Source: a virus
Virus record (IMG/VR): IMGVR_UViG_3300009093_000035
Span: 62,001 to 126,000 of that record
DNA: 64,000 nt
Reading direction: 5' to 3' (one strand)
Shown here one piece after another: positions 1 through 64,000 of this stretch (the first letter of the stretch is position 1; every line of letters starts with the position of its first letter). The notes under the pieces were generated by a model. It ran no database searches. It worked only from the letters and a program-made list of their open reading frames with translations, and had not been told where the DNA came from. The translations under genes and the position numbers were made by a program.

Positions 1-238
1 AGGTCGTCCCGCCGGTCTCCTTCGCCTTCGCGAAGGCGTAGGCACCCGCGATCGCGTTGCCAGTGCAGCTACCGAGCTGGCCCTGGTCGTAGACCGGGGG
101 GCAGGTCCCGCGAAGGTCGATCTTCGTGGGGAGGAGATCCTTCCGAATCGGGGCCGCCGCGAAGATGTGGTCGCGGTGATCCGGGAGATCCGGGTGCCAT
201 CCGTAGTTCTTCTTCGACACTGAACTCTTCTTCACCAT
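1..238 (-). CDS. Papain-like (C1A-type) cysteine peptidase, partial
   Basis: Only the first 79 codons are in the window; the gene runs off the left edge. The start is an ATG at 236-238, with a GGAGG ribosome site seven bases upstream. The visible part reads KIDLRGTCPPVYDQGQLGSC then TGNAIAGAYAF. That is the hallmark of bacterial and viral papain-fold peptidases, in which the Cys of QGxxGSC (here C58) is the nucleophile and the preceding Gln helps form the oxyanion hole. The His and Asn of the active site would be beyond the edge, so activity cannot be judged. There is no signal peptide, so it acts in the cytoplasm or inside the virion. Possible roles are virion maturation or an injected effector; neither is shown by the sequence. 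Confidence 0.8.
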   Translation of the reverse strand, partial: MVKKSSVSKKNYGWHPDLPDHRDHIFAAAPIRKDLLPTKIDLRGTCPPVYDQGQLGSCTGNAIAGAYAFAKAKETGGTT

Positions 239-341
239 GGTGTATCCTCCAAAGCCCCAACGACCTATACAGGCCATAGGTGAGCTAAAGGGAATCCATG
301 ATTTGAGAGTCGATTAGGGCGTAAAGGCCCTCGACATTCTC
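239..341. promoter_or_regulatory. Divergent intergenic region with two inverted repeats
   Basis: This 103-base gap separates the minus-strand peptidase from the plus-strand lipoprotein gene, so it should hold promoters in both directions. Two inverted repeats are visible: ACCTAT (263-268) with ATAGGT (276-281), and AGGGC (316-320) with GCCCT (327-331). The second is extended by GTCG (309-312) and CGAC (332-335) and lies just upstream of the lipoprotein ATG. No convincing -35/-10 pair was found, so the regulatory role is inference. Confidence 0.35.
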
Positions 342-476
342 ATGATACGCATACTCCTATTCCTACTCGCTGCGTCCATGGTCTCAGGGTGTTACTTCAA
401 CCTAGACGCGCTTCGCGGGACGGGACGTTTGGACGTCGGAGCGTCCGCAGACGCCGGAACCGACTCGGCTGATTAG
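342..476 (+). CDS. Small secreted lipoprotein (44 aa)
   Basis: The reading frame encodes a 44-residue protein with a classic lipoprotein signal: MIR, a hydrophobic run, then the lipobox VSGC with lipidation at C17. The mature part is only 28 residues and ends in a Ala/Asp/Ser/Thr-rich tail (SADAGTDSAD), a composition common in lipoproteins of Myxococcota. The gene is on the plus strand and its stop overlaps the stop of the opposing tail-fibre gene by four bases. No clear Shine-Dalgarno site precedes the ATG. An Rz1-like outer spanin was considered, but the mature part is not proline-rich. It could equally be a superinfection-exclusion lipoprotein captured from the host. Confidence 0.6.
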   Translation: MIRILLFLLAASMVSGCYFNLDALRGTGRLDVGASADAGTDSAD

Positions 477-3400
477 CTCGGACCCGCCGAGCTGTAGTTC
501 AGAGTGGCGCTGTAGATCGAATCGTCGGCCGGAACCGACCCGTTCGAGGCCAGCACAACCAGCCAGTACGTGTGAGTGGTGAAGTCGAGGGTCTCGGGAG
601 AACCTGGAGTGACCGACACGTTCTGTTCGGTCGTAGTACCGTTGTCGGTCGTGTTGGCCAGAGAAGTCGGAGCTGTACTGGTTCCGTCTCCCTTGTACAA
701 GACGAACAACATCCGATCTCCAGCCGTGGGCCTCACAGCTCCAGGCTTCACTCTCACGGTGATGGAACTGAGCACATCCCCGTTCGAGAGGAACTGAGAG
801 AGGTCCAGTTTCGCCAGCTGGTTGGAGCGAGTCGGAGAGTTCTTCGAGGTGATACCCGCTCCGATACCCGGGTAGTACCAAGGAGCCGAAGGGACCGCCA
901 CGAGATCCGAAGTGATTCCTTCTGCCTGGAATCCTTGGGCCGAGATCTTCTTCGTTCGGACCGCCGGAGTCGTGTAGAGGAAGTTCCCTCCCACGACGTT
1001 GGCCGACGCCGACACGTTCACGCCCGCGGAGATATTCCCGGTCGGAGCCGAGATGTCGCCCAGCGTGATGACTCCGCCGAGGAGATCGACGCGGAAGACC
1101 TCGAAGGCCTTTCCGCTGAAAGGGGCTCCGATGCTGATCGTGTTCGAGGTGACTCGGATCGCAGCGGCGTTCGCTACGGAGGTCGGGTCCGGGGCCGAGA
1201 TGTGGAGACCGACCGAGGTGTCGATGTTCTGGACGCCCGCCACAATCGAAGGACGATGGCTGCTCAGGATGCCCAGGTAGTTGTAGTAGTCGTCCGCCCC
1301 GAAACCCACGTACGAGGCCGAGTAGAAGCGACACGTACCAGTGGTGGGCGCTACGAACACAGGCGCCGAACCATCCAGCCTAATCAGCTGGAAGTCGCCC
1401 TGGTTGGCTACCGCCCCGGGGTTGCTACAACCTACCAGACGATAGAGACCTCTGACGTCGGAGACCGGAACAGCGTTGTAGCTGAGGACCTCGACGAGCG
1501 TTCCACCGCTGAGGTCGACCTTACGGTGGGTGAACCCGGCTCCAGCGGCGATATGAAGGGTGTCGGTAGCCGACGCGGTGAAGTTGAAAGTGGCTGTCCC
1601 CGCCGTCCCCATCCCGTTCGAAACGAGAGAACTGTAGTCGTAGCTACGGGAAGGGGCACCGACTCCGATGTTCGTCGTCTCTATCAGGTGACCCATGCCG
1701 AACGCAGCGCCCCCGAGCGAGGGGCTCCGAACGACACGAGTGAGGAAGGGTCCTCGGAACAACTGGTCAGAAACCGGAGGCGTGAGATTCACCGAGGTGA
1801 GGCGACCGAAGGTATCGAAGGAGTTCGCCGAGACGGGGGTCTTCTCCGCCGACCGGTACCAGAACTCCAAACTCTCGGTAGATCCGCCCGCGTCGGGGCC
1901 ATCCTGTACGATCGCAGATCCAGCGAAGAGACGAAGCGTAGGCGGGGGACCTTCGCTCGTGATCCAAGTCCCACCTTGGGTGGCGAGGATGGGGGCGAAA
2001 CCGAAGCCGGTGAAGAACCGAGGACGGAACGCCGTACAGCCCTTGTAGAGGCTCGCCGGAATCACCGGGGTCGTCCCGTCGAGGTTTCGAACGGTGTAGT
2101 GGGTCGGGCTCCCGTTCACCTGGGCGTGGAAGACGTAGAGACCGAGTCCGATGATCTGGATCAGGTCCAGATCGTTCATGAGATACGTCCGATTCGTAGA
2201 CCCGCCGTCGTGGAACTGATTTCCACCGGTGGTGACTACGATCTCGTCCGTCCCGCTGGCGCTGATGTCGAACTGGTAGCTCGAAACGTTACCCAGGACC
2301 GTGTATCCGGCCTGGGGCGCGAAGACGCGGCGGTCCATGTATCCGGCGAAGTTGTCCTGACCGGTGAACGGAATCACGCTGCGACGACCGATGAAGTCGT
2401 AGCCCACCTTCTTCGAAGTGGGGTCTGATCCCAGGTCGTACCGGGAAAGGAACTGGGACTGGAAGCCCGCCTCCGCGTCGCCCGGGAGAGTAGAGGAGCC
2501 GGCCGGTCGAACTTCGATCGGACCCACGTCCGAGTTGATCACTCGTCCAGCGTGGTAAGCGTCGTCGAGATCGCCGCCGAGCGGATGGATGATGACCGAA
2601 CCGTCCGCTCCGAAAGAGACGTCGGTGTGCTTGAACTGGAGAGACGAGATCCTCTTCGAAGAACCTCGAACCGTGTCCGCGGATACCGTCAGCGGAGCGT
2701 ACTCGCGGAAGGACCGCTGAAGAACGATCTTCCATCCGGTCGCGGGATCGAGAGCGACAGCCCCGCCCGGTCCCGTGATACCGTTGAGCTGAACCCCGGC
2801 TCCGGGAAGAGTGGCGTACTGGTACGCGTACGGACCGAGCCTCGTCGTGATAACTCCGCCCGAGTTTTGAACCAGGAAGAAGAACCCGGCAGGAGGGATT
2901 TCCGTGACGAGGGGAAGGGTCGTCACGAGTTGGGCCGAACCCACCGGGTTCAGGGTCTGAGCTGTGAGAGGCTGGGTGATGATCCGGCGCCCGAAGACGT
3001 CGGCGTAGTCACTGTCCCCGAATCCGGAAAGCTCGGAGAGGGTGCTGCTGGCCGAGACACGAACCCCTCCGCCCGTCTGACCGTCCTCCATGGAATAGGG
3101 GACGAAGGCCGCGAAGAGAACGACTTCGTGACGTGGGTTGTTCGGAGCGAAGAAGGGATCGAGAGTCGTCGGGAAGACGTCGCTCCCCGGCTGAGGCGTG
3201 TGGGAGAGGTACGCCACGCCTGCGGAGTAGTCCACCTCGATGAACTGGGGCTCGTTGATCGACGGATCGAGAACCAGGTTGTTCCCGTCGATCGGACGGC
3301 TGAAGTCCGGGACCACGTCTCCGCCGACGGTGAGCTGCTTTCCCGGGAAGAAGACCGTCCGGAATCCGAGGTCGAGAAGATTCCCGGGGTCTTCTCCGGA

Positions 3401-4888
3401 CTTCGTGTTGAAAATCGCCCGATCGGGGGACGACGGAGGGACGAGCGCCGGACCAGAGGTATCCCGATACGAGATCGAGGGGCCGGAGGTCCTCGGGTCG
3501 ATCAGGTTCGTCAACCGAGCCGAGGCCAGGTTGTTGATGTTGAAGTTGGGGTCGAGGAAGAACGACGAGATGTTGTCGTAGACCTCCAACGTCACCGGTA
3601 CAGGAGACCCGGTCGCGATCGGGCCGTTTCCGTAGAAGACGGCTCCCGTATCCGGGTTCGCCTCTACGACGCGGCGGAGGGTGAGGTTCGTCGGAGGACC
3701 CGCTACGACATTCGTGATCTCGAAGTAGCCGTAGGCGCTCGACGGGTCTCCCGAAGCCAAGGTGGTAGAGGCGTCGTCGACCAGGTTCGTGACTCGAACG
3801 ATTCTTCCGACCGTGAAGATCGTGTTGAGGACCGGAACGCTGATGTGCCACTCGTCGGCCCCGTACGGACCGCCGACCGGGATTACCGCGTCCACCTGAG
3901 CGAGGGGGCGGGGGATCGGAAGCTTCACCGAAGTCCCGAAGTGAGCCCCTGAGGCCGCCGGAATCGTTCCCGCGACGTCGAACCCGCCGGTGATCCAGGT
4001 TCCGGTTACCGCCCCGGACTTCAGCGGAGGCATGTACTCGGAGTTGGCGCTCGTCTCCGGAGGCATGAAGACGAAGGTTCGATTCGCCTGGACCTGGCCG
4101 GTGATCGGGGCCGGGAACGCCGCCATCCGAGCGACCTTCGGGCGAACCAGGGTGACTGCTCGGCAGCCGTTACCGCTCCCGAAGTAGTTGACGAGAGGCT
4201 TCTCCGCATGAAGCGTGAAGGTCTGTCCGCTCATGAGAGCGATACGGAAAAGCTCGAACGGAGCCTTCCCCTTAAAGTTCGGAAGGATCGGTGTCCGACC
4301 CCCGGCCAACGAGCCCGTGAATCCTTCTCCCGTGAAGGAGAACATCACGTAGAGGCCTCCGAGGGCCTCGAAGTCCGAGATCGCGTTGATCCCGTACGCG
4401 TCCCCCGGAAGAGGGGTAGCCGACCCAGGCATCGGGTACGGACCCGCTTCGAGCGTCAGGGTGTTGGCCCCGAGGTTCACCGCCCACTGCCAATCGCAGT
4501 AAGGCGACTTCAGGGTAGGGCCGACGACCTCCCAGGAGATCGGATGGCCGATTAGGGAAGGTCCCTTACCGCCGAACCGGTTCGTGTTCGCGGCGTACGG
4601 AACGAAGTCGACGTCCGGGACTCCGGGAAGACCGAGACCCAGCTGGAAGCTGTTTCGCGCCGGAGTCACGACTCCGGTCTGGATTCCGAGATCTGTAGTC
4701 CCCGTGTAAGGGAATCCGGAAGACCCTACCCAGGCTCCGAGACCGCCCTGGACGATAGGAGCCGACTGGGCCTGTCCGGACTGAACGGAGTCCCTACGCG
4801 TCAGCGGCTCGTTCCAGGGTTGAACCCCGGTAGCCGTGCTGATAGCCTGTTGGAACGCCTTCTTGAGTTTGTCGAGTGTGTCGGTCAC
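473..4888 (-). CDS. Large tail-fibre or baseplate-attached fibre protein (1472 aa)
   Basis: A long Gly/Thr/Ser/Pro-rich protein with many short beta-type segments and few charged stretches, as usual for phage fibre proteins. The far C-terminal about 150 residues (SSITVRVKPGAVRP onward, with a TYWLVVLAS strand) look like a small receptor-binding beta domain. I place the start at GTG 4886-4888 (VTDTLDKLKKAFQQAI, an amphipathic helix). The frame is open further upstream, but that part would overlap the divergent gene at 4962 and is not protein-like. It lies next to the hub gene region and is probably at the distal end of the tail. No enzymatic domain is recognised. Confidence 0.6.
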   Translation of the reverse strand: MTDTLDKLKKAFQQAISTATGVQPWNEPLTRRDSVQSGQAQSAPIVQGGLGAWVGSSGFPYTGTTDLGIQTGVVTPARNSFQLGLGLPGVPDVDFVPYAANTNRFGGKGPSLIGHPISWEVVGPTLKSPYCDWQWAVNLGANTLTLEAGPYPMPGSATPLPGDAYGINAISDFEALGGLYVMFSFTGEGFTGSLAGGRTPILPNFKGKAPFELFRIALMSGQTFTLHAEKPLVNYFGSGNGCRAVTLVRPKVARMAAFPAPITGQVQANRTFVFMPPETSANSEYMPPLKSGAVTGTWITGGFDVAGTIPAASGAHFGTSVKLPIPRPLAQVDAVIPVGGPYGADEWHISVPVLNTIFTVGRIVRVTNLVDDASTTLASGDPSSAYGYFEITNVVAGPPTNLTLRRVVEANPDTGAVFYGNGPIATGSPVPVTLEVYDNISSFFLDPNFNINNLASARLTNLIDPRTSGPSISYRDTSGPALVPPSSPDRAIFNTKSGEDPGNLLDLGFRTVFFPGKQLTVGGDVVPDFSRPIDGNNLVLDPSINEPQFIEVDYSAGVAYLSHTPQPGSDVFPTTLDPFFAPNNPRHEVVLFAAFVPYSMEDGQTGGGVRVSASSTLSELSGFGDSDYADVFGRRIITQPLTAQTLNPVGSAQLVTTLPLVTEIPPAGFFFLVQNSGGVITTRLGPYAYQYATLPGAGVQLNGITGPGGAVALDPATGWKIVLQRSFREYAPLTVSADTVRGSSKRISSLQFKHTDVSFGADGSVIIHPLGGDLDDAYHAGRVINSDVGPIEVRPAGSSTLPGDAEAGFQSQFLSRYDLGSDPTSKKVGYDFIGRRSVIPFTGQDNFAGYMDRRVFAPQAGYTVLGNVSSYQFDISASGTDEIVVTTGGNQFHDGGSTNRTYLMNDLDLIQIIGLGLYVFHAQVNGSPTHYTVRNLDGTTPVIPASLYKGCTAFRPRFFTGFGFAPILATQGGTWITSEGPPPTLRLFAGSAIVQDGPDAGGSTESLEFWYRSAEKTPVSANSFDTFGRLTSVNLTPPVSDQLFRGPFLTRVVRSPSLGGAAFGMGHLIETTNIGVGAPSRSYDYSSLVSNGMGTAGTATFNFTASATDTLHIAAGAGFTHRKVDLSGGTLVEVLSYNAVPVSDVRGLYRLVGCSNPGAVANQGDFQLIRLDGSAPVFVAPTTGTCRFYSASYVGFGADDYYNYLGILSSHRPSIVAGVQNIDTSVGLHISAPDPTSVANAAAIRVTSNTISIGAPFSGKAFEVFRVDLLGGVITLGDISAPTGNISAGVNVSASANVVGGNFLYTTPAVRTKKISAQGFQAEGITSDLVAVPSAPWYYPGIGAGITSKNSPTRSNQLAKLDLSQFLSNGDVLSSITVRVKPGAVRPTAGDRMLFVLYKGDGTSTAPTSLANTTDNGTTTEQNVSVTPGSPETLDFTTHTYWLVVLASNGSVPADDSIYSATLNYSSAGPS

Positions 4889-4961
4889 AGAAGTGGGTCC
4901 GTCCCTGGAAGAGGCATAGCTGCTAAACCGCTCTACCCTCGATGGGGCGTAAGGTCCTACC

Positions 4962-5285
4962 GTGAAAGTAGTCCTAACCGAGGAACAGCAACGGTGGTGC
5001 ACCCAGGAAAACCTGGGTGCTGGGTTCGACGACGATGATCCGAACCTCGAACAGTTTTACCACGTATGCGAGACGACCCCCGACGATCGGGTGAGAGCGA
5101 TTTGCGACTCTCCCAGGTTGTGGTGCGGACAGGGTCGTGGTCACGTGTGGCCCGCACTAGAAGAAGCTGACCCTCCCGATCTCCGACAACAACGTTCGGA
5201 CCTGTGGGCTCGAATCACGTGTGAGGCGTGCGTGGCTCGGCTCCGGTCGCGAGGGTGTCCGGGGCTCGAAGAAGTCTTCGCGTGA
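4962..5285 (+). CDS. Small acidic Cys-rich protein (107 aa)
   Basis: The start is GTG 4962, supported by TAAGG eight bases upstream. The protein is acidic at the N-terminus and has several Cys and His residues. The series ICDSPRLWCGQGRGH and a later CEAC could bind one zinc ion. Its TGA stop overlaps the GTG start of the next gene (GTGA), so the two are translationally coupled. It is divergent from the fibre gene and opens the plus-strand island. I do not recognise a family. Confidence 0.5.
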   Translation: MKVVLTEEQQRWCTQENLGAGFDDDDPNLEQFYHVCETTPDDRVRAICDSPRLWCGQGRGHVWPALEEADPPDLRQQRSDLWARITCEACVARLRSRGCPGLEEVFA

Positions 5286-5905
5286 CTCTCATCCAGAATT
5301 TCCAATCGCTGTCTCAGGACCAGCGATTCCTGAGGACGTCGGTCTTGGGAGATCTCTACCAAGAAGAGATTCGATTCCTGGATTTCGACGTCGCCCACGT
5401 AAGAGAAGGGATCTCGAACAACATCGTCGTGTACCTGACGGTAAGGATTCTCACAGAAAACCTCCCCTCCGGAACGACTTGGAAGTTCTCGGAATCGACC
5501 TTCAAGAAGACCGGGAGACTGTCCGGATCCAAATTCGTCTCCCAATCAAAAGACGACTCGGCACGAGAGATCGCCCAGGTCATCGAGAATCTCGCCTATC
5601 AGATCTCCCCCTACCTCTACGAGGTTGATCCTCGGATAGGTAGAGACATCGGGGAGAACCCCTTCCCCGAGTCTCCGCTCTTCGATCCCACGCTTGAGAT
5701 CCGTCGACCGGCCCATAACGCCTCGGTCTACTGGAAAGCGCGTGCGGAAGACCCTTCCCCAGGTCCTGATGCCTACGAAGCCCAGGACTCCGACCGGTGC
5801 GCGTTCTGTTCCGAGAGCGTAATCTGGGCCCCGTCCCCCGAGGAAATCCTCTGGGGAGGTGGGAATCTGGGCTGGGTCCACCAAATCTGCGCCCCCTGGA
5901 TCTGA
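5282..5905 (+). CDS. Unknown protein with C-terminal CxxC/HxxC zinc site (207 aa)
   Basis: The start is the GTG at 5282 that overlaps the previous stop; the frame is open further left, but there it would overlap the upstream gene. The first 130 residues form a mixed alpha/beta region without familiar motifs. The last 40 residues carry DRCAFC and HQIC, a CxxC plus HxxC arrangement fitting a single zinc-binding knuckle. It is co-transcribed with the gene before it. About 170 bases follow before the next gene. They contain an AGGAGG-like string near 5990 with no sensible start directly after it. Confidence 0.5.
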   Translation: MTLIQNFQSLSQDQRFLRTSVLGDLYQEEIRFLDFDVAHVREGISNNIVVYLTVRILTENLPSGTTWKFSESTFKKTGRLSGSKFVSQSKDDSAREIAQVIENLAYQISPYLYEVDPRIGRDIGENPFPESPLFDPTLEIRRPAHNASVYWKARAEDPSPGPDAYEAQDSDRCAFCSESVIWAPSPEEILWGGGNLGWVHQICAPWI

Positions 5906-6079
5906 TTACCCTCTGAAAAACCGAAAGATCTCAACCATAGGGCGATTAGGCCCCGATAAGTCAGTTTCCCGTCTCAAGAATCCCACGATAGGAGGTGGAG
6001 CAACCAGCTCGTTAGATCCCTAGAACGTATGGAATCTATTTCGGTTTCAACGTTCCGAGAACGAAAGGACTCGGTTCTT

Positions 6080-7219
6080 ATGTCGAAGAAAAAGTGGATG
6101 GGGGTTTCCCTCATCGTGATTGGTTTCGTAGTCGCGTTCATCTCCTGCGCAGAGTACCCGAGCGGGTCTGGGGCCGAGCCTCCGGACTCGGCGGTGATCG
6201 ACGTTCCTTCGGTTCCTGTTCATGTGCCCACCGAAGAGGAATCTCGACAGGCCGCCGAAGAGATGCGGCTCACCGTCGAGCGACACATCGCTGAGATGGA
6301 AGAGCGCGCGCGAACCTCCTCCCAGACCTTCACCGACGAAGTCCCTACCGTCCACGGAAGCGTCTCGGGTCCCCCTCGACGTCATCTGACGTCCGTCCAA
6401 TCAGCCCCCAGCGTCTTCCCGAACGCCTCCGGCCCCTTCAATCGCCGGTGGTCCGAAGAGCGACTGATCGGAAACAACCAAGCCCTCTACGACGCCTGCC
6501 TTCTCGTGTTCTCGCGGGCCGTAGTGAACGAGGCAAACTGGATCCATCGTGAGTGCGGGACCGGAGAGCCGGGACCCTGCGATCCGCGCGATGACCACAA
6601 CCATGCCGAGCTAGACGGCCCGGCGATGTTCCAGGTCTTCCGGTACACCCGCTACAACCACGAGACGTTGCTCGGGGCGATGCGTCGTCACATGAACTAC
6701 GTAACCGAGGAAGTCGAAGCTCGGCGTCCCCGTACTCGTTGGATCTCGGAGCTGGACCTCGAAGGAAACCGCCCCCCTCACTTCCAGGAGACGGATTCCG
6801 AAGGGAACCCTCTCAACTGGGAACGAGACTACCTCCCGCGATGGCGCGACATCCTGGAGATGTCTCGTCGCCTCTTCGCCGGACGAGGGGTCGGGGGATG
6901 CAGCCAGGCTCCCCTCGTCACCTGGGGAGGGCGATGCGAAGACCGCCACGGGGCGTGCGACGACAGCTTCGGCTGGAACCGAGGCCTCGTTCCCTACGAG
7001 TGCGCTCAGGTCGGAACCGGACCCGAGGCTATTCGATCCAGTAACCGCTTCTGGTGTAGCCCGGGCACCGGGTCGTGTCCTAGGGACGCTCAGCGCCCCG
7101 GGGCCGCCGTCTCTGAGGCTACGAACCCCGAGCCCTCTCCGGACATCGTAGAGGCTCCTAGCGAGGCTCCCTCGGTAGCAGAGATCCCGGAACACTCCCC
7201 TCTCGCTCTTGCCCCTTAG
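6080..7219 (+). CDS. Lipoprotein resembling a phage peptidoglycan hydrolase (379 aa)
   Basis: I chose ATG 6080, which follows AAAGGA, rather than the in-frame ATG at 6029, which has no ribosome site. The N-terminus MSKKKWMG plus a hydrophobic run ends in FISC, a plausible lipobox with C23. The body contains VNEANW, a helix ending FRYTR, an LLGAMRRHM helix, a WERDYLPRWRDIL segment and TWGG. This order recalls a group of phage and proteobacterial proteins thought to be lysozyme-like, with Glu in the EA(N/G)W motif as a candidate acid. The C-terminus is Pro/Glu/Ala-rich. It is convergent with the hub gene (four-base overlap). Enzymatic activity is inference. It could instead be a host-derived surface lipoprotein. 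Confidence 0.5.
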   Translation: MSKKKWMGVSLIVIGFVVAFISCAEYPSGSGAEPPDSAVIDVPSVPVHVPTEEESRQAAEEMRLTVERHIAEMEERARTSSQTFTDEVPTVHGSVSGPPRRHLTSVQSAPSVFPNASGPFNRRWSEERLIGNNQALYDACLLVFSRAVVNEANWIHRECGTGEPGPCDPRDDHNHAELDGPAMFQVFRYTRYNHETLLGAMRRHMNYVTEEVEARRPRTRWISELDLEGNRPPHFQETDSEGNPLNWERDYLPRWRDILEMSRRLFAGRGVGGCSQAPLVTWGGRCEDRHGACDDSFGWNRGLVPYECAQVGTGPEAIRSSNRFWCSPGTGSCPRDAQRPGAAVSEATNPEPSPDIVEAPSEAPSVAEIPEHSPLALAP

Positions 7220-10200
7220 ACCCGACGCCCGATCTGAGTCGAGATAGCGTTCAGACGCTGGATGTTCTGACTCGTCGGGTCCGTAGCTCCCTGAAGATCG
7301 CCTCCCAACTGATTGACGGTCGTAGTCGCCTGGGAGGCGATCCCCAAGATGCCCTGGATGCTGTCGAAAGCCGAGCGTCGGCCTTGGGAAGAAAGAGCCG
7401 AACCGCGGAGAGCCGACTGAGACAACGTCCAGGAGTCGGCCGCCAGACGCATCTGCTGAGCAACCCACTGAGACGCCTGATCCGGAGCGTCGACCGACAC
7501 GAAGGTGTTGTTGTTCGAGCCGCTCATGTACGCTGCGAGGAGGAGATCCGCCTCCGCGCCACGACAACTACACGTATCGTGCTCCTCGAACGGAGTGAGG
7601 TCCGAGAGTCGGAAGGCGGCGTTCGTGACAGGAAGATGAGTGATGGCGTCTCGTGAGCTCATGACGTAGTTCGCGAGCCCGCTCGCGATCATCGCCGTCT
7701 GCTCTTCTTCCTGAGACTCGGGGTTGTCCTCACGGAAGATCCGAATCGCGATGTCTGCGCCCGGACTCCGAACGAACTGATCGTCCGAGGCGATCTCGCG
7801 AAGAGCCTGGAGAGCTTCCGGGCCGAGAGTAACGCGCCCATCCACCACGGGAGCCCCCGATCGACGAACGGCGTCTGCGAACCGGTAGGCGAGGTCCGGG
7901 TCCACGTACTGGAAGGGATCCGTACCCATCAGGACTTCGTAGTTGCCTCCGGGCTCGATGCTGAGCCCGCGACCGTACTGATAGGTCCCGTAGTGCTCGT
8001 ACCCCACGGCGTCCGAGACGGGGAAGACCGGGGAGAACGTATGGACGGGCTCCTCGATCACGCCCCGCTCCGTGGCGAACACGAAGGGAAGGGGCCCGCT
8101 CGGGAAGCGACCTCCGAAGAGCGCCGTGATGTCTCTCGACCAGCGAGATAGGGCTCCGGAGAGCTGAGTGGCGGCGACGCCCGAGATTTCGAGACCGCCC
8201 GTCGTAGAAGCCGAAGTCCTCCGAGCCGAGGAAGAAGTCGACCCGAGGTTCTGGTCCGAGAGGGCGGCCGAAAACAGAGCGCTTCGACGTCCGATCTGCT
8301 CTTGTCCTGCGGCCGTGTTCGGGTCCGCACCGGTGTAAGCGGCGGAGAGTGCGTCGATGTTTTCCTGTGAAGGATCGGCGGTAACGGCGACCATCGCGTT
8401 CTGGACCCGCGGGAAGCCGTTCACGTAGTTCACGAAGGAGTCGTTGCTGAACCCGACCGGATCGTTGTCGAACGCGGAGAGTCCGGCGGGCGTATCGACC
8501 GCTCCGAGGACCTGGTAGTAGCCGAACGAGGTCTGACTGAGGATCATCGCCTGGTCGTCCGGATTCGGATGGGAGGCCAGAGCGTCGTCGAGATCCGCCC
8601 GCGTCGTTCGCCCTTCGTGGGGGATGTCGATCCCTCGACGAGCTAGACGTCCGTACTCGATTCGAATCGCCCGCGGGTTCGCCGGGGTACCGGACTCGAT
8701 CGAACGCGTCGCTCGAACAACGTCCGCCGAGATCGTCCCTCGACCCGAGATCCGAGACGCCAGCTGAGAGTCCGACTCGGTAGCGGGAGCCGGAGTCGGC
8801 GCCGTCGTAGTGGTCGTCCCGCTCACCGGAGTCTCGGTGTCCACGATGTGGATCGCCTGATTGATCGCGGCGGAGTTCGCCTCGGAGACCTGCTGGATGA
8901 GAGCGTTACCCTTGTTGATGCAGATCGTACGGATGTTCGTAGCGACGCCGATCGCCGTCGAGGTGACGTCGGTTCCTGCCGGAGCCTCAGCGTGGTTGTT
9001 CGGAGTCCCGCCGCTGATGTCCGTCCCTTCCACCGGAACGTCACCCGTCCCGAGAAGACCCGTGACGTTGTCTCGGGCGAGGACTCGCGTCAGAAGCTCC
9101 CCACCGGTGATCGCGACGTTGGTGTTGAGGGCGAGCGAAACTACCTGGGCGTAGAGACGATCTCCGAGCGCGCGACCGAGCGCGCTACTAGCCGTAAGGC
9201 ACGAACGGAACGCTCGGATGACGCTCGCGGAAGACTCTCCCGGATCGAGCCGGAAGACGCGTCGAGTCCCGAAGCGACTCGCGCTTCTCTGCTCGAAGGA
9301 GAGAGCGAAGATCTGATCCGTCGGCGTAGGAGTGGGGACCTGGGAGACGAATGTTCGAACGTTCAACCCCTGGACCGGAGTCACGTTCTCCAGCTTCACG
9401 AAGTCCCGAAGCTGCTCGTCCGTGAGATTCGTTTCGAGGTCGTCATCGTCGCGAGAGAGCGCCGCAATCCCCACGGTCGAGAGCGAGGGCTCCGAGGATT
9501 CGGTCGCGGAAGTCTCAGAGGCGAGAGCAGGATCCGAGTCCGAAGAAACAGGCGTCGTCGCGTCGGTCGTAGCGCGAGCGGTAGCGCCCGACTCCGAAGT
9601 GAGGGAGATGTACCCCTGCTGATCGGGGCTCGGATGAGCCGACGAGTAGTACCGGTAGTAGCCGGGCGTGTTCAACCCGAGGCTCGCCTTTCGGTCGTTC
9701 AGAAGATCGAGGATCGTCGAGGAGTCGTTCAGGGCTCCCGTCGAATCGACGCTCATGTCTCGTCCGGCGCTCGCCGGATTCCTCTGACGAACCTGGTTGA
9801 TCAGGTAGTTCACGATCGCCGTCAGTCGGATATCCACTCCGCTGAGGTTGATGTTCGAATCGGCGCGGAGGTCCTGGAACGTCCCGTCCCCGGTGAGGAA
9901 GGTGTTGAGGCCCGCTGCTTCGGCTCGGAGGCCCGAGATCAGCTCTCGGATCGCGGTACGACGGTCTGCGGACGTGTTCGCGTTCTGGTACTCTCGTTCG
10001 AGGACCTGGATCCGTCGCGAAATCACCGTGATTCTCTGGCGGACCGTTCCGCGAACGGCGATCAGAGACCCGAGACCTTGGCGGAGCTGGTCGGGGGTGA
10101 TTGTGATGTTCGTAGCGGGACCTACCTGGATGATCCAGGGGCCAGCGATGATGTCTTCTCGCGAGCGAGATCCGAGAGTACTGACAGGCGTCGCCGAAGT

Positions 10201-12270
10201 GACCTCAGCAGTCGGCGCGGTAGCCGTCGACCCCGTATCCACAATCGAGGTCTCGGGGAGATCCAGGCTGGAGAAGTCGGTCGTATCGACCGTCCGATAC
10301 CCTAGAACGCTCGCCCCTACGAGGATCTGAGCGAAGTTCGAAGCGAGAAGCTCCAGACGAGCCGCTGAAGAAGCTACGCCGCCGCGCTCCCCGCGGCCCT
10401 GGAGACCGCTCTCTTCGGCGTCGAGCCCGAAGAAGAAGAACAGGGGATTGATCCGCTCCGGGTCGAGCGCCATGACGACGTTCGGGAAGCCGAGGACTCG
10501 CGGGATCCCACTGTTGTCAAGGTACTGGAGCGACCGAGGAGGAAGACTCGTCTGACCAAGATCGATCGAGGCGATCCCGTTCCCGCTCGGATCTCCCGGT
10601 GGGATGAACTTCCGACGCCGAGCTACGAGGTTCAACGTCGTTGTGCAGCTCCCGCCGAAGGTGAAGGCGTGGGAGACCGACTGGACGTAGTAGAAGCAGT
10701 CGATGTGAGGGATGTAGACGGGGAAGCCCTGACGGATCTCCGGGCGAAGCGGAATCGTCACCGAAGCCGCGTTCATCCCCTGGTTGATGCGGTCGAGATT
10801 CGCGACGGCCGCGTAGTAGGCCGAACGCGCGTTCGAGTAGTAGTTCGACTCCAGCGATCCTTCGCGCCAGCCGAACTGAGCGATCAAGCGGTAGTCGTAG
10901 TAGGTCGAACGGACGCCCCATTCCGCCTCGTCGACCGCCCCACGGATGTTCTGGAAGGGGCCGCCGCGAACCGTCGCGTACGTCGCCTCAGGCTCCGTCT
11001 CGGAGAACGAGATCGAAATCACGTCTTCCGGTTCGATCCGATAGACCCGAGACGAACTCGTATCCAGGTTGTAGAGGGGTGGCTTGAAGACCAGGTCCCC
11101 ATCCATGTCCTGGTAGAACTCGTAGCCGCAGATGTTCGAGACCTGGGTGGCGATGTCGAGCTTCGTCTCGTACGTCGTCTCGAAGAAGTTGACCTGACCC
11201 CACTGAGAGATGTCGTTGACGAACGCCTGCATCTGGGGAACCACGACACCGTAGTCCCGCCCGGTTCCGCCCGAGGAAGCGAGAAGTCGAAGATCCGCGC
11301 CCCTAAGGATCCGCCCGTCCCCGTCCCGATCGATCAGGTTGAAGGCCGCCGCGGACGACGCGAGGGGGTCTCGCTCGGGCCTAGAAGCCCCCGTCACGAC
11401 CGAGATAAGACGGGCGTCCCCTCCGCCCAAACGGGCGAGGTAGGCCTGCGTAGAGCCCGAGAACAGTTGTCCTGAGGCGCCGTGCATCCGGAGCCCGTAC
11501 ATCCCCTGCATGAACCGGCGTTCCCAGTACCGGATCGCCATCGAGTACAGGGAGTCCCCGGAAGCGGTCGAGACCGCCTGCATGTTCGTCCGGCTCTGGA
11601 GCGCGAACCCGACTCCGGAAGCTGCGCCGGCCGTATCCCTGTAGAGCGAGTAGATGATGGAGAACGGGCTCATGCCCGTGAAGATGTGACCGCGGAGGTT
11701 CGTCCGGACCCCGGAGTTGTTCGGTCGAGCGCCGAAGAACGAACCGTTGGAGGCGATCTGCATGTACTGCCAGAAGTGCAGCATGCCGGAACACGTCATC
11801 GATCCAGAGAAGAAACCCCCCGAATACTCGTGGGAGACCTGGGTGACGACGCCATGGAAGGCCGGGTAGTAGGGGTACTGAGGGATGTCCGAGAGACGAA
11901 CGCCCGCGACGCTCGCCGAGGCGGGATCAGCGTCCGGATCCGCGAGCCCCGTCATCGGGAAGTACCCGCGGAAGTAGATGTGGACTTCCAACCCGTTCCG
12001 AAGAAGCGTGTTGCCGTCTCGGAAGATGGAATCCCCGTATGAACGAGGAATCGAGAACGAGATACTGGCCGAGGAGGCGCCCGCGTCGACCCCTGCGTCC
12101 ACCGACACGCTTGTCACGAACTGCTGGATGTCGATGTTGTGACGGCACGTGGGACAACCCGCGAGGCTCGTATCCCCGTTGAGGTACACGAGCGCGTCGG
12201 GGGTCCACTGGATGACCTTCCGGCGATTCGGGGCGAAGGTCCCCGCATACGGTCTGTCGAGAAGGCTCAT
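7216..12270 (-). CDS. Baseplate hub protein with muramidase-like domain (1684 aa)
   Basis: The N-terminal about 560 residues look like a gpD/gp27-type tail hub: an early CPTC pair near residue 40, a SVSVDAGVDAGASSASISF strand region, and repeated beta strands typical of the hub ring. Residues about 1190-1315 include ATRSIESGT, then SFGYYQVLGA, then LSAAYTGA. This spacing matches N-acetylmuramidase/transglycosylase-like folds, where the Glu of SIESG would be catalytic. A tail-tip lysin that opens peptidoglycan during injection fits. Ala/Ser/Thr-rich linkers separate the parts. Its ATG overlaps the stop of the upstream adaptor gene. Its length far exceeds T4 gp27 plus gp5. Confidence 0.7.
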   Translation of the reverse strand: MSLLDRPYAGTFAPNRRKVIQWTPDALVYLNGDTSLAGCPTCRHNIDIQQFVTSVSVDAGVDAGASSASISFSIPRSYGDSIFRDGNTLLRNGLEVHIYFRGYFPMTGLADPDADPASASVAGVRLSDIPQYPYYPAFHGVVTQVSHEYSGGFFSGSMTCSGMLHFWQYMQIASNGSFFGARPNNSGVRTNLRGHIFTGMSPFSIIYSLYRDTAGAASGVGFALQSRTNMQAVSTASGDSLYSMAIRYWERRFMQGMYGLRMHGASGQLFSGSTQAYLARLGGGDARLISVVTGASRPERDPLASSAAAFNLIDRDGDGRILRGADLRLLASSGGTGRDYGVVVPQMQAFVNDISQWGQVNFFETTYETKLDIATQVSNICGYEFYQDMDGDLVFKPPLYNLDTSSSRVYRIEPEDVISISFSETEPEATYATVRGGPFQNIRGAVDEAEWGVRSTYYDYRLIAQFGWREGSLESNYYSNARSAYYAAVANLDRINQGMNAASVTIPLRPEIRQGFPVYIPHIDCFYYVQSVSHAFTFGGSCTTTLNLVARRRKFIPPGDPSGNGIASIDLGQTSLPPRSLQYLDNSGIPRVLGFPNVVMALDPERINPLFFFFGLDAEESGLQGRGERGGVASSAARLELLASNFAQILVGASVLGYRTVDTTDFSSLDLPETSIVDTGSTATAPTAEVTSATPVSTLGSRSREDIIAGPWIIQVGPATNITITPDQLRQGLGSLIAVRGTVRQRITVISRRIQVLEREYQNANTSADRRTAIRELISGLRAEAAGLNTFLTGDGTFQDLRADSNINLSGVDIRLTAIVNYLINQVRQRNPASAGRDMSVDSTGALNDSSTILDLLNDRKASLGLNTPGYYRYYSSAHPSPDQQGYISLTSESGATARATTDATTPVSSDSDPALASETSATESSEPSLSTVGIAALSRDDDDLETNLTDEQLRDFVKLENVTPVQGLNVRTFVSQVPTPTPTDQIFALSFEQRSASRFGTRRVFRLDPGESSASVIRAFRSCLTASSALGRALGDRLYAQVVSLALNTNVAITGGELLTRVLARDNVTGLLGTGDVPVEGTDISGGTPNNHAEAPAGTDVTSTAIGVATNIRTICINKGNALIQQVSEANSAAINQAIHIVDTETPVSGTTTTTAPTPAPATESDSQLASRISGRGTISADVVRATRSIESGTPANPRAIRIEYGRLARRGIDIPHEGRTTRADLDDALASHPNPDDQAMILSQTSFGYYQVLGAVDTPAGLSAFDNDPVGFSNDSFVNYVNGFPRVQNAMVAVTADPSQENIDALSAAYTGADPNTAAGQEQIGRRSALFSAALSDQNLGSTSSSARRTSASTTGGLEISGVAATQLSGALSRWSRDITALFGGRFPSGPLPFVFATERGVIEEPVHTFSPVFPVSDAVGYEHYGTYQYGRGLSIEPGGNYEVLMGTDPFQYVDPDLAYRFADAVRRSGAPVVDGRVTLGPEALQALREIASDDQFVRSPGADIAIRIFREDNPESQEEEQTAMIASGLANYVMSSRDAITHLPVTNAAFRLSDLTPFEEHDTCSCRGAEADLLLAAYMSGSNNNTFVSVDAPDQASQWVAQQMRLAADSWTLSQSALRGSALSSQGRRSAFDSIQGILGIASQATTTVNQLGGDLQGATDPTSQNIQRLNAISTQIGRRV

Positions 12271-13493
12271 GTTCGGCGACTAGTGACTACGGTCCCTGTC
12301 GTGGGCGACACACCTACGGTCGCTCCGGACCAGGGTTGAGCCGGAGTCGATCCCCCTACCGTGGGGGCGGTGAAGATCTGATTGCTGGACCCGAGGAACG
12401 TCCGAGAGAGGCGCGATCCGGGGGAAGGCGAGTTCGAGGCCGAGGGGTTGTAGAAGTTGCTGCCCGGGGCGTTCTCCGGCGAGATCGAAACGCGCTGACC
12501 GGCCTGGTCGTAGGTCCGGATCGCTACGAACTCGATCTCGAACTTCAACCCACCGTTCTGAAGGGTCTCCTCTTCGGAGTACGAAAACGAATCCATGTGA
12601 CCCACGTACACGTTCTGGTCGTACTCGATCGCGAGGTTACCCACCATGAGCGAAGCCCGCGAGCGCCTACCAGTCGCGTTCGCGGTGAGGTCAGAGATGT
12701 TACCGCCGCTCTGGTACAAGGCCAGTACAGCCATGAGCTGCTGGTACGAAGCCGAGTCTCGCTTCGAGGCGTACTGGACTCCGGAGGCGACATTCTGGGA
12801 AGCCGACGTCTTCATCGCGTTGAACGCGCCGATCGTACAAGAGAAAGAGATTTTCTCCAGTTCTTCTCCCCAGGCCTGGTAGATGTACCCGTATCGGTTC
12901 CGCTCCTGGAACTGGGCGATCTTCGAGTAGTTGATCGTGAATGAGCTAGGGTTGATGTACAGAACAAGAGGCGGGATGTCGAGGATTCGACGAAGCTGGA
13001 GAAGGATCGATAGAGCCGAGGCGTCGTTCGCCAAGGCCGGAAGGATCCTCGACCGGGGCGCTCCGGGAACCGTCGGGGAGATCGCCTGATTCTGAGTGAG
13101 GTTGGCGATCCCAGCTTCGATCGAAGAGACGCTCGCCGAAGTCAGGCCCGGGATCGTCGTCCCTGCCTTCAGGAGATTCGTGTAGGTCTCGTCGGCTACC
13201 TCAACCCGACGAGCGTTCAACCCGCGGATCGCCCCGGCGTAGTCGACCGGGTTTCCGACCGAAGTGTTCACCCCGTCCGAAGTTGTACTGCTGGGAGTCG
13301 CGACGGGGATGACGTTCGTCCGGTCCCCGAGAATCAGAGGCGGGAGAACGCGAATCACGAACGGAGAGAAGGCTCGGAGACTCGCCTTCGAGCCGTCGAT
13401 CGGAATCGTGACCTGAGTCTCGTACTCACGTTCGAAGTTCGGCCCGGTGGGGAGTCCTTCGAAGAAACGAGCTGGTTGAGTCGGATTCGGCAT
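12267..13493 (-). CDS. Baseplate/tail-tip adaptor protein (408 aa), paralogue of next gene
   Basis: Contains LVLYINPSSFTINYSKIAQF followed by YIYQAWGEEL, which closely parallels LVLHVNPSSMQITYTKVIER and VEAHWGEAP in the gene at 13495-14154. The two therefore share a domain and probably arose by duplication. The placement between hub and tape measure is where phages encode adaptors linking the hub to the tube. Its stop overlaps the hub ATG, so translation is coupled. The N-terminal 180 residues and the Ser/Pro-rich C-terminus are specific to this copy. Exact function is not known. Confidence 0.6.
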   Translation of the reverse strand: MPNPTQPARFFEGLPTGPNFEREYETQVTIPIDGSKASLRAFSPFVIRVLPPLILGDRTNVIPVATPSSTTSDGVNTSVGNPVDYAGAIRGLNARRVEVADETYTNLLKAGTTIPGLTSASVSSIEAGIANLTQNQAISPTVPGAPRSRILPALANDASALSILLQLRRILDIPPLVLYINPSSFTINYSKIAQFQERNRYGYIYQAWGEELEKISFSCTIGAFNAMKTSASQNVASGVQYASKRDSASYQQLMAVLALYQSGGNISDLTANATGRRSRASLMVGNLAIEYDQNVYVGHMDSFSYSEEETLQNGGLKFEIEFVAIRTYDQAGQRVSISPENAPGSNFYNPSASNSPSPGSRLSRTFLGSSNQIFTAPTVGGSTPAQPWSGATVGVSPTTGTVVTSRRT

Positions 13494-13494
13494 C

Positions 13495-14154
13495 TCAGGT
13501 CCCCGTTCGGTTCAGGGGTACCAGAGGGACGTTGATAGTCCGAAGTACGTGCTTCTCGTTGTCGACCGTGAAATTGCCGGTAAGAGTGAACTGGTAGGGC
13601 TTCTCCGCGGTCTCCTCGACCGAAAGATTGGCGAACCATCCGTTCCACGTCCCACCGTCGAACGACATGCGGATCTGGCCCTGGAGAGCGATCTGACCGT
13701 AGGTGTCGTAGATCGCCCCGTTGTTCTTGAAGAGGGCGAGGAAGTCCAGGTACTTGTCGTAAGCGATCGTGTCTCGACGAGTCCCACCCACGCCCGTAGC
13801 CTGCATGGAAGCGGGAAGGATGTTCGCGTTCGAGGCGGTAGGTCCGGTGATGTTCGAGAGCCCCGCGAAGAGACGAACGAACCCGCCTGTGGCGAGGTTG
13901 AGGGCCACTTCCGAGGGAGCTTCCCCCCAATGGGCCTCTACGAATCCGCCGAAGGTCTGGACCCGTTCGATCACCTTCGTGTAGGTGATCTGCATCGAGC
14001 TGGGGTTGACGTGAAGGACGAGCTTCAGATCTCCGAGGAGGGACGTTCGACGATCCGGCGCCAGGATGTCGAACACGACCGGACGCTTCCCCGTACCGGC
14101 GAACTCGTCGGCAGGAGACTGGAACGCCGATCGGACGATCGAACGATCAGGCAC
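13495..14154 (-). CDS. Baseplate/tail-tip adaptor protein (219 aa)
   Basis: A short relative of the 408-residue neighbour, sharing the (I/V)NPSSxxIxYxK and WGE segments. It starts at GTG 14152-14154 inside the end of the tape-measure gene (eight-base overlap) and stops one base before the next ATG. Position and size fit a distal-tail/tube-end protein that seats the hub. No catalytic motif is visible. Confidence 0.6.
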   Translation of the reverse strand: MPDRSIVRSAFQSPADEFAGTGKRPVVFDILAPDRRTSLLGDLKLVLHVNPSSMQITYTKVIERVQTFGGFVEAHWGEAPSEVALNLATGGFVRLFAGLSNITGPTASNANILPASMQATGVGGTRRDTIAYDKYLDFLALFKNNGAIYDTYGQIALQGQIRMSFDGGTWNGWFANLSVEETAEKPYQFTLTGNFTVDNEKHVLRTINVPLVPLNRTGT

Positions 14155-17100
14155 GCGTCGTCACTCTCCCCGGAGTCACTCCGGATTCTCGGAGAACACG
14201 CTTCACGACGTCGAAGACTCGGCGTTCGTCGCCGCCGTAGATGTGGAAGTTGTTGTTGATCGTACCGCCCCCAGCTCCGGCCCGGTCGAGCGCTCCGCCT
14301 TCCTTCGAACCCACGAGCACGTCAGCTGAATCGATCGGAGTGATCGACCCTCGGACTCCCCCGCCGCGGTAGATGAAGTCGTTGACTTCCGGAGCGATGT
14401 CAGGGGACGTCCCAGCTTCGGACCCTGTGTCCATCGGGAAGCGGTGGGCGCGACCCGCCGTCGCCGCCCCACGAGCGCCAGGCATGATACCCAGATTCGC
14501 CAAAGACCCTGCCAGAGCCGAGCCCTCTTCGAACCCGCCAGATCCGGAGATCGCCGCCTGTAGCTCAGGGGTCAACGTCCCGGTCTGGAAGTACGTGTCG
14601 AGAGCCTCGCTCGCTTTCTCCGGGTCGAGGCCCGAAGCGAAGGCGAGAGAAGCGAACTGCTGCTTCACCTGTGCGGCTACGATCGCATCCGGAAGGTCGG
14701 ACTTCGCGATCATGTCGCCGACCTTTCGGTCCTTCGTCATGATCTTCGTGAGGTGCTTGTTCGCCTCGTCGCCGATCGTCTCCATCGTCGAGCGGGTTTC
14801 CGCGTGCTCGTCCCGGGTAACCGCCGACGAAGCGTCCAAGGTCTTCACGATCGGATCCGTCACGAGAGCCGCCTGCTCTTCCGTCGCCGCCGTTACGGCC
14901 TGACCTCCGCCGCCGCCCCCGCCTCCGAGACGGGCCCGCGCGCGCTCCTCGACACGACGGGCGGCCTCCGAGCCGCTCAACGTGTAGGACTGAGTCGTGG
15001 TCGTAGCCGCCGCGTCGGCAGCGTCGAGACCCGAGCGACCCATGGCCGCCCCGGACATATGACCCCCACCCGCAACCGTCTTCGTTCCGGTGAGGCCCGA
15101 ATAGTCTCCGGACGAGAGCTTCCGGAGTTCGGTGGAGACCTCCGACATGATCGCCCGAGACTCCTCCGCCGTCCGACGGGCCGAAGCCAACTGAGCGGTT
15201 TCCTCCGGGGAAAGAGTCCCCTGAGCCTCTTTCGTCGAAAGCTGGGAGATCGTCCGACTCGCCTGAGACCCCGAGTCCATCGCCCGCCGTGAGGTATCCT
15301 GAAGAGCGCCTCGGGCGGAGATCGCGGCCTGACGAGCTTCAGAGCCTCCTCCGAGACCCAACGTCTTCGAGAGCCAGGTGATCAGGGGTTGGCCCACGTC
15401 TTCGTAGAGACCTCGGACGTAGAAGAGGATCTTGTTCTCCAGGATGTCGGCGATCGTCGTCGTCGCGTCGAACGCATCGTATGCGAGACTCATCGCCTCG
15501 TCCCGAGCCTCAGTGACTTGGGTGTCTCCCCGTTCGATCGTCGCCGTGAGGAGATCCATCGACGAGGTGACGGCCGCTCCATTCTGATCCGCGATCTCGC
15601 CGTTCTTCGTGATGTGAGCCCCGAAGCGCTGATCCTGTTCCTTCTGAAGGGCTTCCAGTTCGGCGGCCGTGGCGGGAGGATGCTGAGCAGACGTCTGGAG
15701 CAGCCGGTAGCTTCCCTCGGAAGCTCGGGCGAGAGCCTGGTACTGCTCGATCTGAGCCCCAGACATGCCCGTGATCTGCTCCGCAGCCATGCGGTCGATA
15801 CCCGTGAGCTCATCGAGAGGACGGCCAAGGATAGCCATCGCACTCTGGAGCTTCATCGCAATCGTAGCTCCGGGGTCGAGGCCCGACATAGCGTCAGCCA
15901 TGTCCGCCATCTCTCCGGTCGTACCCCGAGCGACGGTCGTGAGCTGATCCAACTGGCGACCAAGAGAAGAGACGGTCTTGTCGGTCGAACTCTCGAACGC
16001 GGCAGTGATGACCTCCTGGTCGCTTCGGGAAAGGTTGGCCAGCTCCTTCACCAGCGTCTGACCCGAAGTATCCTCGCGAGCCGCCTTCGAAATCGACACG
16101 CCAGACTGACCGGCCATCTGAATCGCGCGGTCGATCTCACCCTGATTCATCGTCTGAGAGAGGTCTTGAAGGAAGCTGCTCGCCTGGCGCTGGGCGCTCC
16201 GGTCGATCACGTTCTTCGTACGACCCTGACCGGTCGTCATGATCGCTCGGTAACGATCGGACGTCGAGACGTCCTTGTACCCGCCGGCCGCGCCTCCGAT
16301 CACCTCAGCAGCCTGCTTCTCACCCAACGTCTTCGTCATCTTGATGAGAAGGTCCGCCGTCTGGTCGAGATGGGTGTTGAGGGACGCCTGCCCCGCGGAC
16401 GCCTGAGTGATCAAGGAGTAGAAACGACGGGTCGAGAAGCCCGCGTCCGTTGCCTGCTTCGCGACGAGAGCGAACTGACCGGTCACGTTCTCCAAGCTGA
16501 AAGCGAGCGTGTCCGTGTACTCTGCGAGAGTCCCCGCGAACTCCGAGACCCCGACGCCGAGAGACTTCGCTACGGAGACCGTCGAACGCATCGCGACCTG
16601 GAGTCGGTTCTCCGCGTCCGCCGCGTCTACTGCGCCCTTCGTGAAGCGACCGAGCGAGTAACCGCCCGCGTCGAATGCATCGAAGACCCCGAGGGCCTCC
16701 TGTTCGGTCAGGCCGAGAGTCGCGGTGAGGTCCTGAACAGAGTGGCGGATCACCTTCAGGTTGTCGTCGAGCGTGGGCATCCCCACGTTCATGACGCTTC
16801 GAGTTCCGAACGTGTTGATGACGCTCTTGTTGAACTCCTTCACCTCCTTGTCCATCTCGAACAGGACCGCCCCGAGGGCTCCCGCTAGGATGACCAGAGG
16901 TCCGAGAACCGTAAGGGCCGCCCCGAGGCCAGTAGCGAGAACGCCCATGGCTCCACCAACCGCTCCGAGACCCTTCGCCATCTCGGCGAGGTTTCCGATC
17001 CCCTTCCCGAGGCCTGCCGATCCTCCTGACAGCATCTCTCCGATGTTGATGTTCTGGAGACCGGAGCGAAGGTTCGTGATGCTTCCTTCGAGGCGTTCGT

Positions 17101-17689
17101 TGAACTCGTCGGCACCTTTGATGGCGTCGCGACGAAACATCTTCATGAACTCGGCCGCGCGCTCCGCCCCCCGGACAACCTGATCGGTCGTTCGGTCGAG
17201 AGCCTTTGCCGCCTTCAGTTGCTCGGTGGTGATGGCTTCGAGTTCCTGGTTGGCCGCACGAAGTGCCTCCGAGAACCCTTCCATCTCGTTGTTGTTCAGC
17301 TGCTGGAGGAGCTTGCACTTCTCCTTGAAGAGGTTCCGCTCCGCCGTCTTCCGCGCCTTGATGTCCTGGGAGAGGGTCTCCGAGTTCAGATCTCGCGTCA
17401 GGTTCGCGAGCTTCTCCTGGACCTCTTGGAGCTTTCGTCCGACCTTCCCGGCGTTCTGAGCCTCTTGGGCGTAGGAGAGAGCCTGGAACTTCTTCTCCAA
17501 CTGAGTGCGCTTCTTCTCGAAGTTCTTCAGCCCATTCATGTAGCCGACGAAGGACCGCTTCTTGATCCCGGCTTCGAGGGCCTTGGCTACGACCGCGCTC
17601 GACTTGTCACCAGCCTTCTTCGCTTCCCGGACGAAGTCCGAGAAGTCGGCAGACATCCTAATTACATGGTCTGTCGTCTGGTTTGACAT
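14147..17689 (-). CDS. Tail tape measure protein (1180 aa)
   Basis: Long, helix-rich protein with N-terminal coiled coil (Lys/Glu/Leu/Gln-rich, residues about 25-200). A strongly hydrophobic Gly/Ala/Leu stretch at about 220-276 is the membrane-active segment usual for tape measures. Further extended helical regions and a poly-Gly run near residue 920 follow. It sits between the chaperone-like genes and the baseplate genes, as expected. Its ATG shares one base with the preceding TAA. Length sets tail length in this family; 1180 residues would imply a tail of roughly ordinary to long size. Confidence 0.88.
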   Translation of the reverse strand: MSNQTTDHVIRMSADFSDFVREAKKAGDKSSAVVAKALEAGIKKRSFVGYMNGLKNFEKKRTQLEKKFQALSYAQEAQNAGKVGRKLQEVQEKLANLTRDLNSETLSQDIKARKTAERNLFKEKCKLLQQLNNNEMEGFSEALRAANQELEAITTEQLKAAKALDRTTDQVVRGAERAAEFMKMFRRDAIKGADEFNERLEGSITNLRSGLQNINIGEMLSGGSAGLGKGIGNLAEMAKGLGAVGGAMGVLATGLGAALTVLGPLVILAGALGAVLFEMDKEVKEFNKSVINTFGTRSVMNVGMPTLDDNLKVIRHSVQDLTATLGLTEQEALGVFDAFDAGGYSLGRFTKGAVDAADAENRLQVAMRSTVSVAKSLGVGVSEFAGTLAEYTDTLAFSLENVTGQFALVAKQATDAGFSTRRFYSLITQASAGQASLNTHLDQTADLLIKMTKTLGEKQAAEVIGGAAGGYKDVSTSDRYRAIMTTGQGRTKNVIDRSAQRQASSFLQDLSQTMNQGEIDRAIQMAGQSGVSISKAAREDTSGQTLVKELANLSRSDQEVITAAFESSTDKTVSSLGRQLDQLTTVARGTTGEMADMADAMSGLDPGATIAMKLQSAMAILGRPLDELTGIDRMAAEQITGMSGAQIEQYQALARASEGSYRLLQTSAQHPPATAAELEALQKEQDQRFGAHITKNGEIADQNGAAVTSSMDLLTATIERGDTQVTEARDEAMSLAYDAFDATTTIADILENKILFYVRGLYEDVGQPLITWLSKTLGLGGGSEARQAAISARGALQDTSRRAMDSGSQASRTISQLSTKEAQGTLSPEETAQLASARRTAEESRAIMSEVSTELRKLSSGDYSGLTGTKTVAGGGHMSGAAMGRSGLDAADAAATTTTQSYTLSGSEAARRVEERARARLGGGGGGGGQAVTAATEEQAALVTDPIVKTLDASSAVTRDEHAETRSTMETIGDEANKHLTKIMTKDRKVGDMIAKSDLPDAIVAAQVKQQFASLAFASGLDPEKASEALDTYFQTGTLTPELQAAISGSGGFEEGSALAGSLANLGIMPGARGAATAGRAHRFPMDTGSEAGTSPDIAPEVNDFIYRGGGVRGSITPIDSADVLVGSKEGGALDRAGAGGGTINNNFHIYGGDERRVFDVVKRVLRESGVTPGRVTTRA

Positions 17690-18891
17690 TAGTACGTGGG
17701 CTTCCGCCGAGCGATCAGATCATTCAGAGAAGGACGCTTCTCCACCTCGACTGGAGGTGCTACAGAGGGTTCGCTATAGACAACAAGCTTCCCGTCCTTC
17801 GCTTGAAGGGCTCCGGGGTCTGGGGCGTCTCTCAAGTAGCGGTTGAAGACCTTCGAAATAGGGTTCGATTCGACGATGAAGCGGGCCCCAGGTTTTCCCT
17901 TCTTCTGGAGGAGCGAAGAGACCTGGTCCTGGGTAAGGCCGACGAGGGACGGGATCGGAGCCCCCAGAGTCTTCTCTTCTTGCTCGCGACGCTCGCGGGC
18001 CCTTTCGAGAGACTCGGCCGATTCGATCTCAGCTTGCTCGTACTGGACGCGAACGCGCTCCTTGTAGTCGGAGACGACCTTGTCGTGGAAGTCCTGCTCT
18101 CCGGCCACCCACCGACGCATCTCCTCCGCCAGTTCCGAAGCCGAACGAGGCTGGCTGACCAGGAGAGAGGGATGGACAGCGCTGTCCCCGTTCTCGTTCA
18201 GAACCCCGATGTGAAGGTAGAACGCCCGGTCCTGGACCTCGGAACGTCGGGTACGTTCCGACTCGTGACGGGTCTTATCCTTCCCGTCCAGTTTCTTCGC
18301 GCCCTTCGGCGATTGAACCGAAACGAGGGTCTTCGTGAGGACCCACGAGTAGTCGTCGTTCAGTCGGTCGTCTTCGGATCGGTTCCACTGGACCCAAGCC
18401 GACTGGAACGGATTCAGACCCAGGCGCTCGACTCCGGGGATCCCAGCCTGAGACCAGACCGGGAAGTTCCCGTTGTTCGTGGACTTCCAGAGCCTTCGAG
18501 ACTCCTCTTCGTAGAGGTAAGACTCGAAGACCTGATTGGCCGCCTTCATCCGAGAAAAGAAACTGAGACACTGACAGAAGACCGCCCGTACGACCGACTT
18601 GTGAGCTGACTTCAAGACGTCGAGAGCGACCTTAGTGGAGTATGGGTAGGACTCCAGAAGGGGAATCCCGTCCACCATCCAGATACTCGCCGCTGCGATC
18701 TGGAAGGGCCACTCCGGTCCCCCCTCCTCCGCCGCCATGCGTAGGAGGTTGAGGTCGTTCGAAGACAGAGACCTCAACCCCAAAGTCGTCTTCCCGAACC
18801 TCACCCGAGACGTGAGGAATCCGGGGACGATCAGAGGAGCCAGGTCCTCGTAGATAGGCCCCCTCTGTTCCTTACTGGTGGAGGGAAGCAC
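17689..18891 (-). CDS. Tail assembly chaperone-like protein (400 aa)
   Basis: The N-terminal part contains TSRVRFGKTTLGLRSLSSND then LNLLR, resembling the LGTRIWLRGLTPDEEI segment of the gene upstream. Both match the pattern of tail assembly chaperones found just ahead of the tape measure. The middle is charged and helical (ERARERREQEEK), and the end is a Pro/Lys-rich tail. It starts at GTG 18891, with only a weak ribosome site. No frameshift product is needed here, since the two candidate chaperones are complete genes 27 bases apart. Confidence 0.55.
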   Translation of the reverse strand: MLPSTSKEQRGPIYEDLAPLIVPGFLTSRVRFGKTTLGLRSLSSNDLNLLRMAAEEGGPEWPFQIAAASIWMVDGIPLLESYPYSTKVALDVLKSAHKSVVRAVFCQCLSFFSRMKAANQVFESYLYEEESRRLWKSTNNGNFPVWSQAGIPGVERLGLNPFQSAWVQWNRSEDDRLNDDYSWVLTKTLVSVQSPKGAKKLDGKDKTRHESERTRRSEVQDRAFYLHIGVLNENGDSAVHPSLLVSQPRSASELAEEMRRWVAGEQDFHDKVVSDYKERVRVQYEQAEIESAESLERARERREQEEKTLGAPIPSLVGLTQDQVSSLLQKKGKPGARFIVESNPISKVFNRYLRDAPDPGALQAKDGKLVVYSEPSVAPPVEVEKRPSLNDLIARRKPTY

Positions 18892-18918
18892 GGCTTCGGG
18901 TCTCTCTCCGAGCCCCGC

Positions 18919-20196
18919 TTACTTCCGGCTGATCGGCTTGAAGCGGGGGTTGACGTTCTTCGAGGGAGGGTTGGTGACAACCGGCGGAGAGGCCGGGGCC
19001 GCCGGGGTCTTCCCGCGATCCGTCATGACCTGCTCCGGCATCTTGTAGACTTCCTTCCCATCCCTCATCCCGCTAAGGACAGGCTTCGGTTGGGCGGCGA
19101 TCTCCTTCTCGACGGTCTTCGCAGCGAGGTGGGGCGGAATCCTCCCTCGGCTCTGACGCATCTCCATGACCCGCTTGTTCTCTTCGAGAACGGCGGCCTC
19201 CATGGCGTCCGGATCGTTCGAGTCGACGAACGAAGAGGCCGGACCCTTCGGAAGGGTCGGTTCCGACGTCCCGGAGGCCGTAGGAGCGGTCGGGACGCCC
19301 GGAGGAGGCGGAGGAACGGGTCCCGTTGCTCGGGCGAATACGGGCTTCCGGGGACCCGCGGGAGGCTCAGGAGCCGACTCCTCCTCGTTCGCGGTTTCGA
19401 TCTCCGCGAGACGTTCGAGATCGTCGTAGAGCTTCTCTCGGGCCGCCTGCTGCTCTTCGGACTCCCCGGGCTCCTCTTCGGACCCCGACTCCTCCTCGAT
19501 CTCCCGCTCGACTTCCGACGGGATCACGACGGTCTCGGCCTCCAAGGTAGTCGTCCGCTGGTCGTCCTCCGCCGGAGCGGCCGTGGTGGTGGGACGGATA
19601 CGCGTCTTCTTCACCGCCGCGACCTGACGACGATTCGCCGTCCGGGAATCGGCGTTGGAAGCCGCCGTTCGACCCTTCTCATCCTTCAGCTCTCGAATCC
19701 GCTCTTCGAGACGGGCGATCTCCGCGTCGTGGTCGACCGGGTTCACCTCGATCAGGCCTTCGGCTTCCTTCTCGATCGAGTCCATCAACTCACCGAACTT
19801 CGTGTAGACAGCGACCTGCATCGGCCGAGACCACTTCCCGACGAGGTTCTGAAGGACCTCGTGACGGCGCTGCTTCACCTTCTGGCCGTTCTGAAGAACC
19901 TCCCCGGTCTCGATGAACTCCTCGTTCCGGAAGTCCAGGTCTCCGATCTGAACGATCGAGTAGCCGAGCGAGGCCTTCCGGAATCGATCCAGGTACTCCA
20001 GAGCACCGACCTGATCGGTGAGATCTCCCCCATCGACGATCGAGGCGCGAGCGCTCCGCTGGACGTCGATCTCCTCGTCCGGAGTCAGACCGCGCAGCCA
20101 GATCCTCGTCCCCAGTACGTCGAAGTCCAGCTCCCCTTTGCCCACAGAGGCCAAGGGGGCCATCGCTGTCTCTAGATCCTTCAGGGAAAGTCCCAC
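18919..20196 (-). CDS. Tail assembly chaperone-like protein with disordered C-terminus (425 aa)
   Basis: The start GTG 20196 has AAGGAG at good spacing. Residues 1-150 form a compact helical domain (LDFDVLGTRIWLRGLTPDEE), like the N-terminal domain of phage tail chaperones. Residues 150-425 are low complexity: a coiled coil (IARLEERIRELKDEKG), Glu-rich blocks and Pro/Ala-rich linkers. The order tube, this gene, its relative, tape measure matches tail operons of many myoviruses. Confidence 0.6.
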   Translation of the reverse strand: MGLSLKDLETAMAPLASVGKGELDFDVLGTRIWLRGLTPDEEIDVQRSARASIVDGGDLTDQVGALEYLDRFRKASLGYSIVQIGDLDFRNEEFIETGEVLQNGQKVKQRRHEVLQNLVGKWSRPMQVAVYTKFGELMDSIEKEAEGLIEVNPVDHDAEIARLEERIRELKDEKGRTAASNADSRTANRRQVAAVKKTRIRPTTTAAPAEDDQRTTTLEAETVVIPSEVEREIEEESGSEEEPGESEEQQAAREKLYDDLERLAEIETANEEESAPEPPAGPRKPVFARATGPVPPPPPGVPTAPTASGTSEPTLPKGPASSFVDSNDPDAMEAAVLEENKRVMEMRQSRGRIPPHLAAKTVEKEIAAQPKPVLSGMRDGKEVYKMPEQVMTDRGKTPAAPASPPVVTNPPSKNVNPRFKPISRK

Positions 20197-20282
20197 GGGG
20201 CGCTCCTTCGATCCCCGAAAACGGATTCGGGGAGCCTGGTTACCCAGACTCCCCGACTCTACCGTTCAGACGTGGGACTCGA

Positions 20283-21068
20283 TCAAGCGAGAGAGCCGAC
20301 GCCCACGCCACCCGGCGAGCCGCCGTAGCGGATCGAGCCGAGCTGATCCACCGTCGGGTCGTTGCCCGTCGGGAGGAACTCGCCGTACAGCGAGGCGAAG
20401 TCGTGAACGTCGCTCACGGTGACGTCGCCCGACTCCATGACCTGGCCCTGGTCCTGGGCGAAGGTCGCCGACCACGAAGTGAACCAGCACGCCTCGTACA
20501 TCGTGATGACGGCCGAGTGACCCTGGGTCGCGCTGCCGTAGGGCGACGGATCCGGGAGAGTCGTCGAGGGGTACGCGACGCGCTGGGTGCCGCTCCCGAA
20601 GCCGAAGTCCGCGCCGGTACGACCGACGTTCGCCGCTCCGAGGTCCTGGTCCACGAGGGACGAGAACACCAGCTGCTGCTCGATGTCGAACGGCCAGCGG
20701 TGGTGAGCGAGAGACCGAACCGGACCGTCCACGCCGCCCGCATAGCCGGTCGCCTGCCAGAGGTTCTGGAGGTACAGGAGTGCGCGCTCGATCGAGCCGG
20801 TCGTGGGCTCCGTCACGGACGGTACGAGTTCGGCGATCATGTCACCGAAGCCGATACCACGAACGGTGTCGACGTTGCGGCTCTGGGACGGGCCGAACGA
20901 GGAGACGACGCCCATCTGGAAGAGCGTCTTCTGACCCGACCCGTAGGTGGGGGCCAAGAGGCGCGTCTTCTGACTCACGGCGACGCGAGTGTTCGGAGAA
21001 GTCCCGAAGTCGTACAGGTACGAACTTCCCTGTACGCCATTCGCCGGGGAGTTGTCACGGTTGCTCAT
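20283..21068 (-). CDS. Probable tail tube protein (261 aa)
   Basis: The ATG at 21068 follows TAAGGAG by seven bases and is preferred over the GTG two codons earlier. The protein is beta-rich, with a conserved-looking GVVSSFGPSQSR region and an SAVITMYEACWFTSWSATF segment. It contains no signal or catalytic motif. It is the mid-size structural gene after the sheath and before the chaperone-like genes, the usual slot for the tube. A gap of about 85 bases separates it from the next gene. Assignment rests mainly on position. Confidence 0.55.
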   Translation of the reverse strand: MSNRDNSPANGVQGSSYLYDFGTSPNTRVAVSQKTRLLAPTYGSGQKTLFQMGVVSSFGPSQSRNVDTVRGIGFGDMIAELVPSVTEPTTGSIERALLYLQNLWQATGYAGGVDGPVRSLAHHRWPFDIEQQLVFSSLVDQDLGAANVGRTGADFGFGSGTQRVAYPSTTLPDPSPYGSATQGHSAVITMYEACWFTSWSATFAQDQGQVMESGDVTVSDVHDFASLYGEFLPTGNDPTVDQLGSIRYGGSPGGVGVGSLA

Positions 21069-21088
21069 ACCCACGCTCCTTCATAAGG

Positions 21089-21099
21089 AAACGAACGAG
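21089..21099 (-). promoter_or_regulatory. AACGAACGAG-type intergenic motif
   Basis: Plus-strand AAACGAACGAG lies 21 bases upstream of the tube start. It is closely related to TAACGAACGAG found ahead of the starts at 41311, 46313 and 46805. On the transcribed strand it reads CTCGTTCGTTT. Role unknown; a promoter or RNA-processing element is possible. Confidence 0.35.
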
Positions 21100-21105
21100 C
21101 TGGCT

Positions 21106-21618
21106 TCAGCCCATCTTCTCCAAGTCGTCGATGATCGAACCCAAGGCGTTCATCGCGTAGTGAAGGTGGCCCAGGCTCTTCTTCGCCTCGCCCTTCTTCA
21201 TGATCTTCGCCGCTTCCGACAACGAGGGCGAGATCTTCCTGGAAATCTCATCGATCGCCGCCTTCACCCAAGGGTTCTTCGGCGAAGGAAAGGCCTCGAT
21301 CTCGGCGAACTTCTCGGCCACCCGCTCAGGAGAAGCGCTTCGTGCGTACGGCATACCCTCTTCGTCACCCTTCTCGGATAGGAACTTGTGCCAGGCGGCC
21401 TTCGCTTCCGCTCCGGTCATGAACGTCTTCGTCGAGGGCCAGTAGAGAACGTCATCGCCTCGGGCGAAAGATCGGCCGAGACCGTCCACTCCCGGGTACT
21501 TCGCCTTCATCCAGCGAGGATCGTTCGAAAGAGTACGACCGTACCCGGCCACTCTATCCACCAGCCGTTCGGCCATGGACAGGAAAGCCGGGTCGGACTT
21601 TGACGAGGGGTTCGACAT
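21106..21618 (-). CDS. Unknown virion-associated protein with RVAxKF motif (170 aa)
   Basis: A helical protein, intact from ATG 21618. Near residue 94 it contains SASPERVAEKFAEI. This is one of several copies in the window of a short RVAxRF-type motif that follows Ser/Thr-Ala-Ser-Pro (compare the genes at 59339 and 61343). The C-terminal half is predicted helical (SLSEAAKIMKKGEAKKSLG). It sits between the tagged 107-residue gene and the tube gene. It could be a head-packaged or scaffold-like protein. No known domain. Confidence 0.55.
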   Translation of the reverse strand: MSNPSSKSDPAFLSMAERLVDRVAGYGRTLSNDPRWMKAKYPGVDGLGRSFARGDDVLYWPSTKTFMTGAEAKAAWHKFLSEKGDEEGMPYARSASPERVAEKFAEIEAFPSPKNPWVKAAIDEISRKISPSLSEAAKIMKKGEAKKSLGHLHYAMNALGSIIDDLEKMG

Positions 21619-21619
21619 C

Positions 21620-21943
21620 TCAGCTCTTCAGAGCGATCGTGTCGGCCACGTCGTCGCGGATGTCCTTCATCGTCGAGAGAGTGGCGTCGAGAAGCTTCAC
21701 GGCGGTGAGGAGATCTTCGCCGGAAGACATTCGAGCCTTGCTCAAGATCTTGAAACACTCCCAGACGTTGAGGTTCGCTGCCTTCAGTTCGACGGCGCGT
21801 CCTTCGAGGAAGCGACGCTGGATGAGGGACATTTCGCCCCAATCGACCCGCCCCTCCTTCAGGAGGGGAAGGATCGAAGGACGAAGCTCCGGCTTCGCGT
21901 GAGCGAGACGGATCAGCTTCGAACGAAGGTGACGTTCCTTCAC
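21620..21943 (-). CDS. Small protein with N-terminal IRLAH tag (107 aa)
   Basis: The start GTG 21943 follows GAGGAG. Residues 6-31 are LRSKLIRLAHAKPELR then PSILPLLKEG, the same tag seen at the N-termini of several unrelated proteins in this genome. The remaining 75 residues are helical, and no family is recognised. The tag position directly after the start, ending KEG, fits a targeting propeptide cut after Lys-Glu; this is an inference from comparison between the genes. Confidence 0.6.
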   Translation of the reverse strand: MKERHLRSKLIRLAHAKPELRPSILPLLKEGRVDWGEMSLIQRRFLEGRAVELKAANLNVWECFKILSKARMSSGEDLLTAVKLLDATLSTMKDIRDDVADTIALKS

Positions 21944-21952
21944 GGGCTCTCC

Positions 21953-24900
21953 TCAGGAGGGGTTCTGGACAGAGACGCGGAACGTCATCTGGATGTAGAG
22001 CAGCGGGAAGACCGGGACGTAGAAGGCGTTCACGAGAACCGCCGTCGGATCTTCCGGGTCGGTCGCCACGGTGATACCCGTGAAGCTCGTGATGATCTGT
22101 TCCTGGACCGCTCGCTTGAACATCTCGGAGAGACGTCCCTCGATCTGGCCGAGGATCTGCGGGAGGAACTTGACACCGATGAACGGGTCGAGTTCCGCTC
22201 GCGCGCGCTTCTGCATGTCGTCGGCGATCTGGATGACCGTCGGGATCCTCGACAGGATGTTCGACATGTCCGACGTGAGGCCGTGTCGGATCCGGAGGAA
22301 GGGAAGACGCTCCTCCAGGACCGTGACGCCGCGCTGAGCGACCTGGTTGGCCTGGACCGCGTCGAGACGCCGCGCGAGAGCCGTGAAGCCCGAGAGCTGG
22401 CGACCCGTCCACGGCGTGGCCGAGTCGATCGAGGGCGAGGTCGTGCTCGCCGCGACCGCAGCCGCGAGGTAGCGACCGTCCGAGAGGTACTGCTTCGAGT
22501 TCCCCAGGGCGTCGGTCAGCGAGAAGGTGACGATGTCCGGGTAGATGAACCGGACGCGGCTCGCGCCGGTCGCCTGAGCGATCGTCCCGGCCTGGATCGG
22601 CTGGGTGCCCGAGGCGTAGCCGAAGATCGCCGTCCGCTCCGCACGGTAGCGGATCGAGGACTGGACGTCGCAGTGGATGGCCGTCTGCTTCGCGAGGTTC
22701 GCCGTCGCCGGGGTGAGGAGGACGATCACGGTCGGGGAGATGTTCCCCGGCAGAGAATCGCCTTCGAGCGCCCGGAGAGCGTCGAGGTACGTCTGCTCGC
22801 TCGCCTGGGACGATCCCGGGGTCTTCTTGACCTGGTAGGTCGCGATCACCGAGGAACCGTTCAGGAACGAGAAGTAGGCCGCGAGGGAGAGCGGGTTGTC
22901 GGGGCTGACGTCACCGTACTCCGCCACGACGTCCGAGAGACGCGAGAAGAACTTCGGGGTGAAGTCCTGCTTCTCGAAGTTGTAGCTGACGTAGTAGACC
23001 GTTCCGATCGAGGGCTCGTCGCCCGTCTTCTTGAAGGTCTCGACGAAGGCCGAGTCGCCCACGACCACGCCGTTCGTGTTCGTGACGATCAGCTCGATAC
23101 CCGGGACCGCGAGGGTCGGGATGTTGCCGTCGGTGGTGAAGGTCTTGCTCGACCGGAAGGTGAGCGTCGCGAGGGCGCCAACCGGGTACGGGATCCCGCC
23201 GTCGCGCGGAAGGATCGTGAAGACCAATCCCGTCACGTCGTCGTAGTAGGTCTGACCCACCACGCCGTCCTGACCGACGCCGTTGTTGAAGACCGAGGTG
23301 TTGGCCGAACCCGAGCCCGAGGTCGGATCCGACGAGGTCACGAAGAACCCGTCGATCGCCGCCTCGCCCGAAGCCCCGTCCGCCGACGTGATCAGGAGCA
23401 TCGTCCCGGTCACGAGAGCGTTGTGGGACGTGGCGTCGGCGAAGTCGATCGAGGAACCGACTCCGAGCGTCTGGCTCTGGAAGTAGAGGTAGACGTTGTT
23501 CGTCGAGTCCTTCTGGATACCGGCGAGAGCGCGGCCCGCGAAGTAGTTCACGTCCGGGGTCGCGAAGGCGGTCATGAAGGTCACGAAGGCGCCAGACGCC
23601 CCCGCGTGGTTCATGAGCACCGAGCCCATCTGGAGCGCCGAGACCGACGTCGGAGCCGCCGAGCTGTCGGGGGTGAACCCGAGGGTGTCGTTCGCGCTTC
23701 CCGATCCGATCACGAGGGTCGAAGCCGGACCGACTCCGCCACCGGTGAGGCGAATCGAAGCGCCTTCCTGAAGGACTCCGACCGTCGCGGAAAGACCCGC
23801 CGCCACGATCGCGGCGTTGATCTGGCCGAGGACCGAGCCCGCGACCGTGACCGGCCCGAGAGCCGTATCCGTCCCGGGACCCGAGGCCGCGAAGACGCAG
23901 GTCACGAGACCGCCGCCCGCCGTGAAGGTCAGGACGTTGTTCGCGGGGTTGCTCGGATCCGACCCGTCGAAGAAGGTGACGTTCGGCTGACCGTCACGGC
24001 TGTCGCCGAACGTCGCCGCAGCGACCTGACCGCCCGACCAGCCCGTGAGGGCGAGAAGGGTGGGGGCCTTCACGTTCGCGCCGTAGGCCGCTTCCGCCGT
24101 GACTCCGTTGAGGAGACCGGACTTCACCGCGCCGGTTCCACCCTGGAGGGTGATTCCGGCCTGGGCGAGAGCGGAGTTGAAGGCGATCGAGTTCCCGCCG
24201 ATGAAGAGGCGGTTCCGGAGGATGATCCGGTCGTAGGGGAGGCGACCTGCCGTCGTCGTCACCGTGTAGCGACGAGCGATCGGGCCGTTGTAGACCTTGA
24301 CCTGGTCGCCGTTCGTCGCAGCGGCCGTCGAGAGACCGGCCAGGATCGCGAAGTCGCGAGCCGGAGTGGCGTTCGTGATGAACTCCAGGTAACCCGCAGC
24401 GTCGGCGCCCGCGAGCGTCGCCCCAGACCACGTCGCACCCGTGACGGTCGTCGTCGTGGTGATCGAGTTCGAGCCGAGGCCCTGGCTCTTCGCCGTGACT
24501 CGCATCGTCGTACCGGGGCCCTGAGCCGCCGAGACGACGGGGTTGAGCGTGGTCGAAGCCGCGTAGGTCGAGCCAGCGCCCGTTCCGAGGTTGATGGCGT
24601 TGATCAGGTTCGTGATCGAGGCCGCCGTCGACCCGCCGATCAGGACGTGTCCGTCCACGTCGGTGAGGACGGTCTGGAAGGTGTAGACCTTTCCGTTGAT
24701 GGTGACGGTCTGGGTATCCGTCGGCTGACCCGTGAAGGTCAGGAGACCCGTCGACCGAGCGATCGTGAGGGTGAACCGGATCTGACCCGAGGCGAGAGCC
24801 GAAGCCGTCACCGACCCGAGGAGACCGCCCGTGGCGTTGATCGTGGCCAGCTGGGTGTTGAGCTGGGCGACGAGAGCGCCTACCGAGGCGTAGGTGCCGG

Positions 24901-27259
24901 GGGTGAGGGTGACCGTCTGGATACCCGACGCGCCGGACACGCTTCCCGTGTAGTGGAGAGAGAGGCGGTCGTACTCGTTCGCCGCGACGGTGTACGCGGT
25001 GAACTGACCCGCTCCGTCGTAGCGGGACTCGTGACCCGCCGTGAGAACCGCCGCGTTGATCGCGGAGACCCAGGTAGCCGCCGTCGCCGATCCGACGGTT
25101 CCCGTCGAGACCGAGACCGGGACGCCGTCCACGACCATGTTGATCGTGTCGTCGACTCCGGAGGTGAGGCCGTAGGTGGTCTCACCCGTCGCCGGGTCGT
25201 ACTTGATCTCTTCGCCGAGAAGCGAGGCGAACGCGCCGGCTCGATTCCCGCCCGTCGGAGACGAGAGGTCGATACCAGCCGCGATACCCGTCTGGGCCGG
25301 AAGCCCGTCGATCGTGAGACGGAGGGCGTCGGAGATGTTGTCGATCGTGTAGTACGGCTGCGGGCCGAGGTTGGTGAACCGGGCCGGGGTCTCGTCGCTT
25401 CGAGCGAACTCGACCGTGACGGTCTCCTCGACGGGGACGCCGCCTTCGATCCGCGCGTCCGGGAAGAACTCCGAACCCGAGGGGAAGTTGATCTGGACCG
25501 TCGTGAGGTCAGAGCCCTTCCCCGTGAGGAACACGTCGAATAGCGAGGCTCCTGACCCGTTCACGAGGGAGTAGGTTCCGATCCCGCCCGCGCCCGCCGT
25601 CACGTTCGTGAGCGTGTAGGCGTGGCTCGAACCGATGTTCGCCTGGTCGACGAGGGTGTTGTAGTAGAAGGTCGCGTAGACCGAGGCGCCTTCCGGCACC
25701 GGGGACTTCAGCGTGATCGAGGAAGTCGTGTCGTCGACCTTCAGGACCGTGACCACCCCGCGAGCGAGAGCGTCCTGGACGCCGAAGCCCCAGTAAGCCT
25801 TGATCAGGTCCGGACGGGTCGTCGCGAGATCCGAACGGCCGTTCGAGACCGTGAGGAAGAGCGACTCACCGAGCGGGTTGCCGCGACCGTTGCCCGTCGT
25901 GGGCTGGAACGGAAGCTGGAAGACCGTCCGACTCTCGACCGCGACCGGGCCGGTGTTGTCCACCGTCGGGGTGCAGGAGGCCATGAAGACCTGGTTGTCG
26001 ACGAGCGTCGCCTGGATCTGGGACGTACCGAGCGTCACTCCGCCTTCGGTGTGGGTCGCGGGGGAAACGAGCGCCGCCGTACCCCAGACGATCACGTCAT
26101 CCTTCAGGACGTACGAGACGCCCTGGACGAAGGTGCCGGCCGTCGACCCGTCGGGGGTGAGACCAACCTGGGTGATCGCCGTGACGCCGATGTTGGCGAG
26201 GTAGTCGAACGTGTCCTGCCAGGTGTTGAAGTAGTAGCGGATCTTCACCGTCGAGGTCTTCGCCGGAGCGAAGGGGAGCGTCACGGCGCGAGCCGTTCCG
26301 TTCACAGCGCTCGGGATGACCTGGACTCCGTCCACCGTGACGACCACGTCCGCCGGGTTCGTCGTCGTGAGACCGCCGCCGTTCCCGTCCACGATCGGGC
26401 CGTTGAACACGTAGAAGGTACGGTTCCGCGACGTCGAGGCGTTCGGCACGAAGCCGAGCGTCGTATTCGCCGTCCCCGTTCCGATCACGATCGACTGGTC
26501 CGCCGAGAGGCGGAGGCAGACCTGACCGAGGTTGTTCACGAAGGTCGAAGCGACCAGCGAGCCGATCCCCGCAGTCCCGTTGATCGTGGCCGCCACGACC
26601 GCCGCCGACACGGACGGGGCCGACGAGGGCATCGTGACCGTGACGAAGGAGAGCCCGTCCACCGAGAAGGTGAACTGGTCGTTCGCGCCGAGGATGAAGG
26701 CGAAGTTCTGGCCGGCCTGGCCATCGATCACGGCCGCGTCCGAGGAGACCTGGTCCGAGACGTCGTCCGTCGTCAGGGTGTCGGTCCGGTCGAAGAAGTA
26801 GGTGCAGCGGACCGAGTCCGTCGGAAGCGGCGCCTCCGCGATCTCGACGATCCCCTTCGCCGCGTCGAGTCCGAGGACCACGACCGGGAAGTTGTTGATC
26901 AGGACCGAGACCGAACTCGTGTCGGTCGCGAGCGTCCCCGTCCCGTCGCCCGAAACGAGCGGAAGGTTGCGGACCTGGAACTTCGTGATCGTCCCGTCGA
27001 AGTCACCGAGGGTGACCAGGCCGCTCGGGGAAACGTTGAGAACCGCCCTTCCCGACTCGTCCTCTTCCGTGACCTGCTGGTCGATCGTCGAGGACGAGCC
27101 TCGGACCACCGGCAAGTTCTGACGAGACAGGATCTCCGTACCCGTTCCGACGAGAACGGTGATACGGGCGGGGACAGGCACCGGTGTGTTCGGGACCCCG
27201 AAGAACGTCTGGGTGTAGACGCCCGGGGGTGCATATCCGCCACGAAGAAGACTCGGCAT
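21953..27259 (-). CDS. Giant contractile tail sheath protein (1768 aa)
   Basis: The N-terminus GGYAPPGVYTQTFFG and the last about 360 residues match the two halves of phage tail sheath proteins, including the segment from FETFKKTGDE through NLAKQTAIHCDVQSS to LLYIQMTFRVSVQNPS. Sheaths are usually about 400-700 residues. Here more than 1,000 residues of beta-rich material separate the two ends. One inserted domain near residues 845-950 (VTINGKVYTFQ, then ITNLINAINLGTGAG) is of a type seen in phage fibre and head decoration proteins. I start at ATG 27259, which has AGGAG upstream, rather than the in-frame TTG ten codons earlier. The insertion would project from the tail surface. Confidence 0.82.
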   Translation of the reverse strand: MPSLLRGGYAPPGVYTQTFFGVPNTPVPVPARITVLVGTGTEILSRQNLPVVRGSSSTIDQQVTEEDESGRAVLNVSPSGLVTLGDFDGTITKFQVRNLPLVSGDGTGTLATDTSSVSVLINNFPVVVLGLDAAKGIVEIAEAPLPTDSVRCTYFFDRTDTLTTDDVSDQVSSDAAVIDGQAGQNFAFILGANDQFTFSVDGLSFVTVTMPSSAPSVSAAVVAATINGTAGIGSLVASTFVNNLGQVCLRLSADQSIVIGTGTANTTLGFVPNASTSRNRTFYVFNGPIVDGNGGGLTTTNPADVVVTVDGVQVIPSAVNGTARAVTLPFAPAKTSTVKIRYYFNTWQDTFDYLANIGVTAITQVGLTPDGSTAGTFVQGVSYVLKDDVIVWGTAALVSPATHTEGGVTLGTSQIQATLVDNQVFMASCTPTVDNTGPVAVESRTVFQLPFQPTTGNGRGNPLGESLFLTVSNGRSDLATTRPDLIKAYWGFGVQDALARGVVTVLKVDDTTSSITLKSPVPEGASVYATFYYNTLVDQANIGSSHAYTLTNVTAGAGGIGTYSLVNGSGASLFDVFLTGKGSDLTTVQINFPSGSEFFPDARIEGGVPVEETVTVEFARSDETPARFTNLGPQPYYTIDNISDALRLTIDGLPAQTGIAAGIDLSSPTGGNRAGAFASLLGEEIKYDPATGETTYGLTSGVDDTINMVVDGVPVSVSTGTVGSATAATWVSAINAAVLTAGHESRYDGAGQFTAYTVAANEYDRLSLHYTGSVSGASGIQTVTLTPGTYASVGALVAQLNTQLATINATGGLLGSVTASALASGQIRFTLTIARSTGLLTFTGQPTDTQTVTINGKVYTFQTVLTDVDGHVLIGGSTAASITNLINAINLGTGAGSTYAASTTLNPVVSAAQGPGTTMRVTAKSQGLGSNSITTTTTVTGATWSGATLAGADAAGYLEFITNATPARDFAILAGLSTAAATNGDQVKVYNGPIARRYTVTTTAGRLPYDRIILRNRLFIGGNSIAFNSALAQAGITLQGGTGAVKSGLLNGVTAEAAYGANVKAPTLLALTGWSGGQVAAATFGDSRDGQPNVTFFDGSDPSNPANNVLTFTAGGGLVTCVFAASGPGTDTALGPVTVAGSVLGQINAAIVAAGLSATVGVLQEGASIRLTGGGVGPASTLVIGSGSANDTLGFTPDSSAAPTSVSALQMGSVLMNHAGASGAFVTFMTAFATPDVNYFAGRALAGIQKDSTNNVYLYFQSQTLGVGSSIDFADATSHNALVTGTMLLITSADGASGEAAIDGFFVTSSDPTSGSGSANTSVFNNGVGQDGVVGQTYYDDVTGLVFTILPRDGGIPYPVGALATLTFRSSKTFTTDGNIPTLAVPGIELIVTNTNGVVVGDSAFVETFKKTGDEPSIGTVYYVSYNFEKQDFTPKFFSRLSDVVAEYGDVSPDNPLSLAAYFSFLNGSSVIATYQVKKTPGSSQASEQTYLDALRALEGDSLPGNISPTVIVLLTPATANLAKQTAIHCDVQSSIRYRAERTAIFGYASGTQPIQAGTIAQATGASRVRFIYPDIVTFSLTDALGNSKQYLSDGRYLAAAVAASTTSPSIDSATPWTGRQLSGFTALARRLDAVQANQVAQRGVTVLEERLPFLRIRHGLTSDMSNILSRIPTVIQIADDMQKRARAELDPFIGVKFLPQILGQIEGRLSEMFKRAVQEQIITSFTGITVATDPEDPTAVLVNAFYVPVFPLLYIQMTFRVSVQNPS

Positions 27260-27278
27260 GGTTCTCGCGCTCCTGAGT

Positions 27279-27295
27279 CTCGGGTTCAAACCGAG
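27279..27295 (-). promoter_or_regulatory. Leader hairpin upstream of sheath gene
   Basis: CTCGG (27279-27283) and CCGAG (27291-27295) form a five-pair stem with a seven-base loop. It is upstream of the AGGAG site of the sheath gene. It could shape translation of this highly expressed structural gene. There is no T-run, so it is not an obvious terminator. Confidence 0.4.
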
Positions 27296-27408
27296 CTACC
27301 ACGGATGAATTCAACCTCTCCCGTCTATTGGAGAGGAAACGAAAAGCGCGAGAGATGGGGTACGTAGTTCGAGTAGGGTTTGGCCACGGCGTCCGAAGCG
27401 CCGGGAAA

Positions 27409-27876
27409 TCATGGGCGAAGGACGGCCTTCTTCTGGTGTTCGGATACCTGAGGAAACTTCTCCCGGAGCGCCTTCTCCATCTTGGAGTGGAACGAACGAG
27501 TTCGTTCCGAGGCGGCCCTCTGCTTGGGAGTCATGACTCCATAGGAGCCATCGATCTTCTTCGCGAGGTCGTATCCGGTCTTCCCGGACGCCTCGATCAC
27601 ATCCCTCTTCGCCTTCTGTCGAGAAGCGATGGTCTTCCACTTCGTCTTGGAGTCCTCGCCAACGATCCGATCGATCTGGTAGTCGTGAGACGAGATCCCC
27701 GACATGGGAGCCGAGAGACCCTCGGTCGCCACCGATGAAGTGACTGAGAACCCACGAGGCATCGTCTTCTCCGCCGGGGCTCCGCAAGACTCACACTTCG
27801 TCGAGTTGGTCGCACCCGCGACCCTCGCCGAGAAGTTCAGTCCGCAAGATCCACACTGGTATCGGAAGACTGGCAA
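27409..27876 (-). CDS. FmdB-type zinc-ribbon protein (155 aa)
   Basis: The N-terminal 35 residues form a zinc ribbon: YQCGSCG followed by TKCESCG, two CxxC pairs spaced as in FmdB-family regulators. The remaining 120 residues are basic and helical. TTG 27876 is the likely start because TAGGAG precedes it by seven bases. A second FmdB-type gene is at 56261-56659. Such ribbons are common in phages, where they may bind nucleic acid or protein. Confidence 0.7.
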   Translation of the reverse strand: MPVFRYQCGSCGLNFSARVAGATNSTKCESCGAPAEKTMPRGFSVTSSVATEGLSAPMSGISSHDYQIDRIVGEDSKTKWKTIASRQKAKRDVIEASGKTGYDLAKKIDGSYGVMTPKQRAASERTRSFHSKMEKALREKFPQVSEHQKKAVLRP

Positions 27877-27923
27877 CCGGTTCTCCTATCCTTCGAGGGT
27901 AGAAATAGACGCGTCACCGCAGA

Positions 27924-29042
27924 TCATTTGATCTCTTCGAAGTCAGCCTTGCCGACGAACCAAGGATCTCGGAAGGGACTGAGGGCCAGATCCTTCGGAA
28001 CGTTCTTGATGCTCTCCTGGTAGGAGAAGATCCGAGAGACGATTGGGACGAAGAGGAACCAATCCGATTGGACTGTAACGGACATTGACGACCCGTAGAA
28101 GTAGTCGTCCCCGTTCTCGTCGTAGATCTCCTCGGTCTCTCCGCCCATGGAGACGTCCTGGATGTCGATCCCCTCTTCGATCAGATTCGGCCGAAGGATC
28201 GCCCAGAGGAACATGGCCGTACTGTCCGAGATCTCCGCCTGAGAGTTCACGTCCCGAGCGACGATGTCGATGTCGACCCCCAACTCCCACTTCCCGCCGT
28301 ACTCCAGGTACGCGGGCTCCCGGATCGCCGAGACGAGGATCGCCCAGCGATCTCCCTTCTTGTATCGATGCCCGAAGACCATGGTGACGCCCGGGATCGC
28401 CTTGTTCATCCCCGAGCGAGGGAGAACCTTCCAGGGTCCTGTGCTAACCCCCGCCGTCCGATAGTCGGCCGAGAGAGCCATGTTGTTTGCCAACGGCGTG
28501 TTAAGGAAGATCGTGGTCTGATCACTCCCCACCACGTAGTCGACCCCTGGCTTCAGTTCGCGGGCGCTGGGCAGCTCGTAGATCCGAAGACTCCCCTCGT
28601 AAGGGACGGCCTGGATCGAACCTTCCGAGTTCGTGGTCATCGTCACCCGCTCGTCTCGAACGTCGAGAAGAGGGTCGATGTAGAACTCATCCTCCGAAGT
28701 CATCTCGCAGTAGTAGACGCCCGGAGCTACGGGGAAGCGTCCCCCGTTGTCCTGGATCGCGATCGCATCCTCTCGAACCCACTCGACCGAAAGGCCCGGG
28801 TACCCGGGGATTCGGGCGAGGGTCACGTACGAGGCGACCGTACCCATGAAGTTGTCCGGAGAGAACTGAACCTTCGTCGCCTGTCCGGTCTTCAGGATGA
28901 TGCCGAACTGTGGGCGCTCTTCGAAGCTGTACTTGCCCTGGATGTTATCTACCAGGTCCTGATACTTCGGGTCGAGAGACCAGAAGGCTCGGAGTTCCTT
29001 GATGAACCGCCTGCGAGTCGCTTCGGTGAGATGGAAGTACAA
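27924..29042 (-). CDS. Probable tail/neck structural protein (372 aa)
   Basis: A mixed beta protein without enzyme motifs, located immediately upstream of the zinc ribbon and sheath. The start is a TTG at 29040-29042; a GGGAGG ribosome site lies five bases upstream and no other start is in reach. The sequence contains extended strands (VEWVREDAIAIQDNGG, YELGVDIDIVAR-like) and ends in VGKADFEEIK. The position fits a tail terminator or neck protein, but this is by location only. Confidence 0.5.
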   Translation of the reverse strand: MYFHLTEATRRRFIKELRAFWSLDPKYQDLVDNIQGKYSFEERPQFGIILKTGQATKVQFSPDNFMGTVASYVTLARIPGYPGLSVEWVREDAIAIQDNGGRFPVAPGVYYCEMTSEDEFYIDPLLDVRDERVTMTTNSEGSIQAVPYEGSLRIYELPSARELKPGVDYVVGSDQTTIFLNTPLANNMALSADYRTAGVSTGPWKVLPRSGMNKAIPGVTMVFGHRYKKGDRWAILVSAIREPAYLEYGGKWELGVDIDIVARDVNSQAEISDSTAMFLWAILRPNLIEEGIDIQDVSMGGETEEIYDENGDDYFYGSSMSVTVQSDWFLFVPIVSRIFSYQESIKNVPKDLALSPFRDPWFVGKADFEEIK

Positions 29043-29055
29043 AGGGTCCTCCCTT
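29042..29055 (-). promoter_or_regulatory. Ribosome site held in a hairpin loop at a TTG start
   Basis: AAGGG (29042-29046) and CCCTT (29051-29055) pair around a four-base loop that reads AGGA on the mRNA. The start codon touches the stem. The Shine-Dalgarno core is therefore presented in, or masked by, a small hairpin. Confidence 0.4.
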
Positions 29056-29086
29056 CTACCGAAGCAAAGACAGGCTATTCCCTAGG

Positions 29087-30115
29087 CTACTCGTCGTATT
29101 CCTGAAGGGCCTGGATGAGGAGCCCGTTCGCGACCGCGTTCAGCTGGTCCGTAGCGAGACGAACCTCGCTCACCTCGATCGGGAAGCGCTTCCGCTTCTT
29201 CTCGAAGACCGAGTTGAAGAACTCCAGGAAGCCCTCCGGCTTCGAGGTTCCGCCGGAGACGATGATGGGGATCGCCTTCGGGATCGCGAACTTCCCCTCG
29301 ATCGACTTGAACTGGAGGGCGATCTGGTCGAGGACGTACTCGACGAGGTTCTTGTAGTAGAAGGTGACCGCTTCCTGCTCCCGACCGACGGGCTTCCTCA
29401 GGTCGATCCCCTTCTCCTTCATGGCGCAGATCCGAGCCGCCGTTGATCCGATCGACTTCGCGGCGCCGTTGTCGATCCAATCGCCTCCGCGAGCGACCGA
29501 GAAGGAGAGACCCTCGACGGTAGTGACAGCCAACGAGACGTTCGTCATGCCGCTCCCGAACGAGAGAGCGATCCCGGAGAAGCCTTCCTTCGCGGTCTCG
29601 GCGTAGATGATCGCGAGGGCCTCGTTCCCGGCATGGGCCGTGTACCCGCACTCGGTGACGATCCGGTCGAAGACCCCCTTGTGGTACACGACATCGCGAC
29701 CGGGCTGATCGACGGGAGCCGCTGGGATCGAGAAGAAGCAGTGCTCCCCCTTCGCCTTCGGATCTCCGAGAACGTTCTTCACGAGAAGACCGAGGACCGA
29801 GAGCGAGTCGATCTCGGTCGAGGAAACGAGACCCCCCGAGAGCGGACGGCGAGCCTCCTTCCCGAAGAGATTCGCCATGTCGAGGGCCGCGTCCCCGAGA
29901 ACGAGGATCTCATCGTCCCTCTCGACGTACGAAACGTTCGAGAGCTTCAACATCTTCTTCGCGTCGGAGGGCATGTCGAGGAACGCGTCGCGCATCCGAG
30001 ACGTGTCGATTCCCTTCGCGCTCTTCCGAGCCGAAACGAGGTTCATCGTCCCGACGTCGAGACCGACCCCGAGGTACTGAGCCGTCTTCTCCGCTGCCGC
30101 CTGCTTCTCAGCCAT
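29087..30115 (-). CDS. Actin-like ATPase (342 aa)
   Basis: Shows the three nucleotide-binding elements of the actin/Hsp70 superfamily: phosphate-1 GLDVGTMN near residue 17, phosphate-2 LSFGSGMTNVSLA near 170, and adenosine motif IPIIVSGGTSKPEGF near 275. The length is close to ParM/MamK-type bacterial actins. No substrate-binding Hsp70 domain follows. It overlaps the preceding gene by eight bases and is embedded in the tail/neck run, unlike phage actins that sit with partition genes. It probably polymerises with ATP. A role in positioning DNA or virions is inferred. Confidence 0.8.
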   Translation of the reverse strand: MAEKQAAAEKTAQYLGVGLDVGTMNLVSARKSAKGIDTSRMRDAFLDMPSDAKKMLKLSNVSYVERDDEILVLGDAALDMANLFGKEARRPLSGGLVSSTEIDSLSVLGLLVKNVLGDPKAKGEHCFFSIPAAPVDQPGRDVVYHKGVFDRIVTECGYTAHAGNEALAIIYAETAKEGFSGIALSFGSGMTNVSLAVTTVEGLSFSVARGGDWIDNGAAKSIGSTAARICAMKEKGIDLRKPVGREQEAVTFYYKNLVEYVLDQIALQFKSIEGKFAIPKAIPIIVSGGTSKPEGFLEFFNSVFEKKRKRFPIEVSEVRLATDQLNAVANGLLIQALQEYDE

Positions 30116-30833
30116 GGTTCTTGTCCTTCTTCTTTCGGGCGTTCCGGAGGGCCGCTCCCGCTTCGTCTACGCTACCGGTCTCGGTGACCGCCTTGTTGGT
30201 CTGAATGTCCTGACTCCCGTCCGGAACAATGTTCGTGGGGATGAACATCTCGTCGGGGGGAGCGTCGAGTGGAGATCGAGAATCACGTTCCGTTGAGACC
30301 GTCACGACTCGATCGAACCGGACCTCCTTCAACGCCTCTTTCACCGCATCGGCTACGGCTGTGGCGATCTCCTCCGTGTTGACCTTCGTAGCCGGTACCA
30401 TCCCCTCGAAAGGCTTCAACTTCTCCGAGAGAACCCGCTCGAAGGACCTCAACTGCTCCCCGAGCTTCTGGACCTCAGTCGAAAGACTCGACACGATCTT
30501 GAGGACGAGCGTCTGATCGGTTGGAACCGGAGCGGGAGCTTCGGGTTGAGGCGGAGGAGGAAGGCCAGGGTGGACCGCCGCACGACTCGCTGCCCTCAGA
30601 TTCGGACTCATCCGAGCGGTTGAGACAGGTAGGGATTCCGGCTTGATGGTGCCCCTCATGATCTTCACCCCCACCACACCCTGAGACTTCAACGACTCCA
30701 GGTCCCTCGACTTCGAGATCGCTGAAAGGGTAGTTCGAAGCCGAGTCCCCTTCGCCATCCGTAGATCGAGGTCCAGGATGTGGGCGGAGTCGCCCAGACA
30801 CACCAGTTCTACTTCTTCGCCGGGGGGGATCAT
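30108..30833 (-). CDS. Unknown protein coupled to actin-like gene (241 aa)
   Basis: The N-terminal about 70 residues form a compact domain (VELVCLGDSAHILDLDLR). A Pro-rich linker follows (PPPPQPEAPAPVP), then a helical region (SSLSTEVQKLGEQLRSFERV) and a charged C-terminus. It overlaps both neighbours: ATGA with the gene upstream and eight bases with the actin-like gene. Tight coupling makes it a candidate filament partner or adaptor for the actin-like protein, but no known partition-protein motif is seen. Confidence 0.5.
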   Translation of the reverse strand: MIPPGEEVELVCLGDSAHILDLDLRMAKGTRLRTTLSAISKSRDLESLKSQGVVGVKIMRGTIKPESLPVSTARMSPNLRAASRAAVHPGLPPPPQPEAPAPVPTDQTLVLKIVSSLSTEVQKLGEQLRSFERVLSEKLKPFEGMVPATKVNTEEIATAVADAVKEALKEVRFDRVVTVSTERDSRSPLDAPPDEMFIPTNIVPDGSQDIQTNKAVTETGSVDEAGAALRNARKKKDKNHG

Positions 30834-31420
30834 TTCAGGGTTCCTTCCAAGATCCTACTGATCGACCGGTTCAGGAACTGATCCAAGCAATCCTTCTGAG
30901 CCCTCCGAAAGGCCCGCTCTATGAAGGTGTGCTTGGCGATTCCGGGGTGGATCCAGGCCTTGTCGGTAGTGAGAGGAGCGGTACGGATGACCACTTTACC
31001 GTCGTCCCCACGAAGAGGAACCTTGTAGACGCCTTGGGCTTGGGTAAGCCACTTCATCTTGTACGGGCCGTTCGTACCTTCTTGGATGAGTCGGATCCAC
31101 GGCCAGGTACAAACGATGTCAATCGTGTTGTCCTTGATCTGGTAGGAGAAGGACTTGAAGAAGTCGTCGGTGACGGGGACCTGACCGGTCTTCGCTGCGT
31201 CCTTCTTCGCTTCCTGACGGATGTACTTCAGAAGACAGCGCCCGAAGAACTGGAGGTCTTTCTTCGTGAGTACGGCTCCGACCTTCCGTTCGAGAGGGGA
31301 GATGTACCTCTTTCGGATCGGGTCGGTGCTGGCGTAGCGAGAGAACGGGGAAGCCGAGGGACTCGTCCCCCGTACCTTCCCGCTCATCTGTACAGGAGCG
31401 CCGGGAACGATGTTGGCCAT
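30830..31420 (-). CDS. Tail completion/gp10-like minor tail protein (196 aa)
   Basis: The C-terminal part, KAWIHPGIAKHTFIERAFRR, resembles the HPG-x-F ending of HK97 gp10-type tail completion proteins. The central KKDLQFFGRCLLKYIRQEAK helix and TWPWIRLIQEGTNGPYKMKW strand also fit that fold. It lies in the neck gene block upstream of the sheath. The ATG at 31420 is the natural start. Its TGA overlaps the next ATG. Confidence 0.6.
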   Translation of the reverse strand: MANIVPGAPVQMSGKVRGTSPSASPFSRYASTDPIRKRYISPLERKVGAVLTKKDLQFFGRCLLKYIRQEAKKDAAKTGQVPVTDDFFKSFSYQIKDNTIDIVCTWPWIRLIQEGTNGPYKMKWLTQAQGVYKVPLRGDDGKVVIRTAPLTTDKAWIHPGIAKHTFIERAFRRAQKDCLDQFLNRSISRILEGTLK

Positions 31421-31423
31421 GGG

Positions 31424-32797
31424 TTAGTAGTTCTGGTTTTCGCCAGTACCCGTACGCCAACGCTGCTGTACCGGACCCGGAACGTTGTCCTTGTTGGTCG
31501 CCTCGGGAAGATCTGCGTCCGGGGTAACCGGCCACGGCGGATCCGTACGAGCGTCGTAGGTCTCGCGGGGCGGGTTGTACGTGTACCGGGTCTGGGGCCA
31601 CGGAAGGTTCGGCGAAGCGATCGTTCCGTCGATCGGGACCTCGTATCGAATGTCCTGAGAGTCGAGGTACTGAATGGTGAAGTGCTGCTGCAGGACGTTA
31701 CCACGATTGGTGGGACGTCGGACCGGCCCGAGCGAGTACCGGTCGTTGTTCTGTTTGATCACGAAGTCGCGCTGGGAAACGATCGGAGTGAAGGTCATGA
31801 ACACGTCGTAGGAGTGTTCTTTCCGCCGTCCGTTCGGTCCCTGAGAGATCTTCCTCTCCGCGTCGTCCGGAGCCATGATGATGTCGTAGGGGCCTTCGAA
31901 GCCTCCCACGAATCCGGTCCCGTAGCAGATCTTGCATCGGCTCGACGGTTGCTTCGAGTAGGCCCGGACGCGCGCATCCAGCTCCAACCTACACTCGCAC
32001 CGACGACCCGCCACCTTCCTCACAAAGAGCTTCACCCGCTCCCCGCCCTCGGTGAGGATCCAGTTGTTCCGGCGAATCGCCTCGCGCCAGATGTAGTCGA
32101 GCTGTTCGATCTGCATGTCCGACGCAGGCATCGTAACATTCAGAGGAGTCTCGACTAGACCTCCTGGAGCGTCATCACTCTCCGCAACCGTAGTGACGCG
32201 GTAGAAAGACTTCTTGTCCACCCCCGGCTGGACGAGGTTCTTCAGGGTGTAGTAGGTCACGAGGACTTCGTCGTCCGGCCCCGTAGGCAACGGGGCGAAG
32301 GCGAAGCGATCGTTCCTGGGGTCGATGTCCCCGGCGTCTCCTAGCGTGATCTCGTTCGAGGGACCGAACACCTCGAAGATACGGGCCGGGACGCCATTGA
32401 TCGTGACGATCACGTCTTCGAGGGAATTGGCCGGGGTCCCTTGGGTCCTCGGCTTGTACATGGGGTAACGAGTCCGTAGCGTCCACCGACGCAGGTTCGG
32501 GGCGTTCCCTCGCGACTGCCATCCCGTATCCCAGGGAATGATCTCCTGGTTCACGAGGGCGACGTCGGTGTAGTCTCGGAAGAAGGTTCCCCCGACCGGA
32601 AACGAGTTCACTCGACGGAAAGGACCGCGGTCGGAGGCGTCCGAACGATAGACGTTCACACCTACGACCGCGTACGAAGAGTTCCCTCCGAGAAGAGAGG
32701 GATCATCCCACCGAATGTCGAAGACACCCTTGTCAAACGGGCTCACCACCATGACGTTCATGGGGGGGAGGGGATACGTGATAGGGTCCCAGACCAT
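31424..32797 (-). CDS. Neck/virion structural protein with Cys-rich knuckle (457 aa)
   Basis: Starts at ATG 32797 (MVWDPITYPLPP), preceded by AAGGG; an in-frame ATG lies seven codons upstream. The first about 220 residues look like a fibronectin-like/virion beta domain (FDIRWDDPSL, VGVNVYRSDASDRGPF). Residues about 285-325 hold RRCECRLE followed by CKICYGTGFVGG. This paired-Cys motif with CYGTGFVGG recurs in neck or tail proteins of SPO1- and T4-like phages and may bind zinc. The C-terminus is Pro/Arg-rich. Confidence 0.6.
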   Translation of the reverse strand: MVWDPITYPLPPMNVMVVSPFDKGVFDIRWDDPSLLGGNSSYAVVGVNVYRSDASDRGPFRRVNSFPVGGTFFRDYTDVALVNQEIIPWDTGWQSRGNAPNLRRWTLRTRYPMYKPRTQGTPANSLEDVIVTINGVPARIFEVFGPSNEITLGDAGDIDPRNDRFAFAPLPTGPDDEVLVTYYTLKNLVQPGVDKKSFYRVTTVAESDDAPGGLVETPLNVTMPASDMQIEQLDYIWREAIRRNNWILTEGGERVKLFVRKVAGRRCECRLELDARVRAYSKQPSSRCKICYGTGFVGGFEGPYDIIMAPDDAERKISQGPNGRRKEHSYDVFMTFTPIVSQRDFVIKQNNDRYSLGPVRRPTNRGNVLQQHFTIQYLDSQDIRYEVPIDGTIASPNLPWPQTRYTYNPPRETYDARTDPPWPVTPDADLPEATNKDNVPGPVQQRWRTGTGENQNY

Positions 32798-32798
32798 G

Positions 32799-32816
32799 GC
32801 TTCCCTTTCGGGAAGC
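32799..32816 (-). promoter_or_regulatory. GNRA-loop hairpin between two in-frame ATGs
   Basis: GCTTCCC (32799-32805) pairs perfectly with GGGAAGC (32810-32816); the mRNA loop is GAAA, a GNRA tetraloop. One in-frame ATG (32816-32818) starts at the 5' foot of the stem and the preferred ATG (32795-32797) lies one base past its 3' foot. The GGGAAG of the stem is also the best Shine-Dalgarno, so folding would compete with initiation. Confidence 0.5.
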
Positions 32817-32825
32817 ATAGGTTGG

Positions 32826-33161
32826 TTAGTGGGTCGGGGCTGTCTGGAGGTTCTTCGACGGCAGGATCACCACCGTCCCGTCCGGGGTCATCTGCCAGGG
32901 TGTCCCCGGCGCGATCCCGAGACGCGAAGCCGCAGCGTTCATGAGGCCCTGAGCCTTCTCCTGAACGTCGCTGAGAGACGTGAGGAGACCGGCCTTCCGG
33001 ACTTCCATCTGACCGATGGTCTGGACCAGCTCCTGGGCCTGGCGGTGGAGTCGGGTGAGGTTCTCCACCTCTTCCGGAAGAAGCTTCTGAGCTTCTGCGG
33101 CGGCCTTCGTCGTGTCGGCCTTCGTCATGTCTTCGGCGGTATTGGGGTTCTCGTTGCTCAT
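32826..33161 (-). CDS. Small helical protein (111 aa)
   Basis: The start ATG 33161 follows AAAGGGA; the frame stays open upstream but there has the Arg/Ser-rich look of a non-coding shadow. The protein is Ala/Lys/Glu-rich with one long predicted coiled coil (EEVENLTRLHRQAQELVQ) and a short C-terminal strand region (WQMTPDGTVVILPSKN). No family recognised. A structural or chaperone-like role in the neck block is possible. Confidence 0.6.
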   Translation of the reverse strand: MSNENPNTAEDMTKADTTKAAAEAQKLLPEEVENLTRLHRQAQELVQTIGQMEVRKAGLLTSLSDVQEKAQGLMNAAASRLGIAPGTPWQMTPDGTVVILPSKNLQTAPTH

Positions 33162-33201
33162 TCTCGTTCCCTTTCCTAGGAGCGAAACTCTACCGACCAG
33201 A

Positions 33202-34683
33202 TCAGCCGTTCGGAAGGACCGGCAGGCCCTTCTTCGGCTTCGCCGGAACCGGAGGCGAGTAGACCCCGATCTTGAAGTCAGGCATACGGAGCGCCTTCGC
33301 AGAGCCGTACAACTCCGAGCCGCACCGCGCCTTCCCCGGCTCTTCCTTGTTGTCATCCGAACAGGAGAGACAACCCGTCGGCGGGCACTCCTCGACCTCG
33401 GTGAACGGAGCGCCCGGGGTCTTCCGAGTGAACATCGGAACGCGATGCCCATGGCACTGGTCGGCGGTTAGGAACTCCTTCCCGATCGATACGCCGGTCT
33501 TGTTGATAACCTCTCCCGCCTCATTCCGGACCATCTTGTACTCGTAGCACGTCGCGTACGTGAGACCGAGTCGCTTCGCCGCCGCCTGATAGAGACGATG
33601 ACCGACGATCCGATACTCCTCGGCGATCGTCTTCTGGCCCCCGATGTTCTCCGTGAACAGGCTCTCGAAGACCTTCCCGCGCTCGTCCCCGAAGCGAGAC
33701 TGAATACGCTTCACCATCGCCGGAGCCCAAGAGTAACCGGCCTCGACGAACTTCACGATGACGTGGTCGGCCCCGGCCGCCCTCAGCATCTCGAAGATCT
33801 CGATCACACCCGTATGGTCCACGACACCGGGAAGGATCGGATTGACCTGGATGGAGACGTAGATTCCGCGCTTCTTCAGCTCGCGGATGTCGTCCATGTG
33901 CTCTTCGAGAGAAGCCGCCCCCGGAGAGAGCTTCTTCCAATCCTTCGGGTTCGCCGTGTTGATCGACTTCTGGGCGTAGCTGTACGGGTTCTTCTGGAGC
34001 ATATCGATCGCCCAGCCCGGATACCGGAGACGCGAAAGGAAGAAGATCGGAAGACCCGCGTCCACGAACGCCTGAGCGCCATGCTGGGTGTTGTGGTAGT
34101 AGTTCTCCAAGGGGAGGAACGGATCCGTGAAGCTGGAGAAGTAGCCGGCCGCCGAGGTCTGCATCTTCCCCAGGGCCTTCTTAACCTGGTCCCCGTAGCC
34201 CATCGGGACGCTCACGAGCCCGGAGCCTCGGTAGCCCTTGAAACCGGAGTTGATGTAGCAGAAGGCGCAGCCCACCGTACAGAAGCCTCCGTACGGCTGG
34301 GTGAGGATCGCGTCCGTGAAGCACGGACGGTCTCGAACCCCCTTCGGTTCGGTCTTCGCCTTGTACCAACCCTGGAGCGGGCGCATCGCGTCGATACGGA
34401 TGTGTGGGATCGGATCGAGGAAGACCTGAAGGACGTGCTTGTCTTCGTCCTTCGCGCCCCGGACCATCCCGATCCTCATCTTCCGGGACCGTAGGCCAGT
34501 CTCGGGCTCGACCTCGATGTCCCCCGCTACGTCCTTCGGCTCGGGACGCATGAAGAAGTCGTAGGCCTTCCTAGTGCTCTCCGCGACCCCGCCGGTAGCC
34601 AGCGCCACCTCGTCGGCGACCGCCTCTTCAGGGGTCTCTTCGTCGGCGTTGTTCTCATCCAGCCACGTCAGGATCTGGTCCAT
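33202..34683 (-). CDS. Radical SAM enzyme (493 aa)
   Basis: GGFCTVGCAFCYIN gives C135-x3-C139-x2-C142, the ligands of the 4Fe-4S cluster of radical S-adenosylmethionine enzymes. A TIM-barrel pattern follows (SFTDPFLPLE, FFLSRL, YVSIQVNP, DHVIVKFVEAGYSW), closest in style to spore-photoproduct-lyase-like members. A C-terminal cluster, ECPPTGCLSC and ARCG, could hold a second metal site. ATG 34683 has TAGGAG upstream. It directly follows a gene of the amino acid:DNA transferase family, so a step in thymidine hypermodification is a reasonable inference. DNA repair of the photolyase type is the main alternative. Confidence 0.8.
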   Translation of the reverse strand: MDQILTWLDENNADEETPEEAVADEVALATGGVAESTRKAYDFFMRPEPKDVAGDIEVEPETGLRSRKMRIGMVRGAKDEDKHVLQVFLDPIPHIRIDAMRPLQGWYKAKTEPKGVRDRPCFTDAILTQPYGGFCTVGCAFCYINSGFKGYRGSGLVSVPMGYGDQVKKALGKMQTSAAGYFSSFTDPFLPLENYYHNTQHGAQAFVDAGLPIFFLSRLRYPGWAIDMLQKNPYSYAQKSINTANPKDWKKLSPGAASLEEHMDDIRELKKRGIYVSIQVNPILPGVVDHTGVIEIFEMLRAAGADHVIVKFVEAGYSWAPAMVKRIQSRFGDERGKVFESLFTENIGGQKTIAEEYRIVGHRLYQAAAKRLGLTYATCYEYKMVRNEAGEVINKTGVSIGKEFLTADQCHGHRVPMFTRKTPGAPFTEVEECPPTGCLSCSDDNKEEPGKARCGSELYGSAKALRMPDFKIGVYSPPVPAKPKKGLPVLPNG

Positions 34684-34718
34684 CGAGTTCTCCTAGAGCG
34701 ACACCACGAATAGGGCCT

Positions 34719-35657
34719 TCATTGACCACACAGAAACACACGACCTTCGTCTCGGTAGATGGTCTTATGACCTTGACGTACCCCGGTCCAGTCGTTGAAC
34801 TCCCCCAACCACTCTTTGGGGAAGACTCGCGCTCGCGCTTTCCAGAAGGGGGACGTCTCGACCACATCACTCTGAAACGGAATTCCAGCTTGTCGAGCCG
34901 GAAGATGGGTCATCTGAAGATCGATGTCATGACCACAATAGTAGTGGCCCTTGCACAGAGAGTTGAAGTCGCACAAGGCCGTCTCCAACTGATCGAGCCC
35001 GGAGAAGGCTACCCCGGCCGTCCGAGAATCTTCGAGGAGAGCCCTCTGGAGCGAGAGATTTGTCGCGCACTCTTTCCAGGACTGTCCGGTGAGACGAACC
35101 ATCCCAGGGATCGGACCCGCGGTCTCCGACCCACCTCCGACCCCTAGGTCTGAGGCCGTGATCGGAAAGTCGTGGACGTGAGCGAGTAGGTCTGCGAGCT
35201 TGTACGAGGACCAGGGACCCGCGTGGGGGATCTTCTGGAACCCCTCGCGAAGCGAGTCCCACCCTTCCGGTCCGCCGGCCTTCGTCAGCCCTTCCAACCA
35301 AGAGGAGAGGTTCCCTCCCGAGGCCTCCAGAACCTTCTCCAGATGAGCCAGAGATAGGAGGTTGCCACGGAAACCTCAACGCTCTGTCCCCGTGGAGAGT
35401 CCTTGAACCTTCTCAGGAGACGGCAACGCCGGGTCTGGGTACAAGTCCCAAACCCGGCTCGCCGAGCCCAAAGAGTACCACGTCACGTAGAGGAGCGTCC
35501 GCCAGAGAGACCTCTCTTTGTCGAGGCCTTCGGCTTGGTAGATCTCCTTCAGCAGCGGGTACGTCGGATCGAGATCTCCTGAGGAGAGCTGGCCGTTCGC
35601 GAAGATACAGAAATCCGCGAAGAGCTGCTTCGCCTCAGGAGCTATCGCTTCCGTCAT
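34719..35657 (-). pseudogene. Amino acid:DNA transferase-family gene split by in-frame TGA
   Basis: Two open stretches in one frame, 35376-35657 (93 aa) and the remainder to 34719, are separated only by TGA at 35376-35378. Read through, they give one protein of about 312 residues. Its features are FADFCIFANGQLSSGDLDP and LLYVTWYSLGSA in the first part, then GPWSSYKLADLL (about 146) and LETALCDFNSLCKGHYY plus CGHDID (about 222-250). These match the family first named alpha-glutamyl/putrescinyl thymine pyrophosphorylase, now known to include amino acid:DNA transferases that build hypermodified thymine. The context ER-stop-GFRG suggests an Arg CGA changed to TGA. It may be a dead gene, a readthrough product, or two subunits if the second half restarts internally. 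Confidence 0.65.
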
Positions 35658-35667
35658 CCAGCGTACG

Positions 35668-38136
35668 TTACGCTGCGACGGGAGGCGTGGTCGAGTAGTG
35701 CTCGGACTTCACGTACACGGTGATCACGAGACCATTCGGAAGAACGAAGAACGTCCCCTCTTCCTTCTCGGCCTTCGTGAGCTTCGCGTCCGGGAACTTC
35801 GTCGTGAACTGCTCGGAGGTGTAGGCGATCGCGTCGAGCGAGTCCGGCACGAGACCCGTCGCCCCGACGTAGAACGCGAGGGGACGGATCCGGTCGTAGA
35901 ACGACTCCACGACGCCTTCGATCCCTTCCAGCGCGTCGTGAACCGCCGCGACAGCCTCGTCACGATCCGCCCCGCGGACCGTCTTCATGAAGTCCTTCCC
36001 GTCGAAGTCCGGGATCAGCTTCATGGTCTTCTGGAGGTCGTCCTCCGACCCGAGACCGAGGAAGCCCTCGTAGATCGGGTACGAGATCGTGTCCACGTAG
36101 TTGAGCTGGGTCCGAGCGGAGAGCTTCTTCACCCCGGTCTTCGCACCGCGAGCGATCTGATCGAGAGTCGGCTTCTCCACTTCCTTCCCGAGGAACTCCA
36201 TGGTGAAGCGACGCTGGAGGTACTCGTTCCCGGAACTGAGCTTCGTCACCGCGGTGAGGCTGGGGACACCGACGTCGATCTTGTACGAAAGACGCGTGTC
36301 GACCTTTCCTTCGGCGATCGCCTTCGCGAGGTCCGCGTACTCGGTCGTCATCGGAGGAGTGAAGTTGAGGGCCGGGCTGAGGTAGTGGGTCTTCAGCTCT
36401 GCGACCTGCTCCGTGGTGTACGAAGCCGACTCGCCCTTGAACATCCCTCCGAGGATCTTCGAGAGGACCGTCAGCTTCGCGAGGCCCACGACCTCGTCCG
36501 GCGAGATCGTGTCGAAGGACGTGTCGTACGCGATCAGCGGAAGATCCGAGAAGTCGATCACGAAGGGCTCGTTCGGCTTGTACTCGCCGGTGACGACGCC
36601 GAGATCCTTCAGCTCGCGGAACGTCCGCTTGTCCGAGGTACGGAAGATGAGCTGGTTGACGTTCAGCGACCCGTCCCCCACGAGCGTGTAGTTGTTGAAG
36701 GAACGGAGCTTCGAGAGGTCCACCCCGGAGACCGAGGCGACCTTCGTCGTCCCGCCGACCGGGTAGATGTCGATCTCTTGGGAGACGAGCATGTTGACCG
36801 TCGCGTTGTTGCGATTGATCTCGAACTTGTTGACCGAGACCCACTCCTCGCCCGCGTTGCGGTAACGCTGCTCGTACTTCGGGGGAGTGACCGTCCCGTC
36901 TTCCTCACGTGCTCCCGGGATGCGCTTCACTCCACGGCGCTTGTAGCCCGCGAGGAGCGTCTTCAGGTTGACCGAGAGCGACGAGGAGCCCCGGTCGAGG
37001 ACCGAGAGAACCGCGAGAACCGAAGCCCCGTTCGACGGAAGACCGAAGTCGACCGAACGATCGTACTTCATCCCGCCCGCGAGAACGTCCTCGATCGCCG
37101 CTGCAAACGCCGCGACGTCCGACGAGACGAGAGCCTTCGCGTGCTTCTTCAGGAGGTCGCCGTTCTTCGAGGCCACGACCGCGTACTTCGCGGCGTTGAG
37201 GCGGCCTTCGCTGATCGCGGCGCGGGCGTACGCGAGGATCGCGACGGCCGAATTCGTGTCGAGAGTCTCCGGAGCCTTCAGCTTCTCGTAGGTCTCCTCG
37301 GAGATCTCGAAGTAGCGGAAGGCCACTCGATCGTCCTTCTCGGAGAGACCGCGAACCACGATCCCCTCCGTCGACCCGAGGACCTTCCGAGCCGCGACCG
37401 AGGCGAACGTGACGTAGTCGGCGTCGCCGATCCCCGCCTCCAGGGCCGGAGACATCGAGCCCGCGAGGAGCGCTGTCGCCCCGTAGAGGGCGTCGTAGAC
37501 CTGCTTCACGTTCTTCGCCTGGATGCACGAACCCGAGAGGGCGTTCGAGATCGAGGAGAGGAGGTTGAAGTCGCAGTAGTCGCGGTAGGCGATCGTGTTG
37601 ACGAAGACGTTCGGGTGCTTCTTCAGCGCCGTCGTGACGGCGGCGATCGCCGCGCTCTCTGCCGTCGGGGACCGATCGTTCGCCCATCCGTCCGTGTGAA
37701 GCGAGACGCACGTCGTCTCCTTGTCGTCGATCAGGGTCTCCGCCATCACGAGGCCCTGGGAGATGCAGGTCATCGCCGTCGCCCGAATCGAGCGGATCTC
37801 CTTCAGCTGAGGGCTGTTCGCCTTCATGACGTCCGCGACCGTCGCTCCCTTGAAGTGGAGCTTCACGTCGCCCGAGGACGAGTAGGTGATGAGAGAGACC
37901 TTCAGGGTCGGGTCGTCGAACTCACCGAGGGTCAGGAGCTTCTCGACCATCGACTTCAGATCCGCCAAGTCGTAGGCCATCGAGCCCGACCGGTCGATCA
38001 CGAAGATGTGATGGGCGGGGTTCTTCTTGGCGATCGCGGCCTGAGACGAGAAGTCGTCCCGCTCGACACGGAAGAACGTCAGGGGCTTCCCTGAATAGGA
38101 GCGAAGCGCGAACTTGGTTGTCTCGGATTTGGACAT
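35668..38136 (-). CDS. von Willebrand A-domain protein (822 aa)
   Basis: Residues about 42-230 form a VWA domain with a complete metal-ion-dependent adhesion site: DRSGS (D48, S50, S52), T123 and D149 in HTDGW. The rest, about 590 residues, is an unrecognised alpha/beta region without transmembrane segments. There is no signal peptide, so it works in the cytoplasm or virion. Phage VWA proteins are often linked to a MoxR-type ATPase, but none is beside it. It is followed ten bases later by the transferase gene, so the three may form one transcription unit. Start ATG 38136. Confidence 0.75.
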   Translation of the reverse strand: MSKSETTKFALRSYSGKPLTFFRVERDDFSSQAAIAKKNPAHHIFVIDRSGSMAYDLADLKSMVEKLLTLGEFDDPTLKVSLITYSSSGDVKLHFKGATVADVMKANSPQLKEIRSIRATAMTCISQGLVMAETLIDDKETTCVSLHTDGWANDRSPTAESAAIAAVTTALKKHPNVFVNTIAYRDYCDFNLLSSISNALSGSCIQAKNVKQVYDALYGATALLAGSMSPALEAGIGDADYVTFASVAARKVLGSTEGIVVRGLSEKDDRVAFRYFEISEETYEKLKAPETLDTNSAVAILAYARAAISEGRLNAAKYAVVASKNGDLLKKHAKALVSSDVAAFAAAIEDVLAGGMKYDRSVDFGLPSNGASVLAVLSVLDRGSSSLSVNLKTLLAGYKRRGVKRIPGAREEDGTVTPPKYEQRYRNAGEEWVSVNKFEINRNNATVNMLVSQEIDIYPVGGTTKVASVSGVDLSKLRSFNNYTLVGDGSLNVNQLIFRTSDKRTFRELKDLGVVTGEYKPNEPFVIDFSDLPLIAYDTSFDTISPDEVVGLAKLTVLSKILGGMFKGESASYTTEQVAELKTHYLSPALNFTPPMTTEYADLAKAIAEGKVDTRLSYKIDVGVPSLTAVTKLSSGNEYLQRRFTMEFLGKEVEKPTLDQIARGAKTGVKKLSARTQLNYVDTISYPIYEGFLGLGSEDDLQKTMKLIPDFDGKDFMKTVRGADRDEAVAAVHDALEGIEGVVESFYDRIRPLAFYVGATGLVPDSLDAIAYTSEQFTTKFPDAKLTKAEKEEGTFFVLPNGLVITVYVKSEHYSTTPPVAA

Positions 38137-38140
38137 GAGG

Positions 38141-38167
38141 AAGAGATCTCCTGGTGAGAGATCTCTT
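38141..38167 (-). promoter_or_regulatory. Leader hairpin at VWA gene start
   Basis: AAGAGATCTC (38141-38150) and GAGATCTCTT (38158-38167) are perfect ten-base complements around a seven-base loop, four bases ahead of the ATG. The AGGAG ribosome site straddles loop and stem. Formation of the hairpin would partly hide it, so translation may be controlled. Confidence 0.5.
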
Positions 38168-38199
38168 TACGCCTCAACCAACTTGGTAGCCCACCCGAT

Positions 38200-38679
38200 T
38201 CAGCGAGACTTCTTCTTCAAGTAGTCGGAAGCGCCCTTTGCCGTGAGCTTCGCGTTCTCCGCTACTTCCTTCGCGGCCTCCTGAATCAAGTTCTCGATAT
38301 CCGAGACCTTCTCGTCGGCGTCCAACAAGGTGTCGACGACCTCTTGAGCCTTCTTCGAGTTCATGTCCGCGAGAGCTTCCATCATGTCGCCATACAGCTC
38401 ATCGAGTTCCCCCTGGCCGACCTCGGCGGTCTTCCCAAGAAGCGGAAGGATCTCCGAACGGATCTCCGGCTTCTCGTGAGCGAGACGAATCAGGGATCGG
38501 CGAAGAGAGGAATGCTTGTTCACTTGGATAGCCCGTTCTTGGTTCTCGGCTTTGTCTTTGGAGGGATGGCGTCCCAACAGCCGGTCCCCGTCGCTCGTGT
38601 AGAGACACCACTTCTGCTCGTCGGCGGGACGGTCGTCCTGATCGGAGGGACGACACTCATGGATGACCGCCTTCTTCAT
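38200..38679 (-). CDS. Composite protein with internal IRLAH tag (159 aa)
   Basis: Residues 22-56 (KWCLYTSDGDRLLGRHPS, then KDKAENQERAIQVNKH) are a small domain widespread in phage proteins, with a WxLYxxxGxxLLG strand pair and a QERAIQVxKH helix. It is joined directly to the shared tag LRRSLIRLAHEKPEIR, SEILPLLGKTA (residues 59-85). The final 75 residues are helical (ELYGDMMEALADMNSKKAQE). Here the tag is not N-terminal. It begins a run of four tagged genes. Confidence 0.6.
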   Translation of the reverse strand: MKKAVIHECRPSDQDDRPADEQKWCLYTSDGDRLLGRHPSKDKAENQERAIQVNKHSSLRRSLIRLAHEKPEIRSEILPLLGKTAEVGQGELDELYGDMMEALADMNSKKAQEVVDTLLDADEKVSDIENLIQEAAKEVAENAKLTAKGASDYLKKKSR

Positions 38680-38682
38680 CGC

Positions 38683-39123
38683 TCAGTCGATGAAGCCGTA
38701 GTCCCGGCCGCGACCGGAATCGTTGGACCAACCCCACCGACCCTCTTCCGGGTCGAAGCCGACGCGACCGATCGACTTGCCGTTCGTGCCGCCGTTCGGA
38801 TGGACGTAGTCCCAAGAAAGAGACCCGCCGAGGCCGCCCTGGGCGTCCGACCACCACTCGATCGAGATCGAGATCTCCGAGAAGAGAGACGAGAAGCCCT
38901 TCGGCACCTCGACCTTGACTGAGTTCTCGTTGAGGTTCGACCACTTCACCGGAGCGTCGATCTTCTTGAGAAGAACGTTGATCGCTTCGAGGGCCTTCTT
39001 CTTCGCCTCGTCGTCGAGCTGAGGAAGCCGACCGGCCTTCTTCTCCAGAAGGGGAAGGATCTCCGAGCGGATCTCGGGGTTCGCGTGGGCGAGACGAATC
39101 AGGGAACGACGGAGGGATGCCAT
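38683..39123 (-). CDS. N-terminally IRLAH-tagged protein (146 aa)
   Basis: MASLRRSLIRLAHANPEIR, SEILPLLEKKA occupies residues 1-29. The remainder is a small alpha/beta domain (DAPVKWSNLNENSVKVEVP; EISISIEWWSDAQGG) of unknown family. The ATG is 39123. The tag is nearly identical to that of the neighbour at 38200, so these two copies may have duplicated recently. If the tag is removed after KKA, the mature protein is about 117 residues. Confidence 0.6.
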   Translation of the reverse strand: MASLRRSLIRLAHANPEIRSEILPLLEKKAGRLPQLDDEAKKKALEAINVLLKKIDAPVKWSNLNENSVKVEVPKGFSSLFSEISISIEWWSDAQGGLGGSLSWDYVHPNGGTNGKSIGRVGFDPEEGRWGWSNDSGRGRDYGFID

Positions 39124-39156
39124 GCCTCCGCCGTTTCAAAGAGAATCCACCGAGGG

Positions 39157-39759
39157 CTACTCCGCGGCGATCCCGTAGAACAAGAAGCCGACCGCCGAGC
39201 CCTGGAGCACGATGTCTCCACGGACCTCCCAAGAGCCGAACCCGAACTTGTCCTTCTCGCCCGTGTCTCGGACACTTCGGATCTTCCCCGGAAGAGCGCC
39301 GCTCGCCCGAGCCCAAGTCCCGAAGGCGGATCGAGCCTCCTCGTCCGAATCGGCTCGAAGCACGACCTTCTTCGCCTTCGTCTCAGCTCGGCCGGAGACG
39401 ACTGGGATCGCAAACGCCGGACCCGACTTCGGGTTGTGTCTCACGTCCTGATTGGCGTAGGTCTTTGCCTCCGCAAGGGTCATGCCCTTCGCCCTGAGGA
39501 CGAACCCCTTCCCGGCCTTCTCCAGGATCGTCCCCGAGTACCCGCCCTCGGAATCGTCGTCACGATACGACCGAACGTCGTTCTCCGCGTCCTGTACGAG
39601 CTTCTCGAAGACCTTCTTCGGATCCGTCCCCTCGCCGTACTCCTGGAACTCGGCGCCGCCTGCGGTCTTCGAGAGGAGCGAAAGAAGTGCCGGTCGTAGC
39701 TCGGGCTTCGAGTGCGCGAGACGGATGAGCTTTCGACGCAGCTTGAGGTCGGGGGTCAC
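39157..39759 (-). CDS. N-terminally IRLAH-tagged protein (200 aa)
   Basis: The start GTG 39757-39759 follows GGAGG. The tag LRRKLIRLAHSKPELR, PALLSLLSKTA covers residues 7-33. The rest is an alpha/beta protein with two similar halves: TLAEAKTYANQDVRHNPKSG and KKVVLRADSDEEARSAFGTW each look like a short strand-helix repeat. No known family. Third in the tandem set of tagged genes. Confidence 0.6.
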   Translation of the reverse strand: MTPDLKLRRKLIRLAHSKPELRPALLSLLSKTAGGAEFQEYGEGTDPKKVFEKLVQDAENDVRSYRDDDSEGGYSGTILEKAGKGFVLRAKGMTLAEAKTYANQDVRHNPKSGPAFAIPVVSGRAETKAKKVVLRADSDEEARSAFGTWARASGALPGKIRSVRDTGEKDKFGFGSWEVRGDIVLQGSAVGFLFYGIAAE

Positions 39760-39793
39760 AGACCTCCGACCTCAAAGGAACTCCACCGAAGGT

Positions 39794-40492
39794 TCAGGGC
39801 TGAGGCGTCGTCGGCTTCTGGAGCCGTTCGGAGACCTCGATGATCTGGTGGGCCGGAATCCAGCGCGTATCCCGCTCCAGAGGCGGGCGAACGTTTCGAC
39901 CAGTGTTCTGGTTCATCGTCCAGAACACCCAGCGAAGACGGTCCTCCTCTTCGCGCGAGCGGAACTTCTCCTTCACGACCCCGACCTTCCCGGTCTTGAA
40001 GTTCACCCCGTTCACGGTCTCTTCGCGAACCGGGCCGTCCTTGTACTGGATCCGAACCTTGTCGCCCGGCTTCAGGTTCAGCTCTTCGAGCTTCTTCCGA
40101 CCCGGCTCCGCAGCGTCGTCCTTCGCGTCCATCCGGTCCTGACGACGGTCGAGAAGCTCGGCCTTCTCCTTCTCGGTCTTCGCCTTGTCGGCCTTTCCGA
40201 CGTAGCGGATCACCTTCGCGTTCGCGTCGTAGCGGGAACCCTTCGCGGGGAAGCGAAGGTCCCCCGCCGACGAAGAGAGCAGAAGTTCGGCGTTCCCGGT
40301 TCGCTTCGTCGTGACGCTGACGATCGTAGCGGGAATCCAACCCTTCCGCGTCTGGACTTCGACGGAGTCCCCTTCGTGGAAGTACCCGTCCGAAGGCGCA
40401 GCTTCCTTCAAGATCGGGATGAGGTGCTCGCGAAGCTCGGGCTTCTCGTGAGCGAGACGGATCGTCTTCGAGCGGAGTTCGTCGTCGTTCAT
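39794..40492 (-). CDS. N-terminally IRLAH-tagged protein with SH3-like barrels (232 aa)
   Basis: ATG 40492 has AGGAGG upstream. The tag LRSKTIRLAHEKPELR, EHLIPILKEAA is at residues 5-32. It is followed by a small barrel (DSVEVQTRKGWIPATIVSVT) and a second one (PGDKVRIQYKDGPVREETVN), each resembling KOW/SH3-like folds that bind nucleic acid or protein. The end is Arg/Pro-rich. First gene of the four-gene tagged run in transcription order. Confidence 0.6.
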   Translation of the reverse strand: MNDDELRSKTIRLAHEKPELREHLIPILKEAAPSDGYFHEGDSVEVQTRKGWIPATIVSVTTKRTGNAELLLSSSAGDLRFPAKGSRYDANAKVIRYVGKADKAKTEKEKAELLDRRQDRMDAKDDAAEPGRKKLEELNLKPGDKVRIQYKDGPVREETVNGVNFKTGKVGVVKEKFRSREEEDRLRWVFWTMNQNTGRNVRPPLERDTRWIPAHQIIEVSERLQKPTTPQP

Positions 40493-40519
40493 GGTCGGTT
40501 CCTCCTGAGATCGATTCGC

Positions 40520-41311
40520 CTAGAACCGACCGCTTACGCTCAGGTACGCTCGCGTAGGGGTGCCTTCGGTCGCCGTGAACTCGAAGGCGAAGGAGAGGCC
40601 CGTTCCGATCAGCGCGATTCCGGAGACCGCGTACATGATGTTCGCCCCGAGCGCGAACGAGGAGATCTCACTGATCTGGGCTTCGGAGCACCCCGAGACC
40701 GTCTGCCCGCACGTAGCGGACAGATTCGAGTAGAGGTCCGAGGCGTGGACTCCGAGACCGATCGCTATCGCCGCCGATACCAGGGTCAAGGCTCCGGCCG
40801 CGATCGTGAAGGTGTAGTCGCCTCGCGGAACCGTAAGAACGGGCTCCTCGGGCTCCGGGAGGGCCTCTACGGGCGGTTCCGGGGTCGGGGCGACGTCCGG
40901 CTGGGGCTCTGGCTCCGGGGCTACCGCGGCCTCCGAGGGCATCCGCGCGAGGCGCCCAGTGAGGTCGGAGATGACCGTCCGTACGGTAACGGCGTCCGAA
41001 GCCTCCGGAAGCTCCCGAAGGTACCGCTGGTACGCCGCCAGGGCGCGCTCCAGGAGGGGGCGGGCGACTGCGTCCGGTAGGGCTCCCGCCGCCCGCTGAT
41101 AGCAGGCGCCGACGTTGTAGAGAAGCTCGGAAGCGTGGACGATCGCGAAGCTCTGCTCGAACTCCTGGGCGCAGTCGATCCAGCGCGATTCCGCGAACGC
41201 GCGATTCCCGCTCTCGAAGTGGGCGCGGGCCGACTCCTCTCGGGTCTGGGCCGAGACCGCCGCCGGGAACACCAGAAGCGAGAAGACGAGAAAAACGTGT
41301 AGATTTCGCAT
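40520..41311 (-). CDS. Exported TPR-like protein of myxobacterial type (263 aa)
   Basis: MRNLHVFLVFSLLVFPAAVSA is a signal peptide with an AxA-type cleavage site. Residues 24-110 are TPR-like helices (HFESGNRAFAESRWIDCAQE, ELLYNVGACYQRAAGAL, AAYQRYLRELPEASDA). A Pro/Glu linker follows, then two hydrophobic segments (AAGALTLVSAAIAIGLG; NIMYAVSGIALIGTGLSF) flanking a Cys-containing loop. This architecture is very common in Polyangia/Myxococcota genomes, and points to transfer from such a host. ATG 41311 is preceded by AAAGG. It lies beside the tail-spike gene. Confidence 0.65.
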   Translation of the reverse strand: MRNLHVFLVFSLLVFPAAVSAQTREESARAHFESGNRAFAESRWIDCAQEFEQSFAIVHASELLYNVGACYQRAAGALPDAVARPLLERALAAYQRYLRELPEASDAVTVRTVISDLTGRLARMPSEAAVAPEPEPQPDVAPTPEPPVEALPEPEEPVLTVPRGDYTFTIAAGALTLVSAAIAIGLGVHASDLYSNLSATCGQTVSGCSEAQISEISSFALGANIMYAVSGIALIGTGLSFAFEFTATEGTPTRAYLSVSGRF

Positions 41312-41334
41312 AGGGACGTAACCTTTCGCTCGTA

Positions 41335-41345
41335 TAACGAACGAG
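41335..41345 (-). promoter_or_regulatory. TAACGAACGAG intergenic motif
   Basis: TAACGAACGAG lies 24 bases upstream of the TPR-like gene start, between it and the tail-spike stop. The flanking CTCGT (41330-41334) and ACGAG (41341-41345) can pair. The same motif recurs in the small-gene operon at 46338 and 46816. Confidence 0.4.
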
Positions 41346-41364
41346 ACGGCCGTCCCTACACTAC

Positions 41365-42804
41365 CTACTTCCAGTAGCAAACGAGGGAGATGTCCCCGAT
41401 CGAGCCGGAGTAGGAAATGGTTACCGAGGTCGGTCCGGTCCCGGAGGCCGATACGGTCCCTACCCCGATCCCGTTCCTCGGGGTAGCCATGCAGTAGTCC
41501 GGGGTCGAGGCGAAAGTGATCACGCCTGCGGCGTCCGGAGTGATGACGTCGGGGGTCGATCCGTCGGTCGTGTAGGTCCGAAGGATCTTGTCGACGTGGA
41601 CTGCCCCCGTTCCCGAAGTGATGATCTGAGTCCCCTCGATGTTGATGTTGGACCCTCGAAGATCGAAGACCACACCGTTCGCGGCGTGGATGTTGCTGGT
41701 GAGGAGGTTCGCCACATCGCAGCTACGAAGAGAAGCGTTGAGCGTATTGGACGCAGCCCCCGCCACCTTCAACTTGATCACGGAGTTGATAGTCGCGTTG
41801 TACACATCGAACGCGTTACCAGACACGTCAGCAAAAGGACTCGTCTCGAAGTCGAACGTATCTGCGTTCCCTCCGTATTGGCGATACCTCAGTATCCCAG
41901 TGAGAGAAGATCCGAGTACGTTCCGAAGACTACAACCCTTCAGACCGATATCCCCAGGGGCCCCGATCAGCTTGAAATCGCTCCCCCACCCACATGCCGT
42001 CGCGTCGAGAGACGGCGAGAAGGGAGGCTTATCCACATCTGTCGAATCGTAGGTGATGTCCGTCTTCCCGAACGTGCAGTCCGATACCTTCACGAGACCG
42101 CACGTGAAGATCTCGAACTTCGTAGCTCCGCCGATCTCGAAGTAGACGTTGTTGAAAATGGCGATACCGACGTCTTTCAGACGCCCGCTGAAGGTGGGGC
42201 CGAAGAACCCGCAGTCCTGAAGAACGAGACTTCCGGAGAAATCCCCGCCCATATAGTTCCCCCCGCCACCCGTACCATCGCAGTAGAGCGCGCGACCGGT
42301 TCCAGCCGTCACGGTCGCCCTCAGATTACGGATGCCGAGGTACTTCACATGAGAGGGAGGGACGAAGATATGAGACCCGTCGTTCCCAACGTTCTGGATG
42401 ACGGTACCTCCTGTCCCGAGGAAATCGAACCCAGCACCCTGAACCACGAGATGGTGGAGGCCTGAAGGCCAAACGGGCAAATCGGACGCCCCATTCAGAG
42501 TGTACACCCCAGGACCGATCACCAGGGTGTCCCCGTCCAAACAGGCTTGGAGGGCGCTCTTGAACGTCCCGAAGGGCTTCGAAGCGTCGCCGCGGGACGC
42601 GGACCCGTCGACTCCGGTCGGCGTGAGGTACACGGCGTTCGGAGGACCTACGATCCCTCCCGAAACGGCGAAAGCGGTTTCGGTACCCGTGTCGTCCTTG
42701 TAGTAGGGCCTCTTGTCCGTCTTGAAGTAGAAGCTCGTCGACCCGGCTGCGGGGGTGGCGGGCGTCGTGCCCACTCCAAGATTCACTAGTCCTGCTACGG
42801 TCAT
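41365..42804 (-). CDS. Beta-helix tail spike (479 aa)
   Basis: After an N-terminal capping/attachment region (YFKTDKRPYYKDDTGTE), the sequence has the VYLTPTGVDGSASRGDASKP and TLVIGPGVYTL pattern that begins right-handed parallel beta-helices of pectate-lyase-type tail spikes. Short repeating strands follow (LVVQGAGF, IRNLRATV, LVLQDCGFFG, VKVSDCTFG, LKGCSLRN). The C-terminal part is a small beta domain. Receptor binding or polysaccharide cleavage is the family role; no catalytic residues can be assigned. ATG 42804 follows GGGAG. Confidence 0.75.
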   Translation of the reverse strand: MTVAGLVNLGVGTTPATPAAGSTSFYFKTDKRPYYKDDTGTETAFAVSGGIVGPPNAVYLTPTGVDGSASRGDASKPFGTFKSALQACLDGDTLVIGPGVYTLNGASDLPVWPSGLHHLVVQGAGFDFLGTGGTVIQNVGNDGSHIFVPPSHVKYLGIRNLRATVTAGTGRALYCDGTGGGGNYMGGDFSGSLVLQDCGFFGPTFSGRLKDVGIAIFNNVYFEIGGATKFEIFTCGLVKVSDCTFGKTDITYDSTDVDKPPFSPSLDATACGWGSDFKLIGAPGDIGLKGCSLRNVLGSSLTGILRYRQYGGNADTFDFETSPFADVSGNAFDVYNATINSVIKLKVAGAASNTLNASLRSCDVANLLTSNIHAANGVVFDLRGSNINIEGTQIITSGTGAVHVDKILRTYTTDGSTPDVITPDAAGVITFASTPDYCMATPRNGIGVGTVSASGTGPTSVTISYSGSIGDISLVCYWK

Positions 42805-42813
42805 GGAACTCCC

Positions 42814-43104
42814 TCAGAGAACGGCGAGCTGCCCGCCGGCTTCTACGGTGATTGCTGAACCAGCCTCGACGATGAAGGGACCTCTCACGAGGTACTGGAA
42901 GTCGGGGGACACATCCACAGTTGTGTTGGAGGAGAGGCGGAAACGGAGAGATCCGTTGCCCATTGCTCCCGCTCCGACTGGAGTCTCGGCCCCCGTGTCG
43001 TCCTTGTAGTAGACGCTCTTGTCACTGCTCTTGGCGTAGAGAGTGATCTTCCCCGTCGGAGGGGTAGGCGCCGATAGGCCGGTAGTGAGCTTCAGTTGAG
43101 CCAT
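42814..43104 (-). CDS. Small paralogue of tail-spike N-terminus (96 aa)
   Basis: The segment KITLYAKSSDKSVYYKDDTG, AETPVG mirrors STSFYFKTDKRPYYKDDTG in the adjacent spike, so both share an attachment-type domain. A short beta-rich C-terminus follows (NTTVDVSPDFQYLVRGPFIV). Start assigned to ATG 43104 (MAQLKLTTG); an in-frame ATG eight codons upstream is also possible. It probably sits at the same virion site as the spike, perhaps as an adaptor. Confidence 0.6.
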   Translation of the reverse strand: MAQLKLTTGLSAPTPPTGKITLYAKSSDKSVYYKDDTGAETPVGAGAMGNGSLRFRLSSNTTVDVSPDFQYLVRGPFIVEAGSAITVEAGGQLAVL

Positions 43105-43128
43105 GGAGAGTCGTATCAGACTCTCCAT
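43103..43128 (-). promoter_or_regulatory. Ten-pair hairpin spanning two in-frame ATGs
   Basis: ATGGAGAGTC (43103-43112) and GACTCTCCAT (43119-43128) are perfect complements with a six-base loop. Both ends contain an ATG of the same frame (43126-43128 and 43102-43104), and neither has a Shine-Dalgarno site. The arrangement parallels the hairpin at 32799-32816. Confidence 0.5.
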
Positions 43129-43140
43129 AGAGAGATCAGG

Positions 43141-43287
43141 CTAAGCCCGACCCGGCTTCTTTCGGAGCACCCAAATGGGAAACGCCCCGCTCGCGCTTCT
43201 CTCGGCTAGGACGAGATAGAAGTGCAGCAGGGCGCGGAAAACGGCGGGCGAACAATCGGAAAGGTCGGAGTAGTCAACGGTGTCCAT
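43141..43287 (-). CDS. Small hypothetical protein (48 aa)
   Basis: An ATG at 43287 preceded by AGGGAGG opens a 48-codon frame: MDTVDYSDLSDCSPAVFRAL and onward. It contains one predicted helix (FRALLHFYLVLAERS) and a basic end. Composition is protein-like, and the frame fills the gap between the zinc-ribbon gene and the spike paralogue. No family known. Confidence 0.45.
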   Translation of the reverse strand: MDTVDYSDLSDCSPAVFRALLHFYLVLAERSASGAFPIWVLRKKPGRA

Positions 43288-43324
43288 ACCTCCCTAATCG
43301 CCGCGAGGAGGGGAACCCGGAAGA

Positions 43325-43543
43325 CTATTCGTTCAGGAAGATCCGGATGGAGCACCGAGGACACCCGACGTACTTCCGGTCTGACGAGACCATGTAGAAG
43401 GGATCCTCTTCGGTATGGATCTCCGAACGACCGAAGGTGAACTCGGCCTTACATCGACCGCAGGTCGCCCGACCGATCTGAAGCTCCCCGCAGCGAGAGG
43501 CGCGAGACTGACGACGAGCTTTCCGTTGGGAGCGCCCGCTCAC
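43325..43543 (-). CDS. Small zinc-ribbon protein (72 aa)
   Basis: The GTG start overlaps the TGA of the RNA ligase gene (GTGA), with GGAG just upstream. An Arg/Ser-rich N-terminus is followed by ATCGRCKAEF and VGCPRCSI, two CxxC pairs separated by about 30 residues, forming a zinc ribbon. Coupling to the ligase gene suggests a nucleic-acid-related job. Confidence 0.6.
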   Translation of the reverse strand: MSGRSQRKARRQSRASRCGELQIGRATCGRCKAEFTFGRSEIHTEEDPFYMVSSDRKYVGCPRCSIRIFLNE

Positions 43544-44658
43544 GCCTTCTCCAGGTACCGATTCCCGACGAGCTTCAAGATCACGCGGCCCAACTGAGGG
43601 TCGATCCGCTCGACCTCGGGTTTGACCACGACGCCTTCGGCGTAGTGGGGCTTGAATTTTCCCCCGCTGAGGACACTGTCGGCTTCAGCGAGAGCTTCGA
43701 TCCCCTCGGCGAGGAAAGGTCCGCGATAGACGACAGGAACGCGAGACAGACCGTCCCGACCGTCGCCTCCGAACAGATCCCGAGCGTCCATCCACTTCCG
43801 GTCCCCGAGGTAGACGTCAAAGACGAGGAACGCGGGAAACCCCTGTGGGATCCCGTAGTGCATCTTCTTCGTCGACCGGAAGACCTCGCCGTAGAGGATC
43901 TTGTCTTCGTTTGCTCGGCACCACGTCTCGATCCACGGGTTGGCTCTCAGAGCCGCCCAGAAGACCGACGGGTTCTGGCTCCGGTCCCAGGCCTTCAGGT
44001 CGAGATCTCCGCCCATCTTCCCGGTCCCGGTGTCGATCGTGACGATTCCTGGCTCGACGCTCTCGTCCGGAGGACGCTTCCATTCCGTCCGAGACCCCAC
44101 CCACATCCGACCTCCGCGGAAGGCGTAGCGGGCGCTCTCCCCGTTGATCTTCTCCGTGACGATCACCGGTTCCCCTGGAGTGAAGAGGTCTCGCCACTTC
44201 CTCTTCGTGGCCCTCTCCCCTCCGCGGAAGTTCTCCATGTCGTAGGCGGAGAGATGGGCGAGAGAATCGATCGGACGCTCGCCTTCCTGGCTCTGGATGT
44301 TCGCGTATGGATCGTAGCGGACGATCCCGAGGCGCTCCATGACGTTGTCCCCTTCGGAGACCTTGTCCTTCAACGCCCCGAGCTTCATCAGGAGCCCCTG
44401 GGAGTAGATCCCACGGAACTTCCGGACCTTGATTCGGCGATCGTCGGTCGGTAGGTAGCTCCAGAGAGACGAGAAGGGATGCTCGTTCCCCGGCAAGACG
44501 TAGTCCGGCTCGACGTAGATCGCGAGGTCTCCCGTCGCGAAGTCTTCCGTGCGGACGACGCACGTGTACCCGTCGATCTCGACAAGGCCCAGGGTATCCG
44601 CGGCGGGGTGCTTCTTCACCTCACCGAGTCGAATCACGAAGACGCCGTGGGTACTCAT
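43540..44658 (-). CDS. RNA ligase, DraRnl (Rnl5)-like (372 aa)
   Basis: The N-terminal about 110 residues (VFVIRLGEVKKHPAADTLGL, then GDLAIYVEPDYVLP) match the OB-like domain of Deinococcus-type RNA ligases. The nucleotidyltransferase domain carries motif I EKINGESARY (Lys about 170, adenylated), motif III YGEVFRS (about 256), motif IV AEGVVVKPE (about 341) and motif V ILKLVGNRYL (about 361). It should seal 3'-OH/5'-phosphate ends in RNA. ATG overlaps the upstream TGA and the stop overlaps the next GTG, so it lies inside a tightly coupled operon. Confidence 0.85.
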   Translation of the reverse strand: MSTHGVFVIRLGEVKKHPAADTLGLVEIDGYTCVVRTEDFATGDLAIYVEPDYVLPGNEHPFSSLWSYLPTDDRRIKVRKFRGIYSQGLLMKLGALKDKVSEGDNVMERLGIVRYDPYANIQSQEGERPIDSLAHLSAYDMENFRGGERATKRKWRDLFTPGEPVIVTEKINGESARYAFRGGRMWVGSRTEWKRPPDESVEPGIVTIDTGTGKMGGDLDLKAWDRSQNPSVFWAALRANPWIETWCRANEDKILYGEVFRSTKKMHYGIPQGFPAFLVFDVYLGDRKWMDARDLFGGDGRDGLSRVPVVYRGPFLAEGIEALAEADSVLSGGKFKPHYAEGVVVKPEVERIDPQLGRVILKLVGNRYLEKA

Positions 44659-44858
44659 GGTTTCTTCTCGCTCTCGATCTCCGCCAACCGACGGAACTTT
44701 CGGATCTCCCCCACGACTCGCCAGATGTGAACATGGCAGTCGTAGCGATGAGCGCTTCCCGGAGCGTATTGATGACGAGCGGGAAGGAGGGCGGTCCGGA
44801 GCCAGGTTACTCTCCGCGCCACCTTCTCCGCCGCCGGTTCCTTGAAGATGTCGCTCAC
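44655..44858 (-). CDS. Small basic protein coupled to RNA ligase (67 aa)
   Basis: The GTG 44858 overlaps the upstream TGA and the TGA overlaps the ligase ATG. The protein (VSDIFKEPAAEKVARRVTWL, then LLPARHQYAPGSAHRYDCHV) is basic and His/Arg-rich, with a C-terminal helix. The longer open frame to the left of the GTG overlaps the upstream gene and is not used. Unknown family. Confidence 0.5.
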   Translation of the reverse strand: MSDIFKEPAAEKVARRVTWLRTALLPARHQYAPGSAHRYDCHVHIWRVVGEIRKFRRLAEIESEKKP

Positions 44859-45121
44859 TTCCGGAAGACGACTCCTTCGAAGTTGTCCGTGGGACGAGAG
44901 ATCAACACCCCAGCGAGGCGAAAATCCGCAGACAGGACTCGGAGATCTTGAAGGATCTGGTCGTGGCGGGAATCCCCGTTCTCCGGCTTTGCTCCTCCGC
45001 AACGCCTCCACCAGCGGTAATCCTCCAAGAGCCTCGAAGCGCCCTCGAAGTCTCGGTAGCTGAGACGTTCCAGAGCGGAAGTCAAGGTCGCTTCCGGATC
45101 CATATCCACGTTGTCGCTCAT
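44855..45121 (-). CDS. Small hypothetical protein (88 aa)
   Basis: ATG 45121 (MSDNVDMDPEATLTSALERL) overlaps the stop of the gene before it. A helical protein ending in a short strand region (VLISRPTDNFEGVVFRK). Overlaps on both sides place it firmly in the ligase operon. No family known. Confidence 0.5.
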   Translation of the reverse strand: MSDNVDMDPEATLTSALERLSYRDFEGASRLLEDYRWWRRCGGAKPENGDSRHDQILQDLRVLSADFRLAGVLISRPTDNFEGVVFRK

Positions 45122-45516
45122 GACCCCTCGAAGATGATCTTGTGCATCTGACGAAGATGGATCCCGGTACCCGTCCAGCGACCCGGATCTGTCCAGCGGT
45201 AGTGGATCGAACTCGCCCCTTCGTAGGGACCCCGCTTCGTCTTTGGGGCGGCGTCCACCTTCGCGTTGTTCTGGGCGGCGTAGGCCATCCACTGGCGCTC
45301 CCCCTCGGCGATCGCCGTCTCTCGGTCGACCCCCTCCCAGAACATGACGTAGACCCGACGCTGGATGAAATACATCTCGGACCCGGCGACGTCCGCCCCC
45401 GACATGCTCTTCAGAGCGGTGTCGCCCAGCGCCATCGACTGGCGCATCTGGACGAAGAGCTTCTCTTCCTGCTCAGGGGTCACGGAGGCCCCTCGGACGT
45501 TCGTGTTCTGGTACAC
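45118..45516 (-). CDS. Hypothetical protein (132 aa)
   Basis: The GTG start at 45516 has AGGAGG five bases upstream. An alpha-rich N-terminal two-thirds (EEKLFVQMRQSMALGDTALK; RETAIAEGERQWMAYAAQNN) is followed by a short aromatic C-terminus (SIHYRWTDPGRW). Coupled by ATGA to the following gene. Unknown. Confidence 0.5.
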   Translation of the reverse strand: MYQNTNVRGASVTPEQEEKLFVQMRQSMALGDTALKSMSGADVAGSEMYFIQRRVYVMFWEGVDRETAIAEGERQWMAYAAQNNAKVDAAPKTKRGPYEGASSIHYRWTDPGRWTGTGIHLRQMHKIIFEGS

Positions 45517-45525
45517 AGGGTCCTC

Positions 45526-45933
45526 CTACGGTTTGTGAACGCCGTCGCGGAGCCAGTCGGGGAAGTAGTCCGAGACCTCCTCGGGAAGACCGTCAGCGAC
45601 CCGCGCCAAGATCTGGGAGACCTTCTCGATGTCCTTCGTGCACTCGACGGTAAGGCGCTCGAACCGAGCCACGATGTCCGGGGCGTTCCCGCAGACCCCG
45701 GTCGCCCAGTGGGCCGCCGTCTTCGCGTAGCCGGTATGGCCGTCCCGACGCTCCAGGAGCATCTCCCGCCACCCTCGAAGACCCCCGAGGGTAATCTCGT
45801 GACGCTTCTCGCCCACGACGCGGCGGATGTCTTCCCCTCGGTAGTACATCCGGTTGTAGAGACAGAAGCTGTCGATCTGGGAACGGAGGGTTCCCAGATC
45901 TTTCTTCGTCCACTTCTTCGCGCCCCGGCTCAT
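45526..45933 (-). CDS. Hypothetical basic helical protein (135 aa)
   Basis: ATG 45933 (MSRGAKKWTKKDLGTLRSQI) overlaps the upstream stop; the frame stays open to the left only as a shadow of the upstream gene. Mostly helical, with a basic N-terminus. It contains no motif I recognise. Member of the small-gene operon. Confidence 0.5.
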   Translation of the reverse strand: MSRGAKKWTKKDLGTLRSQIDSFCLYNRMYYRGEDIRRVVGEKRHEITLGGLRGWREMLLERRDGHTGYAKTAAHWATGVCGNAPDIVARFERLTVECTKDIEKVSQILARVADGLPEEVSDYFPDWLRDGVHKP

Positions 45934-46313
45934 CCGTAGAGGACCTCTCCGAAGAAGCAGCACTGGACGAACGCGTCGCCCGTATTCGCGTCGTAGTTGT
46001 CCTGGAGGAAGTCCGAGAAGTGCTTCGGGTACTTCGCCGACAGAACCTGGAGGCCCTGAGCGATCGTCTTCCCGTCGAGACGGTGGACCTTGTCGTTCGC
46101 GTAGAAATCCTCGCAGACGACCGCTCCGCCCTGGAGGGGGAAGTCGATATAGTTGTAGATCTTCTGACCCGAAAGGGTCGGCTTGACCTCCGTGCGGGGC
46201 TTCCGATAGCCCTTGATCTTGCACCAGTAGCCCACGCCGCCTTCGAAAGCGGAACACAGCAGGCCAGCGAGCTTCTCGGAGGTGATCTCGGTCTTGACGG
46301 TGAAGTTCTTCAT
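45930..46313 (-). CDS. Hypothetical alpha/beta protein (127 aa)
   Basis: MKNFTVKTEITSEKLAGLLC opens a small alpha/beta protein with several Cys and aromatic residues (GGVGYWCKIKGYR; GGAVVCEDFYAND; AKYPKHFSDFLQDNYDANTG, DAFVQCCFFGE). This layout (YW-containing strand, then helix, then DANTGDxFxQ) is seen in uncharacterised phage and mobile-element proteins. Start ATG 46313, 25 bases below a TAACGAACGAGG motif. Confidence 0.55.
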   Translation of the reverse strand: MKNFTVKTEITSEKLAGLLCSAFEGGVGYWCKIKGYRKPRTEVKPTLSGQKIYNYIDFPLQGGAVVCEDFYANDKVHRLDGKTIAQGLQVLSAKYPKHFSDFLQDNYDANTGDAFVQCCFFGEVLYG

Positions 46314-46337
46314 GGTGTCTTCGTCTCCTCGTCGTTG

Positions 46338-46349
46338 TAACGAACGAGG
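46338..46349 (-). promoter_or_regulatory. TAACGAACGAGG intergenic motif
   Basis: Exact TAACGAACGAGG in the 45-base gap upstream of the gene starting at 46313. CCTCGT (46327-46332) can pair with ACGAGG (46344-46349). Shared with 46816 and, bar the last base, with 41335. Confidence 0.4.
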
Positions 46350-46358
46350 GGGGAGGTT

Positions 46359-46805
46359 CTACACTCCGAAGTCTCTTTTTGGAGCGAGCGAGAGCGCCGT
46401 CTCGGTCGTCTCTTCCCCCGAATCCCAGAGAACCTTGACGCCTTCCGGAAGAACGGCCTGGACTTTCCCGAGCTTTCCCGGGACCTTACGGGAGAAGACC
46501 TCGTCGTTCTTCCCGAGAGCTTTCCGGGCTTCGGTCTCCCGGGCCGCGTCGCGAAGTTCCCCGGAAGTCCCTCCTTCGAGGGCTCGGGAGATCTCGTAGA
46601 TCGTCGCGAGCTTCGCCCGAAGACTGAGCTGGGAATCCTTCCCGAGCTTCGCGTCCACGTAGTCCGCGAGCGTCCGGCCCTTTGCGGCCAGAAACGGGCT
46701 CGGATGCGGGATCTTCGCCAGCTTCGCCCTGGTTTCCGGCTTCGAGTAGTCGGAGATCGCCCTCTCCACCATCGAATTCGGGTCGCCTTTTCCTCGTGTG
46801 CGCAT
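46359..46805 (-). CDS. Hypothetical basic helical protein (148 aa)
   Basis: MRTRGKGDPNSMVERAISDY begins a Lys/Arg/Ala-rich, mostly helical protein with a KGRTLADYVDAKLGKDSQLS segment and a beta-type end (KVQAVLPEGVKVLWDSGEET). The start is ATG 46805, with AGGA upstream. No recognised family. It belongs to the same operon as the kinase-like gene upstream. Confidence 0.5.
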   Translation of the reverse strand: MRTRGKGDPNSMVERAISDYSKPETRAKLAKIPHPSPFLAAKGRTLADYVDAKLGKDSQLSLRAKLATIYEISRALEGGTSGELRDAARETEARKALGKNDEVFSRKVPGKLGKVQAVLPEGVKVLWDSGEETTETALSLAPKRDFGV

Positions 46806-46815
46806 CGTGTTCCTG

Positions 46816-46827
46816 TAACGAACGAGG
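46816..46827 (-). promoter_or_regulatory. TAACGAACGAGG intergenic motif
   Basis: Exact copy of TAACGAACGAGG in the 31-base gap between the kinase-like gene and the next gene, ten bases upstream of the 46805 start. A shorter TAACGAAGG is at 47285-47293 ahead of the kinase-like gene itself. Confidence 0.4.
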
Positions 46828-46836
46828 GGACGTCCG

Positions 46837-47277
46837 CTACACCTTCTCGTACGCGGGCCACTCGGCGGGCCACTGGTTGAGGAGCGTCTGGATCCTCTCC
46901 AGCTGGAGCTGGATGCTCTCGACCGGGACTCCGTGGGCGTTCCGAGCCGCGAGAACTTCCGGATCGAGTTCGGACCGGAAGACGACGAACTCGACCCGGT
47001 AGCCGTGGCGCTCCGCGAGCTTCACGTAGGGAGTGATCTCGGAGACCGTCTGGTTCGTGTTGTCGAGCACGACGAGAGGGAGGCCCTCCTCGAAGGCGCG
47101 GCGAACCTTCGTAGAGCACATCTGATGGGCGTACCCCAGGAACGCGGGATTGAACTTGTACTCGTCCCCGACCATGAAGAAGTCGTCGGCGGAACAGACG
47201 TACGCGTCCGGGAGAGCGTTACACAGCGTGCTCTTACCCGAGCCGCTCGCGCCGATCAGAATCTTGAAGGTCCTCAT
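46837..47277 (-). CDS. P-loop polynucleotide-kinase-like protein (146 aa)
   Basis: Walker A GASGSGKST at residues 9-17, then SADDFF at about 31-35 and the DNTNQT motif at about 71. This set is typical of the N4BP2/T4-Pnkp-like family of 5'-kinases (AAA_33 type). The length matches a stand-alone kinase domain, and no phosphatase part is fused. With two RNA-ligase-like genes nearby it probably phosphorylates 5'-OH RNA or DNA ends for sealing. A 5-hydroxymethyl-dU DNA kinase role is a less likely alternative. ATG 47277 follows AGAGGA closely. Confidence 0.75.
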   Translation of the reverse strand: MRTFKILIGASGSGKSTLCNALPDAYVCSADDFFMVGDEYKFNPAFLGYAHQMCSTKVRRAFEEGLPLVVLDNTNQTVSEITPYVKLAERHGYRVEFVVFRSELDPEVLAARNAHGVPVESIQLQLERIQTLLNQWPAEWPAYEKV

Positions 47278-47347
47278 AGTCCTCTAACGAAGGGGGGTCC
47301 TCTTCTTACACCCGGGCGTAAGGAACTGAGAAGGAGAGAAGCGCTCG

Positions 47348-47893
47348 ATGACCCAAGACCCCACCGATTTCCTGGAGAGCCGGTTCGATTTCAACGAGTT
47401 CGTGCGGAACGCGCGAATTGGTTACGCCGAGTTGTGTGGGCGTCGGGAGGCTCTCGAAGCCACGATCGCTTCCGCGAGCGAGGAGCTGGTGAGCGTGAGG
47501 GATCAGATCGAGAAGCTGGAGAAGGTCCTCGACTCGTCCGGGATCGAGGCGGAGCCGAGCCTCGCTCGTCCGCGGACCTCCTACGTCTCCGCCACGACGA
47601 ACCAGGTCATCGAGGAGCTGAGGGAGAATCTCTCCTCCCGATCCGAGATCCACCCCGAGGCCACGATCATCTCCCTCGTCATCTCGAAGCTTCCCGACGC
47701 GAAGCCGAAGTCGATCTCCGCCGCGCTCTTCCGAATGGTCCAGCAACAGAAGCTCATCCGGTCCGGCAAGCGCGGGGACTACGCCTACCAGATCCCGCTC
47801 AGTCAGAGCGAAGTGATCGAGACTCTGACCACTCCGGCCACTCCGGCCGGACCGCGAACCTCCGACGCTGGACGCGACGGGTACACGGGCTGA
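47348..47893 (+). CDS. Coiled-coil plus winged-helix protein (181 aa)
   Basis: On the plus strand, divergent from the kinase-like gene. Residues 25-65 form a coiled coil (REALEATIASASEELVSVRD, QIEKLEKVL). Residues 85-155 look like a winged helix (TIISLVISKLPDAKPKSISA, ALFRMVQQQKLI, then a GDYAYQI wing). This suggests DNA binding, perhaps a regulator of the divergent operon. The C-terminus is Thr/Pro-rich. Start ATG 47348, with GAAGG-like sites upstream. Confidence 0.65.
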   Translation: MTQDPTDFLESRFDFNEFVRNARIGYAELCGRREALEATIASASEELVSVRDQIEKLEKVLDSSGIEAEPSLARPRTSYVSATTNQVIEELRENLSSRSEIHPEATIISLVISKLPDAKPKSISAALFRMVQQQKLIRSGKRGDYAYQIPLSQSEVIETLTTPATPAGPRTSDAGRDGYTG

Positions 47894-47897
47894 TCAC

Positions 47898-48500
47898 GTG
47901 CTGGAGTACCCGAGCATCAGTCCAGAGCCAAGGTACGGCGGACCGTACTTCATCTGGGACAAGCTCGACGGTATCAACCTCCGGTCCGAGTGGTCGAAGC
48001 AACAAGGCTTCTACAAACTCGGAGCCCGCGCTACCCACCTCTCCGACCAATGGCGCGGAGAGGCCGGGGCGCTGATCGACTTCCAAGCAGCCGCGATGAT
48101 CAAGATCTTCAAGAAGCAAAGGTGGGATCGAGCCACCGTCTTCTTCGAGTTCTACGGAGAGAGGTCCTTCGCTGGGATCTTCCCGAGGAACTCCGCGAAG
48201 CTGATCGCTCTGTTCGACGTAGCCGGGCCCGATCGGAAGCTTCTCGACCCGAGAGACTTCTACAAGCTCTTCTACGACATCGTCCAGACCCCGAAGCTTC
48301 TCCTCCGGGGCAACTTCAACAAGGAGGTCGAGGCCGAGGTCAGGGCCGGAACTCTCCCAGGCATGACCTTCGAGGGGATCGTGGCGAAGGGCCCAGCTGT
48401 CGAGAAGGACGGCCCTCCCATCATGTTCAAGAGCAAGTCACAGGCCTGGATCGACAAGGTCCACGGCCTGTACGGGGACAAGGCGAAGTACTACCTCTGA
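47898..48500 (+). CDS. Compact RNA-ligase-like nucleotidyltransferase (200 aa)
   Basis: Contains the core motifs of covalent nucleotidyltransferases: motif I DKLDGINLR (K22 the likely adenylated Lys), motif III-like FFEFYGERSF (about 82-91), motif IV TFEGIVAKG (about 157-165) and motif V MFKSKSQAW (about 176-184). It lacks any C-terminal extension, so it is a minimal ligase. Start is GTG 47898, five bases after the previous stop. It is a different subfamily from the Rnl5-like gene at 43540. Confidence 0.75.
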   Translation: MLEYPSISPEPRYGGPYFIWDKLDGINLRSEWSKQQGFYKLGARATHLSDQWRGEAGALIDFQAAAMIKIFKKQRWDRATVFFEFYGERSFAGIFPRNSAKLIALFDVAGPDRKLLDPRDFYKLFYDIVQTPKLLLRGNFNKEVEAEVRAGTLPGMTFEGIVAKGPAVEKDGPPIMFKSKSQAWIDKVHGLYGDKAKYYL

Positions 48501-48844
48501 TGTCGGCCTATCGCGACCCCCCTGGACGTTCCCCGTGTCCGTACCACTGTCGTCAAATAGCAGCGGCCGGATGGGGTGAGGGATGGACCGGGTTGTGGAA
48601 CTGGGAGTGCGTAATGTGTAAGGCGCGCGCTCCCATGTGGAGGTGGATTCTTCTGCCCTTCCTCCCTACCCTCTCTCACATACCGCTGGGACCCGGTCCC
48701 TACCATGTAGTCGACCCGAGACTGACGGAAGCTGAAGCTCTGAGAGTCGGGTGGACGAAAGAACAGATCCAGAAAGAGCGAAAGACGGGCTTACCGAATC
48801 AGCTCGATCGGTGGAAAGAATGGACCTGGGGAGAGCTTCCTTAG
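48500..48844 (+). CDS. Small Cys-pair protein with hydrophobic segment (114 aa)
   Basis: ATG shares its A with the TGA of the ligase gene. Residues 13-40 carry CPYHC and CVMC, a likely zinc site. A hydrophobic stretch (MWRWILLPFLPTLSHI) follows. The C-terminal helix has LTEAEALRVGWTKEQIQKER. It converges on the tagged gene with a four-base overlap. Unknown function. Confidence 0.55.
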   Translation: MSAYRDPPGRSPCPYHCRQIAAAGWGEGWTGLWNWECVMCKARAPMWRWILLPFLPTLSHIPLGPGPYHVVDPRLTEAEALRVGWTKEQIQKERKTGLPNQLDRWKEWTWGELP

Positions 48845-49416
48845 AAGGTCGCCCCGAGCTTCCGTAGGTACGCGAGAAGGCCATCGACCTTCGGATTCGG
48901 TACCTTGCTCTTCTGGATATCGATGAGCTTCCCGATCTGAACCGGGTCCGTCTCCTCGATCGAGATCTCCCCGGTGTCCGAAGCCCGAAGAGTTGCAACG
49001 GGCCTCGGGAGCCTCTCGTTGAAGAACACGAAGAGGAGATCTCCGCCGGCCGGGTCGTGCTTCACGATCACCGGATCTCGGACGTAGAGACCCTTCGCCG
49101 ACCACTGGATGTCGTTCCGAACGTTGGAGATCGCCCGGTAGGCCGGCGACATGAGGAGAGCGAGGTTCGCTTCGAGCTTTGCCTGAAGGAAGTTCGCCGC
49201 TTCGTCGTCTCCGATCTCCCGAAGATGGGGGATCAGGTCGTCCGAAGTGACGAACCCGGTCGAGCGAACCGCCTCGTTGATGCGCTCCTGTAGCTCACCC
49301 GAGAACTCGGCCTTCTTCGAAACCGGCTCCTTCGCTTCCTTCAGGAGCGGTAGGAGGATCGGACGAAGCCCGGGGTTCTCGTGGGCCAGGCGGATCATCT
49401 TCGAACGGAGAGTCAT
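48841..49416 (-). CDS. N-terminally IRLAH-tagged protein (191 aa)
   Basis: MTLRSKMIRLAHENPGLR, PILLPLLKEA occupies residues 1-28. The rest is a small alpha/beta domain (DLIPHLREIGDDEAANFLQA; LLFVFFNERLPRPVATLRAS) that I cannot assign. It is far from the tandem tagged set but has the same tag ending KEA, which supports a common processing or sorting step. Confidence 0.6.
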   Translation of the reverse strand: MTLRSKMIRLAHENPGLRPILLPLLKEAKEPVSKKAEFSGELQERINEAVRSTGFVTSDDLIPHLREIGDDEAANFLQAKLEANLALLMSPAYRAISNVRNDIQWSAKGLYVRDPVIVKHDPAGGDLLFVFFNERLPRPVATLRASDTGEISIEETDPVQIGKLIDIQKSKVPNPKVDGLLAYLRKLGATF

Positions 49417-49440
49417 CCCACCCCGGCCTTCATCGAAGGA

Positions 49441-50502
49441 CTAGCTGCCCAAGGCCTCTTCGAACTTGGAGGACAGGTCCGGGGAGAGCTTCCCGAGGGC
49501 GTAGAGGGCGAACAGTTCCGCGAAGAACTCCTCCACCGTCTTCGAGGAATACGGGGTAGGGAACTTCGCCACTACAGCCCGCTCTTCGAGAATCTTTCGG
49601 ACGGTCCTCTTGACTACGAATCCGCCCCCCGAGAGACCGTACCGGTACCCGTCGTCGGATTCAATTACTGGAGGCGGACCTCGGCGGTTGGAGAGAGGGA
49701 TTGGAAACACATCCCCCACTTTCGGCATCTCTACCTGGACTCCAGAGGATCGCTTCATCAAGTAGTAGAAGCGGTTGAAGGCCTCCAGGACAGGCTTCGG
49801 AGCGAACTTGTACCAGTACCGGTGTCCCAGCTCGTGACACAGGGTGTCGAGGTCGTCGAACCCTCTCTTGGCCATCGATCGGATGTAGACGTCGTCTTCC
49901 GAAAGCGAGTACCAGGCGAGAGTCCGGGCGTTCTTGATTTGACCTACGACGTAGACGTCTCCGTAGAGGACCTTCTTGAAGTCGCGGGTCGCTGAGAGGA
50001 TCCGATTCGCGCTCTCGAAGAGACTCTGGATCTCATTGAACTGATTCGCGTCCGCCCCCACGGTGTTGTGCACCTTGAAGGGTCCGACGGTCGCTTCCTG
50101 AGTTCCGCCGGATACTCGTTCGGGCCAATCCGAAGCCTCCGAAAGGAACTGGAGCCAGGGCTTGTTCTTGTCGTACCAACCGATGACGTCCTTCTGTTGG
50201 CGCTTCGAAGCGAGAAGGGCCCGCGAAGCCAACTCCAAGAACTTCTCTTTCCCAGGAGGGATCTCTCGGGTCTGAAGCAGCCACTCCACTAGCGAACGAC
50301 CCGACACGATCGTGGGGATGTACCCGTACGTGTTCAAGATCAAGCCGTTGGGCTTCGCCCTCCCCCGCTGTTCGGAGACGTTCTCGGCGAGAGAATCGAC
50401 GGACATCCGATAGTCGGACACCAGTTTCGATGGGTTGTCCCACCCCTTCGCTCGAACGTACCGAGACGCCACCCTTACCTCGCTAGGAGCGCGTAGAACC
50501 AC
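49441..50502 (-). CDS. Zinc metalloprotease with HELGH motif (353 aa)
   Basis: LCHELGHRYWYKF (about residue 219) is an HExxH zinc site, and VEEFFAELFALYALG (about 323) could give the third ligand Glu, as in gluzincins. There is no signal peptide. The N-terminus SEVRVASRYVRAKG resembles the RVAxRF motif of other proteins here, hinting at co-packaging in the virion. GTG 50502 is the start, with AAGGAG upstream. Target unknown. Confidence 0.75.
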   Translation of the reverse strand: MVLRAPSEVRVASRYVRAKGWDNPSKLVSDYRMSVDSLAENVSEQRGRAKPNGLILNTYGYIPTIVSGRSLVEWLLQTREIPPGKEKFLELASRALLASKRQQKDVIGWYDKNKPWLQFLSEASDWPERVSGGTQEATVGPFKVHNTVGADANQFNEIQSLFESANRILSATRDFKKVLYGDVYVVGQIKNARTLAWYSLSEDDVYIRSMAKRGFDDLDTLCHELGHRYWYKFAPKPVLEAFNRFYYLMKRSSGVQVEMPKVGDVFPIPLSNRRGPPPVIESDDGYRYGLSGGGFVVKRTVRKILEERAVVAKFPTPYSSKTVEEFFAELFALYALGKLSPDLSSKFEEALGS

Positions 50503-50531
50503 CGCTCGTCTCTCCTTACGCGCCAGGGGCC

Positions 50532-51482
50532 TCAGAGGGCCTTCGAGAAGGTAGAGGAGAAGTCGGAGGCGATCGTTGCGGCTACCGTGGCTACGGCCTT
50601 CTTCGCGGTGAAGACGAGACCCATCTCTCGGTTCGAGGCAAGAGAAGCGTGGGTCAAGTTCTGAGAGCCTACGAACGCAGTCTTCCCGTCTACCACGAAC
50701 GCTTTCGCGTGGATGTAGGGCTTCGTTACGATCCGAACCGGAATCCCGGAAAGCGTCAGTTGATCCGTAGCTGCCTTCCCAGCGGGAGACTCCATCGCAT
50801 CCGACATCACGACGCGAATCGCTACCCCGCGGGCCGCCGCGGACTTCAGGGTCGCGATCGTATTGGCGTCGCTGATCTCCTCGTCCTCCAGATCGATCGT
50901 TTTCTTCGCTCCGGACAGAAGGTCGTGGATGGTCGACTTCGCGTTCAACGGAGAGACCACCAGGGAGCCCGCGTAGGTGGAGATCGGAGTCCCTGCAAAG
51001 TCCCCCTCGAAGACGGCCTCAGCGTCCGCTACGACCTTCGGAAGGGTCGCTACAACCAGGAACTCCCGATTCGACTTCAGCGCCGCCGTAGTGGCGTTCA
51101 TCGTCATGATCCAGGCGGTCTTCCCATCCAGAATCACCGACTTCTGATGGGTGAGAGAGAAGTGGGAAGGGGCCCAGACTACCTTCACCCCAGCAGCTGC
51201 TAGGACGGCGAACTCGTCGTTGTTGTTGTTCGAGAGGCCTGGGTTGAACCTCTGATTGAGGATTACTCGAACGTCGAGCCCGGCCTTCTGGCGATCGATC
51301 AAGGCGTCGATCACGGCCTGAGAAGACAGGAGGTACATCGTCATGTGTACCGAGGTCTTCGCCATCCGAATCGCCTTTACCAGGGCCACGCCAGAGTCCC
51401 CCGGCTCCACTATCACCCGAACGGAACCTCGGGGAATCGAAGCCCTTCGAATCTTCCGGTTTCTGTTCGGGTTGTGGCCCAC
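50532..51482 (-). CDS. Phospholipase D-like protein with two HKD motifs (316 aa)
   Basis: Two HxKx4D motifs are present: HQKSVILD (about residue 111) and HAKAFVVD (about 255), each followed by an Asn-containing loop (MTMN, GSQN). This is the bipartite active site of the PLD superfamily. No signal peptide or membrane anchor is seen, so a nuclease or cytoplasmic phosphodiesterase is as likely as a lipase. The start GTG at 51482 follows AAGGG. Located between the metalloprotease and HU genes. Confidence 0.8.
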   Translation of the reverse strand: MGHNPNRNRKIRRASIPRGSVRVIVEPGDSGVALVKAIRMAKTSVHMTMYLLSSQAVIDALIDRQKAGLDVRVILNQRFNPGLSNNNNDEFAVLAAAGVKVVWAPSHFSLTHQKSVILDGKTAWIMTMNATTAALKSNREFLVVATLPKVVADAEAVFEGDFAGTPISTYAGSLVVSPLNAKSTIHDLLSGAKKTIDLEDEEISDANTIATLKSAAARGVAIRVVMSDAMESPAGKAATDQLTLSGIPVRIVTKPYIHAKAFVVDGKTAFVGSQNLTHASLASNREMGLVFTAKKAVATVAATIASDFSSTFSKAL

Positions 51483-51517
51483 ATACCCTTTTCAGGATAG
51501 GGAACCTACTCAAACGA

Positions 51518-51555
51518 ATTGAGGGACGGGAGGTACTTCCTCCGCGTCCCTCAAT
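51518..51555 (-). terminator. Strong hairpin after HU-like gene
   Basis: ATTGAGGGACG (51518-51528) pairs with CGTCCCTCAAT (51545-51555), and inside it GGAGG (51529-51533) pairs with CCTCC (51539-51543). This gives a 16-pair stem with one bulged base. It lies between the HU-like and PLD-like genes. Only a weak T-run follows on the minus strand, so it may act as terminator or mRNA-end stabiliser. Confidence 0.55.
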
Positions 51556-51576
51556 CCCCTCTACGTGAGCCTCGGA

Positions 51577-51894
51577 TCAGGCGTTGACGAGGTCCTTCAG
51601 CTTCTTCACGGCCGAAGCGCGGACCTTCCGCGACGCGGGCTTCGCCGCGTACTGCTTCATCTCGCCCGTGAACGGGTTCTTCCGCTCGCCGGCCTTCTTC
51701 GCCTCGGTCACGCGGACCTTCAGCTTCAGGAGATCCGGGATCACGAACTCGCCCGGGCCCTTCTTCCCCAGCTCGCGCTGGGCCAGGCCCGAGAGGGCCT
51801 CGAACGTGTCCACGACCTGCTTCTTCGTCAGGCCCGTCTTCTCCGCGATCTCGCTCATGATCTGAGCCTTCGTCAGGCGCTTGCTGTCACTCAT
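51577..51894 (-). CDS. HU/IHF-like DNA-binding protein (105 aa)
   Basis: RLTKAQIMSEIAEKTGLTKK, QVVDTFEALSGLA gives the N-terminal helices of the HU family. KNPFTGEMKQYAAKPASRKV is the DNA-gripping beta arm, close to the usual RNPxTGE. The size is that of a single HU subunit with a short N-terminal extension. It probably organises phage or host DNA. ATG 51894 with GAGG upstream. The hairpin after it suggests its own short transcript; the 115-base gap before it is the likely promoter region. Confidence 0.88.
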   Translation of the reverse strand: MSDSKRLTKAQIMSEIAEKTGLTKKQVVDTFEALSGLAQRELGKKGPGEFVIPDLLKLKVRVTEAKKAGERKNPFTGEMKQYAAKPASRKVRASAVKKLKDLVNA

Positions 51895-52009
51895 GGTCCT
51901 CGTCTTTCTTGGGTCGCCACCAACAGGTGTTAGATCCGACGAGATCTTACGCCTCGACGAAGGCCTCGATCACGAATCAGACGCCAAAAACGACCTTCTC
52001 GATCACTAT

Positions 52010-52213
52010 TCAGCTCCTCAGGTGGAGGTGGAGGCCGGTGCTCACCCCGAAGAGATCCGCGAGGAAGAGAACGGCCAGGAGTACGACCACGACGACGATC
52101 AGGACTCGAACGACCTTCAGGATCATCGGATCGGTGATGAACTGCTGGGCGACCCAGAGAACGAGGCTCGCCAAGACGATGATGAGAATCAGGGAAATCA
52201 GGGTGACTATCAT
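52010..52213 (-). CDS. Small two-helix membrane protein (67 aa)
   Basis: Two hydrophobic segments (LISLILIIVLASLVLWVAQQ and VLIVVVVVLLAVLFLADLFG) with a short loop. The pattern MIVTLISLILIIVLA...ADLFGV matches the Thivi_2564-type small membrane protein family found in bacteria and phages. A holin is possible from the two-helix layout, but no endolysin is adjacent. ATG 52213 follows AGGTAGG. Confidence 0.65.
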   Translation of the reverse strand: MIVTLISLILIIVLASLVLWVAQQFITDPMILKVVRVLIVVVVVLLAVLFLADLFGVSTGLHLHLRS

Positions 52214-52282
52214 AGATACCTACCTTTTCGGGTTCGAAAAGGAGGTCCGATAGCGGGGTTACGTTCCTATAGGAACTGAGGC

Positions 52283-53179
52283 TCAGAGGAACGAGCGGGG
52301 ACTCAAGACTCCGCGACCAACCGCCGGACCGAAGGCCGAACGGATACCAATCCCGTACTTCGGCTGCTGGAGACCGCGAATGAACTTCACGGTCCGAGCT
52401 TTCGCTTCGGTGGCCTTATCGAACTGAGACTCGGCGTTCTGCTTCAGAGACTCGTACTTCGCCGACTTCTCGATCGAGAGCGAAACTCCGCCGATCGAAT
52501 AGTCGAATTCGTCCGCCACCCAGTTGATCGAGAGCGCGAAACAAGCGTGAACGATCGCCTCCCAAAGGATAGCGGTCCTCCAGACAGCCTTCTCGGCGCA
52601 GAGCTTGTCCAAGGTGTTGAGATCTGGGGTCGTCGGGGGGAACATGTTCCACCAGTCGAGACCTCGTTCGAGGTACTCCAGAAGCTCGGCGTCTTCCCAG
52701 ATCTGACCGAAGACCTTGTTGTAGTTGCCGATGTTTCCCTCGGCCTCCGGCGGGCGGAAGTGGTAGAACTTGTCAGGGTTCTGATCGCGAAGAAGGAGAC
52801 GAAGCTTCGCGATCATCGAGGTCACGCAAAGCGAGTAGGTCGGGGTCGCCACGACTCCTGGAGAAACCACCGCCCACTCCTGAACCACTTGCTGAAGAGG
52901 GCTTCCAGCGTACTGCTTGAAGTTCCAGCGGATGACGTAGGTCCCAGGCGTCGCGCTCGTGGGTACTTGGAGGGAGGCGTAGTATTCCCCCACCGTCGGG
53001 TTCAGCGGGATTCGATTCGCCGACCCGATCAGAATCTCAGTCTCCGGCGGGCCGGGGCTGACGTAGTAGATCGCGTAGGTGATTTCGTACGCGTTCGAAG
53101 CGATGGAGTTGGAGTCCGTCAGGAAGATGTCGAGGTCTCCCTGACCGAGCGTCGTCCCAGGTAGGAATGCTACTGCCAT
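52283..53179 (-). CDS. Virion structural protein (298 aa)
   Basis: N-terminal about 110 residues form an Ig-like beta domain (QGDLDIFLTDSNSIASNAYE; TPGTYVIRWNFKQYAG). The C-terminal 190 residues are helical (MIAKLRLLLRDQNPDKFYHF; WEDAELLEYLERGLDWWNMF). This two-part pattern recurs in head-tail connector-type proteins of large phages. The beta part resembles the short protein at 53912. ATG 53179. Confidence 0.55.
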   Translation of the reverse strand: MAVAFLPGTTLGQGDLDIFLTDSNSIASNAYEITYAIYYVSPGPPETEILIGSANRIPLNPTVGEYYASLQVPTSATPGTYVIRWNFKQYAGSPLQQVVQEWAVVSPGVVATPTYSLCVTSMIAKLRLLLRDQNPDKFYHFRPPEAEGNIGNYNKVFGQIWEDAELLEYLERGLDWWNMFPPTTPDLNTLDKLCAEKAVWRTAILWEAIVHACFALSINWVADEFDYSIGGVSLSIEKSAKYESLKQNAESQFDKATEAKARTVKFIRGLQQPKYGIGIRSAFGPAVGRGVLSPRSFL

Positions 53180-53187
53180 GGTTCCCT

Positions 53188-53478
53188 CTATCGGGGTCGA
53201 TACTCACACCACCGAACGGCCGTGTCCAGAACGTAGGCGAAGACCGCCGAGGTCAACCCCCAGGACAACACCGATAGGACAGCCTCGTCCCACGTAGGGA
53301 GGCTTCTCTCGGCGAAACGGGAGAAGACCCACACCATCCACCCAGAGTGGAACCCGGTGCAGTAGGTGCACTTCACTAGAGCGTCCAGGAACCGATAGCG
53401 ACCTCGAAGGAAGAGCGCCTTGTTCTGAACCCCGAAAGTGATTGAGTAGGCGAACAGCAGATACATCCAGGAGGGCAT
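53188..53478 (-). CDS. DUF1360-like membrane protein (96 aa)
   Basis: Two or three hydrophobic segments with KCTYCTGFHSGWMVW between them. The CxxCxGFHxGW motif is the signature of DUF1360-type small membrane proteins found in phages and bacilli. ATG 53478 overlaps the stop of the upstream gene. Function of the family is not known. A virion or lysis role cannot be decided. Confidence 0.65.
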   Translation of the reverse strand: MPSWMYLLFAYSITFGVQNKALFLRGRYRFLDALVKCTYCTGFHSGWMVWVFSRFAERSLPTWDEAVLSVLSWGLTSAVFAYVLDTAVRWCEYRPR

Positions 53479-53894
53479 CACTTCTTCGCCCCTCCGAAGA
53501 ACCGACCAAAGACCCCTTGAGGGTTCGCCGGATTCGACGCCGGAAGCGGCTTCACCTCGGGCTCTTCAGGTTCCTCGAACCGAGAGGGAAGGACCTCCGC
53601 CCGAACTTCCTCTTTGGGGAAGCGAGAAGAATGGTCCACCAATCTACAACAAGACGTCTCGGACGACTCACGGAAGAGGTCAATCGAGTCGGACAGGTCT
53701 TCGGACGTTGATTCGGTGCTACAGTCGAACCCGAGCTGAATCTCTACCTTGTTGAGGGCCGTGAGGAGCATGTCTCGCTCTTCGGCCAACTCCGTAGTAG
53801 CGACTCCGTGACGGAATCGAATTTCGACGTCGAGAAGCCTTCTCATGGCTTCTCCCAACCCGATCGAGAGATTCTTTTGAGAACGATCCGACAC
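53478..53894 (-). CDS. Hypothetical acidic protein (138 aa)
   Basis: The N-terminal helix pair (GLGEAMRRLLDVEIRFRHGV; EERDMLLTALNKVEIQLGF) is followed by a Ser/Glu/Pro-rich, probably disordered tail that ends FGRFFGGAKK. Start GTG 53894. Coupled to the membrane-protein gene after it. No family recognised. Confidence 0.5.
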   Translation of the reverse strand: MSDRSQKNLSIGLGEAMRRLLDVEIRFRHGVATTELAEERDMLLTALNKVEIQLGFDCSTESTSEDLSDSIDLFRESSETSCCRLVDHSSRFPKEEVRAEVLPSRFEEPEEPEVKPLPASNPANPQGVFGRFFGGAKK

Positions 53895-53911
53895 TCAAGT
53901 ACCGTACCCCT

Positions 53912-54268
53912 TCATCTCACGAAACGCGCGTTCAGCCCCGGAGTAGAAGACCTGGACTTCAGGTTGAGAGCCAAGGTCTCAACGATCACGTCGAGGGAAA
54001 TCGGTACCGTGGCCTTCATCTCCCCGTAGAGGACGACCCCATCCGTAAGGGACGTAGGGATGTCGTACCGGTACGAGTACCGACCAGGATCCGGAGGGGT
54101 CACCGGGAGAAGCGGGGCGCTCGCTACCAACACGATCTCGTTTCCGGTAACCGGATCGAATTGGAAGATCTTGATAGCCGGAGACAGCACCGAAATCGGG
54201 GCTCCGAGGGAGTCCAGATAGAGCTTCGTGAAGACGAAGGGTTCGCCGATGAATGCGTCCGAGGACAT
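53912..54268 (-). CDS. Small beta-rich virion protein (118 aa)
   Basis: An Ig-like pattern (FTKLYLDSLGAPISVLSPAI, PDPGRYSYRYDIPTSL) resembles the N-terminal domain of the gene at 52283. It is probably a virion decoration or connector component. ATG 54268, with AGGA upstream. Confidence 0.5.
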   Translation of the reverse strand: MSSDAFIGEPFVFTKLYLDSLGAPISVLSPAIKIFQFDPVTGNEIVLVASAPLLPVTPPDPGRYSYRYDIPTSLTDGVVLYGEMKATVPISLDVIVETLALNLKSRSSTPGLNARFVR

Positions 54269-54276
54269 CTAAGAGA

Positions 54277-54296
54277 GGTCCTGGTATAGGAGGACC
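54277..54296 (-). promoter_or_regulatory. Leader hairpin near start at 54268
   Basis: GGTCCT (54277-54282) and AGGACC (54291-54296) pair around an eight-base loop. The 3' arm on the mRNA contains the AGGA ribosome site of the downstream gene. Confidence 0.35.
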
Positions 54297-54298
54297 CG

Positions 54299-54556
54299 CT
54301 ACGCGTGAGTAAGGGACTTCATGTTCCGGACCTCGTCAGCGTAGTCCAACGCGCTGACTTTCCCAGAGCGGTTGAAGTATTCGCGCTTCAGATCACGGAT
54401 CGAGTCGCCGTTCTCGAACGAAAAGAAGACCCTTCCGTTCTCGCGATTGGCCTCCAGGAACTTCACCCCCGCTACGCGAAGGAAGGCCGCATAGTACATG
54501 TCCGTCGTGCGGTAGATCTTCTCGTCGTCGGACGGCATGGGGGGTTTCTTGTCCAA
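54299..54556 (-). CDS. DUF5659-like small protein (85 aa)
   Basis: KIYRTTDMYYAAFLRVAGVK followed by GRVFFSFENGDSIRDLKREY and a C-terminal helix ending VRNMKSLTHA matches the DUF5659 pattern common in phages and gut bacteria. The start is TTG 54556 (GGAGG ten bases upstream) or the in-frame ATG 54538, which lacks a site. Role unknown. Confidence 0.65.
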   Translation of the reverse strand: MDKKPPMPSDDEKIYRTTDMYYAAFLRVAGVKFLEANRENGRVFFSFENGDSIRDLKREYFNRSGKVSALDYADEVRNMKSLTHA

Positions 54557-54621
54557 GACTCTAGGCCCTCCGCGGACTCTACCCTTCGGACTTCGTTGAC
54601 AGAAACGAAAAGTCTTGACCG

Positions 54622-54652
54622 GAAAAAGCAGAAGCCGCCTTGCGGCGGCTTC
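54622..54652 (-). terminator. Intrinsic terminator after abundant structural gene
   Basis: GAAGCCGCC (54631-54639) and GGCGGCTTC (54644-54652) form a nine-pair stem with a four-base loop. On the minus strand it is followed by TGCTTTTTCC, the T-run of a Rho-independent terminator. A second hairpin, CCCCAC (54655-54660) with GTGGGG (54671-54676), lies just before it, between the structural gene stop and the terminator. Confidence 0.8.
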
Positions 54653-54695
54653 GACCCCACCTCCGAAGAAGTGGGGGGAGGACCCGATCAGTAGA

Positions 54696-55382
54696 TCAGA
54701 GGACCGCGCCGGTGTTGTCGTACACGACGATCGCCGCGCCCGTCGTACCGCGGTACTTGAAGCCCGCGTCCGAGAAGCCGTTGATCTGGCCCTGAGCGAG
54801 CGAGATGTAGAACGACGAATCGGACACGAGGATGTCGCGGTACGTGTTGAAGTTGAAGTTGTTCGCGTTCCACGTCGCGGGCGACGTCTGCGGATGGAAG
54901 GTCGAGACGACGACCTGAACGATCGTGCCGGCCGGAACCGTGTAGGTCGCGCCCGAGAGGATCCGGAGGATGTCGATCACGGTACCGGTCGAGGTGTTCG
55001 CCGTGAGCGTCGCGCCCGCCGCCGCAGCCGCGAGGATCACGTTGATCGCCGCGAGCGTCGTCGCCGCGCCCGTCTTCATCGCCGCGATCAGGGCGTTCGC
55101 CGCCGTGGTCGCCTGAGCCGGCGTGAGAGCCGGACCCGCCGCGCCGACCTGGACGTTGGCGATCAGGTAGGCCGCGAGGCCGCTCTGAGCCGTCTTCAGG
55201 TAGCGCTGAGTCGCGCCCGTCGAGCTGAGCACGACGGTGTTCGTCACGGGCGCGCTGACGTAGCGCGGGCCCTGGGGCTGAGGATCGATGCTCTGATTCC
55301 GCTGCGAGCCGTTCGGCCAGAAGTCGGTGATCTGGAGAACCCCGTTGGGGATGTCGGTGCGGCGCTTGCAGATGAACGGCAT
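54696..55382 (-). CDS. Probable abundant virion structural protein (228 aa)
   Basis: Begins MPFICKRRTDIPNGVLQITD and has a long Ala/Leu/Ile-rich helical middle (LTPAQATTAANALIAAMKTG) and a beta-rich end (NNFNFNTYRDILVSDSSFYI). Codon use is even and strong. The gene stands alone between a structured leader and an intrinsic terminator, as expected of a highly made virion protein such as a decoration or capsid component. The same N-terminal pattern occurs in uncharacterised phage structural proteins. Whether it is the major capsid protein cannot be told from sequence alone. Confidence 0.6.
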   Translation of the reverse strand: MPFICKRRTDIPNGVLQITDFWPNGSQRNQSIDPQPQGPRYVSAPVTNTVVLSSTGATQRYLKTAQSGLAAYLIANVQVGAAGPALTPAQATTAANALIAAMKTGAATTLAAINVILAAAAAGATLTANTSTGTVIDILRILSGATYTVPAGTIVQVVVSTFHPQTSPATWNANNFNFNTYRDILVSDSSFYISLAQGQINGFSDAGFKYRGTTGAAIVVYDNTGAVL

Positions 55383-55406
55383 GTCGTATCTCTCTTTCCG
55401 GATCGA

Positions 55407-55451
55407 GGAGTTTGGGAAAGGTGCCTTTGAAGAGGCCTCTTCCTAAACTCC
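55407..55451 (-). promoter_or_regulatory. Structured leader of the 228-residue structural gene
   Basis: GGAGTTT (55407-55413) and AAACTCC (55445-55451) close a long imperfect stem that extends through GGAA/TTCC pairs. It lies 25 bases upstream of the ATG. It may mark a processed or stabilised 5' end of an abundant transcript, or be a terminator of the upstream gene. Confidence 0.5.
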
Positions 55452-55482
55452 CAGAGATAGGCCGTCTAACGCCTCAATCTGA

Positions 55483-56244
55483 TTAGGCGCTGTTCACCAC
55501 AGCGATACGGATCGTGAACCAGGGATTCCCGCCCGTAGAAGCGACGAACATCTCAGGGACCCCGGCTCCGGTGAGGCTGATGTCGTCTCCGGGCATGATG
55601 ACCGTCGGAGGCACTCCGGGGTGGAAGCTCACGAAGAGCGGGAAACCTCCGGAGACCGGGTCGAGGTTCCGAATCGAGATCGTTGTGGAGTACGCCGGAA
55701 CCATGAAGTCCAGGACCCCTTCATTCAGGTAGTCCGGAAGGTTGGGCGGGAAGGCTCCCAGGGCCAGGTTCGGGGCCTTCCCGGTCACCGTGAGCACCGG
55801 CTCCTTCGTTGAGAAGAAATCGAAAGGAGGGACGATGACGATTGGACCTTCGGGAAGGTACGCGTTTGCCGCGATTGAGAACCTCTGAGCCCTCATGAAG
55901 AGCGTCTGATCGTCGGAAGGGATGTACGAGTCTCCGGCGACGACTGGAGTCGCATAGTCGTCGAGATCGAAGACACCTCGACTGAGGTCCCGACGAGACT
56001 CCTCGACTCCAGGGTACCTCTTCGCCCGAATCGACTGGCTCCGGAACTCCCCGCCGTTCGGAATCACGAACATCGGCTTCGTCCCGAACCCGCCCACGCC
56101 CATGACGTTGACCCCGTAGGCGTCGTTCAGCCGGGAGGCTCCGTTGATTCGGTAGTTCGCGACCCCTTGAAGCTTTGGGAGCGTCAAGTTGATCTGATTC
56201 GCACTCCGATACTGGACCGAAGGGATGTCTCGCTGGCGGGTCAT
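55483..56244 (-). CDS. Virion structural protein (253 aa)
   Basis: A beta-rich, Pro/Gly-rich protein (YRINGASRLNDAYGVNVMGV; AYLPEGPIVIVPPFDFFS) that ends in strands (GNPWFTIRIAVVNSA). No enzyme motif. ATG 56244 follows AAGGGG. It is part of the virion block between the abundant structural gene and the zinc-ribbon gene. Function by position only. Confidence 0.5.
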   Translation of the reverse strand: MTRQRDIPSVQYRSANQINLTLPKLQGVANYRINGASRLNDAYGVNVMGVGGFGTKPMFVIPNGGEFRSQSIRAKRYPGVEESRRDLSRGVFDLDDYATPVVAGDSYIPSDDQTLFMRAQRFSIAANAYLPEGPIVIVPPFDFFSTKEPVLTVTGKAPNLALGAFPPNLPDYLNEGVLDFMVPAYSTTISIRNLDPVSGGFPLFVSFHPGVPPTVIMPGDDISLTGAGVPEMFVASTGGNPWFTIRIAVVNSA

Positions 56245-56260
56245 GTTCCCCTTGTAAGAG

Positions 56261-56659
56261 CTATCGGGCCTTCACCGCGCGCTCGGCTCGAACCTTGGGT
56301 TCGTAGGAAGCCCCGCTCTTCCCCTTTGCGGTCGCAAGCTTCTGGGCGTCGGCCCAGGACTCCGTACGTTCCCCGTTCACATTCGGGACGAGTCTCACCC
56401 CCGGGGCGTCCCGAACCCTTTCGGTCTGCTTCTCCCCGACTCGACGGCGCTTCGCGGCCATCTGACCGGCGACTCGGTTGTTCTTCGACGCCCACCCGTC
56501 TCCCACGAAGATCAATCCTGGGGAAGAGACCTGCTTCTTCCCGAGAGTCCCGCACTTCTCACACTTCTGAGGAGAGTCGTACTCGGCGATCGGAAGGAAA
56601 CGCTCGAACTCGTCGACCTTGCACTTCTTGTTCGGGCACTTGTACTCGTAGGTAGGCAT
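56261..56659 (-). CDS. FmdB-type zinc-ribbon protein (132 aa)
   Basis: MPTYEYKCPNKKCKVDEFER and CEKCG give the FmdB ribbon, with one unusual CxxxxC knuckle and one CxxC. The C-terminal part is basic and disordered (AAKRRRVGEKQTERVRD). It parallels the gene at 27409 but is not a close copy. Encoded five bases after the composite SWIM-domain gene. Confidence 0.7.
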   Translation of the reverse strand: MPTYEYKCPNKKCKVDEFERFLPIAEYDSPQKCEKCGTLGKKQVSSPGLIFVGDGWASKNNRVAGQMAAKRRRVGEKQTERVRDAPGVRLVPNVNGERTESWADAQKLATAKGKSGASYEPKVRAERAVKAR

Positions 56660-56663
56660 TGCC

Positions 56664-58763
56664 CTACACCTTACCGGTCGGCAGCTCCCAGTTCTTCACC
56701 ATGTCGAGAGTCGCTGCGACGTGCTTACAGACCTTGTGGATCGAGGTCGGGTCTTTGATCGAGGGCTTCGAGGCCGTGCCTCTCGGGCTCCCGTACAGGT
56801 AGTTCCCGAACTTCGCCCAGTGTTCCGGTCCCTGCCACTGCCAGAACGGACAGGAGCAAGAGACCTCCAGATCCATCCGCCCGAGCTTCGAGACGTTCTT
56901 CGCGGGCCGCGAGACCTTCATCCGAACCACGTAGGTCTCTTTCGAGGTCGCGCCCGGAACCGAGAACGTGTACATCGCGTTCTTCTGATCGAAGCGCTTC
57001 CCCTTTGGCCTCAGGGTCTTCGCTCGAAGGAGAACGTCAGTCGAAGTCTCCCCGAGAAGCTCAGCGAGACGCTTCGCGACTCTCCAAGCCGAAGCTACTC
57101 GCTGGGAAGAGGCTTCCTTGTTCACGAATCCGTGACCCGAGGGGATCACCTTCGCGGATCCGGGCGTATCCGGCATCTCTCCGCGCTCGCGGTAGACCTC
57201 GATGTCATGGCTCTGGGCCCGATCGCGGTGCTCCTGATCGGGGTAGGGAAGCGACGGGTTGACCGGAGAAGGTTCGCCCAGGTTCTGAGCCCCGGGTCCC
57301 GGGTCCATGTTGTAGCCCGGACGGTAGACCTCTCGGTAGAAGGTCGCGGCTACCGCTCGCGGATCCGGAGACCCGTAAGCCTCCTCCAGCAAGCTGAAGA
57401 AGGTGTCGAGGTCCTCATCGGTTTCGAAGACCATCCCCGAGGTGAAGGCGCGAAGCGGGACGACTTCGCAGTCTTCCGTATCCCCATCGATGTGGACGAG
57501 GAGACCCTCATCCTCGAAGCCGAGGAGATCGCCCCATCCCCACACCTCGTGGTAGAACGAAAGGGGCAAAGAAGACGAAGCCTTCTTGTCCTCTCGCTCC
57601 TTTCGCGAACGTTCAGCGATCGAGCGCGCGCCGCCCGCGGGGAGACGACGAAAGCGGTTGTGGTACTTCGGCATGTTGCGGAGGGACTTCCTCCGCTTGA
57701 ACTCGGGGCTGTTTCGGATCTTCTTGTACCGGCGCTTCGCCTGCATACGGATCCGGTTCTTCCGCCGACGGTAGTTCTTCTGGTAGTAGCGCTTCGCGTA
57801 CGACTTCTGCTTGTGTTGACGGCTGTCGTACGTCGGAAACATCCCCGCGCCCGCGGCCTCGCGGATCGCTTGGAGCATCTCCTCCTCGGACCCTTCTCCC
57901 GTCGCCGTCCGACGTGGATAGACGTTGTCCTTGTAGGGGTGGCCGTACTCTTCGCCGGGAGTCCCAGGCGTTCTCATCTTGAACTGAGACTGGGGGTTCG
58001 GCGAAGCGGGTTGGCCCTTCGTAGCCGGGCCTGGGGTGTTGTAGACGGGAGGACCGTGACGGTGCTCCACCAGGTCCACGTTGTTGTCCGTCGTCTCCGG
58101 AAGGGACCTCTCGCGGTCCGACTTCCAGGTCTCTCCGGGGGCGTGGTAGATCGAATCCCCGAGAGGATCGTTGATCCCCTTCGCGGGCTTCTCGTCTACG
58201 AAGGTACGGACCCCGGCGAGATCAGCCGCTGGAGCTTGGTACCCAGCGCCGCGAATCTGACACCCTCCGGCCGGAGCTTCCGGAGTCTTCCGGTTCTTCC
58301 AGTAGGTGGTGATGAGAGACGGCGTCCCCTTGTGGGACCCGAATCCGAAGACGAAGAACAATCCGGACTTCGGATCGACCCACTCCATCTTCTGACGATC
58401 GGACTGGAGGAGCTGCCGGTAGCGCGGATCTCGCTTCCGCTTCCAGTCCTCGATCTCCGAGACGAAATGGGAAAGCGCCTCGCGAAGATCTCGAATCGTC
58501 ACGGACCGAAGGTCCATCCGATACTGAGAGTGGGGAGTGAGAACGAACTGATTGAAGGGGTGAGGGCCGCGTTCGATCAGCGGGTCGTAGACCTCGTGAG
58601 CCTGCTGGTTCGTGAGGTCCTGGTCTCGATCCACAAGCGACACGAGTTCCTCGGCCTCGCCTGGGGGAAGCTTCTCCTTCAAGATTCGATCTACAACCCG
58701 GCACGGACCTCCGGCGAGTCCGAGCGGAGGTTGAAGATCCGCGTACTTGAAGAGGAGCGCCAT
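56664..58763 (-). CDS. Composite protein with DUF4258-like, basic and SWIM domains (699 aa)
   Basis: Residues about 75-165 (TPHSQYRMDLRSVTIRDLRE, ending TTYWKNRK) resemble DUF4258/RelE-like toxins. Residues about 335-390 are extremely basic (KRYYQKNYRRRKNRIRMQAK), like a nucleic-acid-condensing region. This ends near REDKKAS. A small domain follows, then VNKEASSQRVASAWRVAKRL. Residues 595-690 form a SWIM zinc finger (SCSCPFWQW with CKH downstream). The Lys-Ala-Ser steps between parts look like processing sites of a polyprotein. ATG 58763. Confidence 0.6.
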   Translation of the reverse strand: MALLFKYADLQPPLGLAGGPCRVVDRILKEKLPPGEAEELVSLVDRDQDLTNQQAHEVYDPLIERGPHPFNQFVLTPHSQYRMDLRSVTIRDLREALSHFVSEIEDWKRKRDPRYRQLLQSDRQKMEWVDPKSGLFFVFGFGSHKGTPSLITTYWKNRKTPEAPAGGCQIRGAGYQAPAADLAGVRTFVDEKPAKGINDPLGDSIYHAPGETWKSDRERSLPETTDNNVDLVEHRHGPPVYNTPGPATKGQPASPNPQSQFKMRTPGTPGEEYGHPYKDNVYPRRTATGEGSEEEMLQAIREAAGAGMFPTYDSRQHKQKSYAKRYYQKNYRRRKNRIRMQAKRRYKKIRNSPEFKRRKSLRNMPKYHNRFRRLPAGGARSIAERSRKEREDKKASSSLPLSFYHEVWGWGDLLGFEDEGLLVHIDGDTEDCEVVPLRAFTSGMVFETDEDLDTFFSLLEEAYGSPDPRAVAATFYREVYRPGYNMDPGPGAQNLGEPSPVNPSLPYPDQEHRDRAQSHDIEVYRERGEMPDTPGSAKVIPSGHGFVNKEASSQRVASAWRVAKRLAELLGETSTDVLLRAKTLRPKGKRFDQKNAMYTFSVPGATSKETYVVRMKVSRPAKNVSKLGRMDLEVSCSCPFWQWQGPEHWAKFGNYLYGSPRGTASKPSIKDPTSIHKVCKHVAATLDMVKNWELPTGKV

Positions 58764-58766
58764 GGC

Positions 58767-59336
58767 TCAGTACTTCAGGTCGAGCCCGAGGCGAATGTCG
58801 TCGGGGGTAGGAGTACGGGAGCACAGGCCAACCACGATCACATCCGTACCGCCCGTGGCGAGAAGGAGAAGCGCGTCGGGGTCCTGACAGAGGAGACCGT
58901 TCTCGCTGATCTTCAACGGGTCGTTGATCGTGTAGACCGCCGGACCCCCGGCTCGAACCCCGAAGGCGTCCAACGCGATCTTCTCGTAGTTGGTGAAGAG
59001 AAAGCGCCCGCCGCCGACGATGAGGGTAATGACGCTCGCCCCCGAGGCCACCGCAGCGAAGTCGCTCTTGTTCTGGTAGCTGGTGTAGTTTCGGTACGTC
59101 GACCGGCGCGGGTCGTTGTAGTTCTCCGAACCGTAGAGGATGAACCCGGTCGTGTAGATTCCACCGCTCTTCTCGACCGTGAACTGAGAGACGGGAGGAA
59201 CCTGAACGTCGGCGTAGTCGACCCACTGGCCTCCGAGCCATCCGGTCGAGCGAAGAATCGGCCCAGCAGTAGCGGTGAACTTGTCACCCTGCTTCAGGAC
59301 CATCACGTCGTCGTCGGTCTGATCCGCGGCTCCCAT
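58767..59336 (-). CDS. Virion-associated beta protein (189 aa)
   Basis: A beta-rich protein with strands around GDKFTATAGPILRSTGW, SGASVITLIVGGGRFLFTNY and DALLLLATGGTDVIVVG. No catalytic or binding motif. It follows the RVAxRF-containing gene by two bases and precedes the composite gene by three bases. A virion role is inferred from its neighbours. Confidence 0.5.
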   Translation of the reverse strand: MGAADQTDDDVMVLKQGDKFTATAGPILRSTGWLGGQWVDYADVQVPPVSQFTVEKSGGIYTTGFILYGSENYNDPRRSTYRNYTSYQNKSDFAAVASGASVITLIVGGGRFLFTNYEKIALDAFGVRAGGPAVYTINDPLKISENGLLCQDPDALLLLATGGTDVIVVGLCSRTPTPDDIRLGLDLKY

Positions 59337-59338
59337 GA

Positions 59339-60094
59339 CTACACGAGCTTCTTGTGCTTGGGGAGTTCGTCGCGACCTTCCGGTAGACCCTTCGTTCCGG
59401 GCTGCTCGGTCTCGATCACGTACCGGTTGAGGGTCGAGAACTGTCTCCCACCCGGAAGAGTCTCGATCTCGGACGGATCCAGAGGCGCGTTGTTCGCTTC
59501 CGACTTCGCCTCGGATACGGTCCGATCAGCTTCGGAATCCTTCACCGACTTCACCGCGACGCCAGGCTTGTTCGAGACCGCGTTCGATTCGGAGAACTCC
59601 CGAACCTCTCTCATCTCCGGATTCCCGAAGAAGTAGGCCTCAGCCGTCGGGGCCGCCCCGGGAGGGGCCTCCGCCGCCTCTAGGAAGCGCTCCGCGACCC
59701 GATCGGGGCCGGCGGATAGGAACCGGTGGGCGACCCGCTCGGGGGCGGATTCCTTCCCCCGGGAGCCCGCGAAGGGAGCCGTCTTCAAGGATTCGTCCAC
59801 CATCTCTCGGTCGTCCAAGGAAATCCGCCCCCGCAAGAAATCCTCGCCCATGACCGTCATGGCGTAGGACGTCCGGTCGAGAGCCCGCTCGGCCGCGCTC
59901 AGACGCGCCGGGAATCCCTGTAGGATGTCCCCGGCGACCTGGTAGAGATGGTCCCTAGCCTCGGAGTCGTCCACCATCGCCTGGACCCTATCAGCCATGA
60001 GGCGGATCCGGTGGACCTCGATACGCGCAGACGTGATCCCCTCGGCGAGAAGGGACCACGCTACTTGACTGGAGGCGGTCTTGCGTTGACTCAC
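59339..60094 (-). CDS. Protein with tandem RVAxRF motifs (251 aa)
   Basis: Residues 1-115 are helical (HRIRLMADRVQAMVDDSEAR). Then GKESAPERVAHRFLSAGPDR, VAERFLEAAEAPP gives two copies of the RVAxRF motif, followed by a disordered Ala/Glu/Ser-rich C-terminal half. Possible scaffold-like or head-packaged protein. Start is GTG 60094. No known domain. Confidence 0.55.
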   Translation of the reverse strand: MSQRKTASSQVAWSLLAEGITSARIEVHRIRLMADRVQAMVDDSEARDHLYQVAGDILQGFPARLSAAERALDRTSYAMTVMGEDFLRGRISLDDREMVDESLKTAPFAGSRGKESAPERVAHRFLSAGPDRVAERFLEAAEAPPGAAPTAEAYFFGNPEMREVREFSESNAVSNKPGVAVKSVKDSEADRTVSEAKSEANNAPLDPSEIETLPGGRQFSTLNRYVIETEQPGTKGLPEGRDELPKHKKLV

Positions 60095-60142
60095 GGCTTC
60101 ATAAGCCGCCAGCCCATAGCCTTAATCTCGTTGGGACCGAGA

Positions 60143-61294
60143 TCAGGCCGTCGCGGCGGCGACCTTCTGGCGGTGGGCCAGGTTGATCCGCGCGTGCTTC
60201 TGGACGGCCGCCGTTTCGACCGCGAGGACGCGCTCGAAGTGGTCCGGGTTCTTCTCGAAGAGATCGCAGGCGAGCTTCACGCGCTGGAGCCAGTGGATCT
60301 TCATGTCCCACTTCAGCCCGCCGCCGAGATCCATTTCGTCCCCGGCGAGGATCACTTCCTCGATGGTCTGGGGCTTCTTCGGAGCCGGAGAGACCGCCTT
60401 CGTGGCCTTCACTTCCGCCTTCGGGGCCTCCGGTTCTTCCGAAACCTCGGGAGCCTCGATCGGACCTCCGTTCACGGCTTCAGCCGAAGCGGTCGCCTTC
60501 GCTCGACGCTGCTCGGCGATGATGCGAGCGCGATCTTCGGGGTTGAGCGTGTCGATGATGTCCTCGACCTTGTCGGCGCTCGCGGCGTGGATGTCGGAGC
60601 CCTTCTTCGATTCGGTCGAGAGGATCGTCGAGGTCTTCGCGATCGTGGGCTTCTGGATCTCGGGCTTCTTTCGAGGACCCTGGTCCAGACGCGCCGTCTC
60701 TCGGGCCGCCTGGGCGCCGTCGGAGATGATCGTCCGACCCTTCGCCGGAGATCCGATCTTCCCGATCACGGTCGCGTCCTCGTTCCCCGTTGCGTCCGAT
60801 TGGACTTCCATGACGCGCTTCGTCGAGGGACCGACCGATCGCTCTTCCTGGTCCTGGTTGTGGACGGTGCGGCTGAAGGTCGCCGTCTTCGCCAGGGCCT
60901 CGGAAACGTTCGCCGAGGCTGCTGCCGCTTCCTTCCCTTTCCGCGTCGCCGGACCCATGTCCTTCTCGTCGTCGGTGACGGTCGTGGGGGAGATCCGAGC
61001 GGCCTTCCCCTTGTCCTGAGCCGAACGAACCTTCACGTCCGCCGCCCGAGGCGTGTACGTAGAGGTAGTGTCCCCCGACGGAACGAGCCACCCCACCCTC
61101 ACGCCTCCGCGTAGCTCGGGGTAGTTGTGGTCCGCGCCGCCCAGCCTGAGGGTGGTCCCGTCGAACTGGATGACGTCGCCCGGGCGAATGTCCGTGCTCA
61201 GCTTCCCGAGGTGGACCTTCACGGTGGCGCGGAAGGAGTAGAACTCCCCTGTGGTGTACTGAATTTCTACGGACGCTGGAACGGTCGAGGTCAT
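60143..61294 (-). CDS. Virion protein with beta domain and disordered tail (383 aa)
   Basis: ATG 61294 has GGAGG upstream; the longer open frame adds 12 poor residues. The N-terminal 75 residues (RATVKVHLGKLSTDIRPGDV; IQFDGTTLRLGG; GGVRVGWLVPS) resemble a small beta domain found in structural proteins of large myoviruses. The middle is low complexity and charged. The end (GLKWDMKIHWLQRVKLACDL) is helical. Role unknown. Confidence 0.55.
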   Translation of the reverse strand: MTSTVPASVEIQYTTGEFYSFRATVKVHLGKLSTDIRPGDVIQFDGTTLRLGGADHNYPELRGGVRVGWLVPSGDTTSTYTPRAADVKVRSAQDKGKAARISPTTVTDDEKDMGPATRKGKEAAAASANVSEALAKTATFSRTVHNQDQEERSVGPSTKRVMEVQSDATGNEDATVIGKIGSPAKGRTIISDGAQAARETARLDQGPRKKPEIQKPTIAKTSTILSTESKKGSDIHAASADKVEDIIDTLNPEDRARIIAEQRRAKATASAEAVNGGPIEAPEVSEEPEAPKAEVKATKAVSPAPKKPQTIEEVILAGDEMDLGGGLKWDMKIHWLQRVKLACDLFEKNPDHFERVLAVETAAVQKHARINLAHRQKVAAATA

Positions 61295-61342
61295 GAGACA
61301 GAGTCCTCCAAGCGGGACTCTACCGAGCATCCAATGTCTTGA

Positions 61343-62551
61343 TCAGCCGGGGAGATACTCCGCGGCGATGGACACCACTTCCTTCTTGCTGAGGCCGCTC
61401 GGACCGATGAGATCGGCCACCTCGCCGTCGTAGAGAACGGACATGGCGAGATCGTGGGCGACACTCTCGATCCCCTCGCCGGAATCCCCCGGGTCCCAAT
61501 CAGACCGAGCGTCCTTTGCCCAGGCCTGAATCGCCTTGAAGAGTTTCGACTTCGCCGCCGACTGGCTGAGAGGACGCTGGAGAGCACTCGGATCTACGAC
61601 TCCCTTCGGAGCCTTCTTGATCGCGCCCCTCTTCAGGAGGTCTCGGATGAACTCGTTCGGAAGACTCTTCTTCTGCCAGGACTGCTGATCCGGATTCAGC
61701 ACCTCGGCCATGAAGGCGTCTCTCTTCACCTTCGGCATCCCCGCCGCGATCAGACCCCCGACGATGTCCTGAGCGAGGCCCACGTAGGCGTTCAGGTTGT
61801 CCCCGTAGATACGAACCTCGGTTCGAGGGTACGCTGCGAAGCGCTCGACCACGCGGGCCGGGCTCGCGGTCTTCTTCAGGTAGATCTTGTCTTCGAGCGT
61901 TCCGAACCCCGTAGCCCCCGTGTACCACCCGTTCGGAAGGCGCGCAGAGGTGATTCCCGGAACCGGCGGTTCGGGAGTCACGTAGATGTAGTCGGCCGTG
62001 AGCTTCGTGACGATCAACCCCTGGCCGGCCTGGAAGCCTCCCCGAGAGAGCTTCACCGGTTCCGTCACTGTGAGACGGTCATTGACCGCGAGCTTCGGCG
62101 GAAGGGTGTACCCCTCTTCCTTCATCTTGAAGTAGCGCGGGTACGCCTGACGGACGGTTCGCTCGTTCGAAGCAATCATCGAGTCCGAGTAGGTCTTCCC
62201 GAAGAGAAGCGGATACCACTCTGGGTGCTCGAAGAAGGGGATCGAGGCCGCCTCGTCCTCCTCGAACCAGACGTATCCGCCGGCCTTCTCTCCGATTCGG
62301 TAGGCCGGAGCCGAAAGGACCTTCCGAGCCACGCCGTCCGAGATCCCCATCCCCCCGTGGCTCGCAGTCGAGACCCAACTCACCCCTCGAAGCGAAGGAT
62401 GGTCGTACATCGTCTGGACCGTTCCCCACGGAGACTTCGGAGCCTTCGGATCGTTGTAGCTCCAGTTGCGAGTACGGGGAGAAGCCTTCTTGTCCATGAC
62501 GCCCGGCTCCTTGTCCCAGTTCGCGAGTTCTTCGTAGGTAGCGATGCTCAT
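61343..62551 (-). CDS. DUF7007-like protein with RVVERF motif (402 aa)
   Basis: ATG 62551 (MSIATYEELANWDKEPGVMD) is chosen; upstream the frame is only open as a shadow of the preceding gene. Residues 35-130 (KSPWGTVQTMYDHPSLRGVS, WVSTASHGGMGIS, YVWFEEDEA) match the DUF7007-type domain seen on mobile elements, whose core is the STASHGG motif. Near residue 235, LKKTASPARVVERFAAY is a copy of the second recurring motif. The C-terminal part is helical. Confidence 0.6.
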   Translation of the reverse strand: MSIATYEELANWDKEPGVMDKKASPRTRNWSYNDPKAPKSPWGTVQTMYDHPSLRGVSWVSTASHGGMGISDGVARKVLSAPAYRIGEKAGGYVWFEEDEAASIPFFEHPEWYPLLFGKTYSDSMIASNERTVRQAYPRYFKMKEEGYTLPPKLAVNDRLTVTEPVKLSRGGFQAGQGLIVTKLTADYIYVTPEPPVPGITSARLPNGWYTGATGFGTLEDKIYLKKTASPARVVERFAAYPRTEVRIYGDNLNAYVGLAQDIVGGLIAAGMPKVKRDAFMAEVLNPDQQSWQKKSLPNEFIRDLLKRGAIKKAPKGVVDPSALQRPLSQSAAKSKLFKAIQAWAKDARSDWDPGDSGEGIESVAHDLAMSVLYDGEVADLIGPSGLSKKEVVSIAAEYLPG

Positions 62552-62553
62552 GA

Positions 62554-63807
62554 TCAGAGCTTCTTCATGACGTCGGTCCACTCTTCGAGGGACTTCCGGT
62601 TCCGACCCACATCGGCCTCCGTAGCGGGCTGGACCACTCCGTTGATCGTGAATCCGGAGCTGCCGTTGGCGTTCGCCTCCAGGAGCTTCTCGTAGAGTTT
62701 CACCTTCATCGGGACGAACTTCTTCAAGATCGTCGTGTCCGCTCCGGGGAAGTCCGAGAGGAACTCCGACATCTGAGCCGCCTCGGAATACTCCCCGAGG
62801 CCGGTCCACTGAACGTGGCCCTTCTCGTCGAGGTACATCGCTCCGGCGAACTTCAGGTAGGTCGAAGCCTTCGGCTTGTTCCAGCGGCCCGTCTTCGGGT
62901 CCATCGTCTGGGAGAGGAAACGGTAGCCCTTCCCGGAGTTGAACTCCAGCCAGAACTTCGCCTGGGTTCGGAGCTTGAACCCGTAGGGGTAGTCGTCGAC
63001 CACATAGGCCGAGTTCGGATCAGTGTGGCCGTAGAGGGGCTTCTTCGTCGAGGCCTTCTTCTCGAACTTCCCGCCCTTGGACTCGATCTTCTTCCGATCC
63101 GCGTCGGTGAGCCGATCCTTCTTGGCCTTGGAGTCCATCATCTCCTGCCACTCGGCTTCGTCTTCGTTCTTCGCCGGTCGCCAGGCGATCACTTCCTTCT
63201 CGGAAGCGGCGTGGTTCGACGGCATCCAGAGATCGTTCTCCTTCGCCGCGAACTCCTCCAGCTTCTGGAGGAACTTCATGTCCGCATCATCGAGAGCCTC
63301 GTAGGCCTCGTCGAGCGTCTTGTACTTCTCGTCGAAGTAGTCCCCCACCATCGCCAAGAACTTCTTCTCCACGTCGGACTCGGCGCCCTTCATGTGGTTC
63401 TTGATCCCCTTGATCATGCTCTGAGTCATGATCCCGCCCGTCTTCGAGAGGAGGGGGAGGAGAAGGGGGCGAAGCTCGGGCTTCTCGTGAGCGAGCCGAA
63501 TCGTAGCTGAACGGAGGTTGGTCATGGCTCGCTTCTCGTTGGGATGTTCTCGGAGATACCGCTCGCGAATAGAGGGATTCTCCCACTGAGGGAAGATGAA
63601 CTCCATCCCCTCCTGCTCGTAGGGAACGCGATTCTTCTTCAGCCAAGCGACGAACAGGTTGGCGGTGCCCCTGGTCCCCCACTCGACTACCGCCCGCGAA
63701 TCGTTCGCCTGGGGATTGCGCGTCGAGTAACTTGAGTTGCCGAACGTGTTCTCATCGTCCGCATCTCTCATCGCTCTGACGAGATCTTCGAATTCGTGGA
63801 AAGCCAT
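62554..63807 (-). CDS. Protein with internal IRLAH tag (417 aa)
   Basis: Residues 1-92 form a separate alpha/beta domain (AVVEWGTRGTANLFVAWLKK; MEFIFPQWENPSIRERYLRE). Then MTNLRSATIRLAHEKPELR, PLLLPLLSKTG (residues 95-124) repeats the shared tag, with an internal ATG at 63525 that could act as an alternative start. The C-terminal 290 residues are helical then beta (AKFWLEFNSGKGYRFLSQTM). ATG 63807 has GGAG upstream, so the long form is probably made. Confidence 0.6.
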   Translation of the reverse strand: MAFHEFEDLVRAMRDADDENTFGNSSYSTRNPQANDSRAVVEWGTRGTANLFVAWLKKNRVPYEQEGMEFIFPQWENPSIRERYLREHPNEKRAMTNLRSATIRLAHEKPELRPLLLPLLSKTGGIMTQSMIKGIKNHMKGAESDVEKKFLAMVGDYFDEKYKTLDEAYEALDDADMKFLQKLEEFAAKENDLWMPSNHAASEKEVIAWRPAKNEDEAEWQEMMDSKAKKDRLTDADRKKIESKGGKFEKKASTKKPLYGHTDPNSAYVVDDYPYGFKLRTQAKFWLEFNSGKGYRFLSQTMDPKTGRWNKPKASTYLKFAGAMYLDEKGHVQWTGLGEYSEAAQMSEFLSDFPGADTTILKKFVPMKVKLYEKLLEANANGSSGFTINGVVQPATEADVGRNRKSLEEWTDVMKKL

Positions 63808-63808
63808 C

Positions 63809-64000
63809 TCACTCCACCACGATCACGACGGAAAGATCGCGGACGACGGGGACCGCCCCGTACACCGCGAGCTTCGGCTTCACCTTCTTCAGGAGGGCGC
63901 TGAAATACGCCTCGTGGACTCTCTGGTCGAGGTGGCTGACCTTCTTCTTGTAGGCCCAATCGGTGTACGGGAAAGTGAGGTCGAACCAGTACTGAGCCTG
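63809..64000 (-). CDS. Hypothetical protein, 5' part outside window
   Basis: The last 63 codons of a minus-strand gene are visible, reading YWFDLTFPYTDWAYKKKVSH at the start and ending VPVVRDLSVVIVVE. The TGA is at 63809-63811, just ahead of the next ATG. The tail is helix then two strands; too little is present to assign a function. Confidence 0.5.
   Translation of the reverse strand, partial: QAQYWFDLTFPYTDWAYKKKVSHLDQRVHEAYFSALLKKVKPKLAVYGAVPVVRDLSVVIVVE

Follow-up and report, generated by a model that had tools for sequence, protein, structure and literature searches.

In M6-type phages, synthesis of hydroxymethyl-dU (hmdU) is believed to precede replication, so that it would enter the DNA across the whole genome. 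The later steps of the pathway are glycine transfer, rearrangement by a radical SAM enzyme and decarboxylation by a PLP enzyme, in that order. In Pseudomonas phage M6 the pathway genes include gp51 (amino acid:DNA transferase, ADDT), gp52 (PLP enzyme), gp54 and gp55 (hmdU kinase and its helical partner) and gp58 (thymidylate-synthase homologue). For such phages, phosphorylation of the hmdU in DNA has been reported, followed by its conversion, by additional enzymes, to 5-(2-aminoethyl)dU (PMC6449724). In one actinophage, a TET-ADDT-kinase set has been put forward as a predicted system of thymidine hypermodification (PMC11955845). Among 224 jumbo phages surveyed in 2021, TET/JBP enzymes were reported to be absent (PMC7824862).

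The window analysed here spans 64,000 nucleotides, from position 62001 to 126000, within a virus record of 248,579 bp (G000, approximately 248.6 kb). It contains a radical SAM gene beside an ADDT gene that is interrupted by an in-frame stop codon (Table 1). We consider it rather likely that the two genes are what is left of a thymine-hypermodification cassette once active in ancestors of this jumbo phage, and that the pathway is probably dead.

Table 1. Coordinates of the gene pair, of segment carriers in the window and of cassettes in related records. Positions are those of the window unless another record is named.
Feature	Position	Strand	Description	Basis
M6 gp53-type radical SAM enzyme	33202..34683	(-)	493 aa, intact	gp53 identity, PHROG 9252, relatives
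CTVGCAFC, the CxxxCxxC [4Fe-4S]/SAM motif	34258..34281	(-)		invariant in radical SAM alignment
ADDT/radical SAM junction	34684..34718	(-)	35 bp	plausible ribosome-binding site TAGGAGAACTCG-ATG
ADDT gene, interrupted	34719..35657	(-)		Pfam PF18724, PHROG 6364, relatives
In-frame TGA	35376..35378	(-)	ADDT codon 94 (second Arg of TGTERR)	homologue alignments
Carriers of the 'RRSLIRLAHEKPELRxxLLPLLK'-type segment	21620-21943, 38200-40492, 48841-49416, 62554-64000		last one continues past window end	
G001 (265,895 bp, locus L033)	126848-128044 (TET/JBP) to 132106 (radical SAM)		TET/JBP, P-loop kinase, ADDT, PLP, radical SAM in one row	
G003 (22,204 bp, loci L062, L129)			G001 gene order plus one additional gene ahead of radical SAM	
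G002 (288,255 bp, L040)			thymidylate-synthase homologue (77 bits), kinase, HAD, ADDT, PLP, radical SAM	

The radical SAM and transferase genes

An earlier note on this DNA had placed a radical SAM gene next to an ADDT-type gene and tied the pair to the pathway of phage M6. Both homologies hold, the family assignments were right, and the genes are adjacent, with 35 bp between the ADDT stop and the radical SAM start. The radical SAM enzyme is 60% identical to M6 gp53 and matches PHROG 9252 with 649 bits over residues 30-475, a full-length homology. Its CxxxCxxC cysteines (C135, C139 and C142) are invariant in the alignment, and C-terminal cysteines are also conserved. Identity to the enzymes of jumbo relatives G001 (L033) and G003 (L062) is 72-75%. 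In the radical SAM tree G000 groups with G001, G003 and G002 (support 0.977 for all four, 0.959 for G000 with G001 and G003). Among solved structures no sequence match to the enzyme was found. It is a member of the M6 gp53-type family, and its homology predicts that it rearranges N-glycyl-thymidine to C-glycyl-thymidine. A likeness to spore-photoproduct lyase had raised the prospect of a new product. However, PHROG 9252 is itself named 'DNA repair photolyase' and M6 gp53 falls within it, so the photolyase-like look belongs to the M6 family and is no reason to expect new chemistry. An intein-like insert, approximately 317 aa long and ending in HN before Cys, lies precisely between the F and C of CSVGCAFC in the G003 radical SAM gene (L129:4482-6887).

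For the neighbouring interval, Pfam and PHROG bear out the ADDT-like homology, but the reading frame is not continuous. It matches PHROG 6364 (E=4.6e-22), to which M6 gp51 also belongs, and scores 28.0 bits with Pfam profile PF18724 (cut-off 26.2) when the TGA is read as arginine. The TGA splits the gene into ORFs of 93 aa and 192 aa, the latter from an internal TTG; the C-terminal ORF alone scores 28.1 bits against the same profile and cut-off. Homology picks up in the unchanged frame directly past the TGA, and conserved ADDT residues are kept. Every homologue spanning the site, from jumbo and TET-type relatives at 34-77% identity to distant M6-type proteins, has arginine there as part of an ERR motif. 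In place of an uninterrupted frame with this motif, the G000 gene has TGA for the second Arg. The TGA could have arisen from a CGA codon by a single C-to-T change, and CGA is frequent in the record (815 codons).

TGA is also the commonest stop codon in G000, where it ends 176 of the 277 called genes. Among the tRNA genes of the record, none with the anticodon TCA was detected, and the RNA fold past the TGA is not better than that of shuffled sequence (z -0.56). Recoding or reassignment of TGA was rejected on the first two of these results, and the third gave no hint of a selenocysteine-like signal.

Apart from the stop, the ADDT gene is well kept. It is 56-59% identical to the ADDT of G001 and G003, and it retains 114/134 (85%) of the columns invariant among three relatives, compared with 89% for the radical SAM enzyme. 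Branch lengths for ADDT and radical SAM are 0.46 and 0.27 in G000, 0.32 and 0.10 in G001, and 0.98 and 0.67 in G002. Because most invariant columns are kept and the G000 branch is not disproportionately long, ADDT was probably under constraint until recently. No ADDT relatives were confirmed in bacterial or archaeal genomes. In the ADDT tree G000 is separate from G001 and G003 and lies near TET-type contigs, with weak support, and trees of neighbour genes (window 21953-27289 and 27924-29042) pair it with G003. Together with the radical SAM tree these discordant placements suggest that the cassette may have been exchanged between phages.

Pathway partners in the record and its relatives

It had been proposed that this phage replaces some thymines with an amino-acid-derived base, and a genome-wide search for a thymidylate-synthase homologue and an hmdU kinase was suggested as a check. 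That search was run on the 248.6-kb record and both genes came back negative. Pfam, tblastn and six-frame HMMs from relatives found no thymidylate synthase or dUMP hydroxymethylase in the record; Pfam and the six-frame HMMs found no TET/JBP oxygenase and no HMUDK, HMUDK_hel or P-loop kinase 3; tblastn and the HMMs found no gp52-type PLP enzyme. M6 gp52, gp54, gp55 and gp58 had no tblastn match in G000. In the same runs the HMMs detected each gene in the relatives that carry it. Of a complete M6-type pathway, the hmU source, the hmdU DNA kinase and the PLP enzyme are thus all missing from the record. With a nonsense codon in ADDT besides, the proposed replacement of thymine is not borne out, and the gene content suggests that the phage probably makes no amino-acid-derived thymine.

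Two proteins were considered as substitutes for the missing enzymes. An AlkB-like protein (G000 14249-14827) was dismissed as a replacement hydroxylase on its family. A P-loop protein (window 46837-47277) was rejected as a replacement kinase, as its kinase-family match is weak and it sits among RNA-repair genes. This small P-loop kinase clusters with an RNA ligase (window 43540-44658) and a PLD-family protein (50532-51416), possibly for RNA repair.

Radical SAM genes of this type seldom lack such partners. In IMG/VR, 31 radical SAM loci come with roughly 8 kb of sequence to either side; among these, ADDT was present in 30/31, a thymidylate-synthase homologue in 30/31, a PLP enzyme in 28/31 and a kinase in 28/31. 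Since nearly all of these loci carry the partner genes, the G000 window is an outlier. Close relatives are more complete. G001 and G003 have open ADDT frames and keep TET/JBP, kinase and PLP genes, with TET/JBP assignments of 62.7 and 64.7 bits (cut-off 34.9). In G001, G002 and G003 the PLP gene sits between ADDT and radical SAM. G000 retains ADDT and radical SAM, without the genes located before and between them in these relatives. In a further contig, G004 (18.6 kb, 71% GC), a G003-type P-loop kinase directly follows the radical SAM gene (L131:67-1664).

Gene content, homologies and the stop codon were read directly from the DNA; the chemistry of a full cassette, as seen in the relatives, is a prediction. 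Thymine in DNA would be hydroxylated by TET/JBP, or hydroxymethyl-dUMP would be made by the thymidylate-synthase homologue. The hydroxymethyl group would then be activated by the P-loop kinase, and ADDT would swap the phosphate for an amino acid, which the analogy to M6 suggests is glycine. The radical SAM enzyme would convert the N-linked glycyl-thymine to a C-linked product, which the PLP enzyme would decarboxylate to 5-(2-aminoethyl)dU. In the G000 lineage the oxygenase, kinase and PLP genes would have been lost and ADDT stopped, with radical SAM left intact. Because those three genes are gone and the nonsense codon falls at an invariant Arg, we infer that the pathway is probably inactive; the radical SAM gene is probably still intact because the loss was recent.

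Several other features of the record were observed. Outside the window, 44 tRNA genes and one tmRNA gene are densely arrayed at G000:C1:188442-199553 (L011). A segment like 'RRSLIRLAHEKPELRxxLLPLLK', mostly N-terminal, is common to otherwise different proteins, with ten matches in G000 and four in G001. Five proteins (G000:C1:8068, 33102, 133177, 135586 and 210569) share an N-terminal 'LFxAIGATQxSA' that is absent from G001 and G002. G000:C1:149738-152974 encodes a 1078-aa fusion of a 'Swiss Army Knife' RNA-repair-type HAD domain to a eukaryotic-type topoisomerase I core. A nicotinamide phosphoribosyltransferase gene adjoins a NUDIX gene at G000:C1:127620-129474, a possible NAD-salvage pair.

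Alternatives to loss of the pathway

The alternative that fares best, though we regard it as unlikely, is a real virus whose pathway is intact. Here a mistake in sequencing or assembly, or a variant carried by a minority, would explain the TGA, and the absent genes would lie in an unassembled part. The record is linear and lacks a terminal repeat, so that an absent stretch could hold the other genes. No second copy of the broken site was found in IMG/VR, and no other record of this phage was found. An intact radical SAM gene beside an ADDT gene that keeps nearly as many invariant columns, on a branch that is not accelerated, could also mean a working pathway. However, when 100 regions of G000 were compared with their homologous genes in G001, the closest large relative (31,422 aligned residues), ADDT alone had an internal stop, so general assembly errors are an unlikely cause. 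G000 and G001 have 98 reciprocal best hits, largely colinear across the full record. The core genes missing from G000 are scattered, not clustered, and the two ends of the record correspond to one and the same part of G001. This colinearity suggests that the record is near complete, although few genes define its ends. Furthermore, the partner genes adjoin ADDT and radical SAM in G001 and G003, whereas both flanks of the G000 pair are assembled and occupied by other genes.

We also wondered whether the radical SAM enzyme was retained for a different role, such as DNA-lesion repair, with ADDT alone a relic. The gene is intact and has native codon usage (score 136.8 over 493 codons, versus 14.8 over 285 codons for the two ADDT ORFs), and its family carries the photolyase annotation. 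Yet codon-usage scores are low for the ADDT genes of intact relatives as well, hypermodification genes lie beside nearly every relative of the radical SAM gene, and the enzyme groups with the jumbo cassettes within the M6-type family; a separate subfamily was not seen. Such a second function is very improbable.

Least probable of all is that the TGA is read through, or that ADDT works as a split protein, and that hydroxymethyluracil from the host or a co-infecting phage is converted to undecarboxylated C-glycyl thymine: the unshifted frame, intact downstream homology and conserved residues would fit, but there is neither a suppressor tRNA nor unusual structure past the TGA, the site needs Arg, an amino acid that UGA readthrough does not normally insert, and no kinase is present to activate hydroxymethyluracil.

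Comparison with known systems

On the preferred reading, a recently broken remnant, the G000 pair is like M6 in several respects. Its radical SAM enzyme has the identity to gp53 given above and all the motifs, and its ADDT shares the PHROG of gp51 and adjoins the radical SAM gene. Unlike M6, G000 lacks homologues of gp52 (PLP), gp54/gp55 (kinase) and gp58 (dUMP hydroxymethylase), and its interrupted ADDT is only about 21% identical to gp51. This ADDT is closer to the ADDT of actinophages (33-36%), where it is annotated 'aGPT-Pplase2' and lies between TET/JBP and a kinase in the operons of Phelemich, LittleMunchkin and Tonitrus. The actinophage loci read have no radical SAM or M6-type PLP enzyme annotated beside ADDT, and unlike those operons G000 is without TET/JBP and kinase.

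The G000 neighbourhood is syntenic with G001 (265.9 kb) and G003 (22 kb), and approximately 100 genes are shared with G001. Unlike G000, both relatives retain TET/JBP, kinase, PLP and an open ADDT, and the first two of these they share with the actinophage operons. Their gene set is consistent with a pathway that starts with TET/JBP oxidation of thymine in DNA, thymine being the base that we infer from the neighbour genes. There is about an even chance that the relatives run a hybrid, in which TET/JBP generates hydroxymethyluracil in already synthesized DNA, to be processed into an aminoethyl-type base by M6-type transferase, radical SAM and PLP enzymes, and that G000 is a natural loss-of-pathway mutant. 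A partial literature search found no paper describing TET/JBP together with an M6-type radical SAM enzyme. In G001 (266 kb) TET/JBP lies inside a five-gene cassette, compared with none in the 224 jumbo phages surveyed in 2021 (PMC7824862), which makes the operon of the relatives more interesting than the G000 remnant. A TET/JBP front end would shift modification to after replication, possibly at chosen sites. G000 without its cassette and the related carriers lend themselves to a paired comparison of what the modification does and why it can be dispensed with. The relatives represent a new combination of known parts, and the G000 window holds a broken leftover from a pathway of known kind.

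Follow-up and report, generated by a model that had tools for sequence, protein, structure and literature searches.

Seven otherwise dissimilar proteins encoded in the window, a 64,000-nucleotide stretch of viral DNA corresponding to bases 62001-126000 of its parent record (G000, 248,579 bp), carry a common peptide of about 27 residues, here called tag A. Tag A probably acts as a capsid-targeting (head-loading) propeptide, analogous but not homologous to that of phage T4, a reading given a probability of about three in four; we infer packaging and cleavage from sequence patterns. The tag would dock proteins onto the internal core or the inner face of the prohead during head assembly, the head maturation protease would cut beside it at [K/R]-x-[A/G], releasing the cargo inside the head, and the released cargo would be injected along with the DNA. 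A second tag, tag B, would do the same job and be exchangeable with tag A.

Tag A in the window and its parent record

Tag A has the consensus LRxxLIRLAHxxPELRxxLLPLL and is mostly followed by K-x-A or K-x-G. Translation recovered it in all seven genes in which the earlier note on this DNA had placed it, on the minus strand throughout. N-terminal copies are carried by a 107-aa gene (21620..21943, tag at 21854-21928), a 146-aa gene (38683..39123, tag at 39034-39114, junction EKKAG) and a 191-aa gene (48841..49416, tag at 49336-49410, junction KEAK), and also by a 200-aa gene (39157..39759, tag at 39661-39741, junction SKTAGG) and a 232-aa gene (39794..40492, tag at 40397-40477, junction KEAAP). 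The 159-aa gene at 38200..38679 has a small N-terminal domain (weak phrog_3684) before the tag (38425-38505, junction GKTA) and a helical C-terminal part after it, and is the only one of the seven without a start codon adjoining the tag. The 417-aa gene at 62554..63807 has its tag at 63439-63516, either behind a domain of about 95 residues or at the N-terminus, as an ATG immediately precedes it (..KRA-MTNLRS..). The earlier count of five N-terminal tags and two behind another domain therefore holds for 38200-38679 and is doubtful for 62554-63807. The tagged gene that follows (parent record 125809-126447, minus strand) reaches into the window with its 3' part, at 63812..64000, and its tag falls just beyond the window at 126358-126438 of the parent record.

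Outside the tag none of the seven proteins matched another and none had a Pfam match above cut-off, in agreement with their description as unrelated; the SH3_2 match of the SH3-like cargo encoded at 39794-40492 was borderline (21.5 bits, cut-off 21.8). The earlier note knew of no named family for the motif, and searches of Pfam, PHROG and PDB gave no matching family, the PDB profile search with tag A returning chance matches only. Searches confined to the open-access literature, with few preprints, turned up no publication that names the motif. The 64-kb window yielded neither Rfam nor tRNA features, and a 20-kb portion of it had no megablast match among phages.

An HMM built from the seven window tags and run on every stop-to-stop ORF of the parent record returned exactly 12 copies of tag A (E 8.9e-12 to 1.3e-16), all 12 in frame and all on the minus strand; the five beyond the window are at 126358-126438, 141358-141426, 186949-187029, 188336-188407 and 206458-206538. 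Because noise begins with the next match at E=0.45, the 12 copies lie far above chance, and chance similarity was ruled out as an explanation. The 12 tags share 76.8 % identity at the first two codon positions compared with 53.3 % at the third, and matching residues use the same codon at a frequency of 0.53 against 0.42 expected from codon usage, a modest excess. Since third codon positions have diverged while residues were kept, the conserved unit is the peptide and not the DNA.

A scan of IMG/VR found 35 tag A loci in 27 records besides the parent record, and iteration of the profile gave 173 distinct instances. The 27 records hold 1 to 17 copies each. The one tag-bearing record that has an INPHARED accession, LR745208, comes from an uncultured phage of 485 kb and contains 11 copies. 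A folded interaction domain of cellular proteins had been named as the case that would speak against packaging; at the sensitivity of the pattern used, no relative of tag A came up among 84,980 prokaryote genomes, and this result, with that of the PDB profile search, lends the case no support.

Tag position, exchange with tag B and cargo

A methionine lies no more than 8 residues upstream of about 124 tag A copies, and 33 copies are internal or C-terminal, some of them ending the protein. The description of the tag as an N-terminal peptide thus fits the majority (approximately 118-124 copies) and fails for internal and true C-terminal copies, which are common. Cargo homologs were compared between phages with the tags masked. 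In one cargo family, records L025, L031, L042 and L089 have the tag at the N-terminus, whereas L026 and L092 have it at the C-terminus; a second family shows the N-terminal placement in L044 and L090 and the C-terminal one in L029 and L034. Tags at both ends are present in L028:12217 and L076:2422, and some proteins of L032 and L049 have three.

The supposition of a single shared tag was not borne out, as at least two tags exist. Tag B has the pattern [RK]VAxR[FHYW]L, in the forms RVAxR[FHYW]L or KVAFRHL, and is often followed by [KR]TA[GS]. Its strict form RVAxR[FY] occurs 8 times in the parent record compared with 0.16 in shuffles. Homologs in at least three cargo families have tag B in place of tag A: an ADP-ribosyltransferase of L023 bears tag B (SPIKVAFRHLLQGAK) where its homologs in L028 and L041 bear tag A, the phrog_37844 protein bears tag A in six records and tag B (MNNQFQRVARRWLLSNA) in L092, and the L049 homolog (7901-8755) of 39157-39759 starts with tag B (MSLAQRVASRHLMKKTAGG) and has the same KTAGG junction. 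Tag B is not obvious in every homolog lacking tag A.

Tag B is also present in the window, in two genes on the minus strand. A zincin-like gene (CHELGH; 49441..50502) with an N-terminal tag B (SEVRVASRYVRA) neighbours a tag-A gene; it had no Pfam match, and its product is likely cargo. A 251-aa gene at 59339..60094 has an N-terminal RKTAS site and two tag B copies (ERVAHRFLSA and DRVAERFLEA). A SWIM-type zinc-finger protein encoded at 56664..58763, also on the minus strand, contains internal KKASS and KEASSQRVAS sites, and its homologs have a C-terminal tag, which is tag A in L091 and tag B in L070.

The tag could in principle be a selfish or recently copied in-frame coding repeat without function, comparable to the palindromic elements of Rickettsia, and many copies per genome in unrelated genes, whether N-terminal, internal or C-terminal, would be expected of such a repeat. 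This origin is very improbable, given that residues were kept while third codon positions diverged, that all 12 copies in the parent record are in frame, and that orthologous cargo retains a tag even though its position or type changes.

Tagged proteins of related records contain ART-PolyVal, DUF3990, ParB-like, WGR, SWIM, pentapeptide-repeat, RNA ligase and DUF2958 domains, and LPD1 was found in a tagged protein carrying a HELSH zincin motif; some of these matches fall below the curated cut-off. Polyvalent-type domains (ART-PolyVal, LPD1, ParB-like, zincin) occur over or near the cut-off in several of these proteins. In the product of the tagged gene at 186496-188115 of the parent record an ART-like stretch, YHGTS, is recognizable by eye, although there was no Pfam match. 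Iyer et al. (2017, PMC5512222) predict that polyvalent proteins travel in phage heads and are injected; an ADP-ribosyltransferase known to be injected is T4 Alt (same source). By its domain content the tagged cargo resembles that typical of injected polyvalent proteins, with which it shares the ART-PolyVal, LPD1, ParB-like and zincin domains, whereas the cargo here consists mostly of small proteins with a common, putatively detachable tag, and no such tag is named in the available portion of PMC5512222.

Head operon, head lineage and junction motif

The head operon of the parent record, at 143-158 kb, encodes a major capsid protein (MCP; 143445-144323, phrog_2522, E 4e-49), a lysine/glutamate-rich core-like protein (145459-146985), a head maturation protease (146982-148427, phrog_18299, E 5e-16), a portal (E 5e-32) and a large terminase (TerL; E 1e-26). 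Homologous MCPs are found in the head modules of Tunturiibacter phage Tunturi_5 (49 % identity), Bacillus phage G (39 %) and Mycobacterium cluster C phages (approximately 28 %), and Tunturi_5 shares the protease. By its MCP, protease, portal and TerL the parent record belongs to a head lineage of the phage G and Tunturi_5 type, and 501 MCP-like matches were found in IMG/VR. PF03420 (Peptidase_S77) had no match in 22 records, but the search was equally silent in control genomes; the protease that is present matches phrog_18299.

Among 26 tag-bearing records, 18 have an MCP 74-96 % identical to that of the parent record, and 18 have its type of protease. A full MCP match is missing in eight, most of them small fragments, with two of 152 and 222 kb; one of the eight has a terminase. 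When records were picked by MCP alone, 13 of 20 contained tag A, with 18 and 24 copies in records of 372 and 497 kb respectively. Tag A is missing from two records of the MCP lineage (141 and 376 kb) and, among phages with related heads, from Tunturi_5, phage G and Myrna. Because the MCP and protease co-occur with the tag, and given the MCP relatives named above, tag A is a feature of a single branch within a phage-G-like head lineage. Lineage members lacking tag A perhaps rely on tag B.

Another product of the head operon, 1,078 residues long, has HAD and topoisomerase-IB domains together with an additional C-terminal half and is regarded as core-like from its position and composition. It carries tag B (TAPSRVASRYLLA), as does its homolog in a second record, G001 (MALRVAQAFLKVA), in which a further motif, motif C (FSTEEAKKKYLEEHPDADADSHTV), directly follows tag B. 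Motif C also stands after tag A on several cargo proteins. The motif thus connects the two tags with the head operon, coming after tag A in cargo and after tag B in the core-like protein. A tblastn search with the tag plus motif C returned LR745208 alone, other than a Synechococcus match at E=4, which was treated as chance.

These associations bear on whether the tag might address proteins to a location in the infected cell outside the virion, for example a membrane, the phage RNA polymerase or a compartment for replication. The cargo mostly has no assigned function, and RNA ligase, SWIM and ParB-like proteins could be active in the cytoplasm of the cell that produces the phage. Such an address is nevertheless quite unlikely, as the tag is linked to one capsid lineage, as tag B, which substitutes for tag A on homologous cargo, occurs on head-operon proteins, and as motif C is placed after tag A on cargo and after tag B in the core protein.

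A tagged phrog_37844 protein of the parent record was modelled with AlphaFold2 from a seven-sequence alignment (mean pLDDT 82.5, pTM 0.49). Tag A is predicted to form a short two-helix hairpin, with helices at residues 2-14 and 16-30 and a break near the conserved proline; the tag blocks had pLDDT values of 73-87, and mostly coil separates the modelled tag from the beta-rich cargo. C-terminal tags stop just past the hairpin. A fold search with the modelled protein gave nothing meaningful (best E 0.019, low TM).

The motif [KR]x[AG] stands at the end of 103 of the 118 N-terminal tags examined and is absent from about 15. K-x-A itself is present at 81/118, which fits the K-x-A step that had been proposed as the point of cleavage. 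A T4-type [LI]xE is found near the tag end in 38/118 and an SPN3US-type AxE in 16/118, and a single one of the 15 N-terminal tags without [KR]x[AG] has [LI]xE. As cleavage motifs, both T4 [LI]xE and SPN3US AXE were rejected, their fit at N-terminal tags being poorer than that of [KR]x[AG]. Upstream of internal and C-terminal tags, [KR][KQR]A was found in 13 of 33 cases compared with 1.2 expected from windows drawn from the same proteins (maximum 7 in 2,000 draws). Since a similar K-x-A site lies upstream of them, internal or terminal tags might be excised as well.

The extended motif K[TKEQRS]A[SGAD] is concentrated in genes for the head interior. It occurs 29 times in the head region of the parent record compared with 5.7 when each protein was shuffled, 11 times at 205-213 kb (2.2 expected) and, in mild excess, 12 times at 213-248 kb (4.1 expected), and is near expectation elsewhere. 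In Tunturi_5 the annotated DNA ejection protein contains 11 (1.1 expected), the core-like protein 4, the MCP and the protease 1 each, and the tail genes approximately none, so that its core-like and ejection proteins are rich in K-x-A, yet the phage has no tag A. The Tunturi_5 paper mentions neither mass spectrometry nor SDS-PAGE. Homologs of a conserved head-region protein (parent record 161224-161823) have a tag-B-like leader that varies, in each case with [RK]TAGEVRF or a similar sequence behind it. The N-terminus of the MCP was dropped as proof of cleavage at KTA, because KTA is not conserved across MCPs (KTPQG in several) and [KR]LAAS alone is conserved. The tag junctions, the enrichment in the head region and in Tunturi_5, and the conserved [RK]TAG therefore make the motif a candidate cleavage motif of the head protease.

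Alternatively, the tag may be a head-docking hairpin adaptor that is never cut, with K/A-rich junctions serving as flexible linkers or helix caps. The two-helix hairpin predicted with fair confidence, the use of tags at either protein end and the tags that are missing a K-x-A site are consistent with an adaptor, and small residues past a helix are common linkers. The adaptor is unlikely in view of the enrichment of K[TKEQRS]A[SGAD] beyond composition in genes of the head region and in Tunturi_5 proteins from the head interior, of the K-x-A sites upstream of internal tags, which a helix C-cap does not explain, and of the [RK]TAG junction that is conserved behind a variable leader. A propeptide cut at the junction motif remains the preferred reading, and for the earlier inference of a set of proteins packaged in the head and cut by its protease the indirect support from head lineage, junction motif, cargo domains and tag B is strong. 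Weighing against it are the N-terminal tags that lack [KR]x[AG], the C-terminal tags that stop just past the hairpin, the variable KTA of the MCP, the tag-bearing records with no full MCP match, and the absence of tag A from some phages with this or a related head.

Likeness to known systems and significance

The capsid-targeting sequence (CTS) of the T4 internal proteins IPI-III is a short peptide on dissimilar small proteins with diverse anti-host functions; it directs them into the core of the prohead and is cut off by the protease gp21 (PMC9026906). Tag A is likewise short, is present on many non-homologous proteins and is N-terminal in 118-124 copies. In contrast, it is approximately 27 residues long where the T4 IPIII CTS needs 10, with no sequence similarity noted; it is predicted to be a helical hairpin, with a site of [KR]x[AG] where that of T4 is [LI]xE; it can be N-terminal, C-terminal or internal, is one of two interchangeable tags and reaches up to 24 copies per record. 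Because the T4 [LI]xE motif, when tested, did not fit, and because length, position and the presence of two tags differ, tag A is not classed as a CTS. From the comparison with T4 made in the earlier note, the shared logic was retained, and the cleavage motif, the freedom of position and the two tags set the systems apart. Giant-phage heads of the phiKZ/SPN3US type hold many ejected proteins whose N-terminal propeptides are cut at AXE; these propeptides are 20 to 254 residues long, and no tag common to all cargo is described in the available portion of that source (PMC10052503), while AXE of the SPN3US type lies near tag A in 16/118 only.

On balance, the data favour a clade of huge phages with an address code for the head, in which at least two unrelated, exchangeable tags are placed at either protein end, would bring dozens of distinct proteins to the prohead and would be excised by a head protease at [KR]-x-[A/G].

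The phage proteins that travel in the head and enter the cell first are known for few phages, usually by virion proteomics. Should the tags prove to be head addresses, the list of injected proteins could be read from sequence alone across a widespread lineage of phages of up to about 500 kb or more, nearly all of them uncultured. A pair of tags that are exchangeable and independent of position would in addition point to a tool by which proteins could be put into phage heads. If the reading is true, the proteins so listed, most of them without known function, would become candidate host-takeover and anti-defence factors.

Tag B and a fusion protein of the head operon

Tag B, the second and exchangeable peptide, has the pattern [RK]VAxR[FHYW]L; its strict form (RVAxR[FY]) occurs in 8 copies in the parent virus record G000, against 0.16 expected from shuffles. 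Tag B is carried by window loci 49441-50502, 56664-58763 and 59339-60094 and, in G000 coordinates, by loci 149738-152974, 161224-161823, 202620-204176 and 209629-210528, and it is often adjoined by K-[TKE]-A-[SG]. The first of the latter loci (equivalent to 11738-14974 of locus L014) lies in the head operon. Its product is a fusion of a HAD domain (PF10307), the core of a DNA topoisomerase IB of eukaryotic type (PF01028, E 1.4e-25) and an extended C-terminal half, and tag B sits at the junction.

Intein in the head maturation protease

The active-site motif of the head maturation protease is interrupted between LSMG and C by an intein (GTLSMGCFLPGTQV...) in virus records G013 (loci L130/L136), G023 (L131), G006 (L133/L146) and G025 (L134), and the protease of G024 gave a split match as in these four. 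The G013 intein matched the Pfam families Hom_end_hint, LAGLIDADG_3 and Intein_splicing. The G000 protease (146982-148427) is uninterrupted, with STLSMGCSID intact.

Window genes around the tagged proteins

The four-gene tag cluster (window 38200-40492) is followed immediately downstream by the gene for an 822-residue vWA-domain protein (35668-38136; PF13519; phrog_2426, E 5e-25), and a DNA photolyase-like protein is encoded nearby (33202-34683; phrog_9252, E 7e-195). By eye, 43540-44658 encodes an RNA-ligase-like protein with a VTEKINGESARY motif. The product of 50532-51482 has two HxK stretches reminiscent of phospholipase D, and matches phrog_12711, a family of unknown function. Four very large minus-strand ORFs of 1,180-1,778 aa (473-5002, 7216-12270, 14147-17689 and 21953-27289), which had zero matches in a PHROG search, probably encode tail or baseplate proteins.

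A third motif and a small helical domain

A third motif, AMEFPTxEALKKYLxEHPDADxxxHTV, is positioned downstream of tag A on cargo proteins and downstream of tag B in one head-operon protein (loci L028, L032, L049, L051, L071, L076, L085, L086, L087, L025 and L029); a simple pattern search found no match in G000. The small helical domain LHWSHWTSHWQ... (L087:1735-3507; L018:7663-8490, equivalent to G000 217660-218466; and homologs) has a likeness by eye to Dps/ferritin. This domain is widespread, and occurs with the tag in some phages and without it in others.
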